Of a DNA stretch of 64,000 bases, positions 1 to 64,000 are shown in pieces; within the stretch, counting starts at the first letter, position 1; every line of letters starts with the position of its first letter. The translations under genes and the position numbers were made by a program. Source of the stretch: an uncultured Bacteroidota bacterium (GTDB lineage Bacteria; Bacteroidota; Bacteroidia; Chitinophagales; Chitinophagaceae); NCBI GenBank assembly GCA_903835005.1, contig CAILLK010000042.1, positions 1 through 64,000 of the forward strand. The letters run 5' to 3'. The notes under the pieces are model-generated. The model saw only the letters and a program-made list of their open reading frames with translations, was not told where the DNA came from and did not search any database.

Positions 1-364
1 CCGACCCTTCTATCTCTACATAGACGAGTGCCATTCCTTCGTTACCTTAGCCTTTGCCAATATCCTCGCAGAAGCACGTAAATATGGTCTATCGCTGTTC
101 TTAGCCCACCAGTATACTGAGCAGATGGATGAACGGGTACGATCTGCCATATTCGGGAATGTGGGCACTATTATCGCATTTAGGGTTGGAGCAACCGATG
201 CAGAGCACCTGGCTAAGGAGTTCTATCCGGTGTTTACGGAGAATGATTTCGTACAATTGCCGCGATATACCATGTACTTAAAGCTGATGATTGAAGGAAC
301 ATCTTCGCAGCCTTTTAGTGCTAATTCTAGCAAATTTCAATTAATTCGCTCCAAGGTAGACTAA
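1..364 (+). CDS. VirD4/HerA-like (DUF87/type IV coupling-like) ATPase, 3' end only; gene continues beyond the left edge
   Basis: Frame open from base 2: RPFYLYIDECHSFVTLAFANILAEARKYGLSLFLAHQYTEQMD...GTIIAFRVGATDAEHLAKEF. Walker B (YIDE) and sensor-like (LAHQ) motifs, colinear with the ATPase at 13195-16221. Confidence 0.8.
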   Translation, partial: RPFYLYIDECHSFVTLAFANILAEARKYGLSLFLAHQYTEQMDERVRSAIFGNVGTIIAFRVGATDAEHLAKEFYPVFTENDFVQLPRYTMYLKLMIEGTSSQPFSANSSKFQLIRSKVD

Positions 365-459
365 TAGATAAATAATTATTTATCAAGCAATACCAAAATG
401 TTTTAACTATCAGACAGACCTATTATTGAAAACATAAAAAAAACACTTATAATGATGAC

Positions 460-1233
460 ATGAAGAAATATGTGGTAGCCTTATCTCCTTTATTACTTTC
501 TTTTTTTATTTCCATTATATGTTTTAGTTCATTTGGACATGGTCCACAAGATTTGACTGATCTAACGTTTCCAGCCTACTTTTTTATTCTTTTAATTATC
601 CTGAGTGTTCTTTCCGTAGGTTTTTTCATCAACCAATACAAAAAAGCTAAAGTAGAAAATAACAAAAAAGCCGAATTGGTAATATTAGTAGTTGTTTTCG
701 TGCTGTCCTGCGTAACAGGATTTTGGTTAACAATCAATGTTATACCTCATTTTGCAGTTTCTTACTTTAGAAACCAATTAGATGTAAAGCTCCAAATCTT
801 TAACCAAGAACAAATGAATATTAAGTCTCAAACGGTCAATCAAATTCTTTCAAATTGTAAAACTAAATTCACTCAGCCCGTTGAGGTACTCAGTGTAGCC
901 GAAAATTTCCAAATGCGACTTTCTAGCGGATTGGTAACCTTATACATTCCAGAAATAACTGTTGGTGACTACGATTATGGTTCTTTGGATGCTGGTAGAG
1001 TTTCTTTTAAAAGCTTCGCTCAATCCAATCTTGTTGGGCAAAAAATTTCTATTATTTGTCCCAGCTATGAGGATTTGATGCAATTAGATAACCCAAGTCC
1101 AGACAGTCCGCAGGTATTGATTTATTTTAATAACAAGCTTTTAAATGCACCTCCATTTATACCGGACAATTTTTCATATGGTTTGAATCTTGCACAAGAA
1201 GTATCTAACAAATATCCTGCTGTACTTAAATAG
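460..1233 (+). CDS. Hypothetical membrane protein (multiple N-terminal TM segments)
   Basis: ORF of 257 aa, three hydrophobic segments in the N-terminal half. Confidence 0.6.
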   Translation: MKKYVVALSPLLLSFFISIICFSSFGHGPQDLTDLTFPAYFFILLIILSVLSVGFFINQYKKAKVENNKKAELVILVVVFVLSCVTGFWLTINVIPHFAVSYFRNQLDVKLQIFNQEQMNIKSQTVNQILSNCKTKFTQPVEVLSVAENFQMRLSSGLVTLYIPEITVGDYDYGSLDAGRVSFKSFAQSNLVGQKISIICPSYEDLMQLDNPSPDSPQVLIYFNNKLLNAPPFIPDNFSYGLNLAQEVSNKYPAVLK

Positions 1234-1513
1234 TTATTGAATTACCAGCAAATAATGTTTGGTTGTTTTTCTATCTCAAATAAATTGTTTACCAATTGCT
1301 GGATTTTAGTGCAACTCCATTAATAATCCAACAATAAAGTTTATATATTTCGTATTTTAGGAACCCAAAAATAGTTGCTCCAAAATAAATAAATTTTGAT
1401 TATTAGTAATAGAATAACAATTAGTGAAAGTAATTTAACAATTTTCTTTAAAACGTCTCCTAACTTTATAGAGATAATTTTATTCTCCAAATTATACTAT
1501 AAAATGATTTTTT

Positions 1514-4500
1514 GTGAAAAAGTTTTTATTCCTCAATATTGTACTCTCTACTTATTTCCTTTCTAATATTGTAAGTGCCCAATGCACTACTGGTTGCACT
1601 CATGTATGCTATCAGGGAGATGTTTCTTCACCTCTTTATGTAACTACAGGGAATACCTGGACATACAGTTTCAATCTTAAAAATGTGGGAACATCCTTAG
1701 TCTGTTCTTCACCCAATGTTACATGCACTGCAACCAATTATAGGGTTGCAATTTATTCTGTTACTAAAGATGGTTCAACAACATGGACATATCCATCATC
1801 GTGCCCTTATGTAACATTAGTATCCAATCCTCCATTTACTATTGCACCTTTGATAACATCCACTGTTAGTATAGGTCTACAATTTAGTGTACCTGGAACT
1901 TATTACATCCAATTCGACATATTGTATACTGACGGTACCAGAACCTGTGTCCCAACGGGTTGGATAAGAGTATATAATACCGTTAATGTAGTTCAATGGT
2001 CTGTTAGTCCACCCACCCAAAGTGTTATTGCAGCTGGTGGACCTTATAGTGCTACTGTTTACTCTACTCCAGGTGGATTAACTTATAATCTCTCGTTGCC
2101 TGATAGCTGGATTCATTTTGTTAGTTACCCGGGTGGAGGAGCATTTAATTATACTGTCGATAATAACACATCAACTTCTTCACGAACTGGGCATATTTAT
2201 GTTAACGATGTAAGTCACGGATTTAGCGATGCTACAACATTAACGATTACACAAAATGGCGCTCCTGCAACATATGTAACTTCTAGCTTTGGTGCATCAC
2301 CTGGCTGTCAGGGTCAGTATACCTATTTTTCCGATTATTCATACGGAAGTCCGGGTCCGATTTCTTGGTCATGGAATTTTGGTGATGGATATACATCAAC
2401 CTTAGAAAATCCAAGTCATATTTATTCTACATCCGGCAGCAAGTCAGTAAGTCTTACCGTTAACAACTCTACTGGCAACAACAGTACTTCAACTCAGGTA
2501 ATAACAATTCCAAATGCAATTGTTTCTGCTTCATTTACTCAGTCACTTGGCTATTCAGGAGCAAGCAGTTCATTTACCGACATATCATCTTATTCATGTG
2601 GTAGTTATGGTACATCATGGACATGGAGTTTTGGAGACGGGTCTCCCAATTCATTAATTCACAATCCTTCCCATGTTTATACAAGTTCTGGAACTTATCC
2701 AGTTTCCCTAACCGCTTGTAATAACCTGGGTAGCTGTAACACCTCGACACATAATGTAACTATTATTCCGCCACCGGTAACTTTTTCATATACCGTTACT
2801 ACAATTCCGGCTTGGCAACGAGCAGGCGATGATTTTACTATTAGCATTAATGCCACAACGAGTGATGGTTCAAATTGGCGACTCGTGGCGCATGATCCAA
2901 CTGGTGCCAACCCTGACCATTCTTCAAGTTTGATGTTAAGTGGTGTTTTGTTTAGTTTTCCACTTAATTTCAGATACCCAACCTCTAATGTTCAATATTA
3001 TTTACAAAACACAAGTTTAATAAATTCTCCAATTTTAGTAAATTCTTTATCAACTCCATACCAAACACAAATTATTGACAGCCAATGGGTGAATAAAAAT
3101 TATGTTTATAACAACTCTCCTGGCCAAACTTTAAACATCCCGCTAAAAAATATTCCGGGAGCAACCTCAGTTAGCTATAATTTTTCCAGAGTTAGCGGTA
3201 CTTCCTCAATGAGTGATATCATTCCATCTGGTACAATGTCTTTAGTTTCTGGTAGCAATCAATACCTCATTATACCATATGCAACTTTGCATAATTTAAA
3301 TCCAGGAGTATTTACTTGTAATGTAACATATTATGGAACTTCAACTTATACAGAAACGGATGTATTTGATCTAACAAAAATAGGGGAATTAAATTCTAGT
3401 TCAACTTCAAATAAAGTAGTAATATTTGTAGCAGGTATACTCAACACAAATGAATCTGATATACAAGCTCTTCAAACTGATCTAATAGGCACGGCAGAAA
3501 CTACATCTGTTGTAAAATTTTCCCTTGCCTCTTATCTAAGCCAAAATGGTTTTGACTGTTGGTATATTGGTCAAAGTAATACTAATTATATTGTTAATAA
3601 TTCATTTGACATAGGCATTGCGCTTGAAAAAATACATCAACTTAAGCCTTTGGCAACAGAAATTGATTTTGTATGTCATAGTAAAGGTGGTCTAGAGGTC
3701 CGAGCCTTATTGGCAGACCCTTCACTAACAAAATCTCTTTCAGGTACTAGTTCATTCAATTTTAATAATTTCCAAACTTTAAATAGCACTATCGTAAAAA
3801 AAGTTCTTTTTTTAGATGTTCCTCACCGTGGCGCATCTGCAGATCTTTTTGTGAAATTTTTAGTTAAGGCATCATCACTTTTTACACAAAGTTATACTTC
3901 ATTGTCAAACACACCAGGTGTTAAAGACCTTTTGGAACACAATAGAATAGTTGATATAATAAATACTAAAAACCTACCTATTTCAATCAAATATGCAAAT
4001 GTTACCGGGTATAGCAATTATAATGGCTTAAATGACGGGGCTGTAGATTTAACTGAAAGTACTTTAGGATTTGATCCAGCTTCAATGGCTCCACTTATTT
4101 CCTTATTTGGTGGGTCGAATAATATTTATCAATTGTATCAAAATGATACAAGGTTTTTCGAGCCAATATATTATCTATTTGATGACCTTCCCTTTACCGA
4201 AATATTGCACACTAATATTCACACTAACAATATATTAAGTAATCCTGGTGGTTATGGTTTCATCGAAGGGGGGTTCCACAATTATACTCCTTTAAATTGC
4301 AATGAGGGAACAAATAATTTGTATAAAATTTATGCATTTCTAAACACTAACATTGCTGATTTTCCTCCTTTTGCTTCTTGTAACACTCATTTCATAGAAA
4401 CAATACTTGGTACTATGATTTCATCAAAATTATCTGGTGCGAAGGTCTTCTATAAAGTTAATGGAGATTCATTATTTCATTTTATTGGTAAATCAGATGA

Positions 4501-7500
4501 ATCGGGAACAATTATTTTTAGAATGTTTGGGGGTATAATGATTGGGGATTCTATAAAGTTAGAGGCTTCTGGAAAGGAAACAGTTACATTTTCTGTTGAT
4601 TCGAACATCCTTGCCACAAATAAATTCAATATTACAATGCTGTCAACTTTGAGTTCATCCTTAGAAATAAAATATCCTGAGCTACAACTTATAAATCAAA
4701 ATTATGTTACCTCAAGTAACTCAATAGATATAAAGGCCACGGGACAGAATGTATTAAGTTGCGAAATTAATTATCCATTTAATCAGGATACTAACTTTGT
4801 CCCTTTATCTTTGGTAGATAGTATTTTCACTGCAAATTTAGATACTGGTTATAACCATATCATTGTGAAGTTTATTGGCTCCGTTAATATTGACACTCTG
4901 GATAAAGAAGTATATTTTTTCCCGAGCAATTTAATTAATCAAAATTTATATAAAATTTATCTATTATGCGACTCTTTATGTTTAGGAACAAATATTTATG
5001 TTAAATCTCATTTTGTTAAACAAATAAGCTCTATAGTAGATAGTATAACTGTTTCAACAGGAAGTAATACCCTTAAATTTTCAAAAAATGGGTATGTGGA
5101 CTCACTTCTTACAGTTGATTCATCAACCACAATATCTATTTCTTCACACATTTTCCCTAACTCGTATTCATCGCTTACAGATAGTAACATTTTTGATTTT
5201 ACTGCTGGTCATTCTACACAGTATTGGAAGACTATTACTATTAGAGATACTTCATTTCACTCAATCGTATCAGTCAAACAATATGATGATAATTTTACTG
5301 GATTAGGATTATTGTCTGTAAGTAGGAAATTAGAATTTAGACTTCTTAATCCTCCTTTCTGGGCAAATTATACTTTGGGTATTTCAATTGACCAGACATC
5401 TGTTTTTCCAAAGGATAGCATTTATTTATTAAAAAAATCAAGTGATACTTTATACACAAAAACAACTTTTGATACATCCGTAAACGCTCCTACCTATGAC
5501 TCAGAAGTAATGAAACTAATAATAAATAATTTCAACTTTAATAGAGGTACAACAACTTTACAATCCTTTGCTCTCATGCAAAAACAACCACCAATTGTTT
5601 TTGCACTTGATACAATAGTTATTTATGAAAATGATAGTATACTGCTTCCAATTACAGCTTTCTTTGGTAACCCAGATTCTATAAAACATGATATTTTATT
5701 TCAATTTATTGACAGTACACCTTCTGGTTTAATTTTAACTCACAGATCCGATAGTGTATATATTCATACCGTGCCCTGTTTTTCGGGCATAACATCATTT
5801 AGTCTTAATGGGACACATGATTGGCTTACAAAGAGAAATATTGTTTATGTGAAAGTTATTCCAACTCCGCATCCAGTTATTTCATCATCAGGTGATTCTA
5901 CTTTTTGTTCAGGTAATTCTGATACACTTTATGCTTTATCTGGTATAAGCTACCAGTGGTTAAATTTTGACACACCAATTTTAGGGGCTACTGATACTAA
6001 CTTTATTGTAACCACAACAGGAAATTATTCTGCCATTATTACCAGAGGCGTTTGTCCTGACACCTCGAACATTATAAGAATTATTGTTAAAGCATTACCT
6101 GTTTTATCTCCAATTGTAAGTCAGTCAAAATGTGATAGTAATTTGAGTGATTCTGTAAATTTTATTTCATCTCTTTCAGGCACAACATGTAATTGGACAA
6201 ATGATCATTCAAGCATAGGTATACCAGATTCAGGAACTGGGAATATTGCATCTTTTAATGTAATCAATGATGGTTATTCACCTGTAATTGCTACATTTTC
6301 TGTTACACCTTTGGCAGATGGGTGTGTCGGAGTCGTGCAAAGTTTTAATATAACTGTCAACCCAATACCGAATGTTTCAGTGCCTTCAAATCAAACCATA
6401 TGTGGTGGCAATTTATCATCTTCTATATCATTAACTGGCTCGGTCAGCGGAACGATATTTATTTGGACAAACAGTAATACTAGTATTGGATTAGTAGCAA
6501 GTGATTCAAATTTTATTCCGGAATTTACAGCAACCAATGGGTCATATATTCCCATTTCGTCCTTAATACGAATTATTCCTTCAGCTAATGGCTGTACTGG
6601 TTTAGCGGATAGTTTTAATATAGTAGTCAATCCTAAACCTGTTCTAAGTAGTCCGCTAAGTCTAACACCAATTTGTGATAGCTTGGAATTTTATTATAAT
6701 CCCATAGATTCTATATCCGGAACATCATTTAGTTGGACCAGATCAATCATACTTGGAATTAGTAATCCAGTTGCCAGCGGTATAAATTCGATTAATGAGA
6801 TCCTTATTAATTCTTCTCCCTATTCTATTCCTGTTGTCTACGAATATGTTTTGTCAGCTTCGGGATGCACTGATACGCAATATGTATCAGTTACCGTAAA
6901 TCCAAAACCGAGTCTAACGAGTACACATACTCCTTCAGCCATTTGTGATAGCACTGTATTTGATTATAATCCAACAAGCGTTACGCCAGGTACTGTTTTC
7001 AGATGGAGTCGAGCAGTAGTATCAGGTATAAGCAACCCAGACGCAGATAGCGTAGGTAATCCGCATGAAGTACTCATAAATACAACCCCAAATCCGGTGG
7101 TTGTAAATTATGTAGACACCTTGATTGCCAATGGATGTTTTAACGTTCAAACTATACGTGTTACAGTTAACCCAAAACCGTTGCTTACCAGCCCGCTCAC
7201 GTTGTCGGCAATCTGTGATAGCAATTTATTCATCTATGCACCAGAGAGCCTTACAACCGGTACAAATTATTATTGGAGTCGAAACCCAATTGCCGGAATA
7301 ACTAACCCTGCAGCAACTGGATTAGATAGCATTAATGAAAGACTGATAAATAGCACTCCAAACCAAGTAGTAGTAATCTATTTTGATTCACTAGTCGCAA
7401 ATGGATGCAGTAATGTTGAAAATGTAACTGTTACCGTAAATCCAAAACCGATTCTAACGAGTACGCTTACGCCATCAGCAATATGCGACAGTACAACTTT

Positions 7501-9310
7501 TAGCTATATCCCGGCATCTGCCACACCGGGAACAACTTTTACTTGGAGCCGTGCTGGATTCGTTGGAATCAGCAACCCTGGATCAGCAGGAATTGGTAAT
7601 CCTTTGGAAACGTTGATCAATCTTACACCAAATCCTATTGTTGTGATTTACGTTGATACATTAAGAGCATATGGATGTTCGAATACTCAGAATATTTCAG
7701 TTACCGTTAATCCAAAACCAACACTCAGCAGCCCTCTTACACTACCTGCTGTTTGTGATAGTAACCTGATTCATTACATCCCTACAAGCATAACTACAGG
7801 TACTACCTTTTCTTGGGTTAGATTGACAATATCCGGTATCAGTAATCCTTTGGCATCTGGAGTAGATAGTATTAACGAAGTACTATGGAACAGTACACCC
7901 AACCCAATTGTAGTAACCTATGCAGATTCGTTGAAAGCAAATGGCTGTGGCAATGTTCAAAATGTAACAGTAACAGTCAATCCCAAACCTCTTTTAACCA
8001 GTACCTTAATTCCACCTTCAATTTGCGACAGTGCATTTTTTAATTACACTCCTACAAGTGCTACAACTGGCACGGTATTTATCTGGAGTCGCGCATCGGA
8101 AACAGGCATCTTAAATCCTTCTGCTAATGGAATAAATTCCATTCATGAATCACTGATAAATTCGACAACGGACCAAATCACTGTTACTTATATAGATACA
8201 TTGAAAGCTAACAACTGTAAAAACTTTGAGAAGATTATTGTTACGGTAAATCCGACACCACATCTGACCAGTAAGGATACGGCTTCTATATGCAGTGGCA
8301 TGCAGTTCAATTATTCCCAAGCTTGTAGTATTCCCGGCACGACCTATACATGGCTGCGACAAGGGGTGTCAGGTATAAGCCCTGCAACCAGTATTGGTTC
8401 AGGTGATATTTCTGAAACCATGACCAATGCAACATTAAGTCCAATAAACGTAATTTATATAGACACATTGACCGCTTACGGATGTTCAAATTTTTATCCG
8501 ATAAAACTCATCGTTAATCCTGTTCCAGATGCACCGCACATCACTACAGAACCGCCATCCTCACTGTGTTTTAATACGCAATATCAGAATTTCGGGACTA
8601 ACATTCCCGCACAAGCTGGAGTGGCATACACATGGACAGCCTCGAACGCAACTATTTGGGCGCAAGGCTCAGGAAAACAATACTGCTTGATTAGTTTCTT
8701 TACTCCTGGCGCCACTGCAGTAATAACACTCTCTGCAAACGTGCCTGGATTCAACTGTTTTATCAAAGACACCTTTGCTGTAACAGCAGGACTGGACGGA
8801 TCAAATGTATCAGAAACCCCGAATGTCATTTATACATCACCTGAGTTCATATGTCTTTCAGCTTTGGAAGATAGCTATCAATGGGGGTATGATGATGCTC
8901 TTACACTTGATTCAAATATTTTGCCAGGTGAGATAAACCAGAACTACCGTAACCCCAATCCTGATTTTCTCAATAAATACTACTGGGTGATCACCACGCA
9001 TAACGGCTGTATGCAGAAATCGTATGAGAATGTACCTACCGGTATATCAGGCGTTAATCCTATAAATAATGCTATGGTGGAAATATTTCCAAATCCAACT
9101 GACAACATTGTGAATGTAAGTGTAAGTAATTCACTCACAGGAAATATTGAGATAATGGCATTTGACCAGTATGGCAAGAAACTGTTGTCAGTTGTTGCTA
9201 TTAATCACAAAGCAAAGATTGAACTAGGCAGATACGCATCGGGTAGTTATCTGATTGTTTGTTTTCAGGATGGGATAAAAATAGCTTCAAAGATTGTGAT
9301 CAAAAATTAA
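1514..9310 (+). CDS. Giant secreted protein: PKD domains, alpha/beta-hydrolase (lipase-like) domain, tandem ~90-aa PKD-like repeats, T9SS C-terminal sorting domain
   Basis: GTG start with signal peptide (MKKFLFLNIVLSTYFLSNIVSAQ); PKD motifs WSWNFGDGYTSTLENPSHIY and WTWSFGDGSPNSLIHNPSHVY; hydrolase elbow-like EIDFVCHSKGGLEVRALL; C-terminus VEIFPNPTDNIVNVSV...GSYLIVCFQDG. Confidence 0.9.
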   Translation: MKKFLFLNIVLSTYFLSNIVSAQCTTGCTHVCYQGDVSSPLYVTTGNTWTYSFNLKNVGTSLVCSSPNVTCTATNYRVAIYSVTKDGSTTWTYPSSCPYVTLVSNPPFTIAPLITSTVSIGLQFSVPGTYYIQFDILYTDGTRTCVPTGWIRVYNTVNVVQWSVSPPTQSVIAAGGPYSATVYSTPGGLTYNLSLPDSWIHFVSYPGGGAFNYTVDNNTSTSSRTGHIYVNDVSHGFSDATTLTITQNGAPATYVTSSFGASPGCQGQYTYFSDYSYGSPGPISWSWNFGDGYTSTLENPSHIYSTSGSKSVSLTVNNSTGNNSTSTQVITIPNAIVSASFTQSLGYSGASSSFTDISSYSCGSYGTSWTWSFGDGSPNSLIHNPSHVYTSSGTYPVSLTACNNLGSCNTSTHNVTIIPPPVTFSYTVTTIPAWQRAGDDFTISINATTSDGSNWRLVAHDPTGANPDHSSSLMLSGVLFSFPLNFRYPTSNVQYYLQNTSLINSPILVNSLSTPYQTQIIDSQWVNKNYVYNNSPGQTLNIPLKNIPGATSVSYNFSRVSGTSSMSDIIPSGTMSLVSGSNQYLIIPYATLHNLNPGVFTCNVTYYGTSTYTETDVFDLTKIGELNSSSTSNKVVIFVAGILNTNESDIQALQTDLIGTAETTSVVKFSLASYLSQNGFDCWYIGQSNTNYIVNNSFDIGIALEKIHQLKPLATEIDFVCHSKGGLEVRALLADPSLTKSLSGTSSFNFNNFQTLNSTIVKKVLFLDVPHRGASADLFVKFLVKASSLFTQSYTSLSNTPGVKDLLEHNRIVDIINTKNLPISIKYANVTGYSNYNGLNDGAVDLTESTLGFDPASMAPLISLFGGSNNIYQLYQNDTRFFEPIYYLFDDLPFTEILHTNIHTNNILSNPGGYGFIEGGFHNYTPLNCNEGTNNLYKIYAFLNTNIADFPPFASCNTHFIETILGTMISSKLSGAKVFYKVNGDSLFHFIGKSDESGTIIFRMFGGIMIGDSIKLEASGKETVTFSVDSNILATNKFNITMLSTLSSSLEIKYPELQLINQNYVTSSNSIDIKATGQNVLSCEINYPFNQDTNFVPLSLVDSIFTANLDTGYNHIIVKFIGSVNIDTLDKEVYFFPSNLINQNLYKIYLLCDSLCLGTNIYVKSHFVKQISSIVDSITVSTGSNTLKFSKNGYVDSLLTVDSSTTISISSHIFPNSYSSLTDSNIFDFTAGHSTQYWKTITIRDTSFHSIVSVKQYDDNFTGLGLLSVSRKLEFRLLNPPFWANYTLGISIDQTSVFPKDSIYLLKKSSDTLYTKTTFDTSVNAPTYDSEVMKLIINNFNFNRGTTTLQSFALMQKQPPIVFALDTIVIYENDSILLPITAFFGNPDSIKHDILFQFIDSTPSGLILTHRSDSVYIHTVPCFSGITSFSLNGTHDWLTKRNIVYVKVIPTPHPVISSSGDSTFCSGNSDTLYALSGISYQWLNFDTPILGATDTNFIVTTTGNYSAIITRGVCPDTSNIIRIIVKALPVLSPIVSQSKCDSNLSDSVNFISSLSGTTCNWTNDHSSIGIPDSGTGNIASFNVINDGYSPVIATFSVTPLADGCVGVVQSFNITVNPIPNVSVPSNQTICGGNLSSSISLTGSVSGTIFIWTNSNTSIGLVASDSNFIPEFTATNGSYIPISSLIRIIPSANGCTGLADSFNIVVNPKPVLSSPLSLTPICDSLEFYYNPIDSISGTSFSWTRSIILGISNPVASGINSINEILINSSPYSIPVVYEYVLSASGCTDTQYVSVTVNPKPSLTSTHTPSAICDSTVFDYNPTSVTPGTVFRWSRAVVSGISNPDADSVGNPHEVLINTTPNPVVVNYVDTLIANGCFNVQTIRVTVNPKPLLTSPLTLSAICDSNLFIYAPESLTTGTNYYWSRNPIAGITNPAATGLDSINERLINSTPNQVVVIYFDSLVANGCSNVENVTVTVNPKPILTSTLTPSAICDSTTFSYIPASATPGTTFTWSRAGFVGISNPGSAGIGNPLETLINLTPNPIVVIYVDTLRAYGCSNTQNISVTVNPKPTLSSPLTLPAVCDSNLIHYIPTSITTGTTFSWVRLTISGISNPLASGVDSINEVLWNSTPNPIVVTYADSLKANGCGNVQNVTVTVNPKPLLTSTLIPPSICDSAFFNYTPTSATTGTVFIWSRASETGILNPSANGINSIHESLINSTTDQITVTYIDTLKANNCKNFEKIIVTVNPTPHLTSKDTASICSGMQFNYSQACSIPGTTYTWLRQGVSGISPATSIGSGDISETMTNATLSPINVIYIDTLTAYGCSNFYPIKLIVNPVPDAPHITTEPPSSLCFNTQYQNFGTNIPAQAGVAYTWTASNATIWAQGSGKQYCLISFFTPGATAVITLSANVPGFNCFIKDTFAVTAGLDGSNVSETPNVIYTSPEFICLSALEDSYQWGYDDALTLDSNILPGEINQNYRNPNPDFLNKYYWVITTHNGCMQKSYENVPTGISGVNPINNAMVEIFPNPTDNIVNVSVSNSLTGNIEIMAFDQYGKKLLSVVAINHKAKIELGRYASGSYLIVCFQDGIKIASKIVIKN
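6629..8518 (+). repeat. Tandem in-gene repeats, period 270 nt (90 aa), about 7 units, PKD-like
   Basis: The NPKP/NPxP linker codons (aat/aac-cc-) start at 6629, 6899, 7169, 7439, 7709, 7979, 8249 and 8516: six intervals of exactly 270 and one of 267. Units carry AICDS...GTTFTWSR...GISNP...INSTPNPIVVTYVDTLxANGC.. Confidence 0.9.
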
Positions 9311-9333
9311 GTTACTCAACAAAACCACTGAGA

Positions 9334-11043
9334 TTGAAAAAGGAAATCTATGCTTTGATTTTAGTTCTCTTTACCCAAACAGTATTTGGGCAGGACTATT
9401 GGATGTATATCCCTAAAGATAATTTTAATAATCAAAAATGGAGTTTTGATCTTGGCTACCTTGGTTCAGTAAATTTTTTTCAAAAACTAACCTATAACAA
9501 CCCAACCGGAAATTACGACAATCCTATAAATGCGAATATCAAAAGTCCTAAGTTCAATAGTGGTAGTATGACAGGTATTGAAGTCACCGGCGGATATTTT
9601 TTTGGTCTTAAAAAAATGTTTGGCGTAGGTTCTGGTGTTATATTTCTTCAACAAACAGGAAAAATTACTCAGGATAGCATTCACATAGAGTATCAATCTC
9701 AGGATTTTCAAGGAAAAACTTTCAGACAGATTATTTCTTCAAATGGCCAAATACAAGAATCTATAAACCTATCTAACCTAAATATCCCTCTATTATTTAA
9801 ATTTCGAAAAAAGATCTCTGGTTTTATTGGTTTTTCTGCCGATCTTGGTTTTTTATTTAACCCAAATCTCAAATCATTTTCAGTAAAGAATAACTATTCC
9901 ACTACCGCATCGTTTGATTACGAAGCTATATACCAATACCTGCGTGATGCCAATGGAAACTATATAGCTGTTTATGATAATTCGCCAATTCCTTCCTCAA
10001 GCAATGATTGGTTTATTACAAGAAAACAGTACCAGGACAGTAACCCCATTAATATGAATAGTCAGTTCGATAGTTTATATAAACAGGGATATTATGTCGG
10101 GCTTAAAATGAAGCCTAAAAACCCTAGCGGGAATAATCCTTCCTCTAAATTCTCAGGTGGAATAATATTCAGGCCACAGGTAAATCTGTACCTACATCGT
10201 TCAATTTCTGTTAATCTAGGCGGCTACTATTTATACCAACAATCCAATAATTCAGCTAACAACAATTATCGCATTACAGATAAAGTTGGAAGTTACAGTT
10301 CAATGCTGAATGGTGTTACTAAAACTACAACTCAATCATATGGTTTTAACCTTGGGATAAGTATTCTTTTTGGGAGAAGGGATAGTGATGGGGATGGTAT
10401 TCCAGACCGTAAAGACTGGTGCCCCTATGCACCGGGGCCTCGCATATTTAATGGATGTCCAGATTCAGACGGAGATGGTATTCCTGACATCAATGATTCT
10501 TGCCCACATCAGGCTGGGCCGGTTGCTACTTTTGGTTGTCCTGACACTGATGGAGATGGAGTGGCTGACAAATGGGATAAGTGTCCGGGGACTCCGTTAA
10601 AAGTAAAAGTTGATAAAAATGGTTGCCCCTTAGATAGGGATAAAGATGGCGTTGCTGATTACCTTGACTATTGCCCAGATATTAAAGGAAATAAAGAAAA
10701 TTTTGGTTGTCCAGACACCTTATTTCAAAAGGCAATAGAGTTTCAGAATGCCAAAGCAATAATATCAAAATCATCGGATTCATTGATGAAAGTTGCGTTA
10801 ACAATTCTGCAAAAAAATCCAAGAGTAGATATTTCAATTATTGGGGTCATTGATAAACCAGATAAATCACAAAAAATAAAGGAACTTTCTGATGAACGTG
10901 CGAAAACAATAATAAAGTTTTTTACCGATAACGGTGTTATGAAATCCAGACTTCTGAATAATAGATTATGGAATAATGCTAAAGATAAAACTCAATCAGA
11001 AAATCAAAGGGCAACAATCAAATTGAAGTACAGAATGAAGTAA
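9334..11043 (+). CDS. Outer-membrane protein with beta-barrel N-terminus, thrombospondin type 3 calcium-binding repeats and OmpA-like C-terminus
   Basis: DSDGDGIPDRKDWCPYAPGPRIFNGCPDSDGDGIPD... repeats followed by OmpA-like IIGVIDKPDKSQKIKELSDERAKTIIKFF. TTG at 9334 gives signal peptide MKKEIYALILVLFTQTVFGQ; the listed 9259 start would overlap the upstream gene. Confidence 0.8.
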   Translation: MKKEIYALILVLFTQTVFGQDYWMYIPKDNFNNQKWSFDLGYLGSVNFFQKLTYNNPTGNYDNPINANIKSPKFNSGSMTGIEVTGGYFFGLKKMFGVGSGVIFLQQTGKITQDSIHIEYQSQDFQGKTFRQIISSNGQIQESINLSNLNIPLLFKFRKKISGFIGFSADLGFLFNPNLKSFSVKNNYSTTASFDYEAIYQYLRDANGNYIAVYDNSPIPSSSNDWFITRKQYQDSNPINMNSQFDSLYKQGYYVGLKMKPKNPSGNNPSSKFSGGIIFRPQVNLYLHRSISVNLGGYYLYQQSNNSANNNYRITDKVGSYSSMLNGVTKTTTQSYGFNLGISILFGRRDSDGDGIPDRKDWCPYAPGPRIFNGCPDSDGDGIPDINDSCPHQAGPVATFGCPDTDGDGVADKWDKCPGTPLKVKVDKNGCPLDRDKDGVADYLDYCPDIKGNKENFGCPDTLFQKAIEFQNAKAIISKSSDSLMKVALTILQKNPRVDISIIGVIDKPDKSQKIKELSDERAKTIIKFFTDNGVMKSRLLNNRLWNNAKDKTQSENQRATIKLKYRMK

Positions 11044-11120
11044 GATGTTTTTACTGATCCAATTTCATACATATGTGCTAATTGAAAACAAATTATAGTT
11101 AAAAACTAAATATAAGTTAG

Positions 11121-12488
11121 ATGAAACAGAAATTTTACCCGATTATTTTAGTGCATTATTTGCTAATTGCTTTTAATGCAAATGCACAAGTAATTACCAC
11201 CATTGCCGGAGACGGCACGGCGGCATTCGGTGGCGACTCCGGACTTGCGACAGTAGCTAAACTAAACTTACCAACTGATATAAAAATTGATGGTTCCGGA
11301 AATGTTTATATCGCGGATTTCGCCAATAATCGTGTTCGCAAAATAAATACCGCAGGAGTCATTTCTACAGTTGCAGGCACCGGAACTGCAGGATTCAGCG
11401 GCGACAATACCAATGCTACTGCTGCCGAGTTGAATAACCCACAAGGACTAGCGATTGATCTATCCGGGAATATTTTTATTGCCGATGCAGGAAATCAACG
11501 AATCCGAAAAATAAATAGTTTGGGAATTATTACAACCGTTGTTGGTAATGGCACATCAGGTTATAGCGGAGATAATGTGCTCGCTACGTCAGCCCAATTG
11601 AATTCTCCAATTTCTGTAGCTGTCGATAATGCCGGCAATTTATTTATCAGTGATGAATCTAATAATCGTATCCGAAAAGTAAACAGTTCCGGAACAATTA
11701 CAACGATCGCCGGTAATGGTACCGCGAGCTTTGGCGGGGATGGCGGAGCAGCGACTGCCGCTATGTTGAATAGTCCGGCATTCATTGCCTTGAGTTCGAC
11801 CGGAGATTTGTATGTCGGTGATTTTGATAATAATCGCGTCAGAAAAATATCCTTTTCATCTGGAGTTATCACCACCGTGGCTGGAAATGGAACATTTGGC
11901 TCTACTGGAGATGGCGGTGCTGCGACCGCTGCAACCCTAAGTAATCCCAGTGGGGTTGCTATTGACGGGATTGGCAATGTCTACATTTCAGAAACTGGTG
12001 ATGGTAAAATTCGGAAAATAAATGCCTCGGGGATTATTTCTCCGTATTCAGGAAATGGAATATCAAGTTATGGAGGCGATAATGGACCAGCGACTGCTGC
12101 TGAATTAAATACTCCCCAGGGATTAGCCATTGATGGCAGCAATCGTTTGTATATAGCCGATGAATACAATAACCGTATTCGTAAAGTAACAAATATCAGT
12201 TTAGATATTAACCCAGTACCTTATGAAAATACCATAACACTTTTGCCAAATCCAAATAATGGTGAATTCAGGATAGTTGGTAAAATAGGAACAACAACAG
12301 AAGAAGATGTTACAATTGAGATTTATGATTTGATTGGACACAAAATATACAATGAAAGATTGATTAAGTACAGCGGCAATTTGAATGAACAAATTCAACT
12401 AAGTGGAATTGTTTCCAATGGCATGTATATACTCACTATTCAATCTCTAACTGAAAATAGAAGCTTTCATTTAATGATTGAAAATTAA
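11121..12488 (+). CDS. NHL-repeat secreted protein with T9SS sorting domain
   Basis: Six ITTIAGNGTxxFGGDGGxATAAxLNxPxGIAIDxxGNVYIADxxNNRIRKI units; C-terminal ITLLPNPNNGEFRIVG...MYILTIQSLTENRSFHLMI. Confidence 0.88.
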   Translation: MKQKFYPIILVHYLLIAFNANAQVITTIAGDGTAAFGGDSGLATVAKLNLPTDIKIDGSGNVYIADFANNRVRKINTAGVISTVAGTGTAGFSGDNTNATAAELNNPQGLAIDLSGNIFIADAGNQRIRKINSLGIITTVVGNGTSGYSGDNVLATSAQLNSPISVAVDNAGNLFISDESNNRIRKVNSSGTITTIAGNGTASFGGDGGAATAAMLNSPAFIALSSTGDLYVGDFDNNRVRKISFSSGVITTVAGNGTFGSTGDGGAATAATLSNPSGVAIDGIGNVYISETGDGKIRKINASGIISPYSGNGISSYGGDNGPATAAELNTPQGLAIDGSNRLYIADEYNNRIRKVTNISLDINPVPYENTITLLPNPNNGEFRIVGKIGTTTEEDVTIEIYDLIGHKIYNERLIKYSGNLNEQIQLSGIVSNGMYILTIQSLTENRSFHLMIEN

Positions 12489-12604
12489 TATACCGTTGAA
12501 TTTCTTTCTCCAACTTAATCAATTCTTTACCCAGATTATTTTTATGAAGAATTATATCCATTAGACTTTTAACTACAGATTTTACAAACAAAAAAACATA
12601 TTGT

Positions 12605-13195
12605 ATGTTCGGTGATTTAATTTTCGAGCTTGTAAAATACTTGCTCATACTCTTAGTCATTTACACCTTTATAACTTACATAATAAGCCCACGGCGCACT
12701 TTCGGCAATATCCATTCTAGGTGGCATAAAACCTTTGAGTTTCAATTCTCAGCAAAAGAGTTCTATATAGAAGTGAAGGCAGCGATAGAAAATACTGGCA
12801 TTGACAGCACCGTCATGGATTATGTCCATTATTCAAGCACAACCAGCCTATTTTCATCTAATCGGGTATACTTACAAGTCAAGCGGGGTGATCAGATGTT
12901 TCTCATCTGTGCCGCGCCCTTTGGTAAAGGGTTCTTTGTTTCCTGGTGGATGGGTGAACCACTTAATTTCATGAAGGACCTGATACCCCGTATTCCGAGG
13001 ATCGGACCAGCCCTTGCCATGTGGATGTACAGGAAGACCTTCTTCATGATGGATACGGACAACATGTTCAAAGACTGCATCCGGGAATGCATCAATGAAG
13101 TAGTAGGCAAAATCGCAAATGACAAAGGTGTTCGGGGAATTTCAGAACTCGGTAACGAACCCATATATATTCCTCTCAAAGATCGGTTTAGCTAA
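12605..13195 (+). CDS. Hypothetical protein with N-terminal TM helix, translationally coupled to the downstream ATPase
   Basis: 196-aa ORF; its stop overlaps the next ATG (taatg at 13193-13197). Confidence 0.75.
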   Translation: MFGDLIFELVKYLLILLVIYTFITYIISPRRTFGNIHSRWHKTFEFQFSAKEFYIEVKAAIENTGIDSTVMDYVHYSSTTSLFSSNRVYLQVKRGDQMFLICAAPFGKGFFVSWWMGEPLNFMKDLIPRIPRIGPALAMWMYRKTFFMMDTDNMFKDCIRECINEVVGKIANDKGVRGISELGNEPIYIPLKDRFS

Positions 13196-16100
13196 TGCTC
13201 CCTTCACTTTCCGAACAGCTCACCGCCCAATTCTACCGTTGGGAGCAGAAGGGAAGAGGGTGGCAGTACTTTGAAGAGCCGGTTGACCTAGAACCCCACT
13301 TCCATCCGTTCTTCGGGCACTTTGCGCTAGCCCAACCCAAGTCAATTGACGATGGCCGGAGGCATACTTTGTTTAGCTGGATAGCAGAATCAATAAGAGG
13401 CAAACCTGAGCTGGAACCAGAACCGGAAGACTACGAAGAGAACGAATTCCTAGCCCACCAATTTGACTGCGATGATGAACTCATCACATATTCCATTGCC
13501 CTACCGAAAGGAGCAAAGGTTGACCCGGTAGCAACACAACAGTTGCTCCTAATGCTTTCCTACAGTCGGTATCCCATATCCTTTGAAATATGCGGAAGCA
13601 TCACCAGTATTTCGTTTCAACTTGCATGCCGGGAGTCAGATGCCATCCACGTACAAAGCCAGGTCAAAGCTTACTTCCCGGAGAGCATCATCAAAGAACG
13701 ACCGGATATAATAAAGGACATAATAAGCCAGGAGGAAAAGTGTGCCTCAATCCTACACTACGGTCTAAAGGACGAATTCATGAGGCCACTTGCCATGAAG
13801 GATTCACTTAAACCTGACCCGCTCATTGGCTTACTAGGAACCCTCGAACACCTTCATAGTGGCGAGTATGCCGTCGTTCAGATACTCTTCCAGGGAACAG
13901 TAAACCCCTGGGCAGAGAGCATCATTAGAGCCGTGACAGATGGTAGTGGCAAACCATTCTTTGAGAATGCACCGGAGATGGTACCTCTTGCTAAAGAGAA
14001 GATATCCAGCCCCTTGTTCGGCGTTACCATGAGAGTAATGGGAGTAGGCCATAGCGAAGAGAACGCACTCCATATATCCAATATGGTAGGAAGTGCGTTC
14101 GGGCGTTTATATTTTTCAGAATGGAACTCCCTCATAAAACTAAATCCACCAATAGATTTCGCAACCCATGTCCAAGATTTCCTGTATCGTGAATCCCACC
14201 AAGTAGGTATGCTCCTAAACAGTCGTGAACTTGCAACCGTTGTTCACCTGCCTGGAGACACAATAGCATCCCAAAAACTAGAAAGGGACACCAGGAAAAC
14301 CAAAGTATCACCGGCTATATCCGAAGGCCATAAGTTAGTCTTAGGTCTGAATGAACACCAAGGCAAGGAGAAGCTTGTAACAGTTAGTTCAGAACAACGG
14401 CTGAGACATACCCACCTCATTGGAGCCACCGGCACTGGAAAATCTACCCTGCTGCACTCGATGATTGTGGATGACATTAGGCAAGAAAATGGAGTAGCTG
14501 TACTTGATCCCCATGGCGACCTCATTGAAAGCATACTGGCATATATCCCGGTACAGCGGCACAGAGATGTCATAGTCATTGACCCCTCAGATGGAGAATA
14601 TCCGGTTGGGTTCAATATCCTATCCGCTCATTCAGAGATTGAGAAGGATATACTGTCATCCGATCTTGTATCTGTATTCAAACGACTTAGCACTAGTTGG
14701 GGAGATCAAATGAACAGTGTATTTGCCAATGCCATACTAGCCATATTGGAGAGCAAGGAAGGTGGAACCCTCATTGACCTAAGACGGTTTCTGGTGGAGA
14801 AAAGTTTCAGGGACACCTACCTTAAAACCGTCTCAGACCCGAGTGTAGTTTACTACTGGCAGAAGGAGTTCCCATTGCTCAAATCCGGCTCTGTAGGGCC
14901 TATTCTGACCCGTTTAGACACCTTCCTGAGGCCTAAACTCATACGGAACATGGTAGCCCAAAAGAAGGGCTTAGATTTCGAGAATATTTTAGACACCCAA
15001 AAGATATTGCTCATTAAGCTTTCCCAGGGACTAATAGGCACCGAGAACAGCTATCTCTTAGGCACTTTCTTTGTCACTAAGATATATCAGGCGGCAATGG
15101 CCCGGCAAATACAGAGTAAGGGAGATCGGAAGGACTTTTTCCTCTATGTCGATGAGTTCCAGAATTTCATTACGCCATCCATGAGCCTTATACTATCCGG
15201 TGCCAGGAAATACCACCTGGGTCTTATTTTGGCCCATCAGGATATGACTCAGCTTAATAAGTACGACACAGAACTTGCCAGTTCTGTTGTATCCAATGCA
15301 GGTACCAGAATATGTTTCAGGCTGGGAGATACCGATGCCAAACGCTTTGCAGCAGGGTTCTCCTACTTTGATGCCGAGGATCTGGAGAACCTCAATACCG
15401 GACAAGCTATAGCCCGGATTGAACGGCCTGAGAATGACTTTAGCTTATCGACCTTCCCCCAACCATATATTGAGCCAGAAAGAGCAGCATCGAATATGGA
15501 GGCTGTCATTGCCCTTTCTAGAGAAACATATGGGACACCGAAAGAGGAAGTAGAGTCTCAGCTTGCATCGCTATTAGATTCCTTGCAGGAAGTTAAAGAG
15601 GAAGTACCAGCACCAAAACCTGAAAAGAAAGAAGTACCAATAAAAGCTAAACCGGCAGAACCCAATGAATTTCCGGTTAAATATACCCAAGAAGAAATAT
15701 CCCAAAAGAAGGAAGAGAGCCAGCATAGATACCTGCAGACTCTTATTAAGAAGATGGCAGAAGCCCGAGGCTACAAGGCTCTCCTTGAAGAACTGACACC
15801 AGATGGCAAAGGCAGAGTAGATGTACACTTAGAAAGGAACACCAAACGGATTGCAGTAGAAATATGTAATACCACTGAGCCAGATTGGGAGGTGCATAAC
15901 ATACAGAAATGCGCTGAGGCTGGATATGACTTAATTGTAGCTTGCTCCAATGAAAAGAAGACGCTGGAGAACATTCGAAAAAAGGTTGAAACCATACTTA
16001 ATACGGCAATACAAAGTAAACTGGTTTATTTTGAACCGGAAGCCTTGTTCCAATATCTTGATCAGGAACTTGCCAAGGAGGCCTCGACCGAAGTCCGGAC

Positions 16101-16221
16101 TAAGGGCTACAGGGTAAAGGTTGAATATTCGGCTGTTTCAGGGGATGAGGCTTCACACATGAGTAATTCGATTGTGAAGACAGTTAGTGAGGCGGCAAGG
16201 AAAAAAGAGAAGCGGAAATAA
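13195..16221 (+). CDS. VirD4/HerA-like DNA-translocase ATPase with a C-terminal PD-(D/E)XK-like domain
   Basis: Walker A LIGATGTGKSTLLHSM; Walker B FFLYVDEFQNF; C-terminus YKALLEELTPDGKGRVDVHLERNTKRIAVEICNTT resembles a restriction-endonuclease-like core. Confidence 0.82.
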   Translation: MLPSLSEQLTAQFYRWEQKGRGWQYFEEPVDLEPHFHPFFGHFALAQPKSIDDGRRHTLFSWIAESIRGKPELEPEPEDYEENEFLAHQFDCDDELITYSIALPKGAKVDPVATQQLLLMLSYSRYPISFEICGSITSISFQLACRESDAIHVQSQVKAYFPESIIKERPDIIKDIISQEEKCASILHYGLKDEFMRPLAMKDSLKPDPLIGLLGTLEHLHSGEYAVVQILFQGTVNPWAESIIRAVTDGSGKPFFENAPEMVPLAKEKISSPLFGVTMRVMGVGHSEENALHISNMVGSAFGRLYFSEWNSLIKLNPPIDFATHVQDFLYRESHQVGMLLNSRELATVVHLPGDTIASQKLERDTRKTKVSPAISEGHKLVLGLNEHQGKEKLVTVSSEQRLRHTHLIGATGTGKSTLLHSMIVDDIRQENGVAVLDPHGDLIESILAYIPVQRHRDVIVIDPSDGEYPVGFNILSAHSEIEKDILSSDLVSVFKRLSTSWGDQMNSVFANAILAILESKEGGTLIDLRRFLVEKSFRDTYLKTVSDPSVVYYWQKEFPLLKSGSVGPILTRLDTFLRPKLIRNMVAQKKGLDFENILDTQKILLIKLSQGLIGTENSYLLGTFFVTKIYQAAMARQIQSKGDRKDFFLYVDEFQNFITPSMSLILSGARKYHLGLILAHQDMTQLNKYDTELASSVVSNAGTRICFRLGDTDAKRFAAGFSYFDAEDLENLNTGQAIARIERPENDFSLSTFPQPYIEPERAASNMEAVIALSRETYGTPKEEVESQLASLLDSLQEVKEEVPAPKPEKKEVPIKAKPAEPNEFPVKYTQEEISQKKEESQHRYLQTLIKKMAEARGYKALLEELTPDGKGRVDVHLERNTKRIAVEICNTTEPDWEVHNIQKCAEAGYDLIVACSNEKKTLENIRKKVETILNTAIQSKLVYFEPEALFQYLDQELAKEASTEVRTKGYRVKVEYSAVSGDEASHMSNSIVKTVSEAARKKEKRK

Positions 16222-16258
16222 ATACAAATAGTTCTCAAACTCTCATTAATTTTAAAAA

Positions 16259-16981
16259 ATGTTGAGATCACCAAATTTGGAAAAATTTTTGTCATTAAAA
16301 TGGTTTCTAGAACCAATCAAATATTTGTTGCTCTTTTTATCATCACTGGCAATAGTTTTTACACTTATAAAAGCATCAAACCTCCATTGGGATTTTTCGC
16401 CTAATGGGTTTCATAAATTTATTGCACTTTACAGTGATTATTCAATATTATTTGCAGCAACATTTATCATCATCAACGTCCAACTTATCCTAAGGCAACA
16501 GACGATTACAGAAAATGAAAATAAAAAAAAGTGGCAGGTTGAAGAAACCAATGCCTCATTAATCCAGTGCCAAATTTTTCTTAATGACATTCAACTGGTA
16601 TACAGAGATTTTCTTAAAACTGGCATTTATGATGGGATGACTATCGAGTGGCCAGGATTAACAGATATTACACGTGAAGGTTTGAAAGCAACGTATCCCC
16701 GTGCAAATGAAAAATTTCAAAAAATGGATAAGAACATATTCTATCAGTCGATGGTCCTGCTCCATAAATTAGACGCATTAGCGTCAATCTTTATTCACGG
16801 CTTTGCAGATATAAATACGGGAAAGAAAGCTATCGGTTATCTCTATTGTAAACAGATCGCATTTTTAATGGGAATAATCGCTTATTCAAGAGTGGATCAG
16901 GAATTATTTCAAAATATCTTGCAATTATACGATATTTGGAAGGATGAAAATTCAGCTACTTCATTAATTTTATACGATTAG
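16259..16981 (+). CDS. Hypothetical membrane protein (two N-terminal TM helices, cytoplasmic helical domain)
   Basis: 240-aa ORF; 6-nt gap to the next ORF on the same strand. Confidence 0.6.
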   Translation: MLRSPNLEKFLSLKWFLEPIKYLLLFLSSLAIVFTLIKASNLHWDFSPNGFHKFIALYSDYSILFAATFIIINVQLILRQQTITENENKKKWQVEETNASLIQCQIFLNDIQLVYRDFLKTGIYDGMTIEWPGLTDITREGLKATYPRANEKFQKMDKNIFYQSMVLLHKLDALASIFIHGFADINTGKKAIGYLYCKQIAFLMGIIAYSRVDQELFQNILQLYDIWKDENSATSLILYD

Positions 16982-16987
16982 GATTTC

Positions 16988-17443
16988 ATGAGCTATAAAG
17001 AAAAACAGAAAAAAGTACGCGAGTACATTCCAACCAAAACCGAGTTATCGAATGAGACAATTCTTACCATCAATAATAAGGTTGACGGAATTAAATTCGA
17101 TATTCTCCATTACGAAGTGTTTCCATTTACAGTTGGTGAGAAAGATGCCCTGAACCAATACTTAAAAGGAGTTTTGATACAATTATGTGATGACAATATA
17201 ATAAGGCATGAAACTTGTGACGAACGTGATACCTATCATATGAACAAGATGAAGAAAGTGGATTATTATTATATTACCGGTAAAGGAATCAAGCTTTGTG
17301 ATACTAAATTGTTCAAGAACAGACCTTACTCTTATTTTAAAGCCATATCTTTTTTTGAACGAATCTTCACTAAATATTTACCGATTGGTATTTCTTTAAC
17401 GGCTCTGATTATTTCATACCTCGGTTTCATGCATAAAAAATAA
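16988..17443 (+). CDS. Hypothetical protein with C-terminal TM helix
   Basis: 151-aa ORF, tail YLPIGISLTALIISYLGFMHKK; close behind 16259-16981. Confidence 0.6.
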   Translation: MSYKEKQKKVREYIPTKTELSNETILTINNKVDGIKFDILHYEVFPFTVGEKDALNQYLKGVLIQLCDDNIIRHETCDERDTYHMNKMKKVDYYYITGKGIKLCDTKLFKNRPYSYFKAISFFERIFTKYLPIGISLTALIISYLGFMHKK

Positions 17444-17452
17444 TATTTTTCG

Positions 17453-17480
17453 TTGGCTAAATCAAAATTCCGTATTTTTG
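17453..17480 (+). promoter_or_regulatory. Putative Bacteroidota sigma-ABfr promoter
   Basis: TTG at 17453 and TATTTTTG (TAnnTTTG) at 17473-17480, upstream of the 17505 ORF. Confidence 0.5.
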
Positions 17481-17504
17481 ATTTTCAACTTTGAATAATA
17501 TTTT

Positions 17505-17990
17505 ATGAGGTACATGAGCACATTTAATCTGTTTAATGACAGGGTAGATATTATGCTATCTGATGGGGAAATAGTCACCCTATATTTCAATCAAAATAGC
17601 GGAAGAGCATACTATCGAAATAAATTACCGGCCATTAAGCATCCAGGCATTTATATTGGTAGTGATCAAAATGGAATTGAGTATTTTGCCCACAACCATC
17701 CTTTTCAGGGTAAGCCTACTTTGGTGCCAGGTATTGATTTCAGTGATGGTGCAAATATTTTTTTGTACCCCGAATTTGCCACTAACCCTCCTTTAAAAGT
17801 AATTGAGATCGCTTTAAACAGAATACTAAGCGCCGAAAAATATACACTAATGACATTTAATTGCCAAGATTTTGTAAACGAAGCGCTTATTAGTAAACGT
17901 AAATCGCCCGCTGTTAATAATTCGTTTGGGGGTATTTTTGCTATTTTACTTGCCGGGCTTTTGTTGAGTTTTGCCTCATCTTCTAAATAA
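17505..17990 (+). CDS. LRAT/NlpC-P60-like papain-fold protein with C-terminal TM anchor
   Basis: HPGIYIGSDQNGIEYFAHNHPFQGK ... TLMTFNCQDFVNEAL (His and NC motifs typical of LRAT-like proteins), tail AILLAGLLLSFASSSK. Confidence 0.65.
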   Translation: MRYMSTFNLFNDRVDIMLSDGEIVTLYFNQNSGRAYYRNKLPAIKHPGIYIGSDQNGIEYFAHNHPFQGKPTLVPGIDFSDGANIFLYPEFATNPPLKVIEIALNRILSAEKYTLMTFNCQDFVNEALISKRKSPAVNNSFGGIFAILLAGLLLSFASSSK

Positions 17991-17997
17991 ATATTAT

Positions 17998-19479
17998 CTA
18001 TTTTAGTTCCGCAGAATTATTATTTTCAGTATTACTGTCTGACAAAAGTCCTGTGGTTGAAATGTCCCCGGTAAACCATTTATGTATCTTTTGCACTCTC
18101 TTTCTTACAGAGTCTTTATCATAGTCATGTTCATCCTTGCTGTAAGTCCGAGGGAGCCAGTCGTCCGCAGTTAATTTGCACTCAACTTTTGCGTCAGTAT
18201 TTACGTCCTGAATTTTTGAATAATCCCATACTGTAGATTTTTTAGCGTAATAGTCAATATCCAAATAATCAAAAAGGATTGAGATAAACATCGCCGTCTG
18301 TATATCCCTCCCTTTTTTATCAGAAACGGAATAGAGAATAGGGATTATGTTGTCTGTATCGTTTCCATTGGCAGAATTATAATGGCTAAATACACATTGT
18401 TTATTCAAGACTGAAACGCACGTGATTTCGTGATACAAATACATGACATCTCTGGTCAGTTCTTCCTGCAAACTTTCTTCAAAATAGGGGTCGTTATAAA
18501 AAGCCCGTATATACTCTGCTATACTTTTAGATGTCGTGTATTCTGTGTCAAATGCAAACACCCCTTTAAATACCGGTAATCGTGCCGTTCTAAATCCAGG
18601 CAGAGAAATATGATAAAATAATTCCAAAGCTTCTTTCAATTTTGCGGCAGTGAGATTCGTTTTCACTTCGATAATCGCACGAACAGCCTCCTGTCTGATT
18701 ACAACCAAATCTCCCTCAGAAAAAGAAGGCATAAAATTCTGAGAATCATAAATGATAATATCAATTTGACGGGCCATTCCTTCAATAAAGCCCGTTCCCA
18801 CAGAGAATTTTGAAGGAATGTGTTTCTTCAAAAATTCTCGCAAAATATGTTCTCGGTAGTTCCCGACCGTTTGATCATGGGATACTAGCAAATTAATTTT
18901 ATCACTTTTAAGCTTCAACTCATCAGCAAGAGAGCCATAATATTTTCGCCTGTTTTCAGAGTTAATCTTCATTTCAGAAAACGTCAAATATTCGCCTGAT
19001 TTTAGTTTTTTATATGAGTAAATTATCTTTTCGGCTATCAGTAATTTAATGAATCCTCTACAAGTATCTTCTTCAATCATTAGTTTTGCGACTAAATGCT
19101 CAACGAGTTCATTGATTAAGGCGCTGCATCCGATTACTGAGAATAAAAAATCATCAGTACCCCGTCTAATTGCAACGTAAGTATCATAGGAGGTTCTCAA
19201 ATTTTCCAGGATACCTCTGGTCAACAAGAATTGCGGCAGATAAGGCTGTTTAAATTCTTCTATAGGCCTTTTGATATATTCCGCTTTCTTTCCAGGACTT
19301 GCTGCTTCATAATACCAAGCATACAATCTATCATTATCATCCTTTTCTCTATACGCTTGAAGAAGTCTTACACTATCAAACTCAGATAATAAACTAATAA
19401 AAAAGTCTCCTTCATTAGGAAAGTAATTCACTACCATTATGCAAATGCTTTTTTTCTTTTTAAATCTGTATTTCACCAA
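17998..19479 (-). CDS. DUF6602-like protein with PD-(D/E)XK nuclease-like core
   Basis: YREHILREFLKKHIPSKFSVGTGFIEG...RQIDIIIYD...EAVRAIIEVKTNL: E...D-x-I-I-(I)...EVK pattern. Confidence 0.6.
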   Translation of the reverse strand: MVKYRFKKKKSICIMVVNYFPNEGDFFISLLSEFDSVRLLQAYREKDDNDRLYAWYYEAASPGKKAEYIKRPIEEFKQPYLPQFLLTRGILENLRTSYDTYVAIRRGTDDFLFSVIGCSALINELVEHLVAKLMIEEDTCRGFIKLLIAEKIIYSYKKLKSGEYLTFSEMKINSENRRKYYGSLADELKLKSDKINLLVSHDQTVGNYREHILREFLKKHIPSKFSVGTGFIEGMARQIDIIIYDSQNFMPSFSEGDLVVIRQEAVRAIIEVKTNLTAAKLKEALELFYHISLPGFRTARLPVFKGVFAFDTEYTTSKSIAEYIRAFYNDPYFEESLQEELTRDVMYLYHEITCVSVLNKQCVFSHYNSANGNDTDNIIPILYSVSDKKGRDIQTAMFISILFDYLDIDYYAKKSTVWDYSKIQDVNTDAKVECKLTADDWLPRTYSKDEHDYDKDSVRKRVQKIHKWFTGDISTTGLLSDSNTENNNSAELK

Positions 19480-19888
19480 CCACGTTAAATTCTAGATCAT
19501 AGGAATGACTATCCTCTCCATTTCTGTCAGTCAATACAATATCCATACAAGATGAAATAGTACCCACTTTAGATTTTCCGAGTATTTTCCTCAGAATTAC
19601 CATACTTGGAAATGACCATTCTTTATAAATCAAATCAGTTGCAAATCTACAAATTGGAGTTTCAACATTATTGCAGACCCAATAGTTTTTCGCTCCTTCA
19701 TAATTGAATGGATTTTTGTTGATATAATCTTGAAATTGTTTCAATTCACCATCAGTAAAACACCTCGCATCTTCGCCAACCACTTCATCAGTACCTAATA
19801 CGTACCACGTAATTTTATACTTCCCCTGATTAATTGTCTTGCTATTATTAAGTCGAAAATAGGAAAGCGGAGTTTCTAATTTGTGCAT
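19460..19888 (-). CDS. Hypothetical protein, overlaps and precedes the DUF6602-like gene
   Basis: 142-aa ORF; 20-nt overlap with the 19479 start of the downstream gene. Confidence 0.55.
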   Translation of the reverse strand: MHKLETPLSYFRLNNSKTINQGKYKITWYVLGTDEVVGEDARCFTDGELKQFQDYINKNPFNYEGAKNYWVCNNVETPICRFATDLIYKEWSFPSMVILRKILGKSKVGTISSCMDIVLTDRNGEDSHSYDLEFNVVGEIQI

Positions 19889-20110
19889 AAAATATTTTCA
19901 ACAAATGTATGGTGCAGGTTTTTAATAGCATAAAAAAATCCGGAAGATTTGTTCCTTTTTTCAACTAATTTCCCTACCTTAGCCCTGCTATCACATCTAG
20001 CGTCCATCCCCATTGTTTTGTTTCTTCGGGCCCAGATATGTGAATTAAGTTTCCCGCATTGAGAGATAGCATCATTATCTCATTTTTTCACAAAAAAATA
20101 GTGTATTCAC

Positions 20111-21694
20111 ATGCAGCAAAGCAAAGCTGTCGGTATCTGGATACGGGTCAGTACCGACGATCAAGCAAGGGGAGATTCTCCCGAACATCACGAAAAGCGC
20201 GCTAGGCTAGTTGCCGAAGCCAAAGGCTGGGAAGTGGTAACGGTGTACCACCTTGAAGCCCTGACCGGCAAGTCAGTCATGGGATATTCCGAGACTAAGA
20301 GAATGCTTACGGATATTCGCAAAGGGGCCATTACTGGCCTCATATTCTCCAAGCTGGCCCGTGTTGCAAGGAATACCAAAGAACTACTTGAACTCTCAGA
20401 AATATATCAACAGGAAAAAGCAGACCTCATATCCTTAGAGGAAGCCATAGACACCTCAACCCCTGCCGGTCGCTTGTTCTATACCATGATAGCCGCTATG
20501 GCCCAGTGGGAACGTGAGGAAATCGTAGCTCGGGTATCTGCATCTGTACCAATTAGAGCCAAACTAGGCAAAAGCCTCGGTGGTACAGCACCCCTTGGCT
20601 ACAAATGGGAAGGCAAGGAAGGGAAAAACAAACAGTTTGTCATTGATGAAAAACACGCCCCAGTCAGGAAACTGGTATATGAACTCTTCCTGAAACTGAA
20701 ACGGAAGAAAGCCGTAGCAAAGTATCTCAATGACAACGGGTATCGCTCCCGAAATGACAAACTGTTCTCAGATACGACCATAAACCAACTACTCCGGGAC
20801 CCATCTGCCAAAGGGGAACGGAGGATCAACTACAGTCAACGATCTCCTGATGGAAAAACCTCAATTAAAAAACCCTTAGATCAATGGGTAAGCTTTCCAT
20901 GCCCAGCCCTGGTAACCGAAGAAATATGGAACGAATGTAACCGCATTCTGGATGCCTCATTAATTAAAAACAAGAAACCGGGGCCAAGACCTAATCACCT
21001 TTTAGCTGGATATGTTTTCTGTGCCGATTGCGACAAAAAGATGTATGTGTTCCACGGTGGCAAGAATCCAACTTACCGTTGTCAAGCCTGCAAAAACAGA
21101 ATAGTCACTCAAGACATTGAAGAAATTTACCATGATCAACTAAAGACATTTTTACTTTCCGGAGTCACCGTTTCCGAATATCTCGAAAAACTGGATGTCC
21201 AATTGCAGGAAAAAGAAAATCTTCTTTCCGCGATTTTGAAAGAACGCGATTCGCTTTTGAAGAAAATCGACAATTTCATAACCATGAGAATAAACAATGA
21301 ACTGTCAAAGGAATTGTTCATTGAACGCCATAAACCCATGGAAGAACGCTTAAACCAGATAAACAACCAACTGCCGGAACTCCAAGCTGAAATAGATTTC
21401 CTTAAAATCCAGCACCGCTCAGGTGATGTTGTCCTAAGCGATGCCAATAATCTCTATGCACACTGGGGCACCCTTGATTTTGAAGCAAAACGGGCAATAG
21501 TGGAAACAATAACAGATAAGATATCAGTAGGGAAGGAAGATATACATATAAAGCTGTCATACATACCAAGTAAGCATACAAATGCAAATACAAATACACG
21601 CGGCGCTGACGCGCCGCTCCCGCCACAAAAAAACAACCAATCCAATTCCAATCAAAACCCCGTAAAAAGTCAAAGTAACGTATACGGTACATGA
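20111..21694 (+). CDS. Large serine recombinase (resolvase N-terminus, recombinase domain, zinc ribbon, coiled coil)
   Basis: VGIWIRVSTDDQARGDSPEHHEKRA (catalytic Ser region), AAMAQWEREEIVARVSASV, zinc ribbon VFCADCDKKMYVFHGGKNPTYRCQAC, coiled coil QEKENLLSAILKERDSLLKKID. Confidence 0.93.
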   Translation: MQQSKAVGIWIRVSTDDQARGDSPEHHEKRARLVAEAKGWEVVTVYHLEALTGKSVMGYSETKRMLTDIRKGAITGLIFSKLARVARNTKELLELSEIYQQEKADLISLEEAIDTSTPAGRLFYTMIAAMAQWEREEIVARVSASVPIRAKLGKSLGGTAPLGYKWEGKEGKNKQFVIDEKHAPVRKLVYELFLKLKRKKAVAKYLNDNGYRSRNDKLFSDTTINQLLRDPSAKGERRINYSQRSPDGKTSIKKPLDQWVSFPCPALVTEEIWNECNRILDASLIKNKKPGPRPNHLLAGYVFCADCDKKMYVFHGGKNPTYRCQACKNRIVTQDIEEIYHDQLKTFLLSGVTVSEYLEKLDVQLQEKENLLSAILKERDSLLKKIDNFITMRINNELSKELFIERHKPMEERLNQINNQLPELQAEIDFLKIQHRSGDVVLSDANNLYAHWGTLDFEAKRAIVETITDKISVGKEDIHIKLSYIPSKHTNANTNTRGADAPLPPQKNNQSNSNQNPVKSQSNVYGT

Positions 21695-21714
21695 TAGTAC
21701 GAAAATCGTACCGT
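21684..21714. promoter_or_regulatory. Nested inverted repeat at the recombinase stop codon; candidate att or regulatory site
   Basis: acggtac-atgata-gtacga-AAA-tc-gtaccgt: outer arms acggtac/gtaccgt (21684-21690/21708-21714), inner arms gtacga/tcgtac (21697-21702/21706-21711). Confidence 0.35.
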
Positions 21715-21780
21715 CATAAAAACTTCTTTTTGCCAATCCATTTATCTGAAAGAACTTTGTTCCCGCCAAGGCTATTTTAT

Positions 21781-21798
21781 CTGTAGCTATAGCTACAG
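21781..21798. repeat. Perfect 18-bp palindrome ctgtagctatagctacag
   Basis: Sequence is its own reverse complement. Confidence 0.6.
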
Positions 21799-22453
21799 CA
21801 AAAGACACGTAAAGGATAAGCGAAGGAGGGTGTGCCTGAAAAACTGCAGCCTATTTTTTCAAAACCATTCGCTACTGCATTCAGAACATTCCCGTTCATT
21901 TAGACAAATATTTTTGGCATAACAAACCCTGGAATATGTTTTTGAATGTAGTTGCTAAATATTAGGGATTTTATTTTATAAGACTACCAAACATTCTCGC
22001 TGATTTAGGCAAATGAAAATCAGCATTAATGAATAGCATATATATGAATATCTATCAAAGCTCTAAAAACACCCGCAAATCTCTTTATTTCTCAACTTTT
22101 TCAGTCTGCACTGAGTTGAAAATCCCGATTCCTCGAGGATTACCGAAGTAGCTTATCCTCAGTTTCCTGAAGCTAACTGCACACTATAAATCTTATAAAT
22201 GCTTTGGTACCATTGTGTTTTTCTCGGTGATATTTAGAACGCTAAATTGCACACTTCATGCCCACATGTGCAATTCTGAAGAACAAAAGCATTGATAACC
22301 AACATAAATGTGTGCAAAAATATTTCTTATAAGCCCTGTGCAATTGCTAAAACAGATTAAACAAAAGGAACATCATTAATCGGCAAAAACTAGAAAACCG
22401 CTATCTTAGAAAGACCTTCGCAAATTGCGCCCTTGCGCTTCCGGGTGGGCCTG

Positions 22454-23755
22454 CTACCCCAGCCCCGTCTTATAAACCCTCAGGCACCGCTCCCTGGCAG
22501 CGCTGTGCTCCACCATGGGCAAGGGATAGGTAAGCTGGTCATACTCCGGCACCCATTTTTTGATGTAAGCCGCCTGCGGGTCAAATTTCTGGGTTTGCAG
22601 GTAAGGGTTAAAAATCCTGAAGTAAGGCGCCGCATCACAGCCGCAACCTGCCGCCCACTGCCAGCCGCCATTATTGGCTGCCAGGTCATAGTCCAGCAGT
22701 TTTTCGGCAAAGTAGCCCTCGCCCCACCGCCAGTCAATCAGCAGGTGCTTGGTCAGGAAGCTGGCAGTAATCATGCGCACCCGGTTATGCATATACCCGG
22801 TCTCATTAAGCTGCCGCATGCCTGCATCCACTATCGGGTACCCGGTTTGCCCGGTGCACCACTTTCCAAATTCAGCCTCATTGTTGCGCCATTCTATTCG
22901 GTCATATGCAGGTTTAAAACAACCCGATACCACATGCGGAAAATGCCACAATATCATCTGGTAAAACTCACGCCATATCAGCTCATTCAGATAAGTGCCG
23001 TTCAGCTCCGCCGCCTTCGCCGCCAGCCGCCTTATACTTATTGTCCCGAACCGCAGGTGTACGCTCAGCATAGTAGTCCCCTTCACTGCCGGATAGTCGC
23101 GGGTTTCATCATAGTGCATGGCTATAGCCTCATCAAGCATAGCCGGCGGCACATCATAAGCCACCTTGGTAAAACCAATTTCTTTCAGGGTCAGTAAAAC
23201 CCGTTCATTATGCTTACAAAGATTATTGAAATATCGCTCCACCGGATACTCCTTCAGGTAAAAACTGTTCAGTTTTTCTTTCCATTTCCGGCTGTAAGGG
23301 GTAAATACGGTATAGGGTTCATTATTGTCTTTTACTACTTCCTGCTGCTCAAAAATAACCTGGTCTTTATACGAATGAAAACTGATGTTCCGGCCCTGCA
23401 AATAAGCTTTTATCTCCTTATCTCTTTGAATTGCATAGGGCTCATAATCAGTATTGGTATAAACCGCGGTAATTGGGTATTGCTCAGCAAGCTGTTTAAA
23501 ACAGGATAACGGAGTACCATAAAAGGTATATAGGGTGCTGCCCGTCATTTGCAGCTTATTGTGCAAACCGGCTATAGTATCATGAATGAAATTAACCCGC
23601 TTATCCGCCCGGTCGCTCAGGCTATCCAGTATGTTCGAATCGAAGATAAATACCGGCAAAACCGGCCCTCCGGCTATAAGCGCACGATACAGGCCTGCAT
23701 TATCTTCCAGCCGCAGATCCCGGCGAAACCAAAACACGGTTAAAGAATCTGGCAT
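22454..23755 (-). CDS. phrB: Deoxyribodipyrimidine photolyase / cryptochrome family
   Basis: LTVFWFRRDLRLEDNAGLYRAL; ELIWREFYQMILWHFP; GYPIVDAGMRQLNETGYMHNRVRMITASFLTKHLLIDWRWGEGYFAEKLLDYDLAANNGGWQWAAGCG. Confidence 0.95.
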   Translation of the reverse strand: MPDSLTVFWFRRDLRLEDNAGLYRALIAGGPVLPVFIFDSNILDSLSDRADKRVNFIHDTIAGLHNKLQMTGSTLYTFYGTPLSCFKQLAEQYPITAVYTNTDYEPYAIQRDKEIKAYLQGRNISFHSYKDQVIFEQQEVVKDNNEPYTVFTPYSRKWKEKLNSFYLKEYPVERYFNNLCKHNERVLLTLKEIGFTKVAYDVPPAMLDEAIAMHYDETRDYPAVKGTTMLSVHLRFGTISIRRLAAKAAELNGTYLNELIWREFYQMILWHFPHVVSGCFKPAYDRIEWRNNEAEFGKWCTGQTGYPIVDAGMRQLNETGYMHNRVRMITASFLTKHLLIDWRWGEGYFAEKLLDYDLAANNGGWQWAAGCGCDAAPYFRIFNPYLQTQKFDPQAAYIKKWVPEYDQLTYPLPMVEHSAARERCLRVYKTGLG

Positions 23756-24074
23756 AATATTTGCCTTAAAGTTAGTTAAGAAATATTCCTTGCCTTATTT
23801 GCCCTGATTGGTCAGGTCTGTATCTGGCGCAGGTACACTATGAAGATGGTACTTTATTAAACCCCAACTCAATGTTTAACCTCCTGAAAAATACAACTAT
23901 GAAAATGCTGTTTTTATTGATACTGCCCGAATTACTATTTGCAGCAGTTCTGTTTTACTGTTATGGCCTTTATTGCAATTGGCAACGCCAGCGAAGAAGT
24001 TAAGACCGAACAACAAACACAACTACCTGCTGCTATTATGGAAAACTGGTCTAAGCCGGATAAGGATGGTGCAA

Positions 24075-25160
24075 TTACAAAAACTTATCTCCCTTATTCC
24101 TCTTCACCTCAGCCACATATTCCTTGATCTGCTGCTCGCGGTTGCGCTCGCATATCAGCAGCACATCGGGTGTATCCACTACTATGAACTTTTCAAGGCC
24201 CTGCAGCACCACCAGTTTGTCGTTGGGCGCTTTTACCATGCATTCGGTAGCATCTATCACCATCACATTCGATCCAAGTACGGCATTGCCGAGGTAGTCT
24301 TTGCTGCAATTATCGAATGCCGACTCCCAGGTACCCAGGTCGCACCAGCCAAAGTAGCTGGGTATCACAAATACGTTACGGGCCTTTTCCATAATACCGT
24401 AGTCAATGGAAATGTTGGTGCAGTGGGGGTAAAGCTTGGTAATGGTATCATGCTCTTCAGGTGTATTATATACATCTTTAGCCTGTGAGAAAACTTCGTT
24501 CATCTCGGGCAGAAAATGCTCCAGGGCAGCCATAATGGTCTTTACATTCCATACAAAAATACCCGAGTTCCACAAAAAGTCACCACTCTTCAGGAAGGTT
24601 CGCGCAAGCTCAATGGATGGCTTTTCGGTAAAGGTTTTTACTTTATAGGTTTTGTCTATTTCCTGCCCGGGGTCATACTGTATATAGCCATAACCGGTAT
24701 CGGGCCTGGTGGGTTTTATGCCCAGGGTAAGTAATGATTTATGGTGCGATACAAACTCAAGGGCCTCTTTAGCTGTGCGCTCAAAAGAATGTTCATCCAT
24801 TATCAGGTGATCGGCCGGCGACATGATGATATTGGCATGCGGATTGAGCGCCAGCATTTTATGAGCGAAGTAAGCTGCGCACGGAGCTGTATTTTTGCGT
24901 GAGGGTTCAGAAATAATATTGGCATCACTTATTTCCGGAATCTGGCTCTTGAGCGTAGCCATGTATTGCTCATTGGTAATAAAATAGATATTCTCCTTCG
25001 GGCAGATGTGCTTAAAACGATTATAAGTCCATTGAATCAGCGACTTGCCAGTGCCCAGCAGATCGAGAAACTGTTTAGGATAGTGGGTGCGGCTTTCAGG
25101 CCAGAACCGGCTACCTATCCCGCCCGCCATAATGGCTACATAATTATTTTGAATGTTCAT
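24075..25160 (-). CDS. manC: Mannose-1-phosphate guanylyltransferase
   Basis: VAIMAGGIGSRFWPESRTHYPKQFLDLLG; FTEKPSIELARTFLKSGDFLWNSGIFVW. Internal Met (25160) fits the family N-terminus better than 25220. Confidence 0.93.
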   Translation of the reverse strand: MNIQNNYVAIMAGGIGSRFWPESRTHYPKQFLDLLGTGKSLIQWTYNRFKHICPKENIYFITNEQYMATLKSQIPEISDANIISEPSRKNTAPCAAYFAHKMLALNPHANIIMSPADHLIMDEHSFERTAKEALEFVSHHKSLLTLGIKPTRPDTGYGYIQYDPGQEIDKTYKVKTFTEKPSIELARTFLKSGDFLWNSGIFVWNVKTIMAALEHFLPEMNEVFSQAKDVYNTPEEHDTITKLYPHCTNISIDYGIMEKARNVFVIPSYFGWCDLGTWESAFDNCSKDYLGNAVLGSNVMVIDATECMVKAPNDKLVVLQGLEKFIVVDTPDVLLICERNREQQIKEYVAEVKRNKGDKFL

Positions 25161-25335
25161 TTTTAGTAAGTAGGTCGTTTTTGTAACTGCTGGCAGCATG
25201 GCGCTGGTACAGAAATTCAACTAACTCCAGGGGTTTAACTCTGAATAAGGCCGCAAAAATAATACAATTCAGGCTATTATTTAAAAACAAAACGGCGGCC
25301 GGGTAATGGCCGCCGCTGAAAAATATATTATTATT

Positions 25336-25926
25336 TTATTCGGCTTCAGCCACCACTTCTTTTACTTCTGGTATCATGCGCTTCATCATCCCTTCAATGC
25401 CCGATTTCAGGGTTATCATTGAAGAAGGACAGCCGGAACATGAACCCTGCAGCATAAGAGTAACGGTTCCGTTCTCAAATCCGCGGAAGCTGATGGCACC
25501 ACCATCCATTTCTACCGCAGGTTTAACGTAGTTTTCCAATAACTCCTTAATACGCCCTACCACATCTTCATTATCAGCGCTAATAGTAAAGGTTTCTTTC
25601 TTTGCAACTATCTGGTCTGTATTAATGACCACTTTACCTTCTTCCAGGTATTCTTTCAGAAATTCGCGGATCGATGGTATTACATCATCCCAGTTGGTAT
25701 CCTGGGTTTTAGTAAGCGTAACAAAATTGCTGGCAATAAATACACTCCTTATAAACGGAAAAGCAAACAATTCTTTAGCAAGCGGAGATGGAGCGGCATC
25801 TGACTCACCGGGGAAATCAATACTTTTGCCCGGATACAGCAATTTATTGGCTACAAACTTCATTGTTTCCGGGTTCGGCGTCATCTCTGTATATATACTC
25901 ACAATAGTATTTCCTGTCTTCAGCAT
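25336..25926 (-). CDS. NifU family Fe-S scaffold protein (Nfu type)
   Basis: TPNPETMKFVANK (Nfu N-domain) and VEMDGGAISFRGFENGTVTLMLQGSCSGCPSSMITLKSGIEGMM (NifU CxxC). Confidence 0.93.
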   Translation of the reverse strand: MLKTGNTIVSIYTEMTPNPETMKFVANKLLYPGKSIDFPGESDAAPSPLAKELFAFPFIRSVFIASNFVTLTKTQDTNWDDVIPSIREFLKEYLEEGKVVINTDQIVAKKETFTISADNEDVVGRIKELLENYVKPAVEMDGGAISFRGFENGTVTLMLQGSCSGCPSSMITLKSGIEGMMKRMIPEVKEVVAEAE

Positions 25927-26107
25927 TTTCTTAAAAATTTGAACAAAAATACAGAAATTACAGAAGTAATGTGATTATTAATGCTAATAGACCCTAAGGC
26001 TAAATCAATAATGTGCGAAATGCAGAAAAAAAAACTGACTTTTGTATTTTATTAATAAATTGTGGCCGGGTTTTTGTACTAATTAAGCAAAGACCAATAA
26101 ATTAAAC

Positions 26108-26233
26108 ATGAAAAAGGCATCACTGGCAGTAGTTTTAATGTTAATCCTGTTCACTACTTCCTGTATTGAGGTGAAACCATCCCATCATTACTACCGTCAC
26201 GGCCACCACCATTACTGGCACCGGGTTTATTGA
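26108..26233 (+). CDS. Small histidine/tyrosine-rich lipoprotein, 41 aa (below the ORF-track length cutoff)
   Basis: MKKASLAVVLMLILFTTSCIEVKPSHHYYRHGHHHYWHRVY*; lipobox-like FTTSC. Confidence 0.6.
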   Translation: MKKASLAVVLMLILFTTSCIEVKPSHHYYRHGHHHYWHRVY

Positions 26234-26452
26234 TTCTTAGTTACTTGCAGCATTTGTTATTTTCTTTTCAGGCAATAAAATATTAGCTGCATGGTATATT
26301 TAAACCGCTATCCTCATAATCAGGAAAAAATTTCCATATGCCATAGAATAGTTTGATTTCACTGTTCTTCAGGTAAATTTAAATCAGGCATTTGTAAATA
26401 ACCGCATCTTAAATAATTTCGCCAGCCGCAAATCAGTTACATTACATAACCG

Positions 26453-28375
26453 TTGGCATTAATTTTGCTGATAGGGTTTATAATAATTATCCTATATTCA
26501 AGCCAATTGTTAAAAAACATCAGGTCATATCAATCAATACCATCTGCATTATATCTGCTCTTATTTATAGCAGTTGTACCCACGTTGGCATCTGGCCAGA
26601 AACTAAGCCGTGAGGATAGTATCAGTTTCAGCAAACTGCATTTTACTCACAATAAATTTGTCAACAATATATTTCAGCAGGCGGTTAATTCGATGAAAAA
26701 AACACCGGAGACTCAAAACAACTATACCGGCAAAAGTGAAGACCCCTACATGCCCTACCAGGGTAAGATAATACGGCATATTTATATTGAACCTATCAAT
26801 TTCAACCGTTCATTCAAAGATACCAGCAAGCGGGACAACAGCTGGTCTGCAAATGCAGGCAACCGGCTGCACAAACATTCCCGCAGATTTGTGATCAGGG
26901 ACAATGTCTTCATAGAAGAAGACAAACCGCTTAACGCTTATAAACTGGCGGATAATGAGCGATATATCCGCTCCCAGGCCTATATTCACGATGCACGGAT
27001 CATTATTGATACTCTGGAGAACAATCCCGACTCAGTAGATCTTACCATATTCACACAAGACCTGTTCAGTATAGGCGGCGGCGGCGCATCAAACGGGTTC
27101 AATCATATAAACCTCGACCTTTATGATGCTAACCTGGCTGGCTTAGGCCAGCGCCTGGAAACCACAGGGCTGTATGACTATAACCGCTCACCCAACTGGG
27201 GCTATGGCGGATTTTACCGGAAATATAATTTCCTGCATTCATTTACTGATGTCACTGTTGGCTACAGCACTATGAATATCAGCGGGTATACCCATGAAGA
27301 AGAAACAACTAGATATTTATCGTTAAGCAGGCAACTGGTGTCGCCCTACAGCCGTTATGCAGGCGGTCTGACCCTGAGCCATAACGAGAACTACAATGGT
27401 TATCATGCACCCGACAGCATTGTCTACCTGTATAAATATGATCTTTATGATGTGTGGGCCGGTTATAACATAGGTATTAAAATACTCACAGCCACCAACA
27501 ATAAAATCCGGGACCGAAGGTTTTTTGCGCTCCGGTATTATAAGCGTGATTTTCAGGAGACCCCCTACCAGCTTGCGGGCCGGTATGATCCCATATTCAA
27601 CAGCTCCCAGGCAGTATTAGGACAGTTTACTTTTTTCAGGCAGGATTATTACAAGACTCAGTATATATATGGTTTCGGTACGACCGAAGATCTTCCTTAT
27701 GGATACAACCTGGCGGTAACAGGAGGCTGGCACAAGCAACTCAATCTGGAGCGACCCTATGCCGGAATCAATGCATCGGAATATTTAGCCACACATAGGG
27801 GAGATTTTATTCAGTTTTACCTGCGCAGCGGGGGATTTTTGTATAAAAATAATTTACAGGATGCAAGTATACTTATAGGAGCCACTGCGTTCAGCCGTTT
27901 ATTTTTTCTCAACAGTACCAAAATCAGGCAGTACATCAATTTCAATTATACCTACCTCGATAACAGGGTAACTTACGCCCCCCTTAGGATTGATAACTTT
28001 TATGGCATCCGTGGTTTCCTTTCCGATTCCGCCTATGGATCAAGGCGGTTCAGTCTCCAACTGGAAACCGAGTTTTATATAAGGTTCAAAATACTTGGTT
28101 TTCAGTTCGCCCCATTTCCTTATTGCGACCTTTCTGTGATAACACCGGAGAACCAGCCTTATTCCAAATCGGCATTATACACCGGATTAGGCGGCGGCTT
28201 CCGTACCAGGAATGAAAACCTTACATTCGGCACAATAGAAGTAAGGGCATTTTTCTTCCCGGTGGCGCCCACAAATATGACCGGGTTCAAAGTAGTAATC
28301 AACAGCAATATCCAGTACAGGTATAACAGTAATTATATTACCGCACCAGATCTTGTGCGGCTGAATGATCAGTGA
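26453..28375 (+). CDS. BamA/TamA-like outer membrane beta-barrel protein
   Basis: POTRA-like IIRHIYIEPINFN...DSVDLTIFTQDLFSIGGG and C-terminal barrel (YINFNYTYLDNRV...FYGIRGFLSDSAYGSRRFSLQLETEFY). Confidence 0.75.
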   Translation: MALILLIGFIIIILYSSQLLKNIRSYQSIPSALYLLLFIAVVPTLASGQKLSREDSISFSKLHFTHNKFVNNIFQQAVNSMKKTPETQNNYTGKSEDPYMPYQGKIIRHIYIEPINFNRSFKDTSKRDNSWSANAGNRLHKHSRRFVIRDNVFIEEDKPLNAYKLADNERYIRSQAYIHDARIIIDTLENNPDSVDLTIFTQDLFSIGGGGASNGFNHINLDLYDANLAGLGQRLETTGLYDYNRSPNWGYGGFYRKYNFLHSFTDVTVGYSTMNISGYTHEEETTRYLSLSRQLVSPYSRYAGGLTLSHNENYNGYHAPDSIVYLYKYDLYDVWAGYNIGIKILTATNNKIRDRRFFALRYYKRDFQETPYQLAGRYDPIFNSSQAVLGQFTFFRQDYYKTQYIYGFGTTEDLPYGYNLAVTGGWHKQLNLERPYAGINASEYLATHRGDFIQFYLRSGGFLYKNNLQDASILIGATAFSRLFFLNSTKIRQYINFNYTYLDNRVTYAPLRIDNFYGIRGFLSDSAYGSRRFSLQLETEFYIRFKILGFQFAPFPYCDLSVITPENQPYSKSALYTGLGGGFRTRNENLTFGTIEVRAFFFPVAPTNMTGFKVVINSNIQYRYNSNYITAPDLVRLNDQ

Positions 28376-28417
28376 TTAATATGTATATCTGCTATCTAAA
28401 ACTATTATAATAATGGT

Positions 28418-28583
28418 ATGGTATATGCCGATATTGAATTAATAAACGGCCGGGAAATTATCCTGGCTTCTAGTTATATTATTGGTGAAGATGAAATTAA
28501 ACGGATTAATCTAAATATATGGGTAGATACTGGTTCCTATATGCTGGCCATAAACGAAAACATTCAGGAGCATTTGCACATTA
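28418..28583 (+). pseudogene. 5' fragment of a clan AA (retropepsin-like) aspartic protease
   Basis: MVYADIELINGREIILASSYIIGEDEIKRINLNIWVDTGSYMLAINENIQEHLHI: (V)DTGS catalytic motif; similarity stops at the convergent GH3 stop codon (28581). Confidence 0.6.
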
Positions 28584-30152
28584 CTTTGCTACCCATTCAG
28601 TCAATGCATCTGCTATCTTCCGGTCATTGCTCAGTCTTTGCACTTTATTCTGTCCGCCCAGCCGGCCAATAGATTTCATGAATCCGATAAAAGCGCCTTT
28701 TTTCATGGGGCGCACTTTAAGTGTCTGTAGGATATGGCCGGTGATCAGATCTTCATAATAAATATTCTTCAACCTGAGATGATTATTAAGCGATTCTGCA
28801 AATCCCCGCAAGTCTGCAGGAGGCGTATCAAACTCAACAAACCATTCATGATAGGGCAGCCCCTCACTGACCTCAATTGCGGGAGCAATGGTAAACTCTA
28901 TAATATGCGTATTGAATTCATTTGCTGCTTTATTCATAGCATATTCCACTTCTTCAGCAATCACATGTTCACCAAATGCCGATATAAAATGCTTGGTGCG
29001 GCCGGTAACTGCTATCCGGTAAGGGTCGGTACTTACAAACTTAATGGTATCGCCTATGCTGTATCCCCACAGGCCCGCATTAGTGCTTACCACAAGTGCA
29101 TAATTCTCTCCTGTCTTTACTTCACCCAACGATAATCTTTCCGGGTTTTCTTTCCCCACATCAGCCACCGGAATAAACTCGTAGAAAATACCTGAATTGG
29201 TGTTCAGCAGCAACCCTTCATGATTGGGTTTATCCTGGAAAGCAAAGAACCCCTCTGATGCCGGGAAAGTCTCTATCATGTCTACCTGGCCCCCAAGGCT
29301 GTTGAGCAGCTTGGCTTTATAGGGATCAAAATTCACCCCGCCATGCACTATAACCTGGAGATTGGGAAATAATTCTTTAATTTTTTTCCCATCATTGCGC
29401 TCACTGAGCCAGTCGAAATACATTTGCATCCACGGAGGAATGCCACTGATGAGGGTCATGTTTTCGCTCATCGTTTCCTGCACTATTTTATCCAGCTTTG
29501 TTTCCCAGTCTTCAATGCAATTTGTTTCGTAAGAGGGCAACTGGTTGCCACGCAGATAGCGGGGCACAAAATGATTGACAATGCCGCTGAGCCTGCCGGT
29601 AGGGATACCGCCCACTCTTTCCAATTCCGGAGATCCCGATAAAAAAATCATCTTGCCATCTGCAAACGAACTGTTGCCGCTTTCGGCCATATAGCAAAGC
29701 AGGGTATCGCGCGCGCCATTGATCTGGTTTGGAATTGAATCGCTGGTAATGGGAATATATTTTACACCGCTTGTTGTGCCGGAAGTTTTGGCAAAGTAAA
29801 TCGGCTTGCCTTTCCACAATACATTCTGGTCTCCGTTTTTTATTTTGTCAATATAAGATTTGAGCGCTTCGTAATCGCGCACGGGAATTGCTTTCTTGAA
29901 ATCTTCATAGTTTTTTACACTCTGCAGGCCGTGTTCTTTTCCGAAGATTGTGCGCCCTCCTGTCTTAATAAGATATTGTAAAACCGCGTGCTGGTCGGCA
30001 ACAGCAGTGGCCATACCTTTCCTTACCTTTGAGTGAATAATAGACGCATAAGGCTTGGCAAGAAACGATTTTATTTTCATCCGGAATTTACTTGGGGCAT
30101 CAAAGTTAATATTTATTGGAAGCGGGGATATATTATTTTTGATGCCTGACAT
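28581..30152 (-). CDS. GH3 auxin-responsive promoter family (acyl-adenylate-forming) protein
   Basis: IYFAKTSGTTSGVKYIPIT; YALVVSTNAGLWGYSIGDTIKFVSTDPYRIAVTGRTKHFISAFGEHVIAEEVE. Confidence 0.9.
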   Translation of the reverse strand: MSGIKNNISPLPININFDAPSKFRMKIKSFLAKPYASIIHSKVRKGMATAVADQHAVLQYLIKTGGRTIFGKEHGLQSVKNYEDFKKAIPVRDYEALKSYIDKIKNGDQNVLWKGKPIYFAKTSGTTSGVKYIPITSDSIPNQINGARDTLLCYMAESGNSSFADGKMIFLSGSPELERVGGIPTGRLSGIVNHFVPRYLRGNQLPSYETNCIEDWETKLDKIVQETMSENMTLISGIPPWMQMYFDWLSERNDGKKIKELFPNLQVIVHGGVNFDPYKAKLLNSLGGQVDMIETFPASEGFFAFQDKPNHEGLLLNTNSGIFYEFIPVADVGKENPERLSLGEVKTGENYALVVSTNAGLWGYSIGDTIKFVSTDPYRIAVTGRTKHFISAFGEHVIAEEVEYAMNKAANEFNTHIIEFTIAPAIEVSEGLPYHEWFVEFDTPPADLRGFAESLNNHLRLKNIYYEDLITGHILQTLKVRPMKKGAFIGFMKSIGRLGGQNKVQRLSNDRKIADALTEWVAK

Positions 30153-30214
30153 TTCATGTTTGAAACATTTTTTCCAATAGGAAGAAAAAAAATAAAAGAC
30201 GCTAACAAATTTTA

Positions 30215-30245
30215 TTGTTTAAAATAAAAAACTGTATTATCTTTG
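30215..30245 (+). promoter_or_regulatory. Bacteroidota-type promoter for rplU
   Basis: TTG (30215-30217), 20-nt spacer, TATCTTTG (30238-30245, TAnnTTTG), then ATG at 30267. Confidence 0.65.
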
Positions 30246-30266
30246 CGAAAATATTTTAGGAAAATC

Positions 30267-30566
30267 ATGTTTGCAATAGTAACAATAGCAGGGCAGCAAT
30301 TCAAGGTAAAACAGAATGATGAATTGTTTGTGCATCGCCTCGGAGGCAATGCCGGAGATAAGGTGGAATTTTCAGATATCCTTATGGTAAGTAATGATGG
30401 CAACATAACCGTTGGCAACAATTCCAAAAAAGTACAGGCTGAAATAATAGATCATCTTAAAGGAGATAAGGTAATTATCTTCAAGAAAAATCGCAGAAAA
30501 GGCTACCAGAAAAAGAATGGCCACCGCCAGTGCCTTACTAAGATTAAAATCAATGAAATAGCTTAA
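30267..30566 (+). CDS. rplU: 50S ribosomal protein L21
   Basis: MFAIVTIAGQQFKVKQNDELFVHRL...VIIFKKNRRKGYQKKNGHRQCLTKIKI. 30267 matches the family N-terminus. Confidence 0.97.
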   Translation: MFAIVTIAGQQFKVKQNDELFVHRLGGNAGDKVEFSDILMVSNDGNITVGNNSKKVQAEIIDHLKGDKVIIFKKNRRKGYQKKNGHRQCLTKIKINEIA

Positions 30567-30599
30567 TTTTAAATTGTAAATACCAACTAACTTTAAATA

Positions 30600-30872
30600 A
30601 TGGCACATAAAAAAGGAGAAGGCAGTGTAAGGAACGGCCGCGACTCACATAGCAAAAGATTGGGTGTAAAGATATTCGGAGGACAACCTGCGATATCAGG
30701 TAATATTATAGTACGCCAGCGGGGAACCAAGTTTCATCCGGGCGATAATGTAGGGCTGGGCAAAGATTTTACCATTTTTGCATTGACTGATGGTTTGGTA
30801 GAATTCCGTAAAACACGGACAAAAACTTTAATTTCTGTTAAAGAGTTTAATACCGCAGTCGCGGAGGCCTAA
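30600..30872 (+). CDS. rpmA: 50S ribosomal protein L27
   Basis: [62 protein letters not shown]. Confidence 0.98.
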
Positions 30873-30926
30873 CCCCCGAAGCGATTTTGCCATAAAGATT
30901 TTTGTTTAACCCTTAAATTCACAGTT

Positions 30927-31187
30927 ATGGCAACAGCAAAGAAGGCAGCTCCTGCGAAAAAAGCAGCACCTGCACCAAAGAAAGCAGCTCCTAAAAAAGC
31001 TGCACCAGCTAAGAAGGCAGCAGCCCCTAAGAAGGCAGCTCCTGCCAAAAAAGCAGCTGCTCCGAAAAAGGCAGCTCCTAAAAAAGCAGCAGCACCAAAA
31101 AAAGCCGCAGCACCTAAGAAGGTTGCAGCTGCAGCTCCTGCTAAAAAGAATGCTGGCCCTAAGAAGGCAGCCGCTAAAAAGAAATAA
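30927..31187 (+). CDS. Lys/Ala/Pro-repeat histone H1-like basic protein
   Basis: MATAKKAAPAKKAAPAPKKAAPKKAAPAKKAAA...; degenerate tandem DNA repeat. Confidence 0.85.
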   Translation: MATAKKAAPAKKAAPAPKKAAPKKAAPAKKAAAPKKAAPAKKAAAPKKAAPKKAAAPKKAAAPKKVAAAAPAKKNAGPKKAAAKKK

Positions 31188-31205
31188 CCCACTCTTTAGC
31201 GATCT

Positions 31206-31241
31206 AAAAAAAAGAGACTGTTTTATACAGTCTCTTTTTTT
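31206..31241 (+). terminator. Rho-independent terminator after the rplU-rpmA-KAAP genes
   Basis: aaaaaaaagagactgt-tttat-acagtctcttttttt. Confidence 0.85.
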
Positions 31242-31397
31242 GTGCCTGTTTTCTCATCTATATCCTTTCAATACCCTGCTTAATGTTAATAATCGTTAAA
31301 TCTTCTAATGCAAGACGGTTCTGTACATACAAGTAATAAGTAAGTTTTGTTGCTTTATAGCGGATGTGAATTTCCCATCCTACCCATACCTTTTTAT

Positions 31398-34214
31398 ATG
31401 AAATTTCTGTTCTCCCTTATCCTGGTTTTTTGGGGCATGCAAACCTGTTTAGCGCAAAGCTGCACCATCAAAGGTTCGGTTGCTGATACGCTTAACATTA
31501 TGAAACTATACAAGGCCTCTGTAACAATCATGAAGCCTGCTGATTCCGGAATTGTAGCCCATACGCGCACGGCTCCCGACGGTAGTTTTGAATTGAAAGT
31601 TGATACCCAGGGCAAATATATTATCCGGGTAACTTTTATCAATTTCGCTGATTATGAGGATGTAATTATTGTAAACAAGCCCATAATGGATTTGGGTGAG
31701 ATACCCATGCTCACTAAGGAACATGTGCTTAAAGAATTTGTAATTACCCAGCAGATAGCAGCTATAAAAATAAAAGGAGATACTACTGAGTATATGGCCG
31801 ACAGCTTTAAAGTAAAAGATGGGGCAAACGTGGAAGACCTGCTGCGAAGACTGCCGGGCATACAGGTGGATAAGAATGGCAAAATAACCGCACAGGGCGA
31901 GACGGTACAGAAAGTACTGGTAGATGGTGAGGAATTTTTCTCAGACGACCCTAAGGTGGTTACGCAGGGACTTCAGGCCGTTGTAGTGAACAAAGTTCAG
32001 GTATACGACAAAAAAAGCGACCAGGCAGAGTTCACCGGAATTGATGACGGGCAAAAAACCAAAACCATCAACCTTGAATTGAAGGAAGACCGCAAGAAAG
32101 GCTACTTCGGGAAGCTGGATGCCGGGCAGGGCACTGATGGGTATTACCAGGACCAGGGCATGATCAATGCTTTCAAAGGGAAAAGGCAACTATCGGCCTT
32201 TATGATCGCATCCAACACCGATAAAGTAGGCCTGGGATGGGGCGATAATGATAAATTCGGCGGCGGCGCAGGCATTACCGAAATGACGGATAATGGCTAT
32301 TACAGCATGGTAGGTGGCAGCTATGATGAGTTTGGCGGATGGAATGGCAACTATGAAGGGGAAGGCCTGCCGTCGGTACTTACCGGTGGCATCCATTATG
32401 CCAACAGGTGGAATGAAGATGCCTCACATTTGTCTGGCAGTTACCGATATGCCAATCAGAATGTGAATATTCAGGGTGATAATACCACACAATCATCGCT
32501 GGCCGGTGATACGGTAAGGATAAATACCGAACAAAAAACGCAGGCAAGTAAAATAGAGCGCCATGGTTTCAATGGTTTTTATGAATGGAAAATAGACACC
32601 AATAATTCACTCAGGGTGGTGCTATATGCCGGCCTTAAAAACTCTGATGTTTCTTCGCGTTATCATACAACCACTTACAACATGGTGGGCGATGCACTGC
32701 CGGTAACCACCAATGACCGGTTGCTCACCGGAAACACCCACTCTGAAAACATAGATCTGGACCTGCTTTATAAGAAAAAATTTAAAAAGAAAGGCAGGAC
32801 TATTTCCGTTGGGATAGAAGAGCAATACAATGCATCAAAAGGTTATGGCTATTTGAATTCAACATTGAGTACCCCCGATTCAATTCCCGGCAAAATGGAT
32901 ACCACCAATACCAACCAGGAAAAGACGGATACGTCTCATACGTTATCTTTCAATTCCAAAATCACCTATACCGAACCCCTCTCCAAAACGGCATTCCTGG
33001 AGGTAAATTACGGAATCTACCTGATCAACAGCAGCTCTGAAAAGAACTCCTGGAACCTCGACTCCGCTACAAGGAAATATGATCTGAAATCCGACAGTTT
33101 CAGCAGCAACTACAAGTACAATATAATGACCAACCGGGGCGGATTAAGTTTTAAGTTTGTGTATAAAAACTATAATTTTTCATTCGGTACAGATGTAGCC
33201 AGCACCAATTACCTGCAAAAAGACATTTTAGAGACTGAGTTGCTAGGGCACGATGTTTCGCGCACCTATAATTATCCCAATCTCTACCCCAAGGCCAATT
33301 TCACTTACAAATTCGGCAAGCAGACCAGCCTGCGGCTTAACTATGACGGCAGCACCAAACAACCCACCATCGCCCAGATTCAGCCGCTCAACCAGAATAC
33401 CGACCCGCTGAATATTACTGTAGGCAACCCCAACCTGAAACAGGAATTCAATAATAATTTCCGGTTGAATTTCAGTGATTATAAAGTACTCAGCCAGCGC
33501 TATTTTTATGTGGGCCTTTCGGGCAATACCGATTTAAATGCCATATCCACATCACAAACAACGAACGGCCCGATAAGTACCATAAAGTATATAAACGTAA
33601 ATGGCAACTACAGCACAAATGGCTGGATCGGGTATGATTTCAAAGTCAAAAAGCCAGACCTGGGTATAGGGTTTTCTTTAGATGGAAGCCAATCGCATAC
33701 CAACAACATCATCAACGGACTGAACAACTCCAGCAACAATACCAGCCTCAATATCGGCCCGAATTTCAAGAAAGACAAAGAGGATAAATACAATTTCAGT
33801 TGGGAACCTCATGTAGCTTACAACGAAAACCAGTCGACCATAAGTACCTTTGTTACCAGGTATTACACCTTCAACAGCGACTTCAGGGCCGATGTACAGA
33901 TTACTAAAAAGTGGTCGGCTGGTACAACAGCAAATGCAATGATCAGGCAGAAAACGGTAGTATTCCCAACCAATAATGAGGTCATAAAATGGAATGCTTA
34001 CCTATCTAAAAAGTTCCTTAAGAAAAACCAGCTGGAACTGAAAGCTATTGTTTATGATATTCTTAACCAGAACACAGGTTACAACCGCACAGCTACAGGC
34101 AGTACCATATCGCAGGTCAATTACAACACTATTCGCCGGTATGGTATGCTGAACCTGGTATGGAACTTCACCCACACACCAGGCGCAATAGCCGCAACTG
34201 ATGAAAAGAAATAA
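31398..34214 (+). CDS. TonB-dependent-receptor-like outer membrane beta-barrel protein with carboxypeptidase-like regulatory domain
   Basis: Signal MKFLFSLILVFWGMQTCLAQ; plug-like NVEDLLRRLPGIQVDKNGKITAQGETVQKVLVDGEEFFSDDP; start moved from 31347 to 31398. Confidence 0.88.
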   Translation: MKFLFSLILVFWGMQTCLAQSCTIKGSVADTLNIMKLYKASVTIMKPADSGIVAHTRTAPDGSFELKVDTQGKYIIRVTFINFADYEDVIIVNKPIMDLGEIPMLTKEHVLKEFVITQQIAAIKIKGDTTEYMADSFKVKDGANVEDLLRRLPGIQVDKNGKITAQGETVQKVLVDGEEFFSDDPKVVTQGLQAVVVNKVQVYDKKSDQAEFTGIDDGQKTKTINLELKEDRKKGYFGKLDAGQGTDGYYQDQGMINAFKGKRQLSAFMIASNTDKVGLGWGDNDKFGGGAGITEMTDNGYYSMVGGSYDEFGGWNGNYEGEGLPSVLTGGIHYANRWNEDASHLSGSYRYANQNVNIQGDNTTQSSLAGDTVRINTEQKTQASKIERHGFNGFYEWKIDTNNSLRVVLYAGLKNSDVSSRYHTTTYNMVGDALPVTTNDRLLTGNTHSENIDLDLLYKKKFKKKGRTISVGIEEQYNASKGYGYLNSTLSTPDSIPGKMDTTNTNQEKTDTSHTLSFNSKITYTEPLSKTAFLEVNYGIYLINSSSEKNSWNLDSATRKYDLKSDSFSSNYKYNIMTNRGGLSFKFVYKNYNFSFGTDVASTNYLQKDILETELLGHDVSRTYNYPNLYPKANFTYKFGKQTSLRLNYDGSTKQPTIAQIQPLNQNTDPLNITVGNPNLKQEFNNNFRLNFSDYKVLSQRYFYVGLSGNTDLNAISTSQTTNGPISTIKYINVNGNYSTNGWIGYDFKVKKPDLGIGFSLDGSQSHTNNIINGLNNSSNNTSLNIGPNFKKDKEDKYNFSWEPHVAYNENQSTISTFVTRYYTFNSDFRADVQITKKWSAGTTANAMIRQKTVVFPTNNEVIKWNAYLSKKFLKKNQLELKAIVYDILNQNTGYNRTATGSTISQVNYNTIRRYGMLNLVWNFTHTPGAIAATDEKK

Positions 34215-34984
34215 TGGCTTTAAAAATCACTTTTATGACCCGGTACATATTGCTCGTGAATACCTTTCTGTTTACCGCCATTGCTGCCAGGGCGCAATAT
34301 ACCCTTAGTGGCAAAATTGAGTATGAGAAGAAAACCAATGTTCATGCGGTATTTAAAGATAACCGGGAAGATGAGAATGACAGCTGGTACCAGGACCAGG
34401 TAGCGAAGGCCCCAAAATTCAAGAGCACTTTTTTTGAACTCACTTTTGATACAGCCAGAAGTATTTATAAACCGGGCAAAGAGGTGGAGATGGCCTATAA
34501 GGGCTGGACAGGCGATGGCCCGGCCGCCGATAATATTGTACTTTCTGATTTCACTGCAGGAAAAGTAAAAGCCGTAAAAAATGTTTTTGAACAAAAATTT
34601 CTGGTGCAGGACAGCCTCCGGAATATGTACTGGATGGAAAAGGGCGAAATACGTATCATCAACAATTTTAAATGTCATAAAGCAGTAGGCAAAATTTGTG
34701 ATTCGGTATATGTAGTGGCATTTTATACCGAGGATATCCCTGCACCCGGAGGCCCTGAAATGTTTGGCGGCCTGCCCGGTATGATACTGGAGCTGGCTAT
34801 ACCCCGGCTGCATACTACCTGGGTTGCCGATAAAATAGAACTGCTTACTCCAAAAGATGCCGACTTTACAATACCGGAGAAAGGCAAAAAAGTAACCGAA
34901 AAGCAACTTTTCGAAACTATTCAGAGCAGCCTGAAAGACTGGGGTAAATGGGCAGGCAGGTATATCTGGTGGACGGTGTTGTAA
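34214..34984 (+). CDS. GLPGLI family protein
   Basis: GPEMFGGLPGMILELAIPRLHTTWVADKIELL; follows the TonB-receptor-like gene, as is usual for the family. Confidence 0.9.
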   Translation: MALKITFMTRYILLVNTFLFTAIAARAQYTLSGKIEYEKKTNVHAVFKDNREDENDSWYQDQVAKAPKFKSTFFELTFDTARSIYKPGKEVEMAYKGWTGDGPAADNIVLSDFTAGKVKAVKNVFEQKFLVQDSLRNMYWMEKGEIRIINNFKCHKAVGKICDSVYVVAFYTEDIPAPGGPEMFGGLPGMILELAIPRLHTTWVADKIELLTPKDADFTIPEKGKKVTEKQLFETIQSSLKDWGKWAGRYIWWTVL

Positions 34985-35008
34985 ACTAACTGCCGTGTAC
35001 TGTTTTTA

Positions 35009-36919
35009 TCATTTAAACAATTCTTCTTTACTCCTGGGTTTCTGGCTGTCGAGCCATTTAAACTTGCTGAGTTTCATATTGGGCAGGTCGGCCTTTTCGA
35101 GCGGGGTTAATACATGTTTGGGCTCTTTATCAAATTTTATGTTCTTCATTTTCTGATCGGCAAAATAAATGAACATACGCATACTGTTGCCCTGGTCTAC
35201 ATCCATATAGGCGCCCTTCTCATCTTTTACATAATAGATACATTGGGCATCCGGTTTCACAATGATTTGTTTTACTGCACCACTATCGAAGAAAGCGGTC
35301 AGTGTTTTTCCCTTCACCTGGTCCCACAGGTGCGCTTTTTCCGGCCCAGATTGCGATGCCACAAACGCATTATTAGGCACATACATTTTGCGGAGTGTAG
35401 CGCTGTCCAGTTGCAACAGTATGGTGTCTCCGGTTATCTGACTTTTATGCGACCATACTATAGGGTTAATCATCATTCTTATCAGGGAGTCGGCGCGTGT
35501 ATAGCACACACTGTCGCACTTGCCCTGCATCGAGTCTGAGAAAAGGAGCACATGGTGGTACCCGATGAAATAAAGCGGCGCCGTGGTATCGGCAGTTGCA
35601 GAGTCGGCGGTTGCAACCTTCATCATTTCCACCGATTCTTTTTTATTCTTTTTGCCCTTCTTCTTTTCCTCCTTCTTCGTCACCGGCAGTGTCTTATGTT
35701 TTACTTTTTCCACATAGCCGGTATCGCCCGCCGATAGCGGCACATGGTACCGGGTACTTGCCACCGGCACAGGCAGATCATACGCCACTTCTTCTACACT
35801 ATCTTTAGCACTTTTTAATCCGGAACCTTGCCTGCCTCCATGTTGGTTTAAAACCCGCAAACTATCATTTCCCAGGATACCGCTATCTGCTACCGGCTGA
35901 CGACTGACGGCTAAGGACTGACTACTCTTCACCATTGGTGCCGAATAAAAAGTATCGGCACGCATATAAAGTGTATCCTTGCCATTCACCTGTTCCAGTA
36001 CCGGTTTGCTGGTAGCCCAGAGCTTCCGCTGTTTCTGGTAATACTCCGCCCTGCCGCAAAACAGCCTTGAGTGGTGGCCTGTATCAATTGTAATGACCCT
36101 GCCCGTGAAACTACTTATTGCGAGGCCATACCCGGTCTGCCGGTCATAATTCAGTATCGAATCGCTTTCTATATACTGACCATTGTTCCATATGCCCGAA
36201 AAGCCCTTGAAATGCGCCTTGCCCAGCTTGCCGTCATACCATCCGTCGGATGTCTCAAGCACAGAGCGGCCACTATCCCTTGTTACCACCGAATGGGCAT
36301 AAAAGTTAGTCACCTTAGATTCGGTATTATACTCCACATCCTCACTCTTAATATGGTATTGCGTATCTATAATAACAACGTTGTGTTTAAAGCGGGCTTG
36401 CTTCAGGGGGATGTTATATTCGCCGGTTCTGCTTGTTACACTTGTAGAGTCGTTGTGCAATTTGCCCCCCTTGTCATAAACGGCAATTTTCTTCGCCATG
36501 TCGTAGGTAACCTCTGTACTCTCCAGGTTATTTTTGCCATCTGTCATCTGCACGTTGCCACTCATAAATGCTGTCTTAGTCCGGGTAGTATACTTCAGGT
36601 ACTCGCTTGTGCCGTGAGTGCCTCCCTGCTGTGCAATGCGCACATGGCCGAAGCCTTCAAAATTATGGGTGGTATTATTCATCAGGGCGCTGTCGCAATA
36701 CAAAGTATCGGTACCCTGCTGCAGTATCACATTCCCTTTCAGGTGGTTGTATTCTCCCGAATCAGTCTTAATTACGGTAATGGTATCCATATTTACTATC
36801 CGCACAGGCACCGTTGAGGTATCCTGCTTCTGGGCAACAGCCGGGCTGATAAAAAAAAGAAAAAATAATACCGGTAAGAGGGAAGCAGGTTGCAGGAATT
36901 TCTTAATAGTTTCTTTCAT
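35009..36919 (-). CDS. OstA/LptA-like protein
   Basis: GEYNHLKGNVILQQGTDTLYCDSALMNNTTHNFEGFGHVRIAQQ...YTTRTKTAFMSGNVQMTDGKNNLESTEVTYDMAKKIAVYDKGGKL. Confidence 0.85.
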   Translation of the reverse strand: MKETIKKFLQPASLLPVLFFLFFISPAVAQKQDTSTVPVRIVNMDTITVIKTDSGEYNHLKGNVILQQGTDTLYCDSALMNNTTHNFEGFGHVRIAQQGGTHGTSEYLKYTTRTKTAFMSGNVQMTDGKNNLESTEVTYDMAKKIAVYDKGGKLHNDSTSVTSRTGEYNIPLKQARFKHNVVIIDTQYHIKSEDVEYNTESKVTNFYAHSVVTRDSGRSVLETSDGWYDGKLGKAHFKGFSGIWNNGQYIESDSILNYDRQTGYGLAISSFTGRVITIDTGHHSRLFCGRAEYYQKQRKLWATSKPVLEQVNGKDTLYMRADTFYSAPMVKSSQSLAVSRQPVADSGILGNDSLRVLNQHGGRQGSGLKSAKDSVEEVAYDLPVPVASTRYHVPLSAGDTGYVEKVKHKTLPVTKKEEKKKGKKNKKESVEMMKVATADSATADTTAPLYFIGYHHVLLFSDSMQGKCDSVCYTRADSLIRMMINPIVWSHKSQITGDTILLQLDSATLRKMYVPNNAFVASQSGPEKAHLWDQVKGKTLTAFFDSGAVKQIIVKPDAQCIYYVKDEKGAYMDVDQGNSMRMFIYFADQKMKNIKFDKEPKHVLTPLEKADLPNMKLSKFKWLDSQKPRSKEELFK

Positions 36920-37013
36920 GCTTCTTTTATTTCCGTTCTTAAACCGGATGCGATCAGAGATTCTGATGTTTCAACTGCCCGGTGTTTCTATAATCATGGC
37001 CGGATAAACCCCT

Positions 37014-37955
37014 CTATTTCTTCCTGCCAAAAAAGGAAAGGGAGATATACCGGCCCGGATGCGCTTTCATATCTGTTTCTAAACTATCGAGAGACCTGAT
37101 CGCATTATTGAGATTAATGTATAAATCCTTATTGTTGACAAGCATACCGGCCGAACCCTTGCTATTATTGATTTTATCGGCAATTTCCTTGTATTCATTA
37201 AGCGTTTCCCGGATATCTTCCACCATTTTTTCAATATGCGTATTGTTTAAATGATTGGTTATGCTGCTAACATTGGTGAGTATATGATTAATGGTGTCGT
37301 TGTTTTTTGCCAGGTTTGCTGTAATACTGGAAGCATTATGGATCATGGTATTGATCTCAACTGTTTCCTTTTTCAGATCATTTGTCAGATCGGCCAGATT
37401 GTGCGCAGTAACATTTACTGCATGCAGGGCCTCACTAATTTCCCGCTGATTCTGGGCATTCATCAGTTCATTTACCCCGGTAAGTGTGGTATCAATAGTC
37501 GAAATAGTGGTTTTAAGCTCCTTAAGCCTTGGGGTGAGTTCTGAAGATACATTGTCGAGCATTCCCCCCTCCCGCTCAGCCTTCAGTTCAGCTCCCGGCT
37601 TCAAAGTACCCGGCCCTTTCCCCGGTACCAATACAATTATTTTTGTTCCCATGATATCGGAGGAGGATATCCTGGCAATGGTACCTTCGGGCAGTTCGAG
37701 TCCTTTTGAGATATCGAGAGTGACTTTTACACCCTTGCCCTGAATCAGACTCATGGCAGATATATGCCCGACATTAAGGCCATTTACCTGGATTACAGCA
37801 GCTTTCTGAAGCCCTTCCACGTTTTCATATATACAGAAATATCCTCTGTCGTTTGAAAAAATATCAGCGCCTTTCAGAAAATAAAACCCTGCAAAGAATG
37901 TAATCAATGCTATTGTTGCCAATAACCCGATCTTCACTTCTTTAGATACACTCAT
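37014..37955 (-). CDS. MlaD/MCE domain lipid-transport protein
   Basis: KEVKIGLLATIALITFFAGFYFLKGADIFSNDRGYFCIYENVEGLQKAAVIQVNGLNVGHI...LPEGTIARISSSDIMGTKIIVLVPG. Confidence 0.92.
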   Translation of the reverse strand: MSVSKEVKIGLLATIALITFFAGFYFLKGADIFSNDRGYFCIYENVEGLQKAAVIQVNGLNVGHISAMSLIQGKGVKVTLDISKGLELPEGTIARISSSDIMGTKIIVLVPGKGPGTLKPGAELKAEREGGMLDNVSSELTPRLKELKTTISTIDTTLTGVNELMNAQNQREISEALHAVNVTAHNLADLTNDLKKETVEINTMIHNASSITANLAKNNDTINHILTNVSSITNHLNNTHIEKMVEDIRETLNEYKEIADKINNSKGSAGMLVNNKDLYINLNNAIRSLDSLETDMKAHPGRYISLSFFGRKK

Positions 37956-38208
37956 AGTTTTTCAGATATTGGCGGCAAAAATAAGCAAAAGAAGGCACCA
38001 TAATACTTTATTGCTGATTATCAGTCTTTATCTGCTTATAGTGAACCTCAATGTATTTTATCCTGTTTTCAAATATTGACTGTCAAAAGTTACCTTTGAC
38101 CCCTGTATTCAGATAACAACCACCCAGCAGATACTGCAAACCGGATTGATTTACTGAATAAACGGCAAATTTAAATTAAAGCAACTGTATAAATTCTAAA
38201 ATAAAACC

Positions 38209-39090
38209 TTGATTTCCGTAATCATAATTAATTACAATACTTTTAACCTTACCTGCGATTGTATCGCATCGGTAATCCGCTATACCAAAGAATTGCCGTA
38301 TGAGATAATCCTGGTAGACAATGCCTCACCAAAAGATAATGCGGATGATTTCCTGGTCCGTTTTCCGGATATAACGCTGGTCAAAAGCCCCGAAAACGGG
38401 GGCTTTGCCAAGGGGAACAACCTGGGTATACAATATGCCACAGGCGATATTATACTGCTGCTTAACTCAGACACCATTCTTACGGAAGACAGCATAAGCA
38501 AAGCCGCTAACGCCCTGAACCACGACCCGCAAATGGGTGCACTTGGGGTACGACTGATATTCCCCGATGGTGTGGTGCAGTCATCGGCACGCAAGTTCCG
38601 GAGTATACGTAACGAGCTGCTTGACCTGCTCCGCCCTGTACTGATGCTGCTGCCTTACCGCAAAAGGGCCGAGCTGATGATGAACCAGTATTTTAAGGGC
38701 GATTTTAATACCTATTGCGACTGGGTAAGCGGGGCATTTATTATGTTCCGGACCTCTATTCTCCAGCAGTTGGAAGGCAATAAGCTGGATGAACGTTTTT
38801 TTATGTACAGCGAAGATGAACTGTGGTGTTACCAGTTTATGGAGCTGGGCTACCGGAATTATTACCTTGCCGATACCACCGTCATCCATCTGCTGAATGC
38901 CAGTGTAGAGCCCGCCAAACAGTTGCGCCTGCTCAAAACCTATATAAAGCACCAGATGATCATTATGGATTATGTGCATGGTAAAAACGGGTACTACTAC
39001 CTGTTTCAGGCAATATTTACAGGCAAGGAACTGTTCCGGTATTATGTAAAACTATTTCTTGATAAGGTTTTCAAATATAAGCTCAGGTAG
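38209..39090 (+). CDS. Glycosyltransferase family 2
   Basis: ISVIIINYNTFNLTCDCIASVIRYTKELPYEIILVDNAS...GGFAKGNNLGIQYATGDIILLLNSDT. Confidence 0.93.
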   Translation: MISVIIINYNTFNLTCDCIASVIRYTKELPYEIILVDNASPKDNADDFLVRFPDITLVKSPENGGFAKGNNLGIQYATGDIILLLNSDTILTEDSISKAANALNHDPQMGALGVRLIFPDGVVQSSARKFRSIRNELLDLLRPVLMLLPYRKRAELMMNQYFKGDFNTYCDWVSGAFIMFRTSILQQLEGNKLDERFFMYSEDELWCYQFMELGYRNYYLADTTVIHLLNASVEPAKQLRLLKTYIKHQMIIMDYVHGKNGYYYLFQAIFTGKELFRYYVKLFLDKVFKYKLR

Positions 39091-39193
39091 CAGCAAAGTT
39101 AATTTGGGAATAAAGACAAGCCCCCCTGTAATCTTTATTAGCGTTAAATATTGCACTCCAAACAACAAAGTGAGCCTAATATAAACCACATAG

Positions 39194-39225
39194 AAAAAGG
39201 GCCACACCGGATAGCATGGCCCTTT
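39194..39225 (-). terminator. Terminator downstream of nusG
   Basis: aaagggcca (39196-39204)/tggcccttt (39217-39225) with a T tract on the minus strand. Confidence 0.7.
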
Positions 39226-39242
39226 CAAAATAAAGTTATAGT

Positions 39243-39836
39243 TTAAGCTATTTTTTCTACCTGCATATAGTTCAGCTCCACAGGGGTAGCGCGGCCGAAT
39301 ATCTTTACCACCACCTTGAGTTTCTTCTTCTCCTGATTGATCTCTTCCACTGTACCGTTAAAGTCATTGAAAGGCCCGTCTATTATTTTCACGGTTTCAC
39401 CTATGATGTATGGCTCTGCATAACTGATTCCCTGCTCGCTTACCTCATCCATCTTACCAAACATCTTGTTCACCTCGCTTTTACGCAGTGACGTAGGGTG
39501 CTCTTTGCCGAGGAAGTGAATAACGCCGGTAACATTCTTCACCGCGTGAATGATGTCGTCAGTCAGTTTGCCATCAACCGCTTCCAGCAATATGTAGCCC
39601 GGGAAAAGGGTTTTCTCCCGCAATACTTTTTTGCCGTTCAGCACCTTGAATACCTTTTCTATCGGGCAAAGAACCTGCACTACTGAGTTGGTCCAGTTGT
39701 TGATCTTTACCTCTTTGTCGAGATATTCTTTTACCTTTTTTTCCTTGCCGCTGATCACACGTATCACATACCACTTGGTTTCTTTGGCAGGTTTGGCATC
39801 CTGAACCGGGATGATTTCGTTAGTTGGCTCCATCAT
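39243..39836 (-). CDS. nusG: Transcription termination/antitermination protein NusG
   Basis: KWYVIRVISGKEKKVKEYLD...LFPGYILLEAV...GETVKIIDGPFNDFNGTVEEINQEKKKLKVVVKIFGRATPVELNYMQVE. Confidence 0.97.
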   Translation of the reverse strand: MMEPTNEIIPVQDAKPAKETKWYVIRVISGKEKKVKEYLDKEVKINNWTNSVVQVLCPIEKVFKVLNGKKVLREKTLFPGYILLEAVDGKLTDDIIHAVKNVTGVIHFLGKEHPTSLRKSEVNKMFGKMDEVSEQGISYAEPYIIGETVKIIDGPFNDFNGTVEEINQEKKKLKVVVKIFGRATPVELNYMQVEKIA

Positions 39837-40033
39837 TATTTACCCAGCATTTTATAGATAAACTCCAATACATTTTTTGCAGCGAAATCCATACCAAAAA
39901 CCACAACAGTAACCATGCTCAGAGCAATAAGTACTATGATAGTGGTCTGCTGCAGTTCTTCCCATGAAGGCCAGGTCACCTTGTGAATCAGCTCGTCGTA
40001 AGCTTCCTGGATATAATTACCGAATTTGCTCAT
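39836..40033 (-). CDS. secE: Preprotein translocase subunit SecE
   Basis: FGNYIQEAYDELIHKVTWPSWEELQQTTIIVLIALSMVTVVVFGMDFAAKNVLEFIYKML. Confidence 0.95.
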   Translation of the reverse strand: MSKFGNYIQEAYDELIHKVTWPSWEELQQTTIIVLIALSMVTVVVFGMDFAAKNVLEFIYKMLGK

Positions 40034-40113
40034 AATCTTACCCGCAGCTGCGGGCTCATTTTAACCGTTAATAAATTACCCTCACCCTTCCGGGAACGGG
40101 TATTGATTTTGCA

Positions 40114-40184
40114 CGGGCACGTGGATTCGAACCACGATCGAAGGTTTTGGAGACCTCTATTCTGCCGTTGAACTATGCCCGTAT
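40114..40184 (-). tRNA. tRNA-Trp (CCA anticodon)
   Basis: Minus strand acgggcatagttcaacggcagaatagaggtctccaaaaccttcgatcgtggttcgaatccacgtgcccgt; acceptor, T arm and CTCCAAA anticodon loop visible; upstream of secE-nusG. Confidence 0.95.
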
Positions 40185-40484
40185 ATTTTAGTCTTCAGTC
40201 GAAAGTATTTAGTCGTAAGTCAGTTGAAGAACTTCGCGGATTAATTACTCAGACATATAACTATCAAGAACTACTACCTGCAAAAAATCAAAAAGCCAAA
40301 AAGTGAAACCTTTTGACTTTTTTATTGCGGATGGCAAATGTACGGAATTTTTTGAAATGAAATGGGAATATTTTTGTTTTACCAGCCCTACCCCTCGTTT
40401 TCGCCGTTGAAGCTGTTCCTCACCATCACCTTCACGCCGTACACCAGCGAATTAGACCCTCCAGCAACGGTACCATGTAATAAC

Positions 40485-40515
40485 AAAAAAGCCTCCATTA
40501 CAGAAGGCTTTCTCT
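40485..40515 (-). terminator. Putative terminator hairpin
   Basis: Minus strand aaagccttctgtaatggaggcttttttg; overlaps the end of the truncated Avd-like ORF. Confidence 0.5.
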
Positions 40516-40815
40516 TAAATGTGACCCGGATTGACATTTTATCGAACCAGTTAAAAGAATTTTGTTATGCCGTATATCCCTTAAAGGAATGGTTTGGAAT
40601 GTAATAGTAACAAAAGGGAAATTAAGGATGATAATGGAAAGGAGAACCTTCTTAAAAATGGTTCGATGTTGAAAAAAAATTTTCGCGTTGTAAGTGATAG
40701 ACTCCTGCCCCAATGTATATTTATATTGCCTGCTAAAATCTCTGGTACATTCAAATATTTTAAGGATTAACTGATACGTGTTTTTATACACAGGCAGTTC
40801 ATAATACAACGCCAT
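40498..40815 (-). pseudogene. Truncated or frameshifted DGR accessory variability determinant (Avd-like four-helix-bundle) gene
   Basis: N-terminus MALYYELPVYKNTYQLILKIFECTRDFSRQYKYTLGQES matches bacterial Avd-like proteins as I know the family; from about residue 41 on it does not (ITYNAKIFFQHRTIFKKVLLSI...). Confidence 0.62.
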
Positions 40816-40829
40816 TTTTTTGAAATTTT

Positions 40830-40844
40830 TACCGCTTCGCGGTA
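40830..40844. repeat. GC-rich hairpin just downstream of the variable region
   Basis: taccgc-ttc-gcggta, 6-bp stem, 24 nt past the target gene's stop. Confidence 0.7.
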
Positions 40845-40867
40845 TTTCTTTTTAAATAGTTAAATTA

Positions 40868-41365
40868 TTAAAAAGCCCGCAAAGCACGCACGTAGCTTGC
40901 GAATTCCTTGTCGAAGGGGGTCTGGGTGCCACCGGCGAAGTCCTCGAACCACACGAACATGAAGTCGGCCTCACTCGAACTCCAATAGAAGCCACTGGCA
41001 AAACCACCTATTTCGGCTTGATTAATGTATAATTTATTTAATTCATCTTTGCTGGGCAAATACCAATCGGTGTTGCCACCACCTGTGTAGCTCCTTGCCA
41101 CTATGGCAGCATAGCTGCCTGCCCCCTGATTGGCTATAATAGCCATCGTATTTGAAAGTCCAGTTCCAATAGCAGTACCTGTAGCATAGGTATTAGTGTA
41201 GCTCCCGTTATACCATTGCACACCTGTACTCTGGTCGCCTGAGGCAGCTATCAGTCCATGTTGTACTGCCGGATCATATCCCGGATCACCGGATTGTAGC
41301 AGGTACGCAATTTTTCCACCGCCATAACTTTGACCTATGGTTAGTGTTGTTGTGGTTTGCTTCAT
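40868..41365 (-). CDS. DUF1566 / C-type-lectin-fold protein; likely DGR target (variable protein)
   Basis: IGQSYGGGKIAYLLQSGDPGYDPAVQHGLIAASGDQSTGVQWYNGSY...DWYLPSKDELNKLYINQAEIGGFASGFYWSSSEADFMFVWFEDFAGGTQTPFDKEFASYVRALRAF*. Confidence 0.85.
   Translation of the reverse strand: MKQTTTTLTIGQSYGGGKIAYLLQSGDPGYDPAVQHGLIAASGDQSTGVQWYNGSYTNTYATGTAIGTGLSNTMAIIANQGAGSYAAIVARSYTGGGNTDWYLPSKDELNKLYINQAEIGGFASGFYWSSSEADFMFVWFEDFAGGTQTPFDKEFASYVRALRAF
40871..40990 (-). other. Candidate DGR variable region (VR)
   Basis: After tat tgg agt tcg agt gag: gcc gac ttc atg ttc gtg tgg ttc gag gac ttc gcc ggt ggc acc cag acc ccc ttc gac aag gaa ttc gca agc tac; 17 of 26 codons end in C, as expected for AAC template codons mutated at adenines. 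Confidence 0.68.
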
Positions 41366-41570
41366 AAAAACTATTTTGGTTTTAAAAATACTACTGGGGT
41401 TTCAAAAATACTATTTTCTAATAAAAAATACCTCCACATATAAATAACATTAATTATTCCGCCATGCAGTTTATCCTCCGGATATTAGCCATATAAATAC
41501 ATGGAATATTACAACAGAGAAAAAGTCATCAACGGTGAATAGCAAGACAATACTCCCACGCGCAGGCATA

Positions 41571-41608
41571 AAAAAGCCCGTAAGTGCTTTAAAGTGCTCT
41601 TACGGGCC
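41571..41608 (-). terminator. Terminator downstream of tRNA-Arg
   Basis: gcccgtaag...cttacgggc inverted repeat followed on the minus strand by a T run. Confidence 0.7.
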
Positions 41609-41612
41609 GAAG

Positions 41613-41686
41613 TGACCCGGATTGGATTCGAACCAATGACCCCCAGCTTAGAAGGCTGGTGCTCTATCCAGCTGAGCTACCGGGCC
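41613..41686 (-). tRNA. tRNA-Arg (TCT anticodon)
   Basis: Minus strand ggcccggtagctcagctggatagagcaccagccttctaagctgggggtcattggttcgaatccaatccgggtca; full cloverleaf features. Confidence 0.95.
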
Positions 41687-41741
41687 GGCCGCTCAACAAA
41701 AAGTGTGCAAAGTTACGTAAAAAATACAATGATTCCAGCCA

Positions 41742-42671
41742 TTATTTCGGTTGGTCGCCTGGCGCTTCTCCATCCTTCAGTATGGTTACCGGTATCAGGT
41801 CCAGCACATAGTTCCAGGTATTATTGTCCCACTTCATACCATCATACTGGCCGCTGGGCACAAAGGTATACTTGCGGTGCGGGTCGTTCATCTGCGAAAC
41901 CAGGTGGTCGAAAACAATCATCTTATGCTCATCGTTCCAGTTCATAGACACCTGCACATCTTTCTTATACTCCAGTATAAACCTGTTCACCCTGTGCCCC
42001 GGAAAGTTGTGTGAGGATACACCGAAAATGGGCGCCCCGAAAACCACATGGTTATCTTCAAAGTACATTGCATCGAGCAATTTTTTGTTGCTGATAGAAG
42101 ATGAACCATTGTAACCAAACATGGTATACATTTTACGGCCGTTTATTTCCTGAGACATTATCCGGTAATATAATGCCCCGAACCATTTGCCACCGGTTAA
42201 AATACTGTCTTCAGCCCCTTTCCCCACCTCTTCCGTATAATCATTCAAGCCTATAAGCTTCAGTCTTTCTCCCGGCAGTTGAATCGCTCCGTAGTATCTT
42301 TTGGTTATGTTTGACGGCGTAATCTCCCAGTTAAAAATGCGGAAACTGCTGTCATCAGACTTAATGATATTGATAATAGTACTTAAACTGTCGAAAGGAT
42401 AAAGCCACGAATTAGGAATCTTGAGGGCATGTACAAGTTGTCTTACAAAACGTTCAGAATAACCAACCCGCAAATCAGGCAGAAATGAATCAAACATAGA
42501 GTCGGAGGTTGCGATCAGTGAATCTTCCATAATGCGGAGTTTCTCAAAATCCTGTGGCGCTAAAGTTTGAGAAAATGCCCTACCGGAGGTAGCCATCACA
42601 AATATTATAACCATGAAAAATGCCTTGTTTTTCATCATCATCCTGAATTTCATTACTTCAAACCTAAACAA
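41742..42671 (-). CDS. Hypothetical secreted protein
   Basis: 309-aa ORF with internal signal peptide MKNKAFFMVIIFVMATSGRAFSQ. Confidence 0.7.
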   Translation of the reverse strand: MFRFEVMKFRMMMKNKAFFMVIIFVMATSGRAFSQTLAPQDFEKLRIMEDSLIATSDSMFDSFLPDLRVGYSERFVRQLVHALKIPNSWLYPFDSLSTIINIIKSDDSSFRIFNWEITPSNITKRYYGAIQLPGERLKLIGLNDYTEEVGKGAEDSILTGGKWFGALYYRIMSQEINGRKMYTMFGYNGSSSISNKKLLDAMYFEDNHVVFGAPIFGVSSHNFPGHRVNRFILEYKKDVQVSMNWNDEHKMIVFDHLVSQMNDPHRKYTFVPSGQYDGMKWDNNTWNYVLDLIPVTILKDGEAPGDQPK

Positions 42672-42871
42672 TTTTTTGTTAAAGATATAATAAGGCTAAT
42701 TGAAAAGGTTAAGAAGCAAGATGCCGACCGGCCTGATAATTTAAATCAGCCCACAAATTGGAAGGAAAGAGGTCTTGGGTGGAAGATAAACAGCTACTCT
42801 GTCTATCCGCAGCAGAATATTTATGTATTTCGCTTAAAAGCTACTATTTTCGGTCTCAAATTCGCCATAGG

Positions 42872-44194
42872 ATGCATTTGGTACAACAGTTATTGTTTAT
42901 AGTCTGCACGATAGCCGGCATATATATTTTCGCAAAAAAGGTGGGCGAAATGCGGCGCAACATCCTGCTGGGGCGGGACGAAGATCTCAGTGACAACAGT
43001 GGCCAGCGATGGAAGAATATGCTGCTGCTGGCAATAGGCCAGAAGAAAATGTTTAAGAACCCGATACCGGCGTTTCTGCACCTGGCCGTTTATGCTGGCT
43101 TCATTATCATTAACATTGAAATACTGGAAATATTCCTTGATGGATTTACGGGTTATCACCGCCTGTTTGCCCATGCCGAAGGTCTTCGTAATCTGTATGC
43201 TTACCTTATAGGTTTCTTTGAGGTACTGGCATCCCTGGTGCTTATTGGCTGTGTTATTTTCCTGATCAGGAGAAATATTTTAAAGGTGCGCCGGCTGAAT
43301 ATGAAAGAACTCATCGGGTGGCCGCGCGAAGATGCCAATATCATATTGCTAACTGAAATAGTGCTGATGACCTTACTGCTCACCATGAATGCTGCCGACC
43401 AGGCGCTGCAGGGGCGCGAAGGGGCTGAACATTACCTTGCCTTAAAACCTTTCCTGGTGAGTGGCAATTTCGTTCATCTGTTTTCCGGTATGTCAGTACC
43501 CACTCTTATGATAATTGAGCGCACCTGCTGGTGGCTGCATATACTGGGTATTTTCTTCTTTCTCAATTATCTGCCCTACTCCAAGCATTTCCATATTCTG
43601 CTGGCTTTCCCAAATGCTTATTACTCCAAACTTACACCAAACGGCGAGGTAAAAAACATGAAAGATATACAGAACGAAGTGCTGTATATGATGGAGCCTG
43701 ATAAAGCCCCGGCTGCGACAGCGGAGGGAGAACACAAACGCTTTGGCGCCAAAGATGTAACCGACCTCACCTGGAAAAACCTTCTGGATGCCTACTCGTG
43801 TACCGAATGCGGGCGGTGCACATCGGTATGCCCGGCAAACAATACCGGCAAGAAACTTAGCCCCCGCAAGATAATGATGGACACCCGCGACAGGCTGGAA
43901 GAAGTGGGCAAAAACATAACTGCAAACAAGGAATTTAAAGACGATGGCAAGAGCCTGCTGAATGACTATATAACTGTGGAAGAATTGCGGGCCTGCACTA
44001 CCTGCCAGGCCTGTGTGGATGCCTGCCCTGTGATGATAGACCCGCTGGACATTATCATGCAGCTACGCCGCAACCTGATAATGGAAGACAGCAATGCCCC
44101 GCAGGAATGGAATATGATGTTTGGCAACATAGAAAACAATATGGCGCCATGGAAGTTTAGCCCGGATGATCGGGATACGTGGGTGAATGGGTAA
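42872..44194 (+). CDS. Membrane Fe-S oxidoreductase (heterodisulfide-reductase-like, two 4Fe-4S clusters)
   Basis: CTECGRCTSVCPANNTGKKLSPRKIMMDTR...CTTCQACVDACPVMIDPLDIIMQLRR; start placed at MHLVQQLL (42872). Confidence 0.88.
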   Translation: MHLVQQLLFIVCTIAGIYIFAKKVGEMRRNILLGRDEDLSDNSGQRWKNMLLLAIGQKKMFKNPIPAFLHLAVYAGFIIINIEILEIFLDGFTGYHRLFAHAEGLRNLYAYLIGFFEVLASLVLIGCVIFLIRRNILKVRRLNMKELIGWPREDANIILLTEIVLMTLLLTMNAADQALQGREGAEHYLALKPFLVSGNFVHLFSGMSVPTLMIIERTCWWLHILGIFFFLNYLPYSKHFHILLAFPNAYYSKLTPNGEVKNMKDIQNEVLYMMEPDKAPAATAEGEHKRFGAKDVTDLTWKNLLDAYSCTECGRCTSVCPANNTGKKLSPRKIMMDTRDRLEEVGKNITANKEFKDDGKSLLNDYITVEELRACTTCQACVDACPVMIDPLDIIMQLRRNLIMEDSNAPQEWNMMFGNIENNMAPWKFSPDDRDTWVNG

Positions 44195-44264
44195 TTTGCA
44201 AATATGGAAATGTGCAGATGTGGAAATTGGTGGCGATTGAAAATAATTTTTTTAATGAGTAACA

Positions 44265-45620
44265 ATGGCTGAAGAAAATAAAGGGATTTACTTTACTGAA
44301 CTGAGGCTCCAAAACGTAAGGTGTTTTGGGGATGAGGCCGTTTTAAAATTAAGTAATGATAAAGGCGAGTGGAGCAGATGGAATGTAATACTTGGGGATA
44401 ATGGGACAGGGAAGACAACTTTGTTGCAGTGCTTGGCGGGGTTAGAGCAGCATTCGTCTCCATCAAATGATGGAAGTTGGTCAGCCGACATTGAAGATCG
44501 AAAGCAAAGTTTCTTAAGGTTATCTAACCTTTCCAATAATCTTAAACCTGCAGATGTAACAGGTGTGGTAAAAATTTCTAAAACCGAATTAGTCCCATTA
44601 AACTTCACGGAATTTTTAGAAGGCGGTTTTTTGACAACAGTATTATATGATAGTAGAATAAAGAATTTATTTATCCTTGGTTACGGAGCTAACCGTCGCA
44701 TAAGTTTTCAAATTTTCTCAAAGAAAGAAATAAACCCGGAAATTTCGTCAACACTTTTTGATGATGATGCTAAACTGATAAATACCGAAGAATGGCTTTA
44801 TCAGATGGATTATTCAGCCTACTCTTACATAGTTACGAGCGGATCAACACAAGTTCCTACAAACGATAATGAAATAAGAAAATTCACTAAAGATTTCCGA
44901 AATAAAATTGAGAATATATTATTAGGTGTATTACCAGACATAGCTAAAATTAGGTTCACAAAATCTGAAAAAATTAATCAGCTTCCGAAAATAGAATTTA
45001 AAACTCCATATGGTTGGGTAGGTATAAATCAACTAAGTTATGGCTATAAAACAATGGTAGCTTGGATTGTCGATGTTGCTGCTCAAATGTTCAAGAGATA
45101 CCCAGATTCCGCAAACCCTTTAGAAGAACCAGTAATAATTCTTGTTGATGAAATTGACCTTCACCTACACCCAAAATGGCAAAGGCAGATTTTTGATTTT
45201 CTGGAAAAAAGATTTCCGAGGGCGCAGTTTATTGTTACTGCCCATAGCCCGCTGATAGTGCAGAGTGCACCTAAGGATGCGAATATAATAGTGCTGAAGA
45301 AGGAGCAGGTGGGTGATGAGTTTGTTGTTAAGATAGATAATGATACAAAGTCGGTATGGAACTGGAGGATTGACCAGATAATGGCAAGTGATCTGTTTGG
45401 TTTGGATAGTTTACGTAATCCAGAGATAGAACGCTTAATGAATGAGCGAACCAGCCTCATCCAAAAAGATTCATTGACAGTGGATGAACAAAGTCGCCTT
45501 GACGAATTGAATGATCTCTCAGATCGTTTACCAACAGCCGATAACCCAACAGATATTAAAGCGATGGAAATAATCAGGGAGGCGGCAGATTATATAAAAA
45601 ACAAACAGAAAGCCCAATGA
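44265..45620 (+). CDS. AAA (ABC/OLD-type) ATPase, Septu PtuA-like
   Basis: LRLQNVRCFGDEAVLKL; Walker A VILGDNGTGKTTLLQCLAGLE; Walker B VIILVDEIDLHLHPKWQRQIFDFLEKRFPRAQFIVTAHSPLIVQ. Confidence 0.85.
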   Translation: MAEENKGIYFTELRLQNVRCFGDEAVLKLSNDKGEWSRWNVILGDNGTGKTTLLQCLAGLEQHSSPSNDGSWSADIEDRKQSFLRLSNLSNNLKPADVTGVVKISKTELVPLNFTEFLEGGFLTTVLYDSRIKNLFILGYGANRRISFQIFSKKEINPEISSTLFDDDAKLINTEEWLYQMDYSAYSYIVTSGSTQVPTNDNEIRKFTKDFRNKIENILLGVLPDIAKIRFTKSEKINQLPKIEFKTPYGWVGINQLSYGYKTMVAWIVDVAAQMFKRYPDSANPLEEPVIILVDEIDLHLHPKWQRQIFDFLEKRFPRAQFIVTAHSPLIVQSAPKDANIIVLKKEQVGDEFVVKIDNDTKSVWNWRIDQIMASDLFGLDSLRNPEIERLMNERTSLIQKDSLTVDEQSRLDELNDLSDRLPTADNPTDIKAMEIIREAADYIKNKQKAQ

Positions 45621-46381
45621 TTCAAATAAGAAATAAAATTGGGTCTGCTGTTCCGGATATTTTATCTGGCAAAGGAAGGTCTGTAGCTGATGCTCATAAG
45701 GTGGAATATGAGAATGGTGCAATTGATTTCAAGTTTGATCCTAAAATTTACGGAAATAAAAATGTCAAAGAAAAATTGATTGAATTACAGAATGGGAAAT
45801 GCTGTTTTTGTGAATCAGTAATACATGCTAATTCATATGGAGATGTAGAGCATTACCGGCCTAAAGCAGCATGGGTGCAGGGAAATGAAGCACTAAACAA
45901 GCCAGGGTATTATTGGCTGGCCTATGATTGGGACAATTTATTTTATTGTTGCCAGATTTGCAATGAACAGTTCAAGAAAAACTATTTCCCTTTAGCAACA
46001 GAAAGCAATCGGGCAAAGAATCATCATGAAGATATAAGCAAAGAGGACCCATTGTTTATTCATCCTGTAAATGATAATCCTGAAGACCATATTGAGTTCA
46101 TAGGAGATGTGCCACGACCTCGGAATTCTAGTGCAAAAGGTAAAGTTACAATTGAGAGAACAGGGCTAAACAGAGATAAGCTAAATGACAAAAGAAAACG
46201 GACTTTTACTGCTCTGAATCATATCTATCAACTTGTAAAAAATCATCCTGACAATCCACCGGAATTAAAGCAAAATGCAATTAATGTACTCCTGGAATAT
46301 CACTTTAATGCGCATCAGGACGAAACCGAATACGCCTCTATGCTGCGTTGCTTTTTCAGAAAAAACCCTATAGATTTTTAA
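45617..46381 (+). CDS. HNH nuclease (TIGR02646-like), Septu PtuB-like
   Basis: ELQNGKCCFCESVIHANSYGDVEHYRPKA...YYWLAYDWDNLFYCCQICNEQFKKNYFPL; ATGA overlap with the ATPase gene. Confidence 0.83.
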   Translation: MIQIRNKIGSAVPDILSGKGRSVADAHKVEYENGAIDFKFDPKIYGNKNVKEKLIELQNGKCCFCESVIHANSYGDVEHYRPKAAWVQGNEALNKPGYYWLAYDWDNLFYCCQICNEQFKKNYFPLATESNRAKNHHEDISKEDPLFIHPVNDNPEDHIEFIGDVPRPRNSSAKGKVTIERTGLNRDKLNDKRKRTFTALNHIYQLVKNHPDNPPELKQNAINVLLEYHFNAHQDETEYASMLRCFFRKNPIDF

Positions 46382-46399
46382 CCTTAAGAACTTTAGTTT

Positions 46400-47176
46400 A
46401 TGCCAGTAAAATCAATGAGTGAATACGCTGCGAACGGAGATAACCTGGAGATACTTTTCTGGGTGGGATGTGCAGGTAGCTTCGATCAGCGGGCGCAGAA
46501 GATAACCAGGGCTTTTGCCCATATACTCGATAAAGTGGGTATTAAATTTGCGATACTGGGCAAGGAAGAAATGTGTACGGGCGATCCGGCGCGAAGGGCG
46601 GGCAATGAGTTTATGTTCCAGATGATGGCCTATAACAACATCCAGACCATGAATGGCTATGGCATTAAAAAAGTGGTAACCATATGCCCGCATTGCTACA
46701 ATATTTTTAAGAACGAATATCCTGCGCTGGGTGGCAACTATGAGGTAATGCACCATACTACTTTCCTGCAGCAACTCATCAATGAAGGTAAAATTAGGCT
46801 TAAAGACGGTGGCGTATTTAAAGGCAAAAAGATAACCTACCACGATAGCTGCTACCTGGGCAGAGGAAATAACATCTATGAGGCTCCCCGCGAAGTACTG
46901 GCGGCTTTTGACAGTGAACTGGTGGAAATGAAACGCTGCAAAAGCAATGGTATGTGCTGCGGCGCCGGAGGTGCACAGATGTTTAAGGAAGAAGAACCCG
47001 GAGATACCCGTATCAATTTTGTACGGGCCAGCCAGGCTTTGGAAACCGGCGCAACCATAATTGCATCCAATTGCCCGTTTTGTATGACCATGCTCACTGA
47101 TGGTGTGAAAAATAAAGAACAGGAAGAAAATGTAAAGGTGCTGGATATTGCCGAAATGGTGGCGATGTCGCTTTAA
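46400..47176 (+). CDS. (Fe-S)-binding CCG-domain protein (heterodisulfide reductase B-like)
   Basis: FWVGCAGSFDQRAQKI...VVTICPHCYNIFKNEYPALGG...YHDSCYLGRGNNIYEAPR...MCCGAGGAQMF. Confidence 0.9.
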   Translation: MPVKSMSEYAANGDNLEILFWVGCAGSFDQRAQKITRAFAHILDKVGIKFAILGKEEMCTGDPARRAGNEFMFQMMAYNNIQTMNGYGIKKVVTICPHCYNIFKNEYPALGGNYEVMHHTTFLQQLINEGKIRLKDGGVFKGKKITYHDSCYLGRGNNIYEAPREVLAAFDSELVEMKRCKSNGMCCGAGGAQMFKEEEPGDTRINFVRASQALETGATIIASNCPFCMTMLTDGVKNKEQEENVKVLDIAEMVAMSL

Positions 47177-47251
47177 GTCATAAGTCGTTAGTCTTTAGTT
47201 GTGGTATTTTATTCAGAAGATTAATTCATTTTTAATAATTAAATTCCTGCA

Positions 47252-47833
47252 ATGAAAAAACTGTTTTTTGCGGTAAGCACACTTACAATCCTGTCTGCTT
47301 GCAGCAGTAAACCACAAAGGGATGATGCCAAAATCAAAGCATGTATCAATACGTATCTGACCACAGGCATTGATAAAAAAGATGTACCTAAAATTGACAG
47401 TATAAGTATCAACTCTGCTGATACACTGACTGAAAAGAATTGCCTGAAAATTGCAATGGACCGCAAATATGATCTTCTTAAATCGCTCAACGCCATTTAT
47501 CAATCGAAACTGGAACTTTTAAAAGCAGATTCAGCTTTACTGGGCAGCCTGCAGCAACAGGTGGATTTATATAAAAAACACGGAGAAAAATTTGATGAAA
47601 CTTCATTGAAGAATCAAACTGAAAAAATAAAGACTGACTCAGCCGAAATAATAGAAAGCAGGGTAAGCGCTGATAAAACAAGGAACTCAATTGACAGTCT
47701 TGGCAAACTATACAACGTCGCGGATTCAGTTGGCTTCTACGGTTATTTTATCGGTGCATCGGTGCACATACATGGCTCAGACATAGAGACCGGTAATTAT
47801 ATTGTTACCAAGGACTGGAAAGTGAGCAGATGA
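47252..47833 (+). CDS. Hypothetical lipoprotein
   Basis: MKKLFFAVSTLTILSACSSKP lipobox. Confidence 0.7.
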   Translation: MKKLFFAVSTLTILSACSSKPQRDDAKIKACINTYLTTGIDKKDVPKIDSISINSADTLTEKNCLKIAMDRKYDLLKSLNAIYQSKLELLKADSALLGSLQQQVDLYKKHGEKFDETSLKNQTEKIKTDSAEIIESRVSADKTRNSIDSLGKLYNVADSVGFYGYFIGASVHIHGSDIETGNYIVTKDWKVSR

Positions 47834-47847
47834 TGTGACTGGAAGAA

Positions 47848-49080
47848 TTAAATAATGGATTTAATGTGCTCCAGGTACTTCATTGCCAACACCTCCCGGT
47901 CAAAGTTTTCTTTTGCAAACCGGTAACCACTCTCCCCTTCCCTCCTAACCCGTTCAGGGTCGTTAAGATACAGGCGTATCACCCTGTTGTATTCTGCTGT
48001 ATTCTCAGGCTCTACATAACTTCCAGCTCCGGCAGCTTCAACCAGTTCCCGCGATACGCCATCAATAGCCATGAGAATTGGCCGCTTGCACGACATATAG
48101 TCGAAGGTCTTGTTGGAGTAAACGGTCTTAAAAGTATCCACCCGTTTAAGCACCGATGCCCCCATTTCGGAAGCCAGTATATACCGGAACACATCGGCTT
48201 TAGGCACAGAATCGAGGAACCTGACATTGGTAATTTTCCGGTCTTCAGCCATTTTCACGAGCCTGTCTTTTTCCATACCCTGTCCTATCAGCAGGAAAAG
48301 CACATTTGTATCGGTCAGCACTTCAGCCGCGTCCAGTATTTGTTCCAGGCAGTTAGCCACACCATGGGCGCCTACATAAGTGATTACAAATTTACCTTCC
48401 AGCCCATGCATTTTACGGAAAACATCCTTGTCGAATTCCCGGAGCAATTTCTCTGACAGACTGAAATCTGCAGCATTAGAGATCTGGATCAATTTGTTTT
48501 CTGCTATACCTTTTTTCTCTTTCAGTGAGGTGTAAAAGGCAGGAGTCAGAACGTTAATAAGCTTTGCCCTTTTATAAATAAATGCTTCAACCCAATAGGC
48601 CAGTTTTATAACCAGTTTATTTGTCAGCACGCCGGTATCAATTGCCGATTCCGGCCAGAGGTCGCGTACTTCAAATACAAATGGCATCCGCCTTAACCTG
48701 GAAACCAGATATCCGCTTACGCCAACAAACAACGGCGGAGAAGTAACTATAACCACATCAAATTTTCCTTTTGCTTTAATCAGTCCTGCATAAAGCGATG
48801 AAAACATAAAGGAAAAATAGCCCCAAAGCCTGCCAATAAAATGCTTATTATATGCCTCAGATACATGACACCTCAATACAGTAACAGCCCCCTGTTGCTT
48901 TTTCACAAACAACCGGCCTTTATACTCCGGTTTCTTTTCTTTCCCGTTATAATGCATCATGCCTCCCAGCACGGTTACGGTATGCCCCTGTTCCGTCCAT
49001 ACCCTGGTAAATTCATTCCACCGGGAGCCTCCCGGGTCATCTTCCTCTAAAAAATACTGGTGAATAAGAAGTATGTTCAT
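47848..49080 (-). CDS. Glycosyltransferase family 4
   Basis: MNILLIHQYFLEEDDPGGSRWNEFTRVWTEQGHTVTVLGG...VFEVRDLWPESAIDTGVL...ITYVGAHGVANCLEQILDAAEVL. Confidence 0.92.
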   Translation of the reverse strand: MNILLIHQYFLEEDDPGGSRWNEFTRVWTEQGHTVTVLGGMMHYNGKEKKPEYKGRLFVKKQQGAVTVLRCHVSEAYNKHFIGRLWGYFSFMFSSLYAGLIKAKGKFDVVIVTSPPLFVGVSGYLVSRLRRMPFVFEVRDLWPESAIDTGVLTNKLVIKLAYWVEAFIYKRAKLINVLTPAFYTSLKEKKGIAENKLIQISNAADFSLSEKLLREFDKDVFRKMHGLEGKFVITYVGAHGVANCLEQILDAAEVLTDTNVLFLLIGQGMEKDRLVKMAEDRKITNVRFLDSVPKADVFRYILASEMGASVLKRVDTFKTVYSNKTFDYMSCKRPILMAIDGVSRELVEAAGAGSYVEPENTAEYNRVIRLYLNDPERVRREGESGYRFAKENFDREVLAMKYLEHIKSII

Positions 49081-50975
49081 GAATTGCTGCTTATTTTTAT
49101 TTCAGTTTTAATAACATTGCTCCCTCCACAAAAATGCCATTCTCCGGTTCTTACCTTTTGCCCGTATAAAGAGGAAAACCAACCTTCATGCAAATGGGGC
49201 ATTATGAGATCGCCAACTGTGTTCCTTGCCTCAATCAATACCTTATCTGAAACATTTATTGGCAAGTGCCAGACCTGGTTCATAAATAAATTGTCAGGAG
49301 CACCTGTTATTTCATCAGTGACATTCCATACGGGTAAACCTTTCATTTTTACAACAGTTCGCTTATGCGCTATACCGTCTTTAATGTAACTGAACGCTTT
49401 AATTGCTCCATTAAAGATAAATTCTTTTTCATTTTCCTTTAAACCTGCAGAATCACATTGCGACCAGTAATACCATATAAACCTGCCACCCTTCAGCATC
49501 TGGTCTTTATCATTCAGCATTACCGTATTGTGCGAGGCTGTACCGGAGAAATATCTAATGGTCGCCTCATCAGTATTGTATTTATAACTTCCGGCATCAA
49601 GCAATATATTCTCTCCCTTATACCATACATCCAGGTGCAGGTTATCGGCATGAGACGGGCGGTCTTTATAGCTGCCACATTTAATGAACGTAAGTGTTTG
49701 CGGCTCCCTTACTAAATAATATCCGCCATCAATAAATTTATGTATTCCATTATCAGGCTGCCACTTTTCATTAATGTGGAGGTTCAGCCCGTACCAATGC
49801 ACATCCTCAGACTGATCATTGAAACCTAAGTCTATTCCAAGAGTCATTCCCAGCGCCTGCAGCTGAGGCCTGTAATCTCTGTAGTGCGCATTACTGAAAT
49901 TAAAAAATAATGCACCGTCATTGGCTCCGTAATTAGGCAACCATCCATTTTCATCAACCATACAGGTACGTAAAAATTCCAGCGATTTCCCCGCACGGTC
50001 ATAAAAAATATCGCTGAATTTTTCATCGTTCTTCTCCGACAAGGTTATGGCCCATGTAAGCAATTGAACTACTATGCGATGATAATTCATGGAGAATTGC
50101 AGGTAAGTGCCATCTTCATATACCTGGTAAGTTATTTCTTCTTCCAGCCATTTTCTGCCATTCTTTTTCCACTCAGTTGCGCCGGGCAGGGCAGGATAAA
50201 ATAATCCTGCAAAATACAAGGCTAGTGTCTCGGTTACAGCATGGTTGTTGCGCACTGCTATTCTGGAGAAATCTATGTTTTTATAAACATGGTCCATATG
50301 CCAGTAAATGGCATACTGGATCTGATTAAAAACATCATCTGTTAATGCGGCCGAATTCCGGTAATAATAGAGTGCAAACGTCCAGTTCATTATCCTTAAC
50401 GACATTTCCTGGCTGCAGCGGTAATTAGGTCCGCAGTTTACAGGGTTACCTTTTATCCATGAAAGAATATCTGTAAACACGAGGGCAGCACAATCATCAT
50501 TAAAATGGTAATCGTACCTTATGATATCATAGAGGTAGGAGAACCGTGATTTTTCCCATACAAATTTTATATCCCCCGCCTCTTTTGACAGATCTGCAAT
50601 CTCTGTCCAGTGTTTATTTATATCATACCGGAATCCCGAATCCGGATTGGTTATCCAATCATAATCTGGTCCGAGGTCTGTAAGAATACTGCTGAACAAT
50701 AAAAATTTACCGGATTTAATGTTGGTAAAAGTTTCTTTTAAGCAACTATCCGGATTCCTGTCAAGAAAGAGTGATTCCCTGCTTTGAAAAAAAAACCTGG
50801 CCTCATTTTGCTTCCATACCTTCAACGACATGAACTGTTTATACTCCGGTGATGCCGGAAACCGCTTCTTTAATAAACCAGATCGGAGCCTCAATTCATA
50901 CTTCATCCGGAAGGCGGTATACCGCCAACCCATATTACCAATAAGGTTAAAGATTTTTTTTAGTTTGCCTGGCAT
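49077..50975 (-). CDS. Heparinase II/III family (alginate lyase-like) protein
   Basis: NNHAVTETLALYFAGLFYPALPGATEWKKNGRKWLEEEITYQVYEDGTYLQFSMNYHR...HADNLHLDVWYKGENILLDAGSYKY...SGTASHNTVMLND. Confidence 0.9.
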   Translation of the reverse strand: MPGKLKKIFNLIGNMGWRYTAFRMKYELRLRSGLLKKRFPASPEYKQFMSLKVWKQNEARFFFQSRESLFLDRNPDSCLKETFTNIKSGKFLLFSSILTDLGPDYDWITNPDSGFRYDINKHWTEIADLSKEAGDIKFVWEKSRFSYLYDIIRYDYHFNDDCAALVFTDILSWIKGNPVNCGPNYRCSQEMSLRIMNWTFALYYYRNSAALTDDVFNQIQYAIYWHMDHVYKNIDFSRIAVRNNHAVTETLALYFAGLFYPALPGATEWKKNGRKWLEEEITYQVYEDGTYLQFSMNYHRIVVQLLTWAITLSEKNDEKFSDIFYDRAGKSLEFLRTCMVDENGWLPNYGANDGALFFNFSNAHYRDYRPQLQALGMTLGIDLGFNDQSEDVHWYGLNLHINEKWQPDNGIHKFIDGGYYLVREPQTLTFIKCGSYKDRPSHADNLHLDVWYKGENILLDAGSYKYNTDEATIRYFSGTASHNTVMLNDKDQMLKGGRFIWYYWSQCDSAGLKENEKEFIFNGAIKAFSYIKDGIAHKRTVVKMKGLPVWNVTDEITGAPDNLFMNQVWHLPINVSDKVLIEARNTVGDLIMPHLHEGWFSSLYGQKVRTGEWHFCGGSNVIKTEIKISSNS

Positions 50976-51042
50976 ATCAAGTTCTCAGGGTTTACAATGG
51001 AAGGTTAAAGATAACCCGCTTCCTGCAGATCAGATGTGTGTA

Positions 51043-53697
51043 TTAAAGTGTAACAATAAATTCACTGCCTTCATTTTCCTTACTCTTAACCTCAATGGTT
51101 CCTCCTAAAGATTCAACCTGGGTTTTGGTTATATAAAGGCCTATTCCCTTACTATTAAATCCGGCATGAAAAACCTGGTTAAGTTTAAATAATCGTTCGC
51201 CATACTTATCCAGGTTGATACCCAGCCCGTTGTCCTTTACTGTAATTACTGTCTTTTCATCGATAGATTTTACAGAAATCATAATTTCAGGTGCAACGCC
51301 GGGCCGTGTATATTTGAGTGAATTACTGACCAGATTATAAATAATATTTTCGAGATAAATTTTTGGATAGCTGACCTGTTCAACCGTGAGCTCAGAGAGA
51401 ATTAAAGCTTGTTTTTCATATATCCCGCTCTGAAACTGGGTAATTATTTCGTTGATAATTGCCTGAACATCGCAATTATCATTGGGTATAGTCTTATTCA
51501 GTTTAATCTGGGTTATCTCCATTAGGGTTTCGAGGCTCGATATCAGTGAATTGCTGCTCTCCTGAATAAATTGCAGCACCTGTTCATACGTAAAGCCAGA
51601 TGCAGATATGTCTGGTGCAATATATTCATTGCTATTAGCCTGATCCATTAATATTTCAGAAAACATTTTTATGTTTCCAGCCGGGCCTCTTAAATTATGT
51701 GCAATAATATGGTTCAGCTCTTCAAGCTGATTAACTTTATTCTGCAAACTTTCCTTCGATGCTTCCAGTATATTGTTCTTCCTTCTTATTTCATTTTCAA
51801 GCTCCTTCTTCTTCGTTATATCTACTACCTGTGCTATGAAAAACTTGGGAGTTCCATCTGTATTCCATACCAGGGAAACAGTGAGTAATACCAGAATTAT
51901 CTTATTGTCTTTAGAAATATACCTCTTTTCTAAAGTCTGGGTACGGATTTCTTTTTTCAGCATTTTCCGTATCAGTCTCAGGTCATTATCCAGGTCATCC
52001 GGATAGGTGATATCCTGGAATGTAAGCATCAGCAATTCTTCTTTCGAGTAGCCTGTCATCAGACAGAAAGCAGTATTTACATCCAGCCATTTGCCGTCCA
52101 GGCCCACCAAAGCCATCCCTATACCTGAATAATCGAATGCGCTTGAAAATATTTCTGCGCTTGTTTTCAGCGATTCCTGAGCCAAAATAAGATCAGTTAT
52201 ATTAAGCCCGTAAGCAAGCAGGAAATCAATAGTTTCATGCTCATTCAGAACAGGATTAACAATCCGCATATGATATTCTTCTTTCCCTTCTTTTGAAATT
52301 AATTTTTCAATCAGCTGAACACTTTTCCGGGTATCAATTGCCTTATCGTAAAGTGCAAACCTTGTTTCAAAAAATGAATCCGGCCTGTTCCGGTACCTCG
52401 CATAATCAAGGTCGGTTTTACCAATCATCCACTTTCTCAGCTCCTCATCTTTTATACCATTCCTGTTTACAAACAAATACTTGTGATCAGCGCCAAAGAC
52501 AGCAATATCTGCGGGTATGTTGTTCAGGATATTTTCGTAAAATTTACGTTGCTCTTCAAATTTAAAATCAATATTTTTCTGAACAGTAACATCTGTGAAT
52601 TTCCAGATTTCCCCGCTGTTATTTTCATCAAGCGATATGGTTATAAAATCCAGACTCAGTATCCGACCATCAACCAATTCCACTTCCTTATTAAGAAATG
52701 TTTTTCCGTTGGCAGTAGCTGCCCTTATTCCCTGCTGTACCTGCTGAGGGTGTTTGTAAAAATGCTTGCTTTTTTCAAAACATTCATCCATGGTAAGGCC
52801 AAGAGTTTCTGTGGGCCCACCGGTAATGCTGTAAATATCACAAAACAACCCATTTGCAAAGATTACCTGGTGATTCTGATCGGTTACCAAAATTCCGCTG
52901 TTCAGATTATTTATCAGTCTCGAAAGTAAATTTGATATCGAAGCAAATTTTTCTTCAGCAACTTTTTTGTCATTAATGTCTGTATGAGTGCCTATGCACC
53001 TTAAGGGGTTTCCATCCTTATCTTTTGTAACAACGAATCCCCTGCTCCATATCCATTTATAGGTTCCGTCTTTACATCTGAACCTCAGTTCAGCTGAATA
53101 ATTGGGAATTTTACCCGAAAAAAAATCAGCCTTTATATCTGTAGATTTCTCCCTGTCATCCGGATGAATGTGTGCATTCCAATCCGATATTTTCATTTTT
53201 GTATCCGTATCATAACCGAATATTTTCTGCCAATTACCTGAAAAACAAACTACATCTCCTGCAAAATTAATATCCCATACTCCATCGCCTGTAGCTTCCA
53301 GAGCTTTTATAAGCCCGGCCTCTTCAGAATATAAACCTCCTTTCCCCGATAAATTTTCTATAGCAAGGAAAATGAAATCCTTGTCAGGATGAATTGGGAG
53401 TACTCTTAACCCAAACAGAACAACCGAGTTGTTGCAGATAATACCATATTCAAGATAACCTTTTTTATTCTGGCTGAATGCATCATCAATCAGGTTGCCT
53501 AATTGCCCTTCACCATTCCGGCCTGTCAGCTCAGCAATTTTCAATTCGGGCATATCACTTCGCTCCAAAACTGAATCAACTTCCCTGTCCCAAACCTGAT
53601 GGATAGTATAATCAGTAGCAACTGCAACTACTCTGTCAACAAATATCAGGAGGTTATTAACTATATTTTCAACTTCGTTTGAGAGGATACCGGTCAT
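51043..53697 (-). CDS. Multi-PAS sensor histidine kinase
   Basis: PAS/PAC repeats; LNHIIAHNLRGPAGNIKMFSEIL (H box), YLENIIYNLVSNSLKYTRPG (N box), VKDNGLGINLDKYG, GIGLYITKTQVESLGGTIEVKS. Confidence 0.92.
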   Translation of the reverse strand: MTGILSNEVENIVNNLLIFVDRVVAVATDYTIHQVWDREVDSVLERSDMPELKIAELTGRNGEGQLGNLIDDAFSQNKKGYLEYGIICNNSVVLFGLRVLPIHPDKDFIFLAIENLSGKGGLYSEEAGLIKALEATGDGVWDINFAGDVVCFSGNWQKIFGYDTDTKMKISDWNAHIHPDDREKSTDIKADFFSGKIPNYSAELRFRCKDGTYKWIWSRGFVVTKDKDGNPLRCIGTHTDINDKKVAEEKFASISNLLSRLINNLNSGILVTDQNHQVIFANGLFCDIYSITGGPTETLGLTMDECFEKSKHFYKHPQQVQQGIRAATANGKTFLNKEVELVDGRILSLDFITISLDENNSGEIWKFTDVTVQKNIDFKFEEQRKFYENILNNIPADIAVFGADHKYLFVNRNGIKDEELRKWMIGKTDLDYARYRNRPDSFFETRFALYDKAIDTRKSVQLIEKLISKEGKEEYHMRIVNPVLNEHETIDFLLAYGLNITDLILAQESLKTSAEIFSSAFDYSGIGMALVGLDGKWLDVNTAFCLMTGYSKEELLMLTFQDITYPDDLDNDLRLIRKMLKKEIRTQTLEKRYISKDNKIILVLLTVSLVWNTDGTPKFFIAQVVDITKKKELENEIRRKNNILEASKESLQNKVNQLEELNHIIAHNLRGPAGNIKMFSEILMDQANSNEYIAPDISASGFTYEQVLQFIQESSNSLISSLETLMEITQIKLNKTIPNDNCDVQAIINEIITQFQSGIYEKQALILSELTVEQVSYPKIYLENIIYNLVSNSLKYTRPGVAPEIMISVKSIDEKTVITVKDNGLGINLDKYGERLFKLNQVFHAGFNSKGIGLYITKTQVESLGGTIEVKSKENEGSEFIVTL

Positions 53698-53707
53698 AAT
53701 AATTTAC

Positions 53708-54808
53708 TTAACTCAGGTCATATATGATAGCAATTTTGTCCACAATCCGCAAAGCAGTATTACCGTCCCACAACTCTGGAATATTGCCTTTCTTCCAGTT
53801 TCCTGAAAACAATTTCCTGAAAGCAGGAGCAATGTTGGCAGGATCGGTTCCCAGCAACTCATTCGTTCCGATAGTACAGGTTTCCGGCCGCTCGGTGCTG
53901 TCCCGCAATGTCATGCATGGCACACCCATTACGGTAGCTTCCTCAGTGATTCCGCCCGAATCCGTGATTACTGCTTTCGCATTTTTGACAAGATAATTAA
54001 ATTCCAGATATCCCAAAGGATCGATAACATATAAATTACGATCCGATATACCAAGTGTATCCAGCATCTTTGCAGTGCGCGGATGTACCGGAAATATAAC
54101 CGGCAGATTAGCAGACGATTGAACAATTTCAGTTATCAGCTCCTTCAATTTTATACCATTATCCACATTTGCCGGACGGTGCAAAGTCATTATAATATAA
54201 TTACCTTTTTCCAGTTTGGCAGCATCCCATATCGGGGGCTTTATTAACCTCGGCATATGTTTATAAAGTGTATCAATCATAGTGTTGCCCACAAAAAATA
54301 TCCTGTCGTCCGGCACACCCGATCTGATCAGGTTATTATTTGCAACTGCCGATGTAGTAAAAAAATAATCGCTGATTGAATCTGTTACAATACGGTTGAT
54401 TTCTTCCGGCATTGTCCAGTCGCCCGAGCGTATCCCTCCTTCCACATGAGCCACTTTTATATTATTCACTTTTTTTGCAGCAATTGAACAAGCCATGGTA
54501 GAAGTAACATCACCAACAACGATACACAGATCACAAGGGTTTTCCAGCAATAATTTTTCATACCCGATCATTATTTTTCCCGTCTGTTCGGCCTGAGTAC
54601 CTGAGCCGGCTTCCAGGTTATAATCGGGCGCAGGAATATTGAGCTGATCAAAAAAATCGCCGCTCATTTTTTTATCATAATGCTGCCCGGTATGCACCAA
54701 TCGATACTGCATATCTTTACCCGCGGCCGACTGCAGCTTTATAGCTTCAATGATCGGGGCAATTTTTATAAAATTAGGCCTGGCGCCCGCAATAATATCT
54801 ATAAGCAT
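53708..54808 (-). CDS. wecB: UDP-N-acetylglucosamine 2-epimerase (non-hydrolyzing)
   Basis: GARPNFIKIAPIIEAI...VHTGQHYDKKMSGDFFDQL...HVEGGIRSGDWTMPEEINRIVTDSISDYFF...TDSGGITEEATVMGVPCMTLRDSTERPET. Confidence 0.95.
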   Translation of the reverse strand: MLIDIIAGARPNFIKIAPIIEAIKLQSAAGKDMQYRLVHTGQHYDKKMSGDFFDQLNIPAPDYNLEAGSGTQAEQTGKIMIGYEKLLLENPCDLCIVVGDVTSTMACSIAAKKVNNIKVAHVEGGIRSGDWTMPEEINRIVTDSISDYFFTTSAVANNNLIRSGVPDDRIFFVGNTMIDTLYKHMPRLIKPPIWDAAKLEKGNYIIMTLHRPANVDNGIKLKELITEIVQSSANLPVIFPVHPRTAKMLDTLGISDRNLYVIDPLGYLEFNYLVKNAKAVITDSGGITEEATVMGVPCMTLRDSTERPETCTIGTNELLGTDPANIAPAFRKLFSGNWKKGNIPELWDGNTALRIVDKIAIIYDLS

Positions 54809-54827
54809 AAAATCATACTTGGTCCAC

Positions 54828-56942
54828 TCAGCAATTTACTGTTACCCACTCATGTTTAGTCAAACTTTCAATGCAAGCAAAACCAGCTTTGGTAGTGTTC
54901 ACTATTTCATCAAAAGGTATTAACGGACGACCTCCGTTTTTCAATCTTTCCAGCAGCAATTTAAACTGCGCATTATGCCCCTTATCAATATTCGTTTTCA
55001 GTTTAGAAAAACCCCTGGTTCCGAATCCTTCTGTCAGCCGGAAATTATCGGTTATTAAGGTCTGTTCCTGGGCATATACTTCTATCCTTTCCTTTGAATA
55101 CGCTTTAGAGCCATTTGCAAAATAATTGATAACACCTGTGCTCCCGTTTTCATATTGCAGCAGAATGGAGGCATTATCTGTATTTATCCCGGGATTGAGC
55201 CCCAGGGCATTCATGCATACTGCCTTAATTTTACTTCCGGTAAGAAACGTAATCAAATCCATATAGTGGCAGGCTTCACCCATTATTCTGCCACCCCCCA
55301 CCTTCATATCATGCACCCACACATTGGCTGGTATATTCCCTGCGTTCATGGTGGCAATAATATTCATCTGCACATCTCCAACCAGTTGTTTCACCCGCTG
55401 CATATGTGGAGAAAACCGCCTGTTGAAACCGACTGTCAGTGTTTTACTTCCATCATATACTGCCAGGATATCATCCAGCTCCTGCCGGTTCAACGCTAAT
55501 GGTTTCTCAACAAAAACGTGCTTGCCGGCTTTCAGACTTTCCACAACCATATGCGCATGTTCATTATGCCTGGTGGTTATCATCACAAGTTCTACAGCAG
55601 GGTCATTTATCAGGCTTTTATAGTCTGTTGTACTCCTGGCAATTTTATATTTTTTGGCCAGTGTAGTGCCTGTAAGGCCTGTTGCACTGGCTATAGAAAT
55701 TAACGGGGCATTTAATTCAGTCAGTAACGGCAGCATGGTCATACCGGTGAAATTACCTGCGCCTATTATGCCTATGCCTCCTTTGCCCGCATTAAAAGCT
55801 CCATCCTGAAACACTATGGTATCTGATCCGTTGCTTTCCTCAGGATATTCCAGCACAGATGCAATAGACTCCTTGTTGCCGAGGTTGGAATATATTTTAC
55901 TGAAGTCTGCAAGTGGTATCCGTTCTGTGATCAGTGAAACCACATCAAGTTTACCGGTTGCTATTGTTTGCAGAATGGCTTTGAAATTCCTTTGTTCCGT
56001 CCACCTTACAAATGGCAATGGATAATCATTGCCCGTTTTTTCATAGTTATCATCATACCTGCCCGGTCCGTAGGAACAGGATACCTGGAAAGTAAGTTCC
56101 TTTTCATAAAATTCCGCCCTGCTAATGTTCAGCCCTATCACTCCTACAAGTACTATCCGTCCTCTTTTACGGCTCATCCTTGCTGCCTGGGAAATAAGAT
56201 CATCCGATTTGGCTGAAGCGGTAATCAGTACTCCGTCTGCACCTGCGTTTTCCGTATTTTCCAAAACAAATTTTACAACATCAACACCTGAAGACGGATT
56301 AACTGCGATCACACCTTTCTTCCTGGCAAGGGCCACCTTACCGGCATCAAGGTCTACTCCTATTACCCGGCATCCATTGGCAATAAGTAATTCGGCCGTT
56401 ATAAGCCCGATAAGGCCTAATCCAACAACAACAATAGTCTCTCCCAACTCAGGGTCACACAAACGTATGCCCTGAAGCCCAATAGAACCAATAACCGTAA
56501 AAGCGGCCTCTTCATCGCTTACATTATCCGGAACATGAGCGCAAAGATTTTTCGGTACACATACATATTCTGCATGAGGCCCGTTTGAGGCAACCCGGTC
56601 TCCGGTTACAAAGTCTGTTACTCCTTCACCCACTGCTATTACCTTTCCAACGTTGCAATAACCTAATGGCAATGGCTGTCCCAGTTTATTAAATACTGCC
56701 TGAATGGTAGGCTTGAACCCATCAGTTTTAATTTTCGCCATTACCTGCTTTACTCTGTCGGGTTGCTGCCGGGCCTTCTGCAGCAAATTGGCCTTGCCAA
56801 ACTCAACAAGCATTCTTTCCGTTCCTGCCGATACCAGGCTTCGGGTAGTTTTAATCAGCAGATGCCCGCGCTTCACTTGGGGAGCAGGTACATCTTCCAA
56901 CACAGTTTCACCCGTTTTAAACGATTGTATGATTTGTTTCAA
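54828..56942 (-). CDS. Bi-domain oxidoreductase (zinc alcohol dehydrogenase-like + Gfo/Idh/MocA)
   Basis: MDR part GDRVASNGPHAEYVCVPKNLCAHVPD...VVVGLGLIGLITAELLIANGC; Gfo/Idh/MocA part IGIIGAGNFTGMTMLPLL...HVFVEKPLALNRQEL. Confidence 0.9.
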   Translation of the reverse strand: MKQIIQSFKTGETVLEDVPAPQVKRGHLLIKTTRSLVSAGTERMLVEFGKANLLQKARQQPDRVKQVMAKIKTDGFKPTIQAVFNKLGQPLPLGYCNVGKVIAVGEGVTDFVTGDRVASNGPHAEYVCVPKNLCAHVPDNVSDEEAAFTVIGSIGLQGIRLCDPELGETIVVVGLGLIGLITAELLIANGCRVIGVDLDAGKVALARKKGVIAVNPSSGVDVVKFVLENTENAGADGVLITASAKSDDLISQAARMSRKRGRIVLVGVIGLNISRAEFYEKELTFQVSCSYGPGRYDDNYEKTGNDYPLPFVRWTEQRNFKAILQTIATGKLDVVSLITERIPLADFSKIYSNLGNKESIASVLEYPEESNGSDTIVFQDGAFNAGKGGIGIIGAGNFTGMTMLPLLTELNAPLISIASATGLTGTTLAKKYKIARSTTDYKSLINDPAVELVMITTRHNEHAHMVVESLKAGKHVFVEKPLALNRQELDDILAVYDGSKTLTVGFNRRFSPHMQRVKQLVGDVQMNIIATMNAGNIPANVWVHDMKVGGGRIMGEACHYMDLITFLTGSKIKAVCMNALGLNPGINTDNASILLQYENGSTGVINYFANGSKAYSKERIEVYAQEQTLITDNFRLTEGFGTRGFSKLKTNIDKGHNAQFKLLLERLKNGGRPLIPFDEIVNTTKAGFACIESLTKHEWVTVNC

Positions 56943-57104
56943 AGTCAGTAACTGTTAATTTGATACAAGGCATTATTTAATAAAGAAATTAATTAATGTA
57001 ATTGCATTAACAGGGTGCAAAGGTAACCATAATACAGGGCAAAAGAAATAACAGTTCAATAAACCGAATATTCCTGATTTGAGTACAACTTGCCGGATTA
57101 AAAT

Positions 57105-60100
57105 TTATTCTTCAATAACAAAATGGTATACGCTGCTTTCACTTGCAGAGCGTAATGTGAGCATATACATACCTGCCGGAACAAGTCTGCTGATTCTCAG
57201 TTTTTCATTAATCTTCCCGTTATCGCATGAAATCTGTTTATTGATCAGCACCTGGCCCATCATATCGGTTATCTCCATTGTCACTTTATTATCTGAAGTC
57301 GGATTCAAACTACCCGTGATAGTAAATTCGCCCTTATTCGGATTAGGATAAACCACTAGTCCATCCTGAACTGATAATGTTTTAACGCCTACATTACTTA
57401 CGGTAACAACAAACGAATTAAATGAAGCAAGCTGGCACAATTCTTTGCTTGTAGTAACGCAGGTTACGGAGTCTCCGTTGGTTAAGGTCTTTGTAATGAA
57501 TGTATCCAGTGTGTCACCAGTTGGCACACCATTCACCAGCCAGGAATAAGTTACCGGGATACCATTGGTTATGAAAGCAAAAAACGTATCTGATGTTCCG
57601 TAGCTGATTAAAGCACCAGGACTGGCAATCATTGAATCTATCGGGGGTATTGGCGATAACACAGTTAATACCATAAATGAAGTTGCGGTATCTGGTGTTA
57701 CGCACTGACCGTTACTGGCCAGCATCACAGATACTGTATCCCCGCTTACCGGGATATAACTGTAGGTACTGTCTGTGCCAGCATCTGTACCATCTACCTG
57801 CCATTGATAAACAGGTGAAGAGCCCCCGTTCAGTGTTGCAGCTGTAAATACAGGAGTTGTTCCGGTACAAATGGTATCACCCATTCCGCTGTTCGAATTT
57901 ATGGTTACTGTAGCCGCTACCACCGGATTTATGGTTACCACCTGGATAGCTGACCTTGTGAGGCACGTATTGGAAATTGAATAACTGATAGTATCCGTTC
58001 CACCTGCCGCGGTAGTTACCAATCCACCGGTTACAGCCGCATCCGTATTGGAAGCGCTCCATACACCATTCGCACTCCCATCAGAGAGAACTATAGATGA
58101 ACCGAGACAAACACTGCCCGGCCCTGCTATCGGACTGATACCAATGATATTGGTTGCGGTATCGGTCATTACCGGCAGATTATCATCAAAATAAATACTT
58201 GCATGGTTCATGATCATACTCCCATCAGCCAATCCGGCATAGGCATTAACCGAGAAAATAACTTCGCCGAAGCAAAGGTTATGATGCGAACTGTCGGGCA
58301 GGTTGATGTGTGGAAAATCAAACTTAACTACATTATGCCCGCTATAGGTGGCCGTTGCCAGGTTTACAACAGAAGTAGATGAAACCAGCATCAGGCTTTT
58401 AGGGTTAACATTATCGGGAAGCGTATCCACAACTGAGATGTTGTAGGCTGTATCATTACCCGTATTCTCAAATCTGATTGCATATTGCAATGGCGTGCAG
58501 GGAATAATTGCTCCGCGTGGCGACACATTAATACCATTAGGATCATAAGATGCCATAATAGTATCCACCAATGAAAAGTAGTTATTGGCAGGATTTATAT
58601 CACCCGACAATGGAGATATAGTAAAATAGGTCTGGATAGTATCGCCTGCAGTTAGGAAAGGGCCGGGTACGTTGAGATTAAAATAAATGTAGGGATAATA
58701 AAAACTGGTATAGTCATTGATACCCGTAAGATGCCATGTAACTGTGTTGCCAGTAATAGACCATGGGGTCACAGAAGCGCTGCCAAAAACATAATTCGGA
58801 CTGAAGGTCATGGTCACAACCGGATTCTCTACTGTACACCAGCTGTTACCCACATAAATATAACCCGATGCGGTATGCCTGCCGCAGATCATGTCTGCTG
58901 AAACGCTCATGTCAAAATTACCGGTGGTAGTACAGTTAAACCCGAAATACTTTGGCGCGTAGTCGTTAACATAGGCATTAATGGTGTCAAACAAAATACC
59001 AGAAGCGGGGCAGCTCATGTGCAACCCTGTATCATGGGCAATTACTTTAAACCGGTAAATAGTACCGGAATCACCTAATGCCTTGTAATAAAATCCACCG
59101 CTGGCCGTTATGGTATCTACCGGAATACCTGCAGAGTCGATTTCTGTAGTTACCGGATGATATATATATCCGTCTCCGCCATCATCAATACAATCATTAT
59201 TGGTATCGAAATAGAAAAATACTGGCAATGTTCGGCAGTAGCTGTAGTTAAATGTATAGCTAACTGAGTCCTGAGGTGTAATCCCATTCCGCAATATCTG
59301 CTTTACAGTATAGGTGCCGGCCATATTGTAGGCATGATATATATTGGCAAAAGCTGAAGAATCGGGGCTGGAAGAATAAAGATGAGTACTGTCCGATGAC
59401 CCGTCGCCGTAAAAAGTCTGGATATTGGTACCGGGCTGTATACCGCATGTGCTTAGGCTGAAATCAGGGCCGTTGCAGTAATAAGATGGTGTATTGACAA
59501 TACTATGTGCAGAAATGCTGTTATAAACCAGCACATGGACAGGTGTGGAATAAGAAAATAAACTGCTGGTATAGCAGGTTACCTTGCACCGGTAATAAAG
59601 ATTGGATTGCGGATTAACATAAACAGAATCAGATGTGGCTCCTGTAATATTGGTCCACCAGATACTGTCTGTGGAGCTCTGCCATTGGAAAGTTACACCG
59701 CAGGTAGTTGATGCACCGGTTAAATAAAGTAAGTCAGCATGACCAGAACAAATAGTGGCGCTAACAACATGGCCTGTGCCGCCAACAGGTGTGCCGGAAC
59801 AGCTTGATGTAACACTGATTCCATGATTGGATACGCAACCGGTAGAAAAAGAAGTGCAGGTAATAATAGCCGATCCCGGCAACAGGCCTGTGATAACACC
59901 AGTAGAGGAAATACTTGCGAAAAAAGGATTGCTGCTGGTCCAGGAGCCCGCTATACTGGTGGTAAATGTTGTTGTATTGCCCACACAAATACTGCTAACC
60001 CCTGTAATAACCGGAGGAGGGTCAACACTCATGACAACAGATGATTTACAACCTGTAGGTAAAGTATAACTGATGGTGGCCGAACCGCCTGCTATAGTAT

Positions 60101-61481
60101 TTACAATACCGGTCGAGCCCACTGTTGCCACAGAAGTATTACTGCTGCTCCATATTCCTCCGGTTGTAGTACAAGCCAAAGAAGTGGTACCGCCTGCGCA
60201 AACGCTTGTAATACCCGTAATAGCTGCCGGAACAGGATGTACAGTAACTACCTTGCTAACGTAACCGCAGGTGCCCCCAACTGTATAACTTATAGTGGCA
60301 ATACCTGTAGCAACGCCTGTTACAATGCCAGTAGAAGATCCTACAGTTGCAACAGCCGTATTGGAACTCGTCCAGGTGCCGCCTAATGAAGCATCGGATA
60401 AGGTAGTATTTGCACCAACACAAGCCGAGCCACTGCCTGTTATTGGAAGTACAAGATTTGTAACACTAAATGGAACAGAAACAGTACAACCGGAAGTTGA
60501 AATGTAACTTATTGTAGTGGATCCTGAAGTTAGCCCTGTTACTATACCTGAAGTGCTGACAGTGGCTATAGAAGGATTGCTGCTGGTCCAGGTGCCGCCT
60601 GTTGAAGTATCGGTTAGAGTAACCGTTGAACCGGCGCATACACCACTCGGGCCTATTATTGGTCCTGGAGCTGGTATGGCTGAAAACATTATAACACCAT
60701 GCATTCCAGAATTACAACCCGTAGATACATTACTACCAATAACATATATTGGCCCCATATCAGTAGTTAAGCCTAAATCTAGTGATGCTCCTGTTCCAGG
60801 AATTATTGGCCCCTCTGCCCAAATACTATCATGATAAGCTTGGTAATTAACACCTAATTGAGAACCTGTTAGATAAAGATGACCTTCAGTACCTGCGCAG
60901 ATAGCGCCACTGCCTGGGGTATATAAAGTATATGCAGTTGGTAAGGGATAAAGACCCACCGATACGCTGAGCGCCATTGTTCGGGAGCAACCTGTGCTTG
61001 TGTTAGTGGCAATTACGGTGTAGACACCTACAGCAGCTTGTAGCCCAAAATCAAGAGAACTGCCGGTTCCTGCTTCAGTAGGCCCTGTTGCTGTTCCGCT
61101 TCTGTAAAGTTGGTAAGTTACCCCGATATCTGATCCGCTCAGGTTCACATGTACCCCTGCACCTCCGGGGCAGTAGCTGCCGCCTCCTGTTACCGTATCC
61201 AGATTTGGCAAGGCATTTACGGTCATGGCCAGCGTGGCATAACTTGCTCCAACCGTATAGGTAATGGTTGCTGTTCCTGCTAAAATGCCGGTTACCACAC
61301 CTGTTGAGCCTACTGAAGCGATTGTTACCGCACTGCTGCTCCATGTGCCTCCGGTTGTGCCATCACTTAATGAAGTGGTACTACCCACACAAACATGGTT
61401 AACGCCGGATATAGGCCCGGGCAGGGCAAATGTCAGAATGGAAAAGGCTAAAGCGGAGAAAATAAGGATAAAATGCTTCAT
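57105..61481 (-). CDS. Giant secreted BIG2-repeat protein with conserved-repeat domain and T9SS sorting domain
   Basis: MKHFILIFSALAFSILTFALPG; multiple GTWTSSNxxVATVGSTGIVTGVxxGxATISYTV units; CTPLQYAIRFENTGNDTAYNISVVDTLPDNV; C-term LVVYPNPNKGEFTITGSLN...GMYMLTLRSASESSVYHFVIEE. Confidence 0.88.
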   Translation of the reverse strand: MKHFILIFSALAFSILTFALPGPISGVNHVCVGSTTSLSDGTTGGTWSSSAVTIASVGSTGVVTGILAGTATITYTVGASYATLAMTVNALPNLDTVTGGGSYCPGGAGVHVNLSGSDIGVTYQLYRSGTATGPTEAGTGSSLDFGLQAAVGVYTVIATNTSTGCSRTMALSVSVGLYPLPTAYTLYTPGSGAICAGTEGHLYLTGSQLGVNYQAYHDSIWAEGPIIPGTGASLDLGLTTDMGPIYVIGSNVSTGCNSGMHGVIMFSAIPAPGPIIGPSGVCAGSTVTLTDTSTGGTWTSSNPSIATVSTSGIVTGLTSGSTTISYISTSGCTVSVPFSVTNLVLPITGSGSACVGANTTLSDASLGGTWTSSNTAVATVGSSTGIVTGVATGIATISYTVGGTCGYVSKVVTVHPVPAAITGITSVCAGGTTSLACTTTGGIWSSSNTSVATVGSTGIVNTIAGGSATISYTLPTGCKSSVVMSVDPPPVITGVSSICVGNTTTFTTSIAGSWTSSNPFFASISSTGVITGLLPGSAIITCTSFSTGCVSNHGISVTSSCSGTPVGGTGHVVSATICSGHADLLYLTGASTTCGVTFQWQSSTDSIWWTNITGATSDSVYVNPQSNLYYRCKVTCYTSSLFSYSTPVHVLVYNSISAHSIVNTPSYYCNGPDFSLSTCGIQPGTNIQTFYGDGSSDSTHLYSSSPDSSAFANIYHAYNMAGTYTVKQILRNGITPQDSVSYTFNYSYCRTLPVFFYFDTNNDCIDDGGDGYIYHPVTTEIDSAGIPVDTITASGGFYYKALGDSGTIYRFKVIAHDTGLHMSCPASGILFDTINAYVNDYAPKYFGFNCTTTGNFDMSVSADMICGRHTASGYIYVGNSWCTVENPVVTMTFSPNYVFGSASVTPWSITGNTVTWHLTGINDYTSFYYPYIYFNLNVPGPFLTAGDTIQTYFTISPLSGDINPANNYFSLVDTIMASYDPNGINVSPRGAIIPCTPLQYAIRFENTGNDTAYNISVVDTLPDNVNPKSLMLVSSTSVVNLATATYSGHNVVKFDFPHINLPDSSHHNLCFGEVIFSVNAYAGLADGSMIMNHASIYFDDNLPVMTDTATNIIGISPIAGPGSVCLGSSIVLSDGSANGVWSASNTDAAVTGGLVTTAAGGTDTISYSISNTCLTRSAIQVVTINPVVAATVTINSNSGMGDTICTGTTPVFTAATLNGGSSPVYQWQVDGTDAGTDSTYSYIPVSGDTVSVMLASNGQCVTPDTATSFMVLTVLSPIPPIDSMIASPGALISYGTSDTFFAFITNGIPVTYSWLVNGVPTGDTLDTFITKTLTNGDSVTCVTTSKELCQLASFNSFVVTVSNVGVKTLSVQDGLVVYPNPNKGEFTITGSLNPTSDNKVTMEITDMMGQVLINKQISCDNGKINEKLRISRLVPAGMYMLTLRSASESSVYHFVIEE

Positions 61482-61774
61482 AAGGTGCGAATTTACAATA
61501 TAAATCCGGCAAAAATTCAAACAGCCCGCAAACCTTTACATTTTTGTAAAAGGGAAGTTCAGGGTTTATAATGACCGGGGTTTACTACTATTCATACAGG
61601 CGTATGGTTTCGGATAAATGTTAGTAACCCATCCCAAAATAATTGGCACCAGGGAAATTTCACGAACAGCCCAAAAACCAGCCCTAACTGTGCATATAAA
61701 AAGTGAAAGGAAAATCCGGAGTATTTACTTCAGAGCAGACTTACTCCCAGCTAATATTTTCCGGGAATAGGGCT

Positions 61775-61996
61775 TTACAACCGGCCTACATAAAATGCGG
61801 TAGAATACTCGTCGTGCTGAATAATGCAGGCATGAATATCCTCCGGGTTATCATCTACAATAATCTCAGCGCCGCTTTTTAAAATAATCCTGGAATAGGC
61901 CTCATCTTCCTCAACAAACTGAACAATAGCAGCTATTTCCAGGTAGTTGATCCATATTTCGGTGCCATCGGGGCGTGTGCAAACAATGAGTTTCAT
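61775..61996 (-). CDS. Small conserved protein (FlbD-like appearance)
   Basis: MKLIVCTRPDGTEIWINYLEIAAIVQFVEEDEAYSRIILKSGAEIIVDDNPEDIHACI. Confidence 0.55.
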   Translation of the reverse strand: MKLIVCTRPDGTEIWINYLEIAAIVQFVEEDEAYSRIILKSGAEIIVDDNPEDIHACIIQHDEYSTAFYVGRL

Positions 61997-62066
61997 ACAT
62001 TAAAGATAATAAAAATAATCCGCTGCATCATAAGATTTAAGAAACAGCGGATTATCATTCCGTGAA

Positions 62067-63197
62067 CTATAAATTTCCTCTCTTAGCCTGCTCTCTTTCT
62101 ATTGATTCAAACAGTGCCTTAAAATTTCCTGCCCCAAAACTCTGAGCTCCTTTACGCTGAATGATTTCAAAGAAAAGTGTCGGGCGGTCTTCAACCGGTT
62201 TGGTAAATAACTGCAGCAGGTACCCTTCTTCATCACAATCTACCAGAATGCCCAGTTCCTGCAACGGTGCAATATCCTCATCAATTTTACCTACACGGTT
62301 GGGTAGGTCTTCGTAATAGGCGTTTGGCGGTGCATCCAGAAATTCCACTCCCCTGCTCATTAATTCCTTCACTGTTGCCACTATATCATGAGTAGCCACT
62401 GCTATGTGCTGCACTCCCTCACCCTCATAAAAATCCAGGTATTCTTCAATCTGAGATTTCTTTTTACCTTCTGCTGGCTCATTGATCGGGAATTTCACAT
62501 AGCCGTTGCCATTGCTCATTACCTTACTCATCAGTGCCGAATATTCGGTATTGATCTGCTTGTCATCAAATGAAAGAATATTCACAAAGCCCATTACATC
62601 TTCATACCATTTTATGGTTGGGTTCATCCGTCCCCAGCCCACATTGCCTACACAATGGTCGATATACAGCAACCCTGCATCGGTTGGATTATAACTGCTT
62701 TTCCAGGCCTTATATCCCGGCAGAAAGAGGCCTGTATAATTTTTCCGTTCCACAAACAGATGCACGGTTTCCCCGTATGTATATATGCCGCTCATACGCA
62801 CTTCGCCATCACTATCTTTAATGGTTACCGGCTCCATATACACTTTCGCCCCCCTACTCACTGTTTCTTCAAATGATTTGTAAGCATCATCTACCCAAAG
62901 CGCCAGGATCTTCACCCCGTCGCCATGAATTTTTATGTGCTCAGTGATAGCGCTTTTTGAATTCAAAGGTGAAGTCAGCACAAGCCTTATCTTTCCTTGC
63001 TGCAATACATAGGAAGCCCTGTCTTTTACACCGGTTTCAGGCCCTGCATATGCCAGCGACTGGAACCCGAAAGCGGTTTTATAAAAATGTGCGGCCTGCT
63101 TGGCATTGCCCACATATAATTCTATATGGTCTGTACCATTTATCGGCAAAAAATCCTTTGCCTGGGTCATCTTCTGACTTACTGTGAGTGTTTCCAT
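62067..63197 (-). CDS. hppD: 4-hydroxyphenylpyruvate dioxygenase
   Basis: IDHCVGNVGWGRMNPTIKWYEDVMGFVNILSFDDKQINTEYSALMSKVMSNGNGYVKFPINEPAEGKKKSQIEEYLDFYEGEGVQHIAVAT...LLQLFTKPVEDRPTLFFEIIQRKGAQSFGAGNFKALFESIEREQ. Confidence 0.96.
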   Translation of the reverse strand: METLTVSQKMTQAKDFLPINGTDHIELYVGNAKQAAHFYKTAFGFQSLAYAGPETGVKDRASYVLQQGKIRLVLTSPLNSKSAITEHIKIHGDGVKILALWVDDAYKSFEETVSRGAKVYMEPVTIKDSDGEVRMSGIYTYGETVHLFVERKNYTGLFLPGYKAWKSSYNPTDAGLLYIDHCVGNVGWGRMNPTIKWYEDVMGFVNILSFDDKQINTEYSALMSKVMSNGNGYVKFPINEPAEGKKKSQIEEYLDFYEGEGVQHIAVATHDIVATVKELMSRGVEFLDAPPNAYYEDLPNRVGKIDEDIAPLQELGILVDCDEEGYLLQLFTKPVEDRPTLFFEIIQRKGAQSFGAGNFKALFESIEREQAKRGNL

Positions 63198-63267
63198 AAA
63201 ATATTAATTCAAGTAAAGAATATTAAAACAATTGTGCCAAATCACAAATTCCAAATCCCAGCAAAAC

Positions 63268-64000
63268 CTACTCTATCCAGCTATATACATAGCTGTCATC
63301 TTCTATACCCAAGGCATCCTTAGTCAGAATAAGCGGATGAAAAGTATCTACCATTACAGCCAGTTCCTTGGTTTCCTTTTTTCCTATACTTTTCTCCACA
63401 GTTCCGGGGTGTGGTCCATGAGGTATTCCGGCTGGGTGAAGCGTAATCATACCCCGCTCCACATGCTTGCGGCTCATAAAGTCGCCGTCCACATAATACA
63501 GCACTTCGTCGCTGTCTATATTGCTGTGATTATAGGGTGCAGGTATGGAATGTGGATGATAATCATAAAGCCGTGGCACAAACGAACAGATCACAAAATT
63601 ATGTGCATCAAATGTCTGGTGTACCGGAGGCGGCTGATGTACCCGGCCGGTAATAGGTTCAAAATCGTGAATACTCAAAGCATAAGGATATTCGCATCCA
63701 TCCCATCCCACCACGTCAAACGGATGATGACCATACCATATCGGATACAAAAATCCCTTCTTTTTTACCTGTATCAGGTATTCTCCCTTCTGGTCTACAG
63801 GGTTAAGATCAGTTGGCAACCTCAGATCACGTTCGCAATAAGGCGAATTTTCGAGCAACTGCCCGTATTTGCTAAGGTATCGTTTGGGAAATGTTACCGG
63901 ACTGAAAGCCTCAATGATAAACAACCTGTTGTCCTCCCGGTCAAATTCAATCTGGTAAATTGTTCCCCTGGGCACTACTACATAATCTCCATACCCGAAA
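63268..64000 (-). CDS. hmgA: Homogentisate 1,2-dioxygenase, C-terminal part; gene continues beyond the right edge
   Basis: FEPITGRVHQPPPVHQTFDAHNFVICSFVPRLYDYHPHSIPAPYNHSNIDSDEVLYYVDGDFMSRKHVERGMITLHPAGIPHGPHPG; frame open to 64000. Confidence 0.95.
   Translation of the reverse strand, partial: FGYGDYVVVPRGTIYQIEFDREDNRLFIIEAFSPVTFPKRYLSKYGQLLENSPYCERDLRLPTDLNPVDQKGEYLIQVKKKGFLYPIWYGHHPFDVVGWDGCEYPYALSIHDFEPITGRVHQPPPVHQTFDAHNFVICSFVPRLYDYHPHSIPAPYNHSNIDSDEVLYYVDGDFMSRKHVERGMITLHPAGIPHGPHPGTVEKSIGKKETKELAVMVDTFHPLILTKDALGIEDDSYVYSWIE

What the first reader, a model, noticed from the sequence alone, without database searches (positions are those of the whole stretch)
40498..41365. Diversity-generating retroelement remnant or orphan target: DUF1566 variable protein plus truncated Avd-like gene, no RT in view
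Seen: the C-terminus FYWSSSEADFMFVWFEDFAGGTQTPFDKEFASYVRALRAF has the WSSSE...YVRAxRAF frame of C-type-lectin-like DGR targets. The putative variable codons are mostly NNC (17 of 26), unlike the mixed third positions in the rest of the gene. Downstream on the same strand, MALYYELPVYKNTYQLILKIFECTRDFSRQYKYTLG looks like a DGR Avd-like protein that loses similarity after about 40 residues. No reverse transcriptase or AAC-rich template repeat appears here. Either the cassette is decayed and carries a frozen diversified allele, or it is a remote target served by an RT/TR elsewhere in the genome.
Basis: partly seen in the sequence, partly recalled or inferred. Interest (0 to 1): 0.88.

Follow-up and report, generated by a model that had tools for sequence, protein, structure and literature searches.

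The report
Fossil of a diversity-generating retroelement
Beside a tRNA gene lie the broken remains of a bacterial protein-diversifying machine: one already-scrambled binding-protein gene and a stub of its helper gene, with the enzyme and template that did the scrambling apparently gone, a kind of relic already seen in other microbes.

Summary
40868-41365(-) encodes a C-type-lectin-like (Lcl_C/DUF1566) protein, and 40704-40815(-) is the first 37 codons of a DGR avd gene. Intact target-avd-TR-RT cassettes occur in the same genus. Against a congener's template, the window's variable repeat (VR) differs at 29/48 template adenines but only 9/84 other bases (Fisher p=2e-9); dN/dS is 3.1 in the VR and 0.21 outside it. 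The VR therefore carries adenine-directed diversification.

The system looks dead in this assembly. There is no template repeat and no DGR reverse transcriptase in the 5.9-Mb genome; avd stops at codon 37; and, newly seen, the target has lost about 420 in-frame bases encoding signal peptide and stalk. The post-VR hairpin is kept. The fragment sits between tRNA-Arg(TCT), an integration hot spot in the genus, and a 13-bp duplicate of that tRNA's 3' end.

At least five other congeners without a detected RT keep VRs with the same signature. DGR fossils were already described in Treponema denticola, nanoarchaea and cyanobacteria, so this is a new member of a known kind. Open: whether the RT is missing from the organism or only from the assembly, and what the tRNA-like boundary means.

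The parts
41612..41686 (-). tRNA-Arg (anticodon TCT), upstream boundary of the fragment; integration hot spot in the genus
   Evidence: ARAGORN, Rfam; tyrosine-integrase-like genes or a large serine recombinase next to the orthologous tRNA in congeners
41576..41607 (-). inverted repeat plus T-run right after the tRNA, terminator-like
   Evidence: I9; same terminator in G028:C30
41385..41546 (-). leader/upstream region homologous to that of intact DGR target genes
   Evidence: 72-76% identity to the region upstream of targets in L076, L077, L078 and L080
41361..41431 (.). three degenerate 20-nt direct repeats running into the start codon
   Evidence: D1
40868..41365 (-). DGR target gene (Lcl_C/DUF1566, C-type-lectin-like), N-terminally deleted, stop codon included
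   Evidence: Pfam PF07603 E 6e-9; 74-75% protein identity to targets in G020 and G025
41352..41356 (-). approximate junction of the ~420-nt in-frame deletion (MKQT kept; signal peptide and stalk gone)
   Evidence: alignment with L076 and L080, whose targets are 299-303 aa
40865..41007 (-). stretch that aligns with congeneric TRs (VR; diversified core about 40894-40972)
   Evidence: 72% to L075/L077 TR, mismatches concentrated at template A
40830..40844 (-). hairpin TACCGC-GAA-GCGGTA, 23 nt after the stop codon
   Evidence: the same or a similar hairpin at the same place in L075, L076, L077, L084, L086
40704..40815 (-). 5' fragment of avd, codons 1-37
   Evidence: PHROG 3206 E 6.6e-5; homology ends at 40703/40704
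40534..40703 (-). sequence of unknown origin fused to the avd stub (rest of the 105-aa ORF)
   Evidence: no extended match in 35 congeneric genomes
40521..40533 (-). 13-bp exact duplicate of the tRNA-Arg 3' end, att-like distal boundary
   Evidence: 0 expected in shuffles

Best explanation
The locus is a fossil of a diversity-generating retroelement. An ancestor carried target-avd-TR-RT, as congeners still do. The RT, with Avd, copied the TR with errors at adenines, and the cDNA replaced the VR of the target, giving the present scrambled allele (inferred from the VR pattern). Later two deletions broke it: one from avd codon 37 onward, removing the TR and RT, and one inside the target, removing the signal peptide and stalk but keeping the start codon and frame (both shown by comparison). 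What remains is an allele that cannot be diversified further with the parts in this assembly, and that is probably no longer exported. The recipient features (VR 3' end and hairpin) are still there.
For: Intact cassettes in the same genus: L075, L076 and L081 carry TR plus RT with the DGR motif GLPIGN(L)SSQ. In L075 the VR differs from the TR at 22 sites, 20 at A; in L077 at 24 sites, 23 at A. Window VR against L077 TR: 29/48 A versus 9/84 non-A mismatches, p 2.3e-9, while the genome's own C102 paralogue gives 22/48 versus 30/87, p 0.13. VR dN/dS about 3.1 with dS 0.12-0.16; rest of gene 0.20-0.21 with dS 0.47-0.50 against the closest two homologues. No TR in the genome. No DGR RT in the genome: none with a congeneric DGR RT as query, and the RVT_1 hits read as group II intron and other non-DGR types by inspection, while the same model finds the congeneric DGR RT at 80.6 bits. 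Deletions seen directly.
Against: The genome is a draft of 163 contigs at 99.35% completeness, and its relatives are metagenome-assembled genomes, so an RT/TR in a repeat, phage or plasmid could have been missed. The TR used for comparison comes from another species. The non-VR part of the target and the avd stub show low dN/dS, which reflects mostly the time before decay but could hide continued use of the target domain. Loss of export is inferred from the missing hydrophobic N-terminus, not tested.
Confidence: 0.88

Rival explanations
1. Live remote target: an RT/TR elsewhere in the organism, missed by the assembly, still diversifies this VR in trans.
For: Hairpin and VR 3' end are intact; remote targets are known (PMC4891356, PMC7517822); the draft assembly is fragmented.
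Against: No TR or DGR RT found by several searches at 99% estimated completeness; the protein has lost its leader; 9-10 non-adenine differences from the congeneric TR suggest an older copy, although a diverged TR would give the same.
Confidence: 0.08
2. Mobile target cassette: leader-target-avd stub moves as a unit and was inserted at the tRNA-Arg 3' end by site-specific recombination, after being diversified elsewhere.
For: 13-bp tRNA duplicate at the far end; the sister genome G020 has a short, empty site at the same tRNA and intact cassettes elsewhere; the tRNA is an integration hot spot; G010 has two target-plus-avd-stub units and two further avd stubs, all fused to the same ~100-nt repeat with a tRNA-like end.
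Against: No recombinase in the fragment; the avd breakpoint differs between the window (codon 37) and G010 (about codon 50); the repeat also lies behind unrelated genes, so it is not a dedicated cassette end; a deletion inside a larger integrated element explains the window equally well.
Confidence: 0.12
3. Ordinary fast-evolving DUF1566 paralogue that never was a DGR target.
For: DUF1566 proteins are numerous in these genomes and many are not diversified by this TR.
Against: Adenine-specific mismatch pattern, neighbouring avd stub, conserved hairpin, and 82% DNA identity to a target beside a TR and RT.
Confidence: 0.01

Closest known systems
Treponema denticola target genes in strains lacking RT and TR (PMC4891356)
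   Same: adenine-biased VRs left in genomes without RT or TR, interpreted as remnants of lost DGR cores
   Different: other phylum; here an avd stub and a leader deletion also mark the decay
Nanoarchaeal DGR fragments (PMC4372165)
   Same: diversified VRs at sites without an RT, described as possible fossils or remote targets
   Different: those genomes keep other DGRs, and their targets are not C-type-lectin-like by sequence
Intact DGR cassettes of the same genus, e.g. G020:C163 (L075)
   Same: leader, target domain, hairpin and avd start at 82% DNA identity, same gene order
   Different: they keep full avd, TR and RT and a ~297-aa exported-looking target
Remote variable proteins of cyanobacteria (PMC7517822)
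   Same: C-type-lectin variable proteins away from any RT; one paralogue with remnant TR-VR homology and no RT nearby
   Different: the paper's remote targets were assigned to a DGR in the same genome; none found here

Membership tests
Diversity-generating retroelement (active) | DGR-type reverse transcriptase | tested here: not met
   none with a congeneric DGR RT as query; the RVT_1 hits in the genome are group II intron or other types by inspection
Diversity-generating retroelement (active) | template repeat near-identical to the VR except at adenines | tested here: not met
   blastn, degenerate adenine-tolerant pattern and congeneric TR as query find only the VR itself
DGR target (variable protein), present or former | VR whose differences from a TR fall at template adenines | tested here: met
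   29/48 versus 9/84, p 2e-9, against a congeneric TR, not its own
DGR target (variable protein), present or former | VR at the 3' end of a C-type-lectin-like or Ig-like gene | tested here: met
   Lcl_C match to residue 163 of 165; C-type-lectin fold itself not modelled here
DGR target (variable protein), present or former | hairpin/cruciform downstream of the VR | tested here: met
   6-bp stem, 3-nt loop, kept in congeners; shorter than the 7-10 bp stems with 4-nt loops of PMC3240598
Avd | full-length four-helix accessory protein (~110 aa) | tested here: not met
   only codons 1-37 are homologous; below the Pfam and NCBIfam cut-offs
DGR target (variable protein), present or former | ongoing variation among close strains | not testable with these tools
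   no second strain or reads of this organism available
tRNA-integrated mobile element | duplicated tRNA 3' end at the far boundary and a recombinase gene | tested here: inconclusive
   13-bp duplicate present; no recombinase within the fragment

The most novel reading that the evidence does not exclude
In this genus, pre-diversified DGR target genes travel as small units (leader, target, hairpin, avd 5' end) that recombine at tRNA-3'-end-like sites and seed genomes without an RT with ready-made binding-protein alleles.
Probability: 0.08. Interest if true: 0.65.

Novelty: new member of a known kind. Interest (0 to 1): 0.3.

Why it matters
It gives a dated-looking, part-by-part picture of how a DGR decays: RT and TR go, avd is cut, the target loses its export part, while the diversified domain and its recipient hairpin persist. 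In 35 genomes of the genus, clearly diversified VRs occur in at least six genomes in which no DGR RT was found (this one, G008, G010, G013, G025, G031), so surveys that look for an RT next to a target would miss much of the past activity, a limit that PMC8144416 states for its own survey.

Tried and rejected
TR search by blastn with the VR, by an adenine-tolerant degenerate pattern with 3 mismatches, and with the congeneric TR: only the VR itself. The strongest other blast hit (C102) is a paralogous DUF1566 gene without adenine bias. The genome's bAvd-profile hit at C156 is below the cut-off and lies next to rpoC, so I did not count it as Avd. Phage records gave only ~30% identical proteins, and viral contigs one 42% RT, so no phage origin could be shown. 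The idea that the ~100-nt repeat behind G010's avd stubs is a dedicated cassette end was dropped, because it also follows unrelated genes; Rfam does not know it. Synonymous divergence of the flanking gene (1.08), secE (0.24) and the target (0.50) is too uneven to decide between vertical descent and transfer.

Full report
What is there. On the minus strand, between tRNA-Arg(TCT) at 41612-41686 and tRNA-Trp at 40111-40182, lie a 165-aa ORF (40868-41365) and a 105-aa ORF (40498-40815). The first matches Lcl_C/PF07603 above its cut-off and PHROG 4245 (E 9e-23). The second matches the DGR accessory protein Avd over its first 38 residues only (PHROG 3206, E 6.6e-5; weak in Pfam and NCBIfam).

Intact relatives. 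Congeneric genomes carry complete cassettes in the order target, avd, TR, RT: G020:C163 (L075), G020:C106 (L076), and on a contig end G028:C57 (L081). The L075 RT matches RVT_1 at 80.6 bits and carries GLPIGNLSSQ, the DGR-type motif as I know it. In L075 the VR differs from its TR at 22 positions, 20 of them template A; in L077 at 24, 23 of them A. The window is 82% identical to L075 over 659 nt covering target, hairpin and avd start, and the match ends at 40703. These relatives are uncultured Bacteroidetes MAGs, some with lake-sample-like names; no named cultured relative was found.

Was the window's VR diversified by a DGR? Aligned by codons with the L077 TR, it differs at 29 of 48 template adenines but at 9 of 84 other bases (Fisher p 2.3e-9). 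The genome's own paralogue at C102 shows no such bias (22/48 versus 30/87, p 0.13). Against L075 and L080 the VR has dN/dS about 3.1 with dS 0.14-0.16, while the rest of the domain has 0.20-0.21 with dS 0.47-0.50. Low synonymous and high nonsynonymous divergence in the VR is what repeated overwriting from a TR gives. The TR is from another species, so the nine non-adenine differences may be TR divergence or later mutation.

Is it still served? In this genome I found no TR with the VR as blastn query, with a pattern that allows A at every position, or with the congeneric TR. RVT_1 finds five stretches. By inspection of the sequences these are two group II intron RTs, one of them broken, and two others without the DGR motif. 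A congeneric DGR RT used as query finds nothing. The assembly is 99.35% complete by estimate but in 163 contigs, so absence is strong but not proof.

Decay. Congeneric targets that align well are about 280-303 aa and start with a hydrophobic, signal-peptide-like stretch (MKQTIYLLALTLVSVFITNYAIGQ in L076). The window keeps the upstream region, the start codon and MKQT, then jumps about 420 nt in frame to TTLTIGQSYGG. The signal peptide and stalk are gone; that the protein is therefore not exported is inference. Avd ends after codon 37 and runs into 170 nt without any extended match in 35 congeneric genomes. The hairpin TACCGC-GAA-GCGGTA stands 23 nt after the stop codon and is kept at the same place in intact cassettes; its DNA fold is modestly better than shuffles over the 69-nt stretch (z -2). 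Such a hairpin is required for retrohoming in phage BPP-1, where stems are 7-10 bp with 4-nt loops (PMC3240598); this one is shorter.

Setting. The 3' end of tRNA-Arg (GTGACCCGGATTG) recurs exactly at 40521-40533, against none expected. In the sister genome G020 the same tRNA and the sequence next to tRNA-Trp are only about 180 nt apart, so that site is empty, while its cassettes lie elsewhere. In other congeners the tRNA is followed by integrase-like genes or a large serine recombinase. The fragment thus lies in an integration hot spot, and is best read as what deletions left of an integrated element; direct insertion of the small fragment is the rival.

Wider pattern. VRs with the same adenine bias (p below 1e-6) occur in G008, G010, G013, G025 and G031, none of which has a detected RT of this type. 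G019 keeps target, avd and a TR-like stretch but no RT was found, and G033's RT is cut at residue 228. Loss of the RT therefore looks recurrent, with the caveat that all of these are drafts.

Known or new. Remnant targets without RT and TR are reported for Treponema denticola (PMC4891356), RT-less diversified VRs for nanoarchaea, there called possible fossils (PMC4372165), and a cyanobacterial paralogue with remnant TR-VR homology (PMC7517822). This case is a new member of that kind, with unusually clear steps of decay. I score interest 0.3.

Noticed in passing
L195 (G010:C16) 3478-5018 and 10967-11066; L196 (G010:C6) 3537-3636: Truncated avd copies, all cut near codon 50 and fused to the same ~100-nt sequence, which ends in a tRNA-3'-end-like motif (GGTTCGAGAAAAGTCC...GGGTTCAC) and is followed by terminator-like hairpins; two of the copies still follow a target gene.
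   Followed up: partly
L197, L201, L204, L205, L207, L156 and others: The same ~60-nt repeat sits between ordinary genes and their terminators in 12 of 35 congeneric genomes; its reverse strand reads like a conserved peptide (NP.GLFSNLFIEDLKKLV). Not in Rfam; nature unknown.
   Followed up: partly
L194 (G034:C128) 6188-7834: A large serine recombinase gene whose 3' end runs antisense through tRNA-Arg(TCT), with a repeat end 6.6 kb away in the same orientation as the tRNA: probably an integrated element.
   Followed up: partly
window 41361-41431: Three degenerate 20-nt tandem repeats running into the start codon of the target; absent as such from the aligned congeners.
   Followed up: no
L079 (G019:C28) 1-1121: Target, full avd and a TR-like stretch (85%) without a detected RT: another partly lost cassette.
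   Followed up: partly
L077 (G033:C467) 2562-3404: DGR RT cut after residue 228 and running into a convergent gene, beside an intact TR and avd.
   Followed up: partly
L002 (G000:C102) 1130-1705: Second Lcl_C-type gene of the same genome, without adenine bias against the congeneric TR.
   Followed up: yes
L012/L013 (G000:C82): Group II intron RT apparently split into two frames; an intact one at C74 (L009).
   Followed up: no

Follow-up and report, generated by a model that had tools for sequence, protein, structure and literature searches.

A stand-alone Septu pair in an integrase-free slot of an Fe-S operon, with mosaic replacement in the centre of its ATPase

Introduction

The window analysed here, a stretch of 64,000 nucleotides from contig C42 of genome G000 (a lake Bacteroidota genome of 5.9 Mb), contains an ATPase gene and an HNH nuclease gene lodged between two genes of an Fe-S operon, and it raises the question of what this pair is and how it came to occupy such a position. 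An earlier note, made from the sequence of the window, had proposed a Septu (PtuA/PtuB) defence pair inserted into the operon. The pair itself is of this known kind; the interest of the locus lies in the operonic slot and in the swappable centre of PtuA, and both the recurrence of the slot and the mosaicism of PtuA go beyond what the earlier note could see. The account that we consider probable is that of a stand-alone Septu effector, housed in an integrase-free operonic defence slot and diversified by homologous recombination, in which the PtuA centre is probably what senses the phage.

Results and Discussion

Identity of the ATPase and HNH nuclease pair

The four genes lie on the plus strand in the arrangement that the earlier note described. 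The gene for a 4Fe-4S dicluster membrane protein (42872-44194; Fer4_9, 6e-11), which is the upstream half of the operon, forms the left edge of the slot and is followed, after a junction of 70 bp without a terminator-like site (44195-44264), by ptuA (44265-45620, 451 aa) and ptuB (45617-46381, 254 aa), which overlap by ATGA (spacing -4 bp). The gene for a cysteine-rich CCG-domain protein (46400-47176; CCG, E = 1.2e-31) begins 18 bp 3' of ptuB and forms the right edge.

The motifs named in the earlier note are also present. The PtuA reading frame contains Walker A GDNGTGKTT (residues 44-52, 44394-44420) and Walker B VDEIDLHLHPKWQ (given as ILVDEIDLHLHP for residues 292-303, 45138-45173), both near-invariant in the alignment of relatives; Walker B is placed opposite LIDEIELHLHP of the retron PtuA, and an ABC-signature-like LSYGYKT (residues 257-263, 45033-45053) opposite LSDGQRV of the same protein. 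The PtuB reading frame contains KCCFCE, VEHYRPK, YDWDN and CQICN. KCCFCE (45797-45814), the first Cys pair of the HNH module, is invariant in 10 PtuB sequences, VEHYRPK (45845-45865) holds the catalytic His79 opposite IEHFRPR of the solved PtuB, and WDN (45929-45937) holds Asn107 of the H-N-H opposite WGN. Residues K50 and D295 of PtuA and H79 and N107 of PtuB align with the solved PtuA and PtuB and are invariant in relatives; in Septu EcB88 the Walker A and B motifs of PtuA and the HNH His and Asn of PtuB are required for function (PMC13096335).

Profile searches give matches over nearly the full length of both proteins. The PADLOC model PDLC00304 covers residues 1-448 of PtuA (450 bits, E = 2.7e-135) and PDLC00339 covers residues 1-250 of PtuB (281.6 bits, E = 1.8e-84), E-values that place the match to Septu far beyond chance; PtuA also matches AAA_21 and AAA_15. 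Among solved structures, the closest to the two proteins are the PtuA and PtuB subunits from retron I-A and from Septu. Together with the conserved catalytic residues, these matches support the assignment of the pair to Septu, as judged from sequence. TIGR02646, also named in the earlier note, falls short, PtuB scoring 46.2 bits, just under the cut-off of 52.15. Like Septu as modelled by PDLC00304 and PDLC00339, the pair is a two-gene operon of ATPase and HNH nuclease with Walker A and B and HNH residues and without a reverse transcriptase; it differs from Septu in being housed in a core operon slot and in having a PtuA centre that is hypervariable and exchanged. Those relatives with close PtuA that bear a name are metagenome bins of uncultured Bacteroidetes. 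The genome of the window carries two more Septu-type ATPase and HNH pairs, with PtuA identities of 38% and 33%, at L122 7622-9854 (G000:C69) and L125 5969-8607 (G000:C132).

The pair shares its ATPase and nuclease families with the PtuA and PtuB of retron Ec78 (Eco7; NF041760 and NF041761), and membership of a type I-A retron was considered as a candidate. It was rejected: near ptuAB no reverse transcriptase is present and the neighbours are the Fe-S genes, a search of 40000-50000 for Rfam retron RNA found none, and the junctions of 70, -4 and 18 bp are too short for one, so that ptuAB is taken as a stand-alone Septu. The pair differs from retron Ec78 in lacking the reverse transcriptase, the msr/msd and the ~60-residue N-terminal extension, and it scores under the cut-offs of the NCBIfam retron-type models (NF041760, 144.2 bits against 500, E = 5.9e-42; NF041761 for PtuB, 58.4 bits against 150, E = 8.7e-16).

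Operon context and expression

The order of 4Fe-4S gene, ptuA, ptuB and CCG gene is maintained with tight spacing, the distance from the ptuB stop to the CCG start being 17-20 bp in most slot genomes and 59 bp in G008. No terminator-like site was found at the slot junctions, no match to the Bacteroidetes-type promoter pattern was found in the window, and the sigma-70 and terminator scans gave results at chance level only. The short spacings and the absence of terminator-like sites make co-transcription of ptuAB with the Fe-S operon likely, and the ptuB-CCG spacing in the slot genomes, again with the absence of terminator-like sites, suggests expression by read-through.

Short near-repeats (tttgcaaatatggaaatgtgcagatgtgg; cagcaggggcag; gtcatggtgagc) occur at the edges of slots, in 44195-44240 of the window and in similar stretches of the G020, G001, G008, G004 and G025 slots. 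These could serve as homology seeds for recombination.

Slot occupancy in the genus

A survey of the genus covered 35 loci with the 4Fe-4S/CCG junction. In 19 of them the slot is empty, with a gap of 11 to about 140 bp and no recognised cargo, which bears out the proposal of an insertion into the operon and shows that the pair is not a constant feature of this position; in the close relative G028, for example, the 4Fe-4S protein is 92% identical and the junction is an empty 78 bp. PtuAB occupies five slots (G000, G020, G001, G008 and G005, the last interrupted by a contig end), and in G020 a lone HicB stands upstream of it. The remaining cargo comprises HicAB alone (4/35, with one more partial case in G006), HicAB with a Pif1-like helicase of 664-669 aa (2/35), a 23S-IVP protein (2/35), and remnants of HicB or IVP (2/35). 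Within the genus, every recognised cargo gene has the orientation of the operon. The earlier note had seen no mobility gene attached to the pair, and the wider comparison agrees, since neither the window nor the occupied relatives of the genus showed an integrase, transposase or phage gene between the two operon genes.

The G+C content of ptuA and ptuB is 0.37 and 0.36 and that of the flanking genes 0.48 and 0.46, and the G+C content of ptuAB lies below that of the flanks in all four genus members measured.

Two further observations concern the cargo. The HicAB and Pif1-like helicase combination, a candidate composite defence module, is found in different species at L040 6308-8859 and L066 5705-8288 (CCG-oriented), with 60% identity in the portion that was compared. 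A possible 3' remnant of ptuB lies 3' of HicAB in G029 (L067 8108-8723), with a score above all 100 shuffles; scores of similar size were also obtained in G016 and G018, but these resemble matches due to repeats or to chance and were rejected.

The earlier note also held that the two Fe-S genes are normally adjacent in Bacteroidota. Within the genus this holds, the genes being either adjacent or separated only by cargo. Across the family it does not: the 4Fe-4S gene is present in nearly all genomes of the sample, the two genes lie within 300 bp in 31 of the 128 genomes where both were found, and in many genomes they are unlinked or on different contigs. Family gaps of 0.5-11 kb with LysE, YceI, DinB and ATP-grasp genes, often on the opposite strand, seem to reflect a different gene order and were for that reason left out of the cargo.

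Two controls were made for the slot. At the junction that follows in the operon, from the CCG gene to a CoA-binding-like gene, insertions of at least 400 bp occur in 0/18 species versus 12/27 at the slot (Fisher p = 0.001, only indicative as the species are related); this comparison is free of the bias of choosing families from the slot. Slot-type genes were absent from ~430 kb of flanking sequence, a control that is biased in that its query families were picked from the slot.

Slot occupancy in other genera

The slot is also occupied outside the genus. In G278 PtuAB lies between both genes at close spacing (24 bp and a few bp). It stands immediately 5' of the CCG gene in G236 and G064, with contigs that end upstream; the 4Fe-4S gene of G064 is followed by a DUF6364 and PIN_3 pair, after which the contig ends. 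The slot also takes HicAB (G138), HepT/MntA (G141), ORF6N (G035), IVP (G101, G161 and G091) and, in G102, an AbiLi-like ATPase with an RloB/AbiLii-like protein. Pairs of two of these kinds, each in the slot of another genus, are located at L169 3118-5147 (AbiLi-like ATPase with RloB/AbiLii-like protein) and at L128 3932-4568 (CCG-oriented; MntA-like nucleotidyltransferase with HepT-like protein).

This range of occupants bears on two other readings of the pair. One is that Septu and the 4Fe-4S/CCG proteins act jointly, for instance with the redox complex signalling stress to PtuA. The tight operonic spacing, seen likewise in G278, and the restriction of this PtuA clade to the slot within the sampled genus would fit such a function. 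However, the operon is without Septu in most relatives, the slot takes unrelated modules, and the related PtuAB of G352 and G471 are located away from the operon, so joint action appears very unlikely. The other reading is a housekeeping ATPase and HNH pair for DNA repair with no part in defence, which gains some room from the fact that the clade is assigned to defence from its sequence; yet the patchy presence of the pair, the toxin-antitoxin and defence modules that share its slot and the full-length Septu models all speak against repair, and we regard it as extremely improbable. A role in defence is the reading that we retain for ptuAB.

Turnover of PtuAB at the slot

Within the genus, PtuA of at least 60% identity occurs only in the slot, and slot PtuA of three genera forms one clade (support 97/98). 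No close PtuA was found on plasmids, phages or IMG/VR contigs, and carriage of the clade by phages or plasmids was rejected as a candidate on that ground.

Between the window genome and G020 the divergence of PtuAB does not follow that of the flanks. Their flanking proteins are 97% identical and their PtuB proteins 56%, and the path between the two genomes is 0.04 in flanking proteins against 0.93 in PtuAB. Grouping of the two PtuB proteins is rejected (AU, p = 0.0017), whereas for PtuA alone the same test does not reject it (p = 0.16).

These data may be set against vertical inheritance, in which PtuAB was already in the slot of the family ancestor, was lost in most lineages and diverged fast in the survivors. 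The single clade across three genera, with G278 deepest as would be expected, and a G+C content that in the four genus members measured is below that of the flanking genes are compatible with an ancient insertion. Nevertheless, the PtuAB of the window and of G020 are as far apart as from another genus despite their near-identical flanks, and the other cargo at the slot requires gains in any case. Purely vertical inheritance is therefore unlikely in our judgement, while ancient presence followed by later exchange of alleles is possible. As far as sequence comparison goes, it is most likely that cargo arrives, leaves and swaps alleles by homologous recombination, with the core genes on either side and the PtuA ATPase blocks as its anchors.

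Hotspots that lack integrases and turn over through recombination in the core genes beside them have been described as a class (Oliveira et al., 2017, PMC5635113), and the slot fits this class by analogy, recombination in its flanks being the presumed route. It resembles those hotspots, for which homologous recombination at the flanks was proposed, in that cargo turns over at a constant position between core genes and mobility genes are absent. It differs from them in lying inside a single short operon, between two genes that run in the same direction, in having recognised cargo that is small and mostly toxin-antitoxin or defence, and in that one cargo gene is mosaic.

Mosaic structure of PtuA

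Variation in PtuA is concentrated in two segments. Among six slot alleles (g1/g30) the ATPase blocks (residues 1-60 and 276-380) are mostly 78-100% identical, whereas identity is 8-36% in hypervariable segment V1 (residues 61-135, 44445-44669) and 25-77% in V2 (residues 181-245, 44805-44999). The nearest relatives of V1 and V2 differ among these alleles, indicating that the two segments reassort separately.

A clean central swap is seen in one genome pair, G236 and G064, both probably metagenome-assembled and with contigs ending just upstream. Identity is 93-98% upstream, 97-100% in PtuA codons 1-60, 95-100% from residue ~280 to the end of PtuB, and 85-100% in the CCG gene, whereas PtuA residues 61-275 are mostly ~40-70% identical at the DNA level, with indels, and both frames are intact. 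Synonymous divergence (dS) outside the centre is 0.124 and 0.016-0.028, and inside it is saturated or high, which indicates that the centre was replaced rather than diverged in place. When a donor for the swapped centre was sought, none was found. The window and G020 show a related pattern, in which PtuA codons 1-60 and 276-380 have dS of 0.5-0.9, matching the divergence of the flanks, and the PtuA centre, the C-terminal tail and PtuB diverge far more than the flanks.

The variable centre might instead be a fast-diverging structural arm, or an interface with PtuB, that evolves in place and senses nothing. It is consistent with a structural arm that the same stretch cannot be aligned with the retron PtuA; the structure models are uninformative on this point, since AlphaFold models from four sequences reached pLDDT of only 39 (PtuA) and 37 (PtuB), too low for the variable region to be located in them or for the models to serve in a fold search. 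Against it, synonymous sites of G236 and G064 shift as sharply as protein sites at the boundaries of the swap, and evolution in place would not give such an abrupt synonymous change. An interface with PtuB is unlikely, as PtuB is almost unchanged across the swap, and the swapped region is for the same reason probably not the docking surface of PtuB. Taken as a whole, an arm or interface evolving in place is a rather improbable explanation, and exchange of the centre as a module is preferred.

Central mosaicism is not general to PtuA. The retron Ec78-type ptuA shows no such break in 15 E. coli records or on a Klebsiella plasmid, the gene being ~96% identical in one piece and 93-100% per 90-base block, a further difference from the window pair. 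No description of PtuA mosaicism was found in the open-access literature.

Proposed mechanism

In the mechanism that we propose, ptuAB would be expressed, probably by read-through, from the 4Fe-4S/CCG operon. PtuA would act as an ATPase and probably as a sensor that, on infection, releases or activates PtuB, and the HNH nuclease of PtuB would then cut a nucleic acid needed by the phage, either tRNA or DNA. Both kinds of target have precedents, tRNA-Tyr being cut by Septu EcB88 and retron-Eco7 and the Septu of E. coli ATCC25922 being reported to nick DNA (PMC13096335, PMC11555353). The core genes that border the slot and the conserved ATPase blocks of PtuA would anchor the exchange of cargo, and the PtuA centre (~61-275, chiefly 61-135 and 181-245) would be exchanged as a module, its most likely role being recognition of infection. 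A natural guess is that a lobe inserted after Walker A and before the signature motif contacts the trigger.

The swappable centre, with one clean pair and wider patterns consistent with it, leads to the hypothesis of a sensor role, in a form that reads the sequence patterns of this Septu clade as follows: at a cross-genus, integrase-free operonic slot, the part of PtuA that runs from Walker A to the signature is exchanged on near-identical backbones, the nuclease stays unchanged and the host thereby alters the set of phages that it senses. We put this modular sensor forward tentatively, as having somewhat less than an even chance of being correct. A comparable organisation is found in the HsdS subunit of type I restriction enzymes, in which target-recognition domains are shuffled and a conserved core carries a swappable specificity segment. 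The likeness lies in the conserved core with a swappable segment; the proteins differ, and a specificity role for the PtuA segment is putative.

The G236 and G064 alleles amount to a natural experiment that points to the residues expected to set phage specificity, with PtuB held constant. The slot itself suggests that defence and toxin-antitoxin modules can share a core operon junction that supplies the promoter, without integrases. With the junction as a shared address, the slot cargo of other genomes is a place in which to seek new defence genes.

A possible integrated element in the window

A possible integrated element lies elsewhere in the window at 12605-21694. It contains a TraD/TrwB-like coupling ATPase (13195-16221), a large serine recombinase (20111-21694) and, on the minus strand, a DUF6602 protein with a NucC-like/PD-DExK match (17998-19479).
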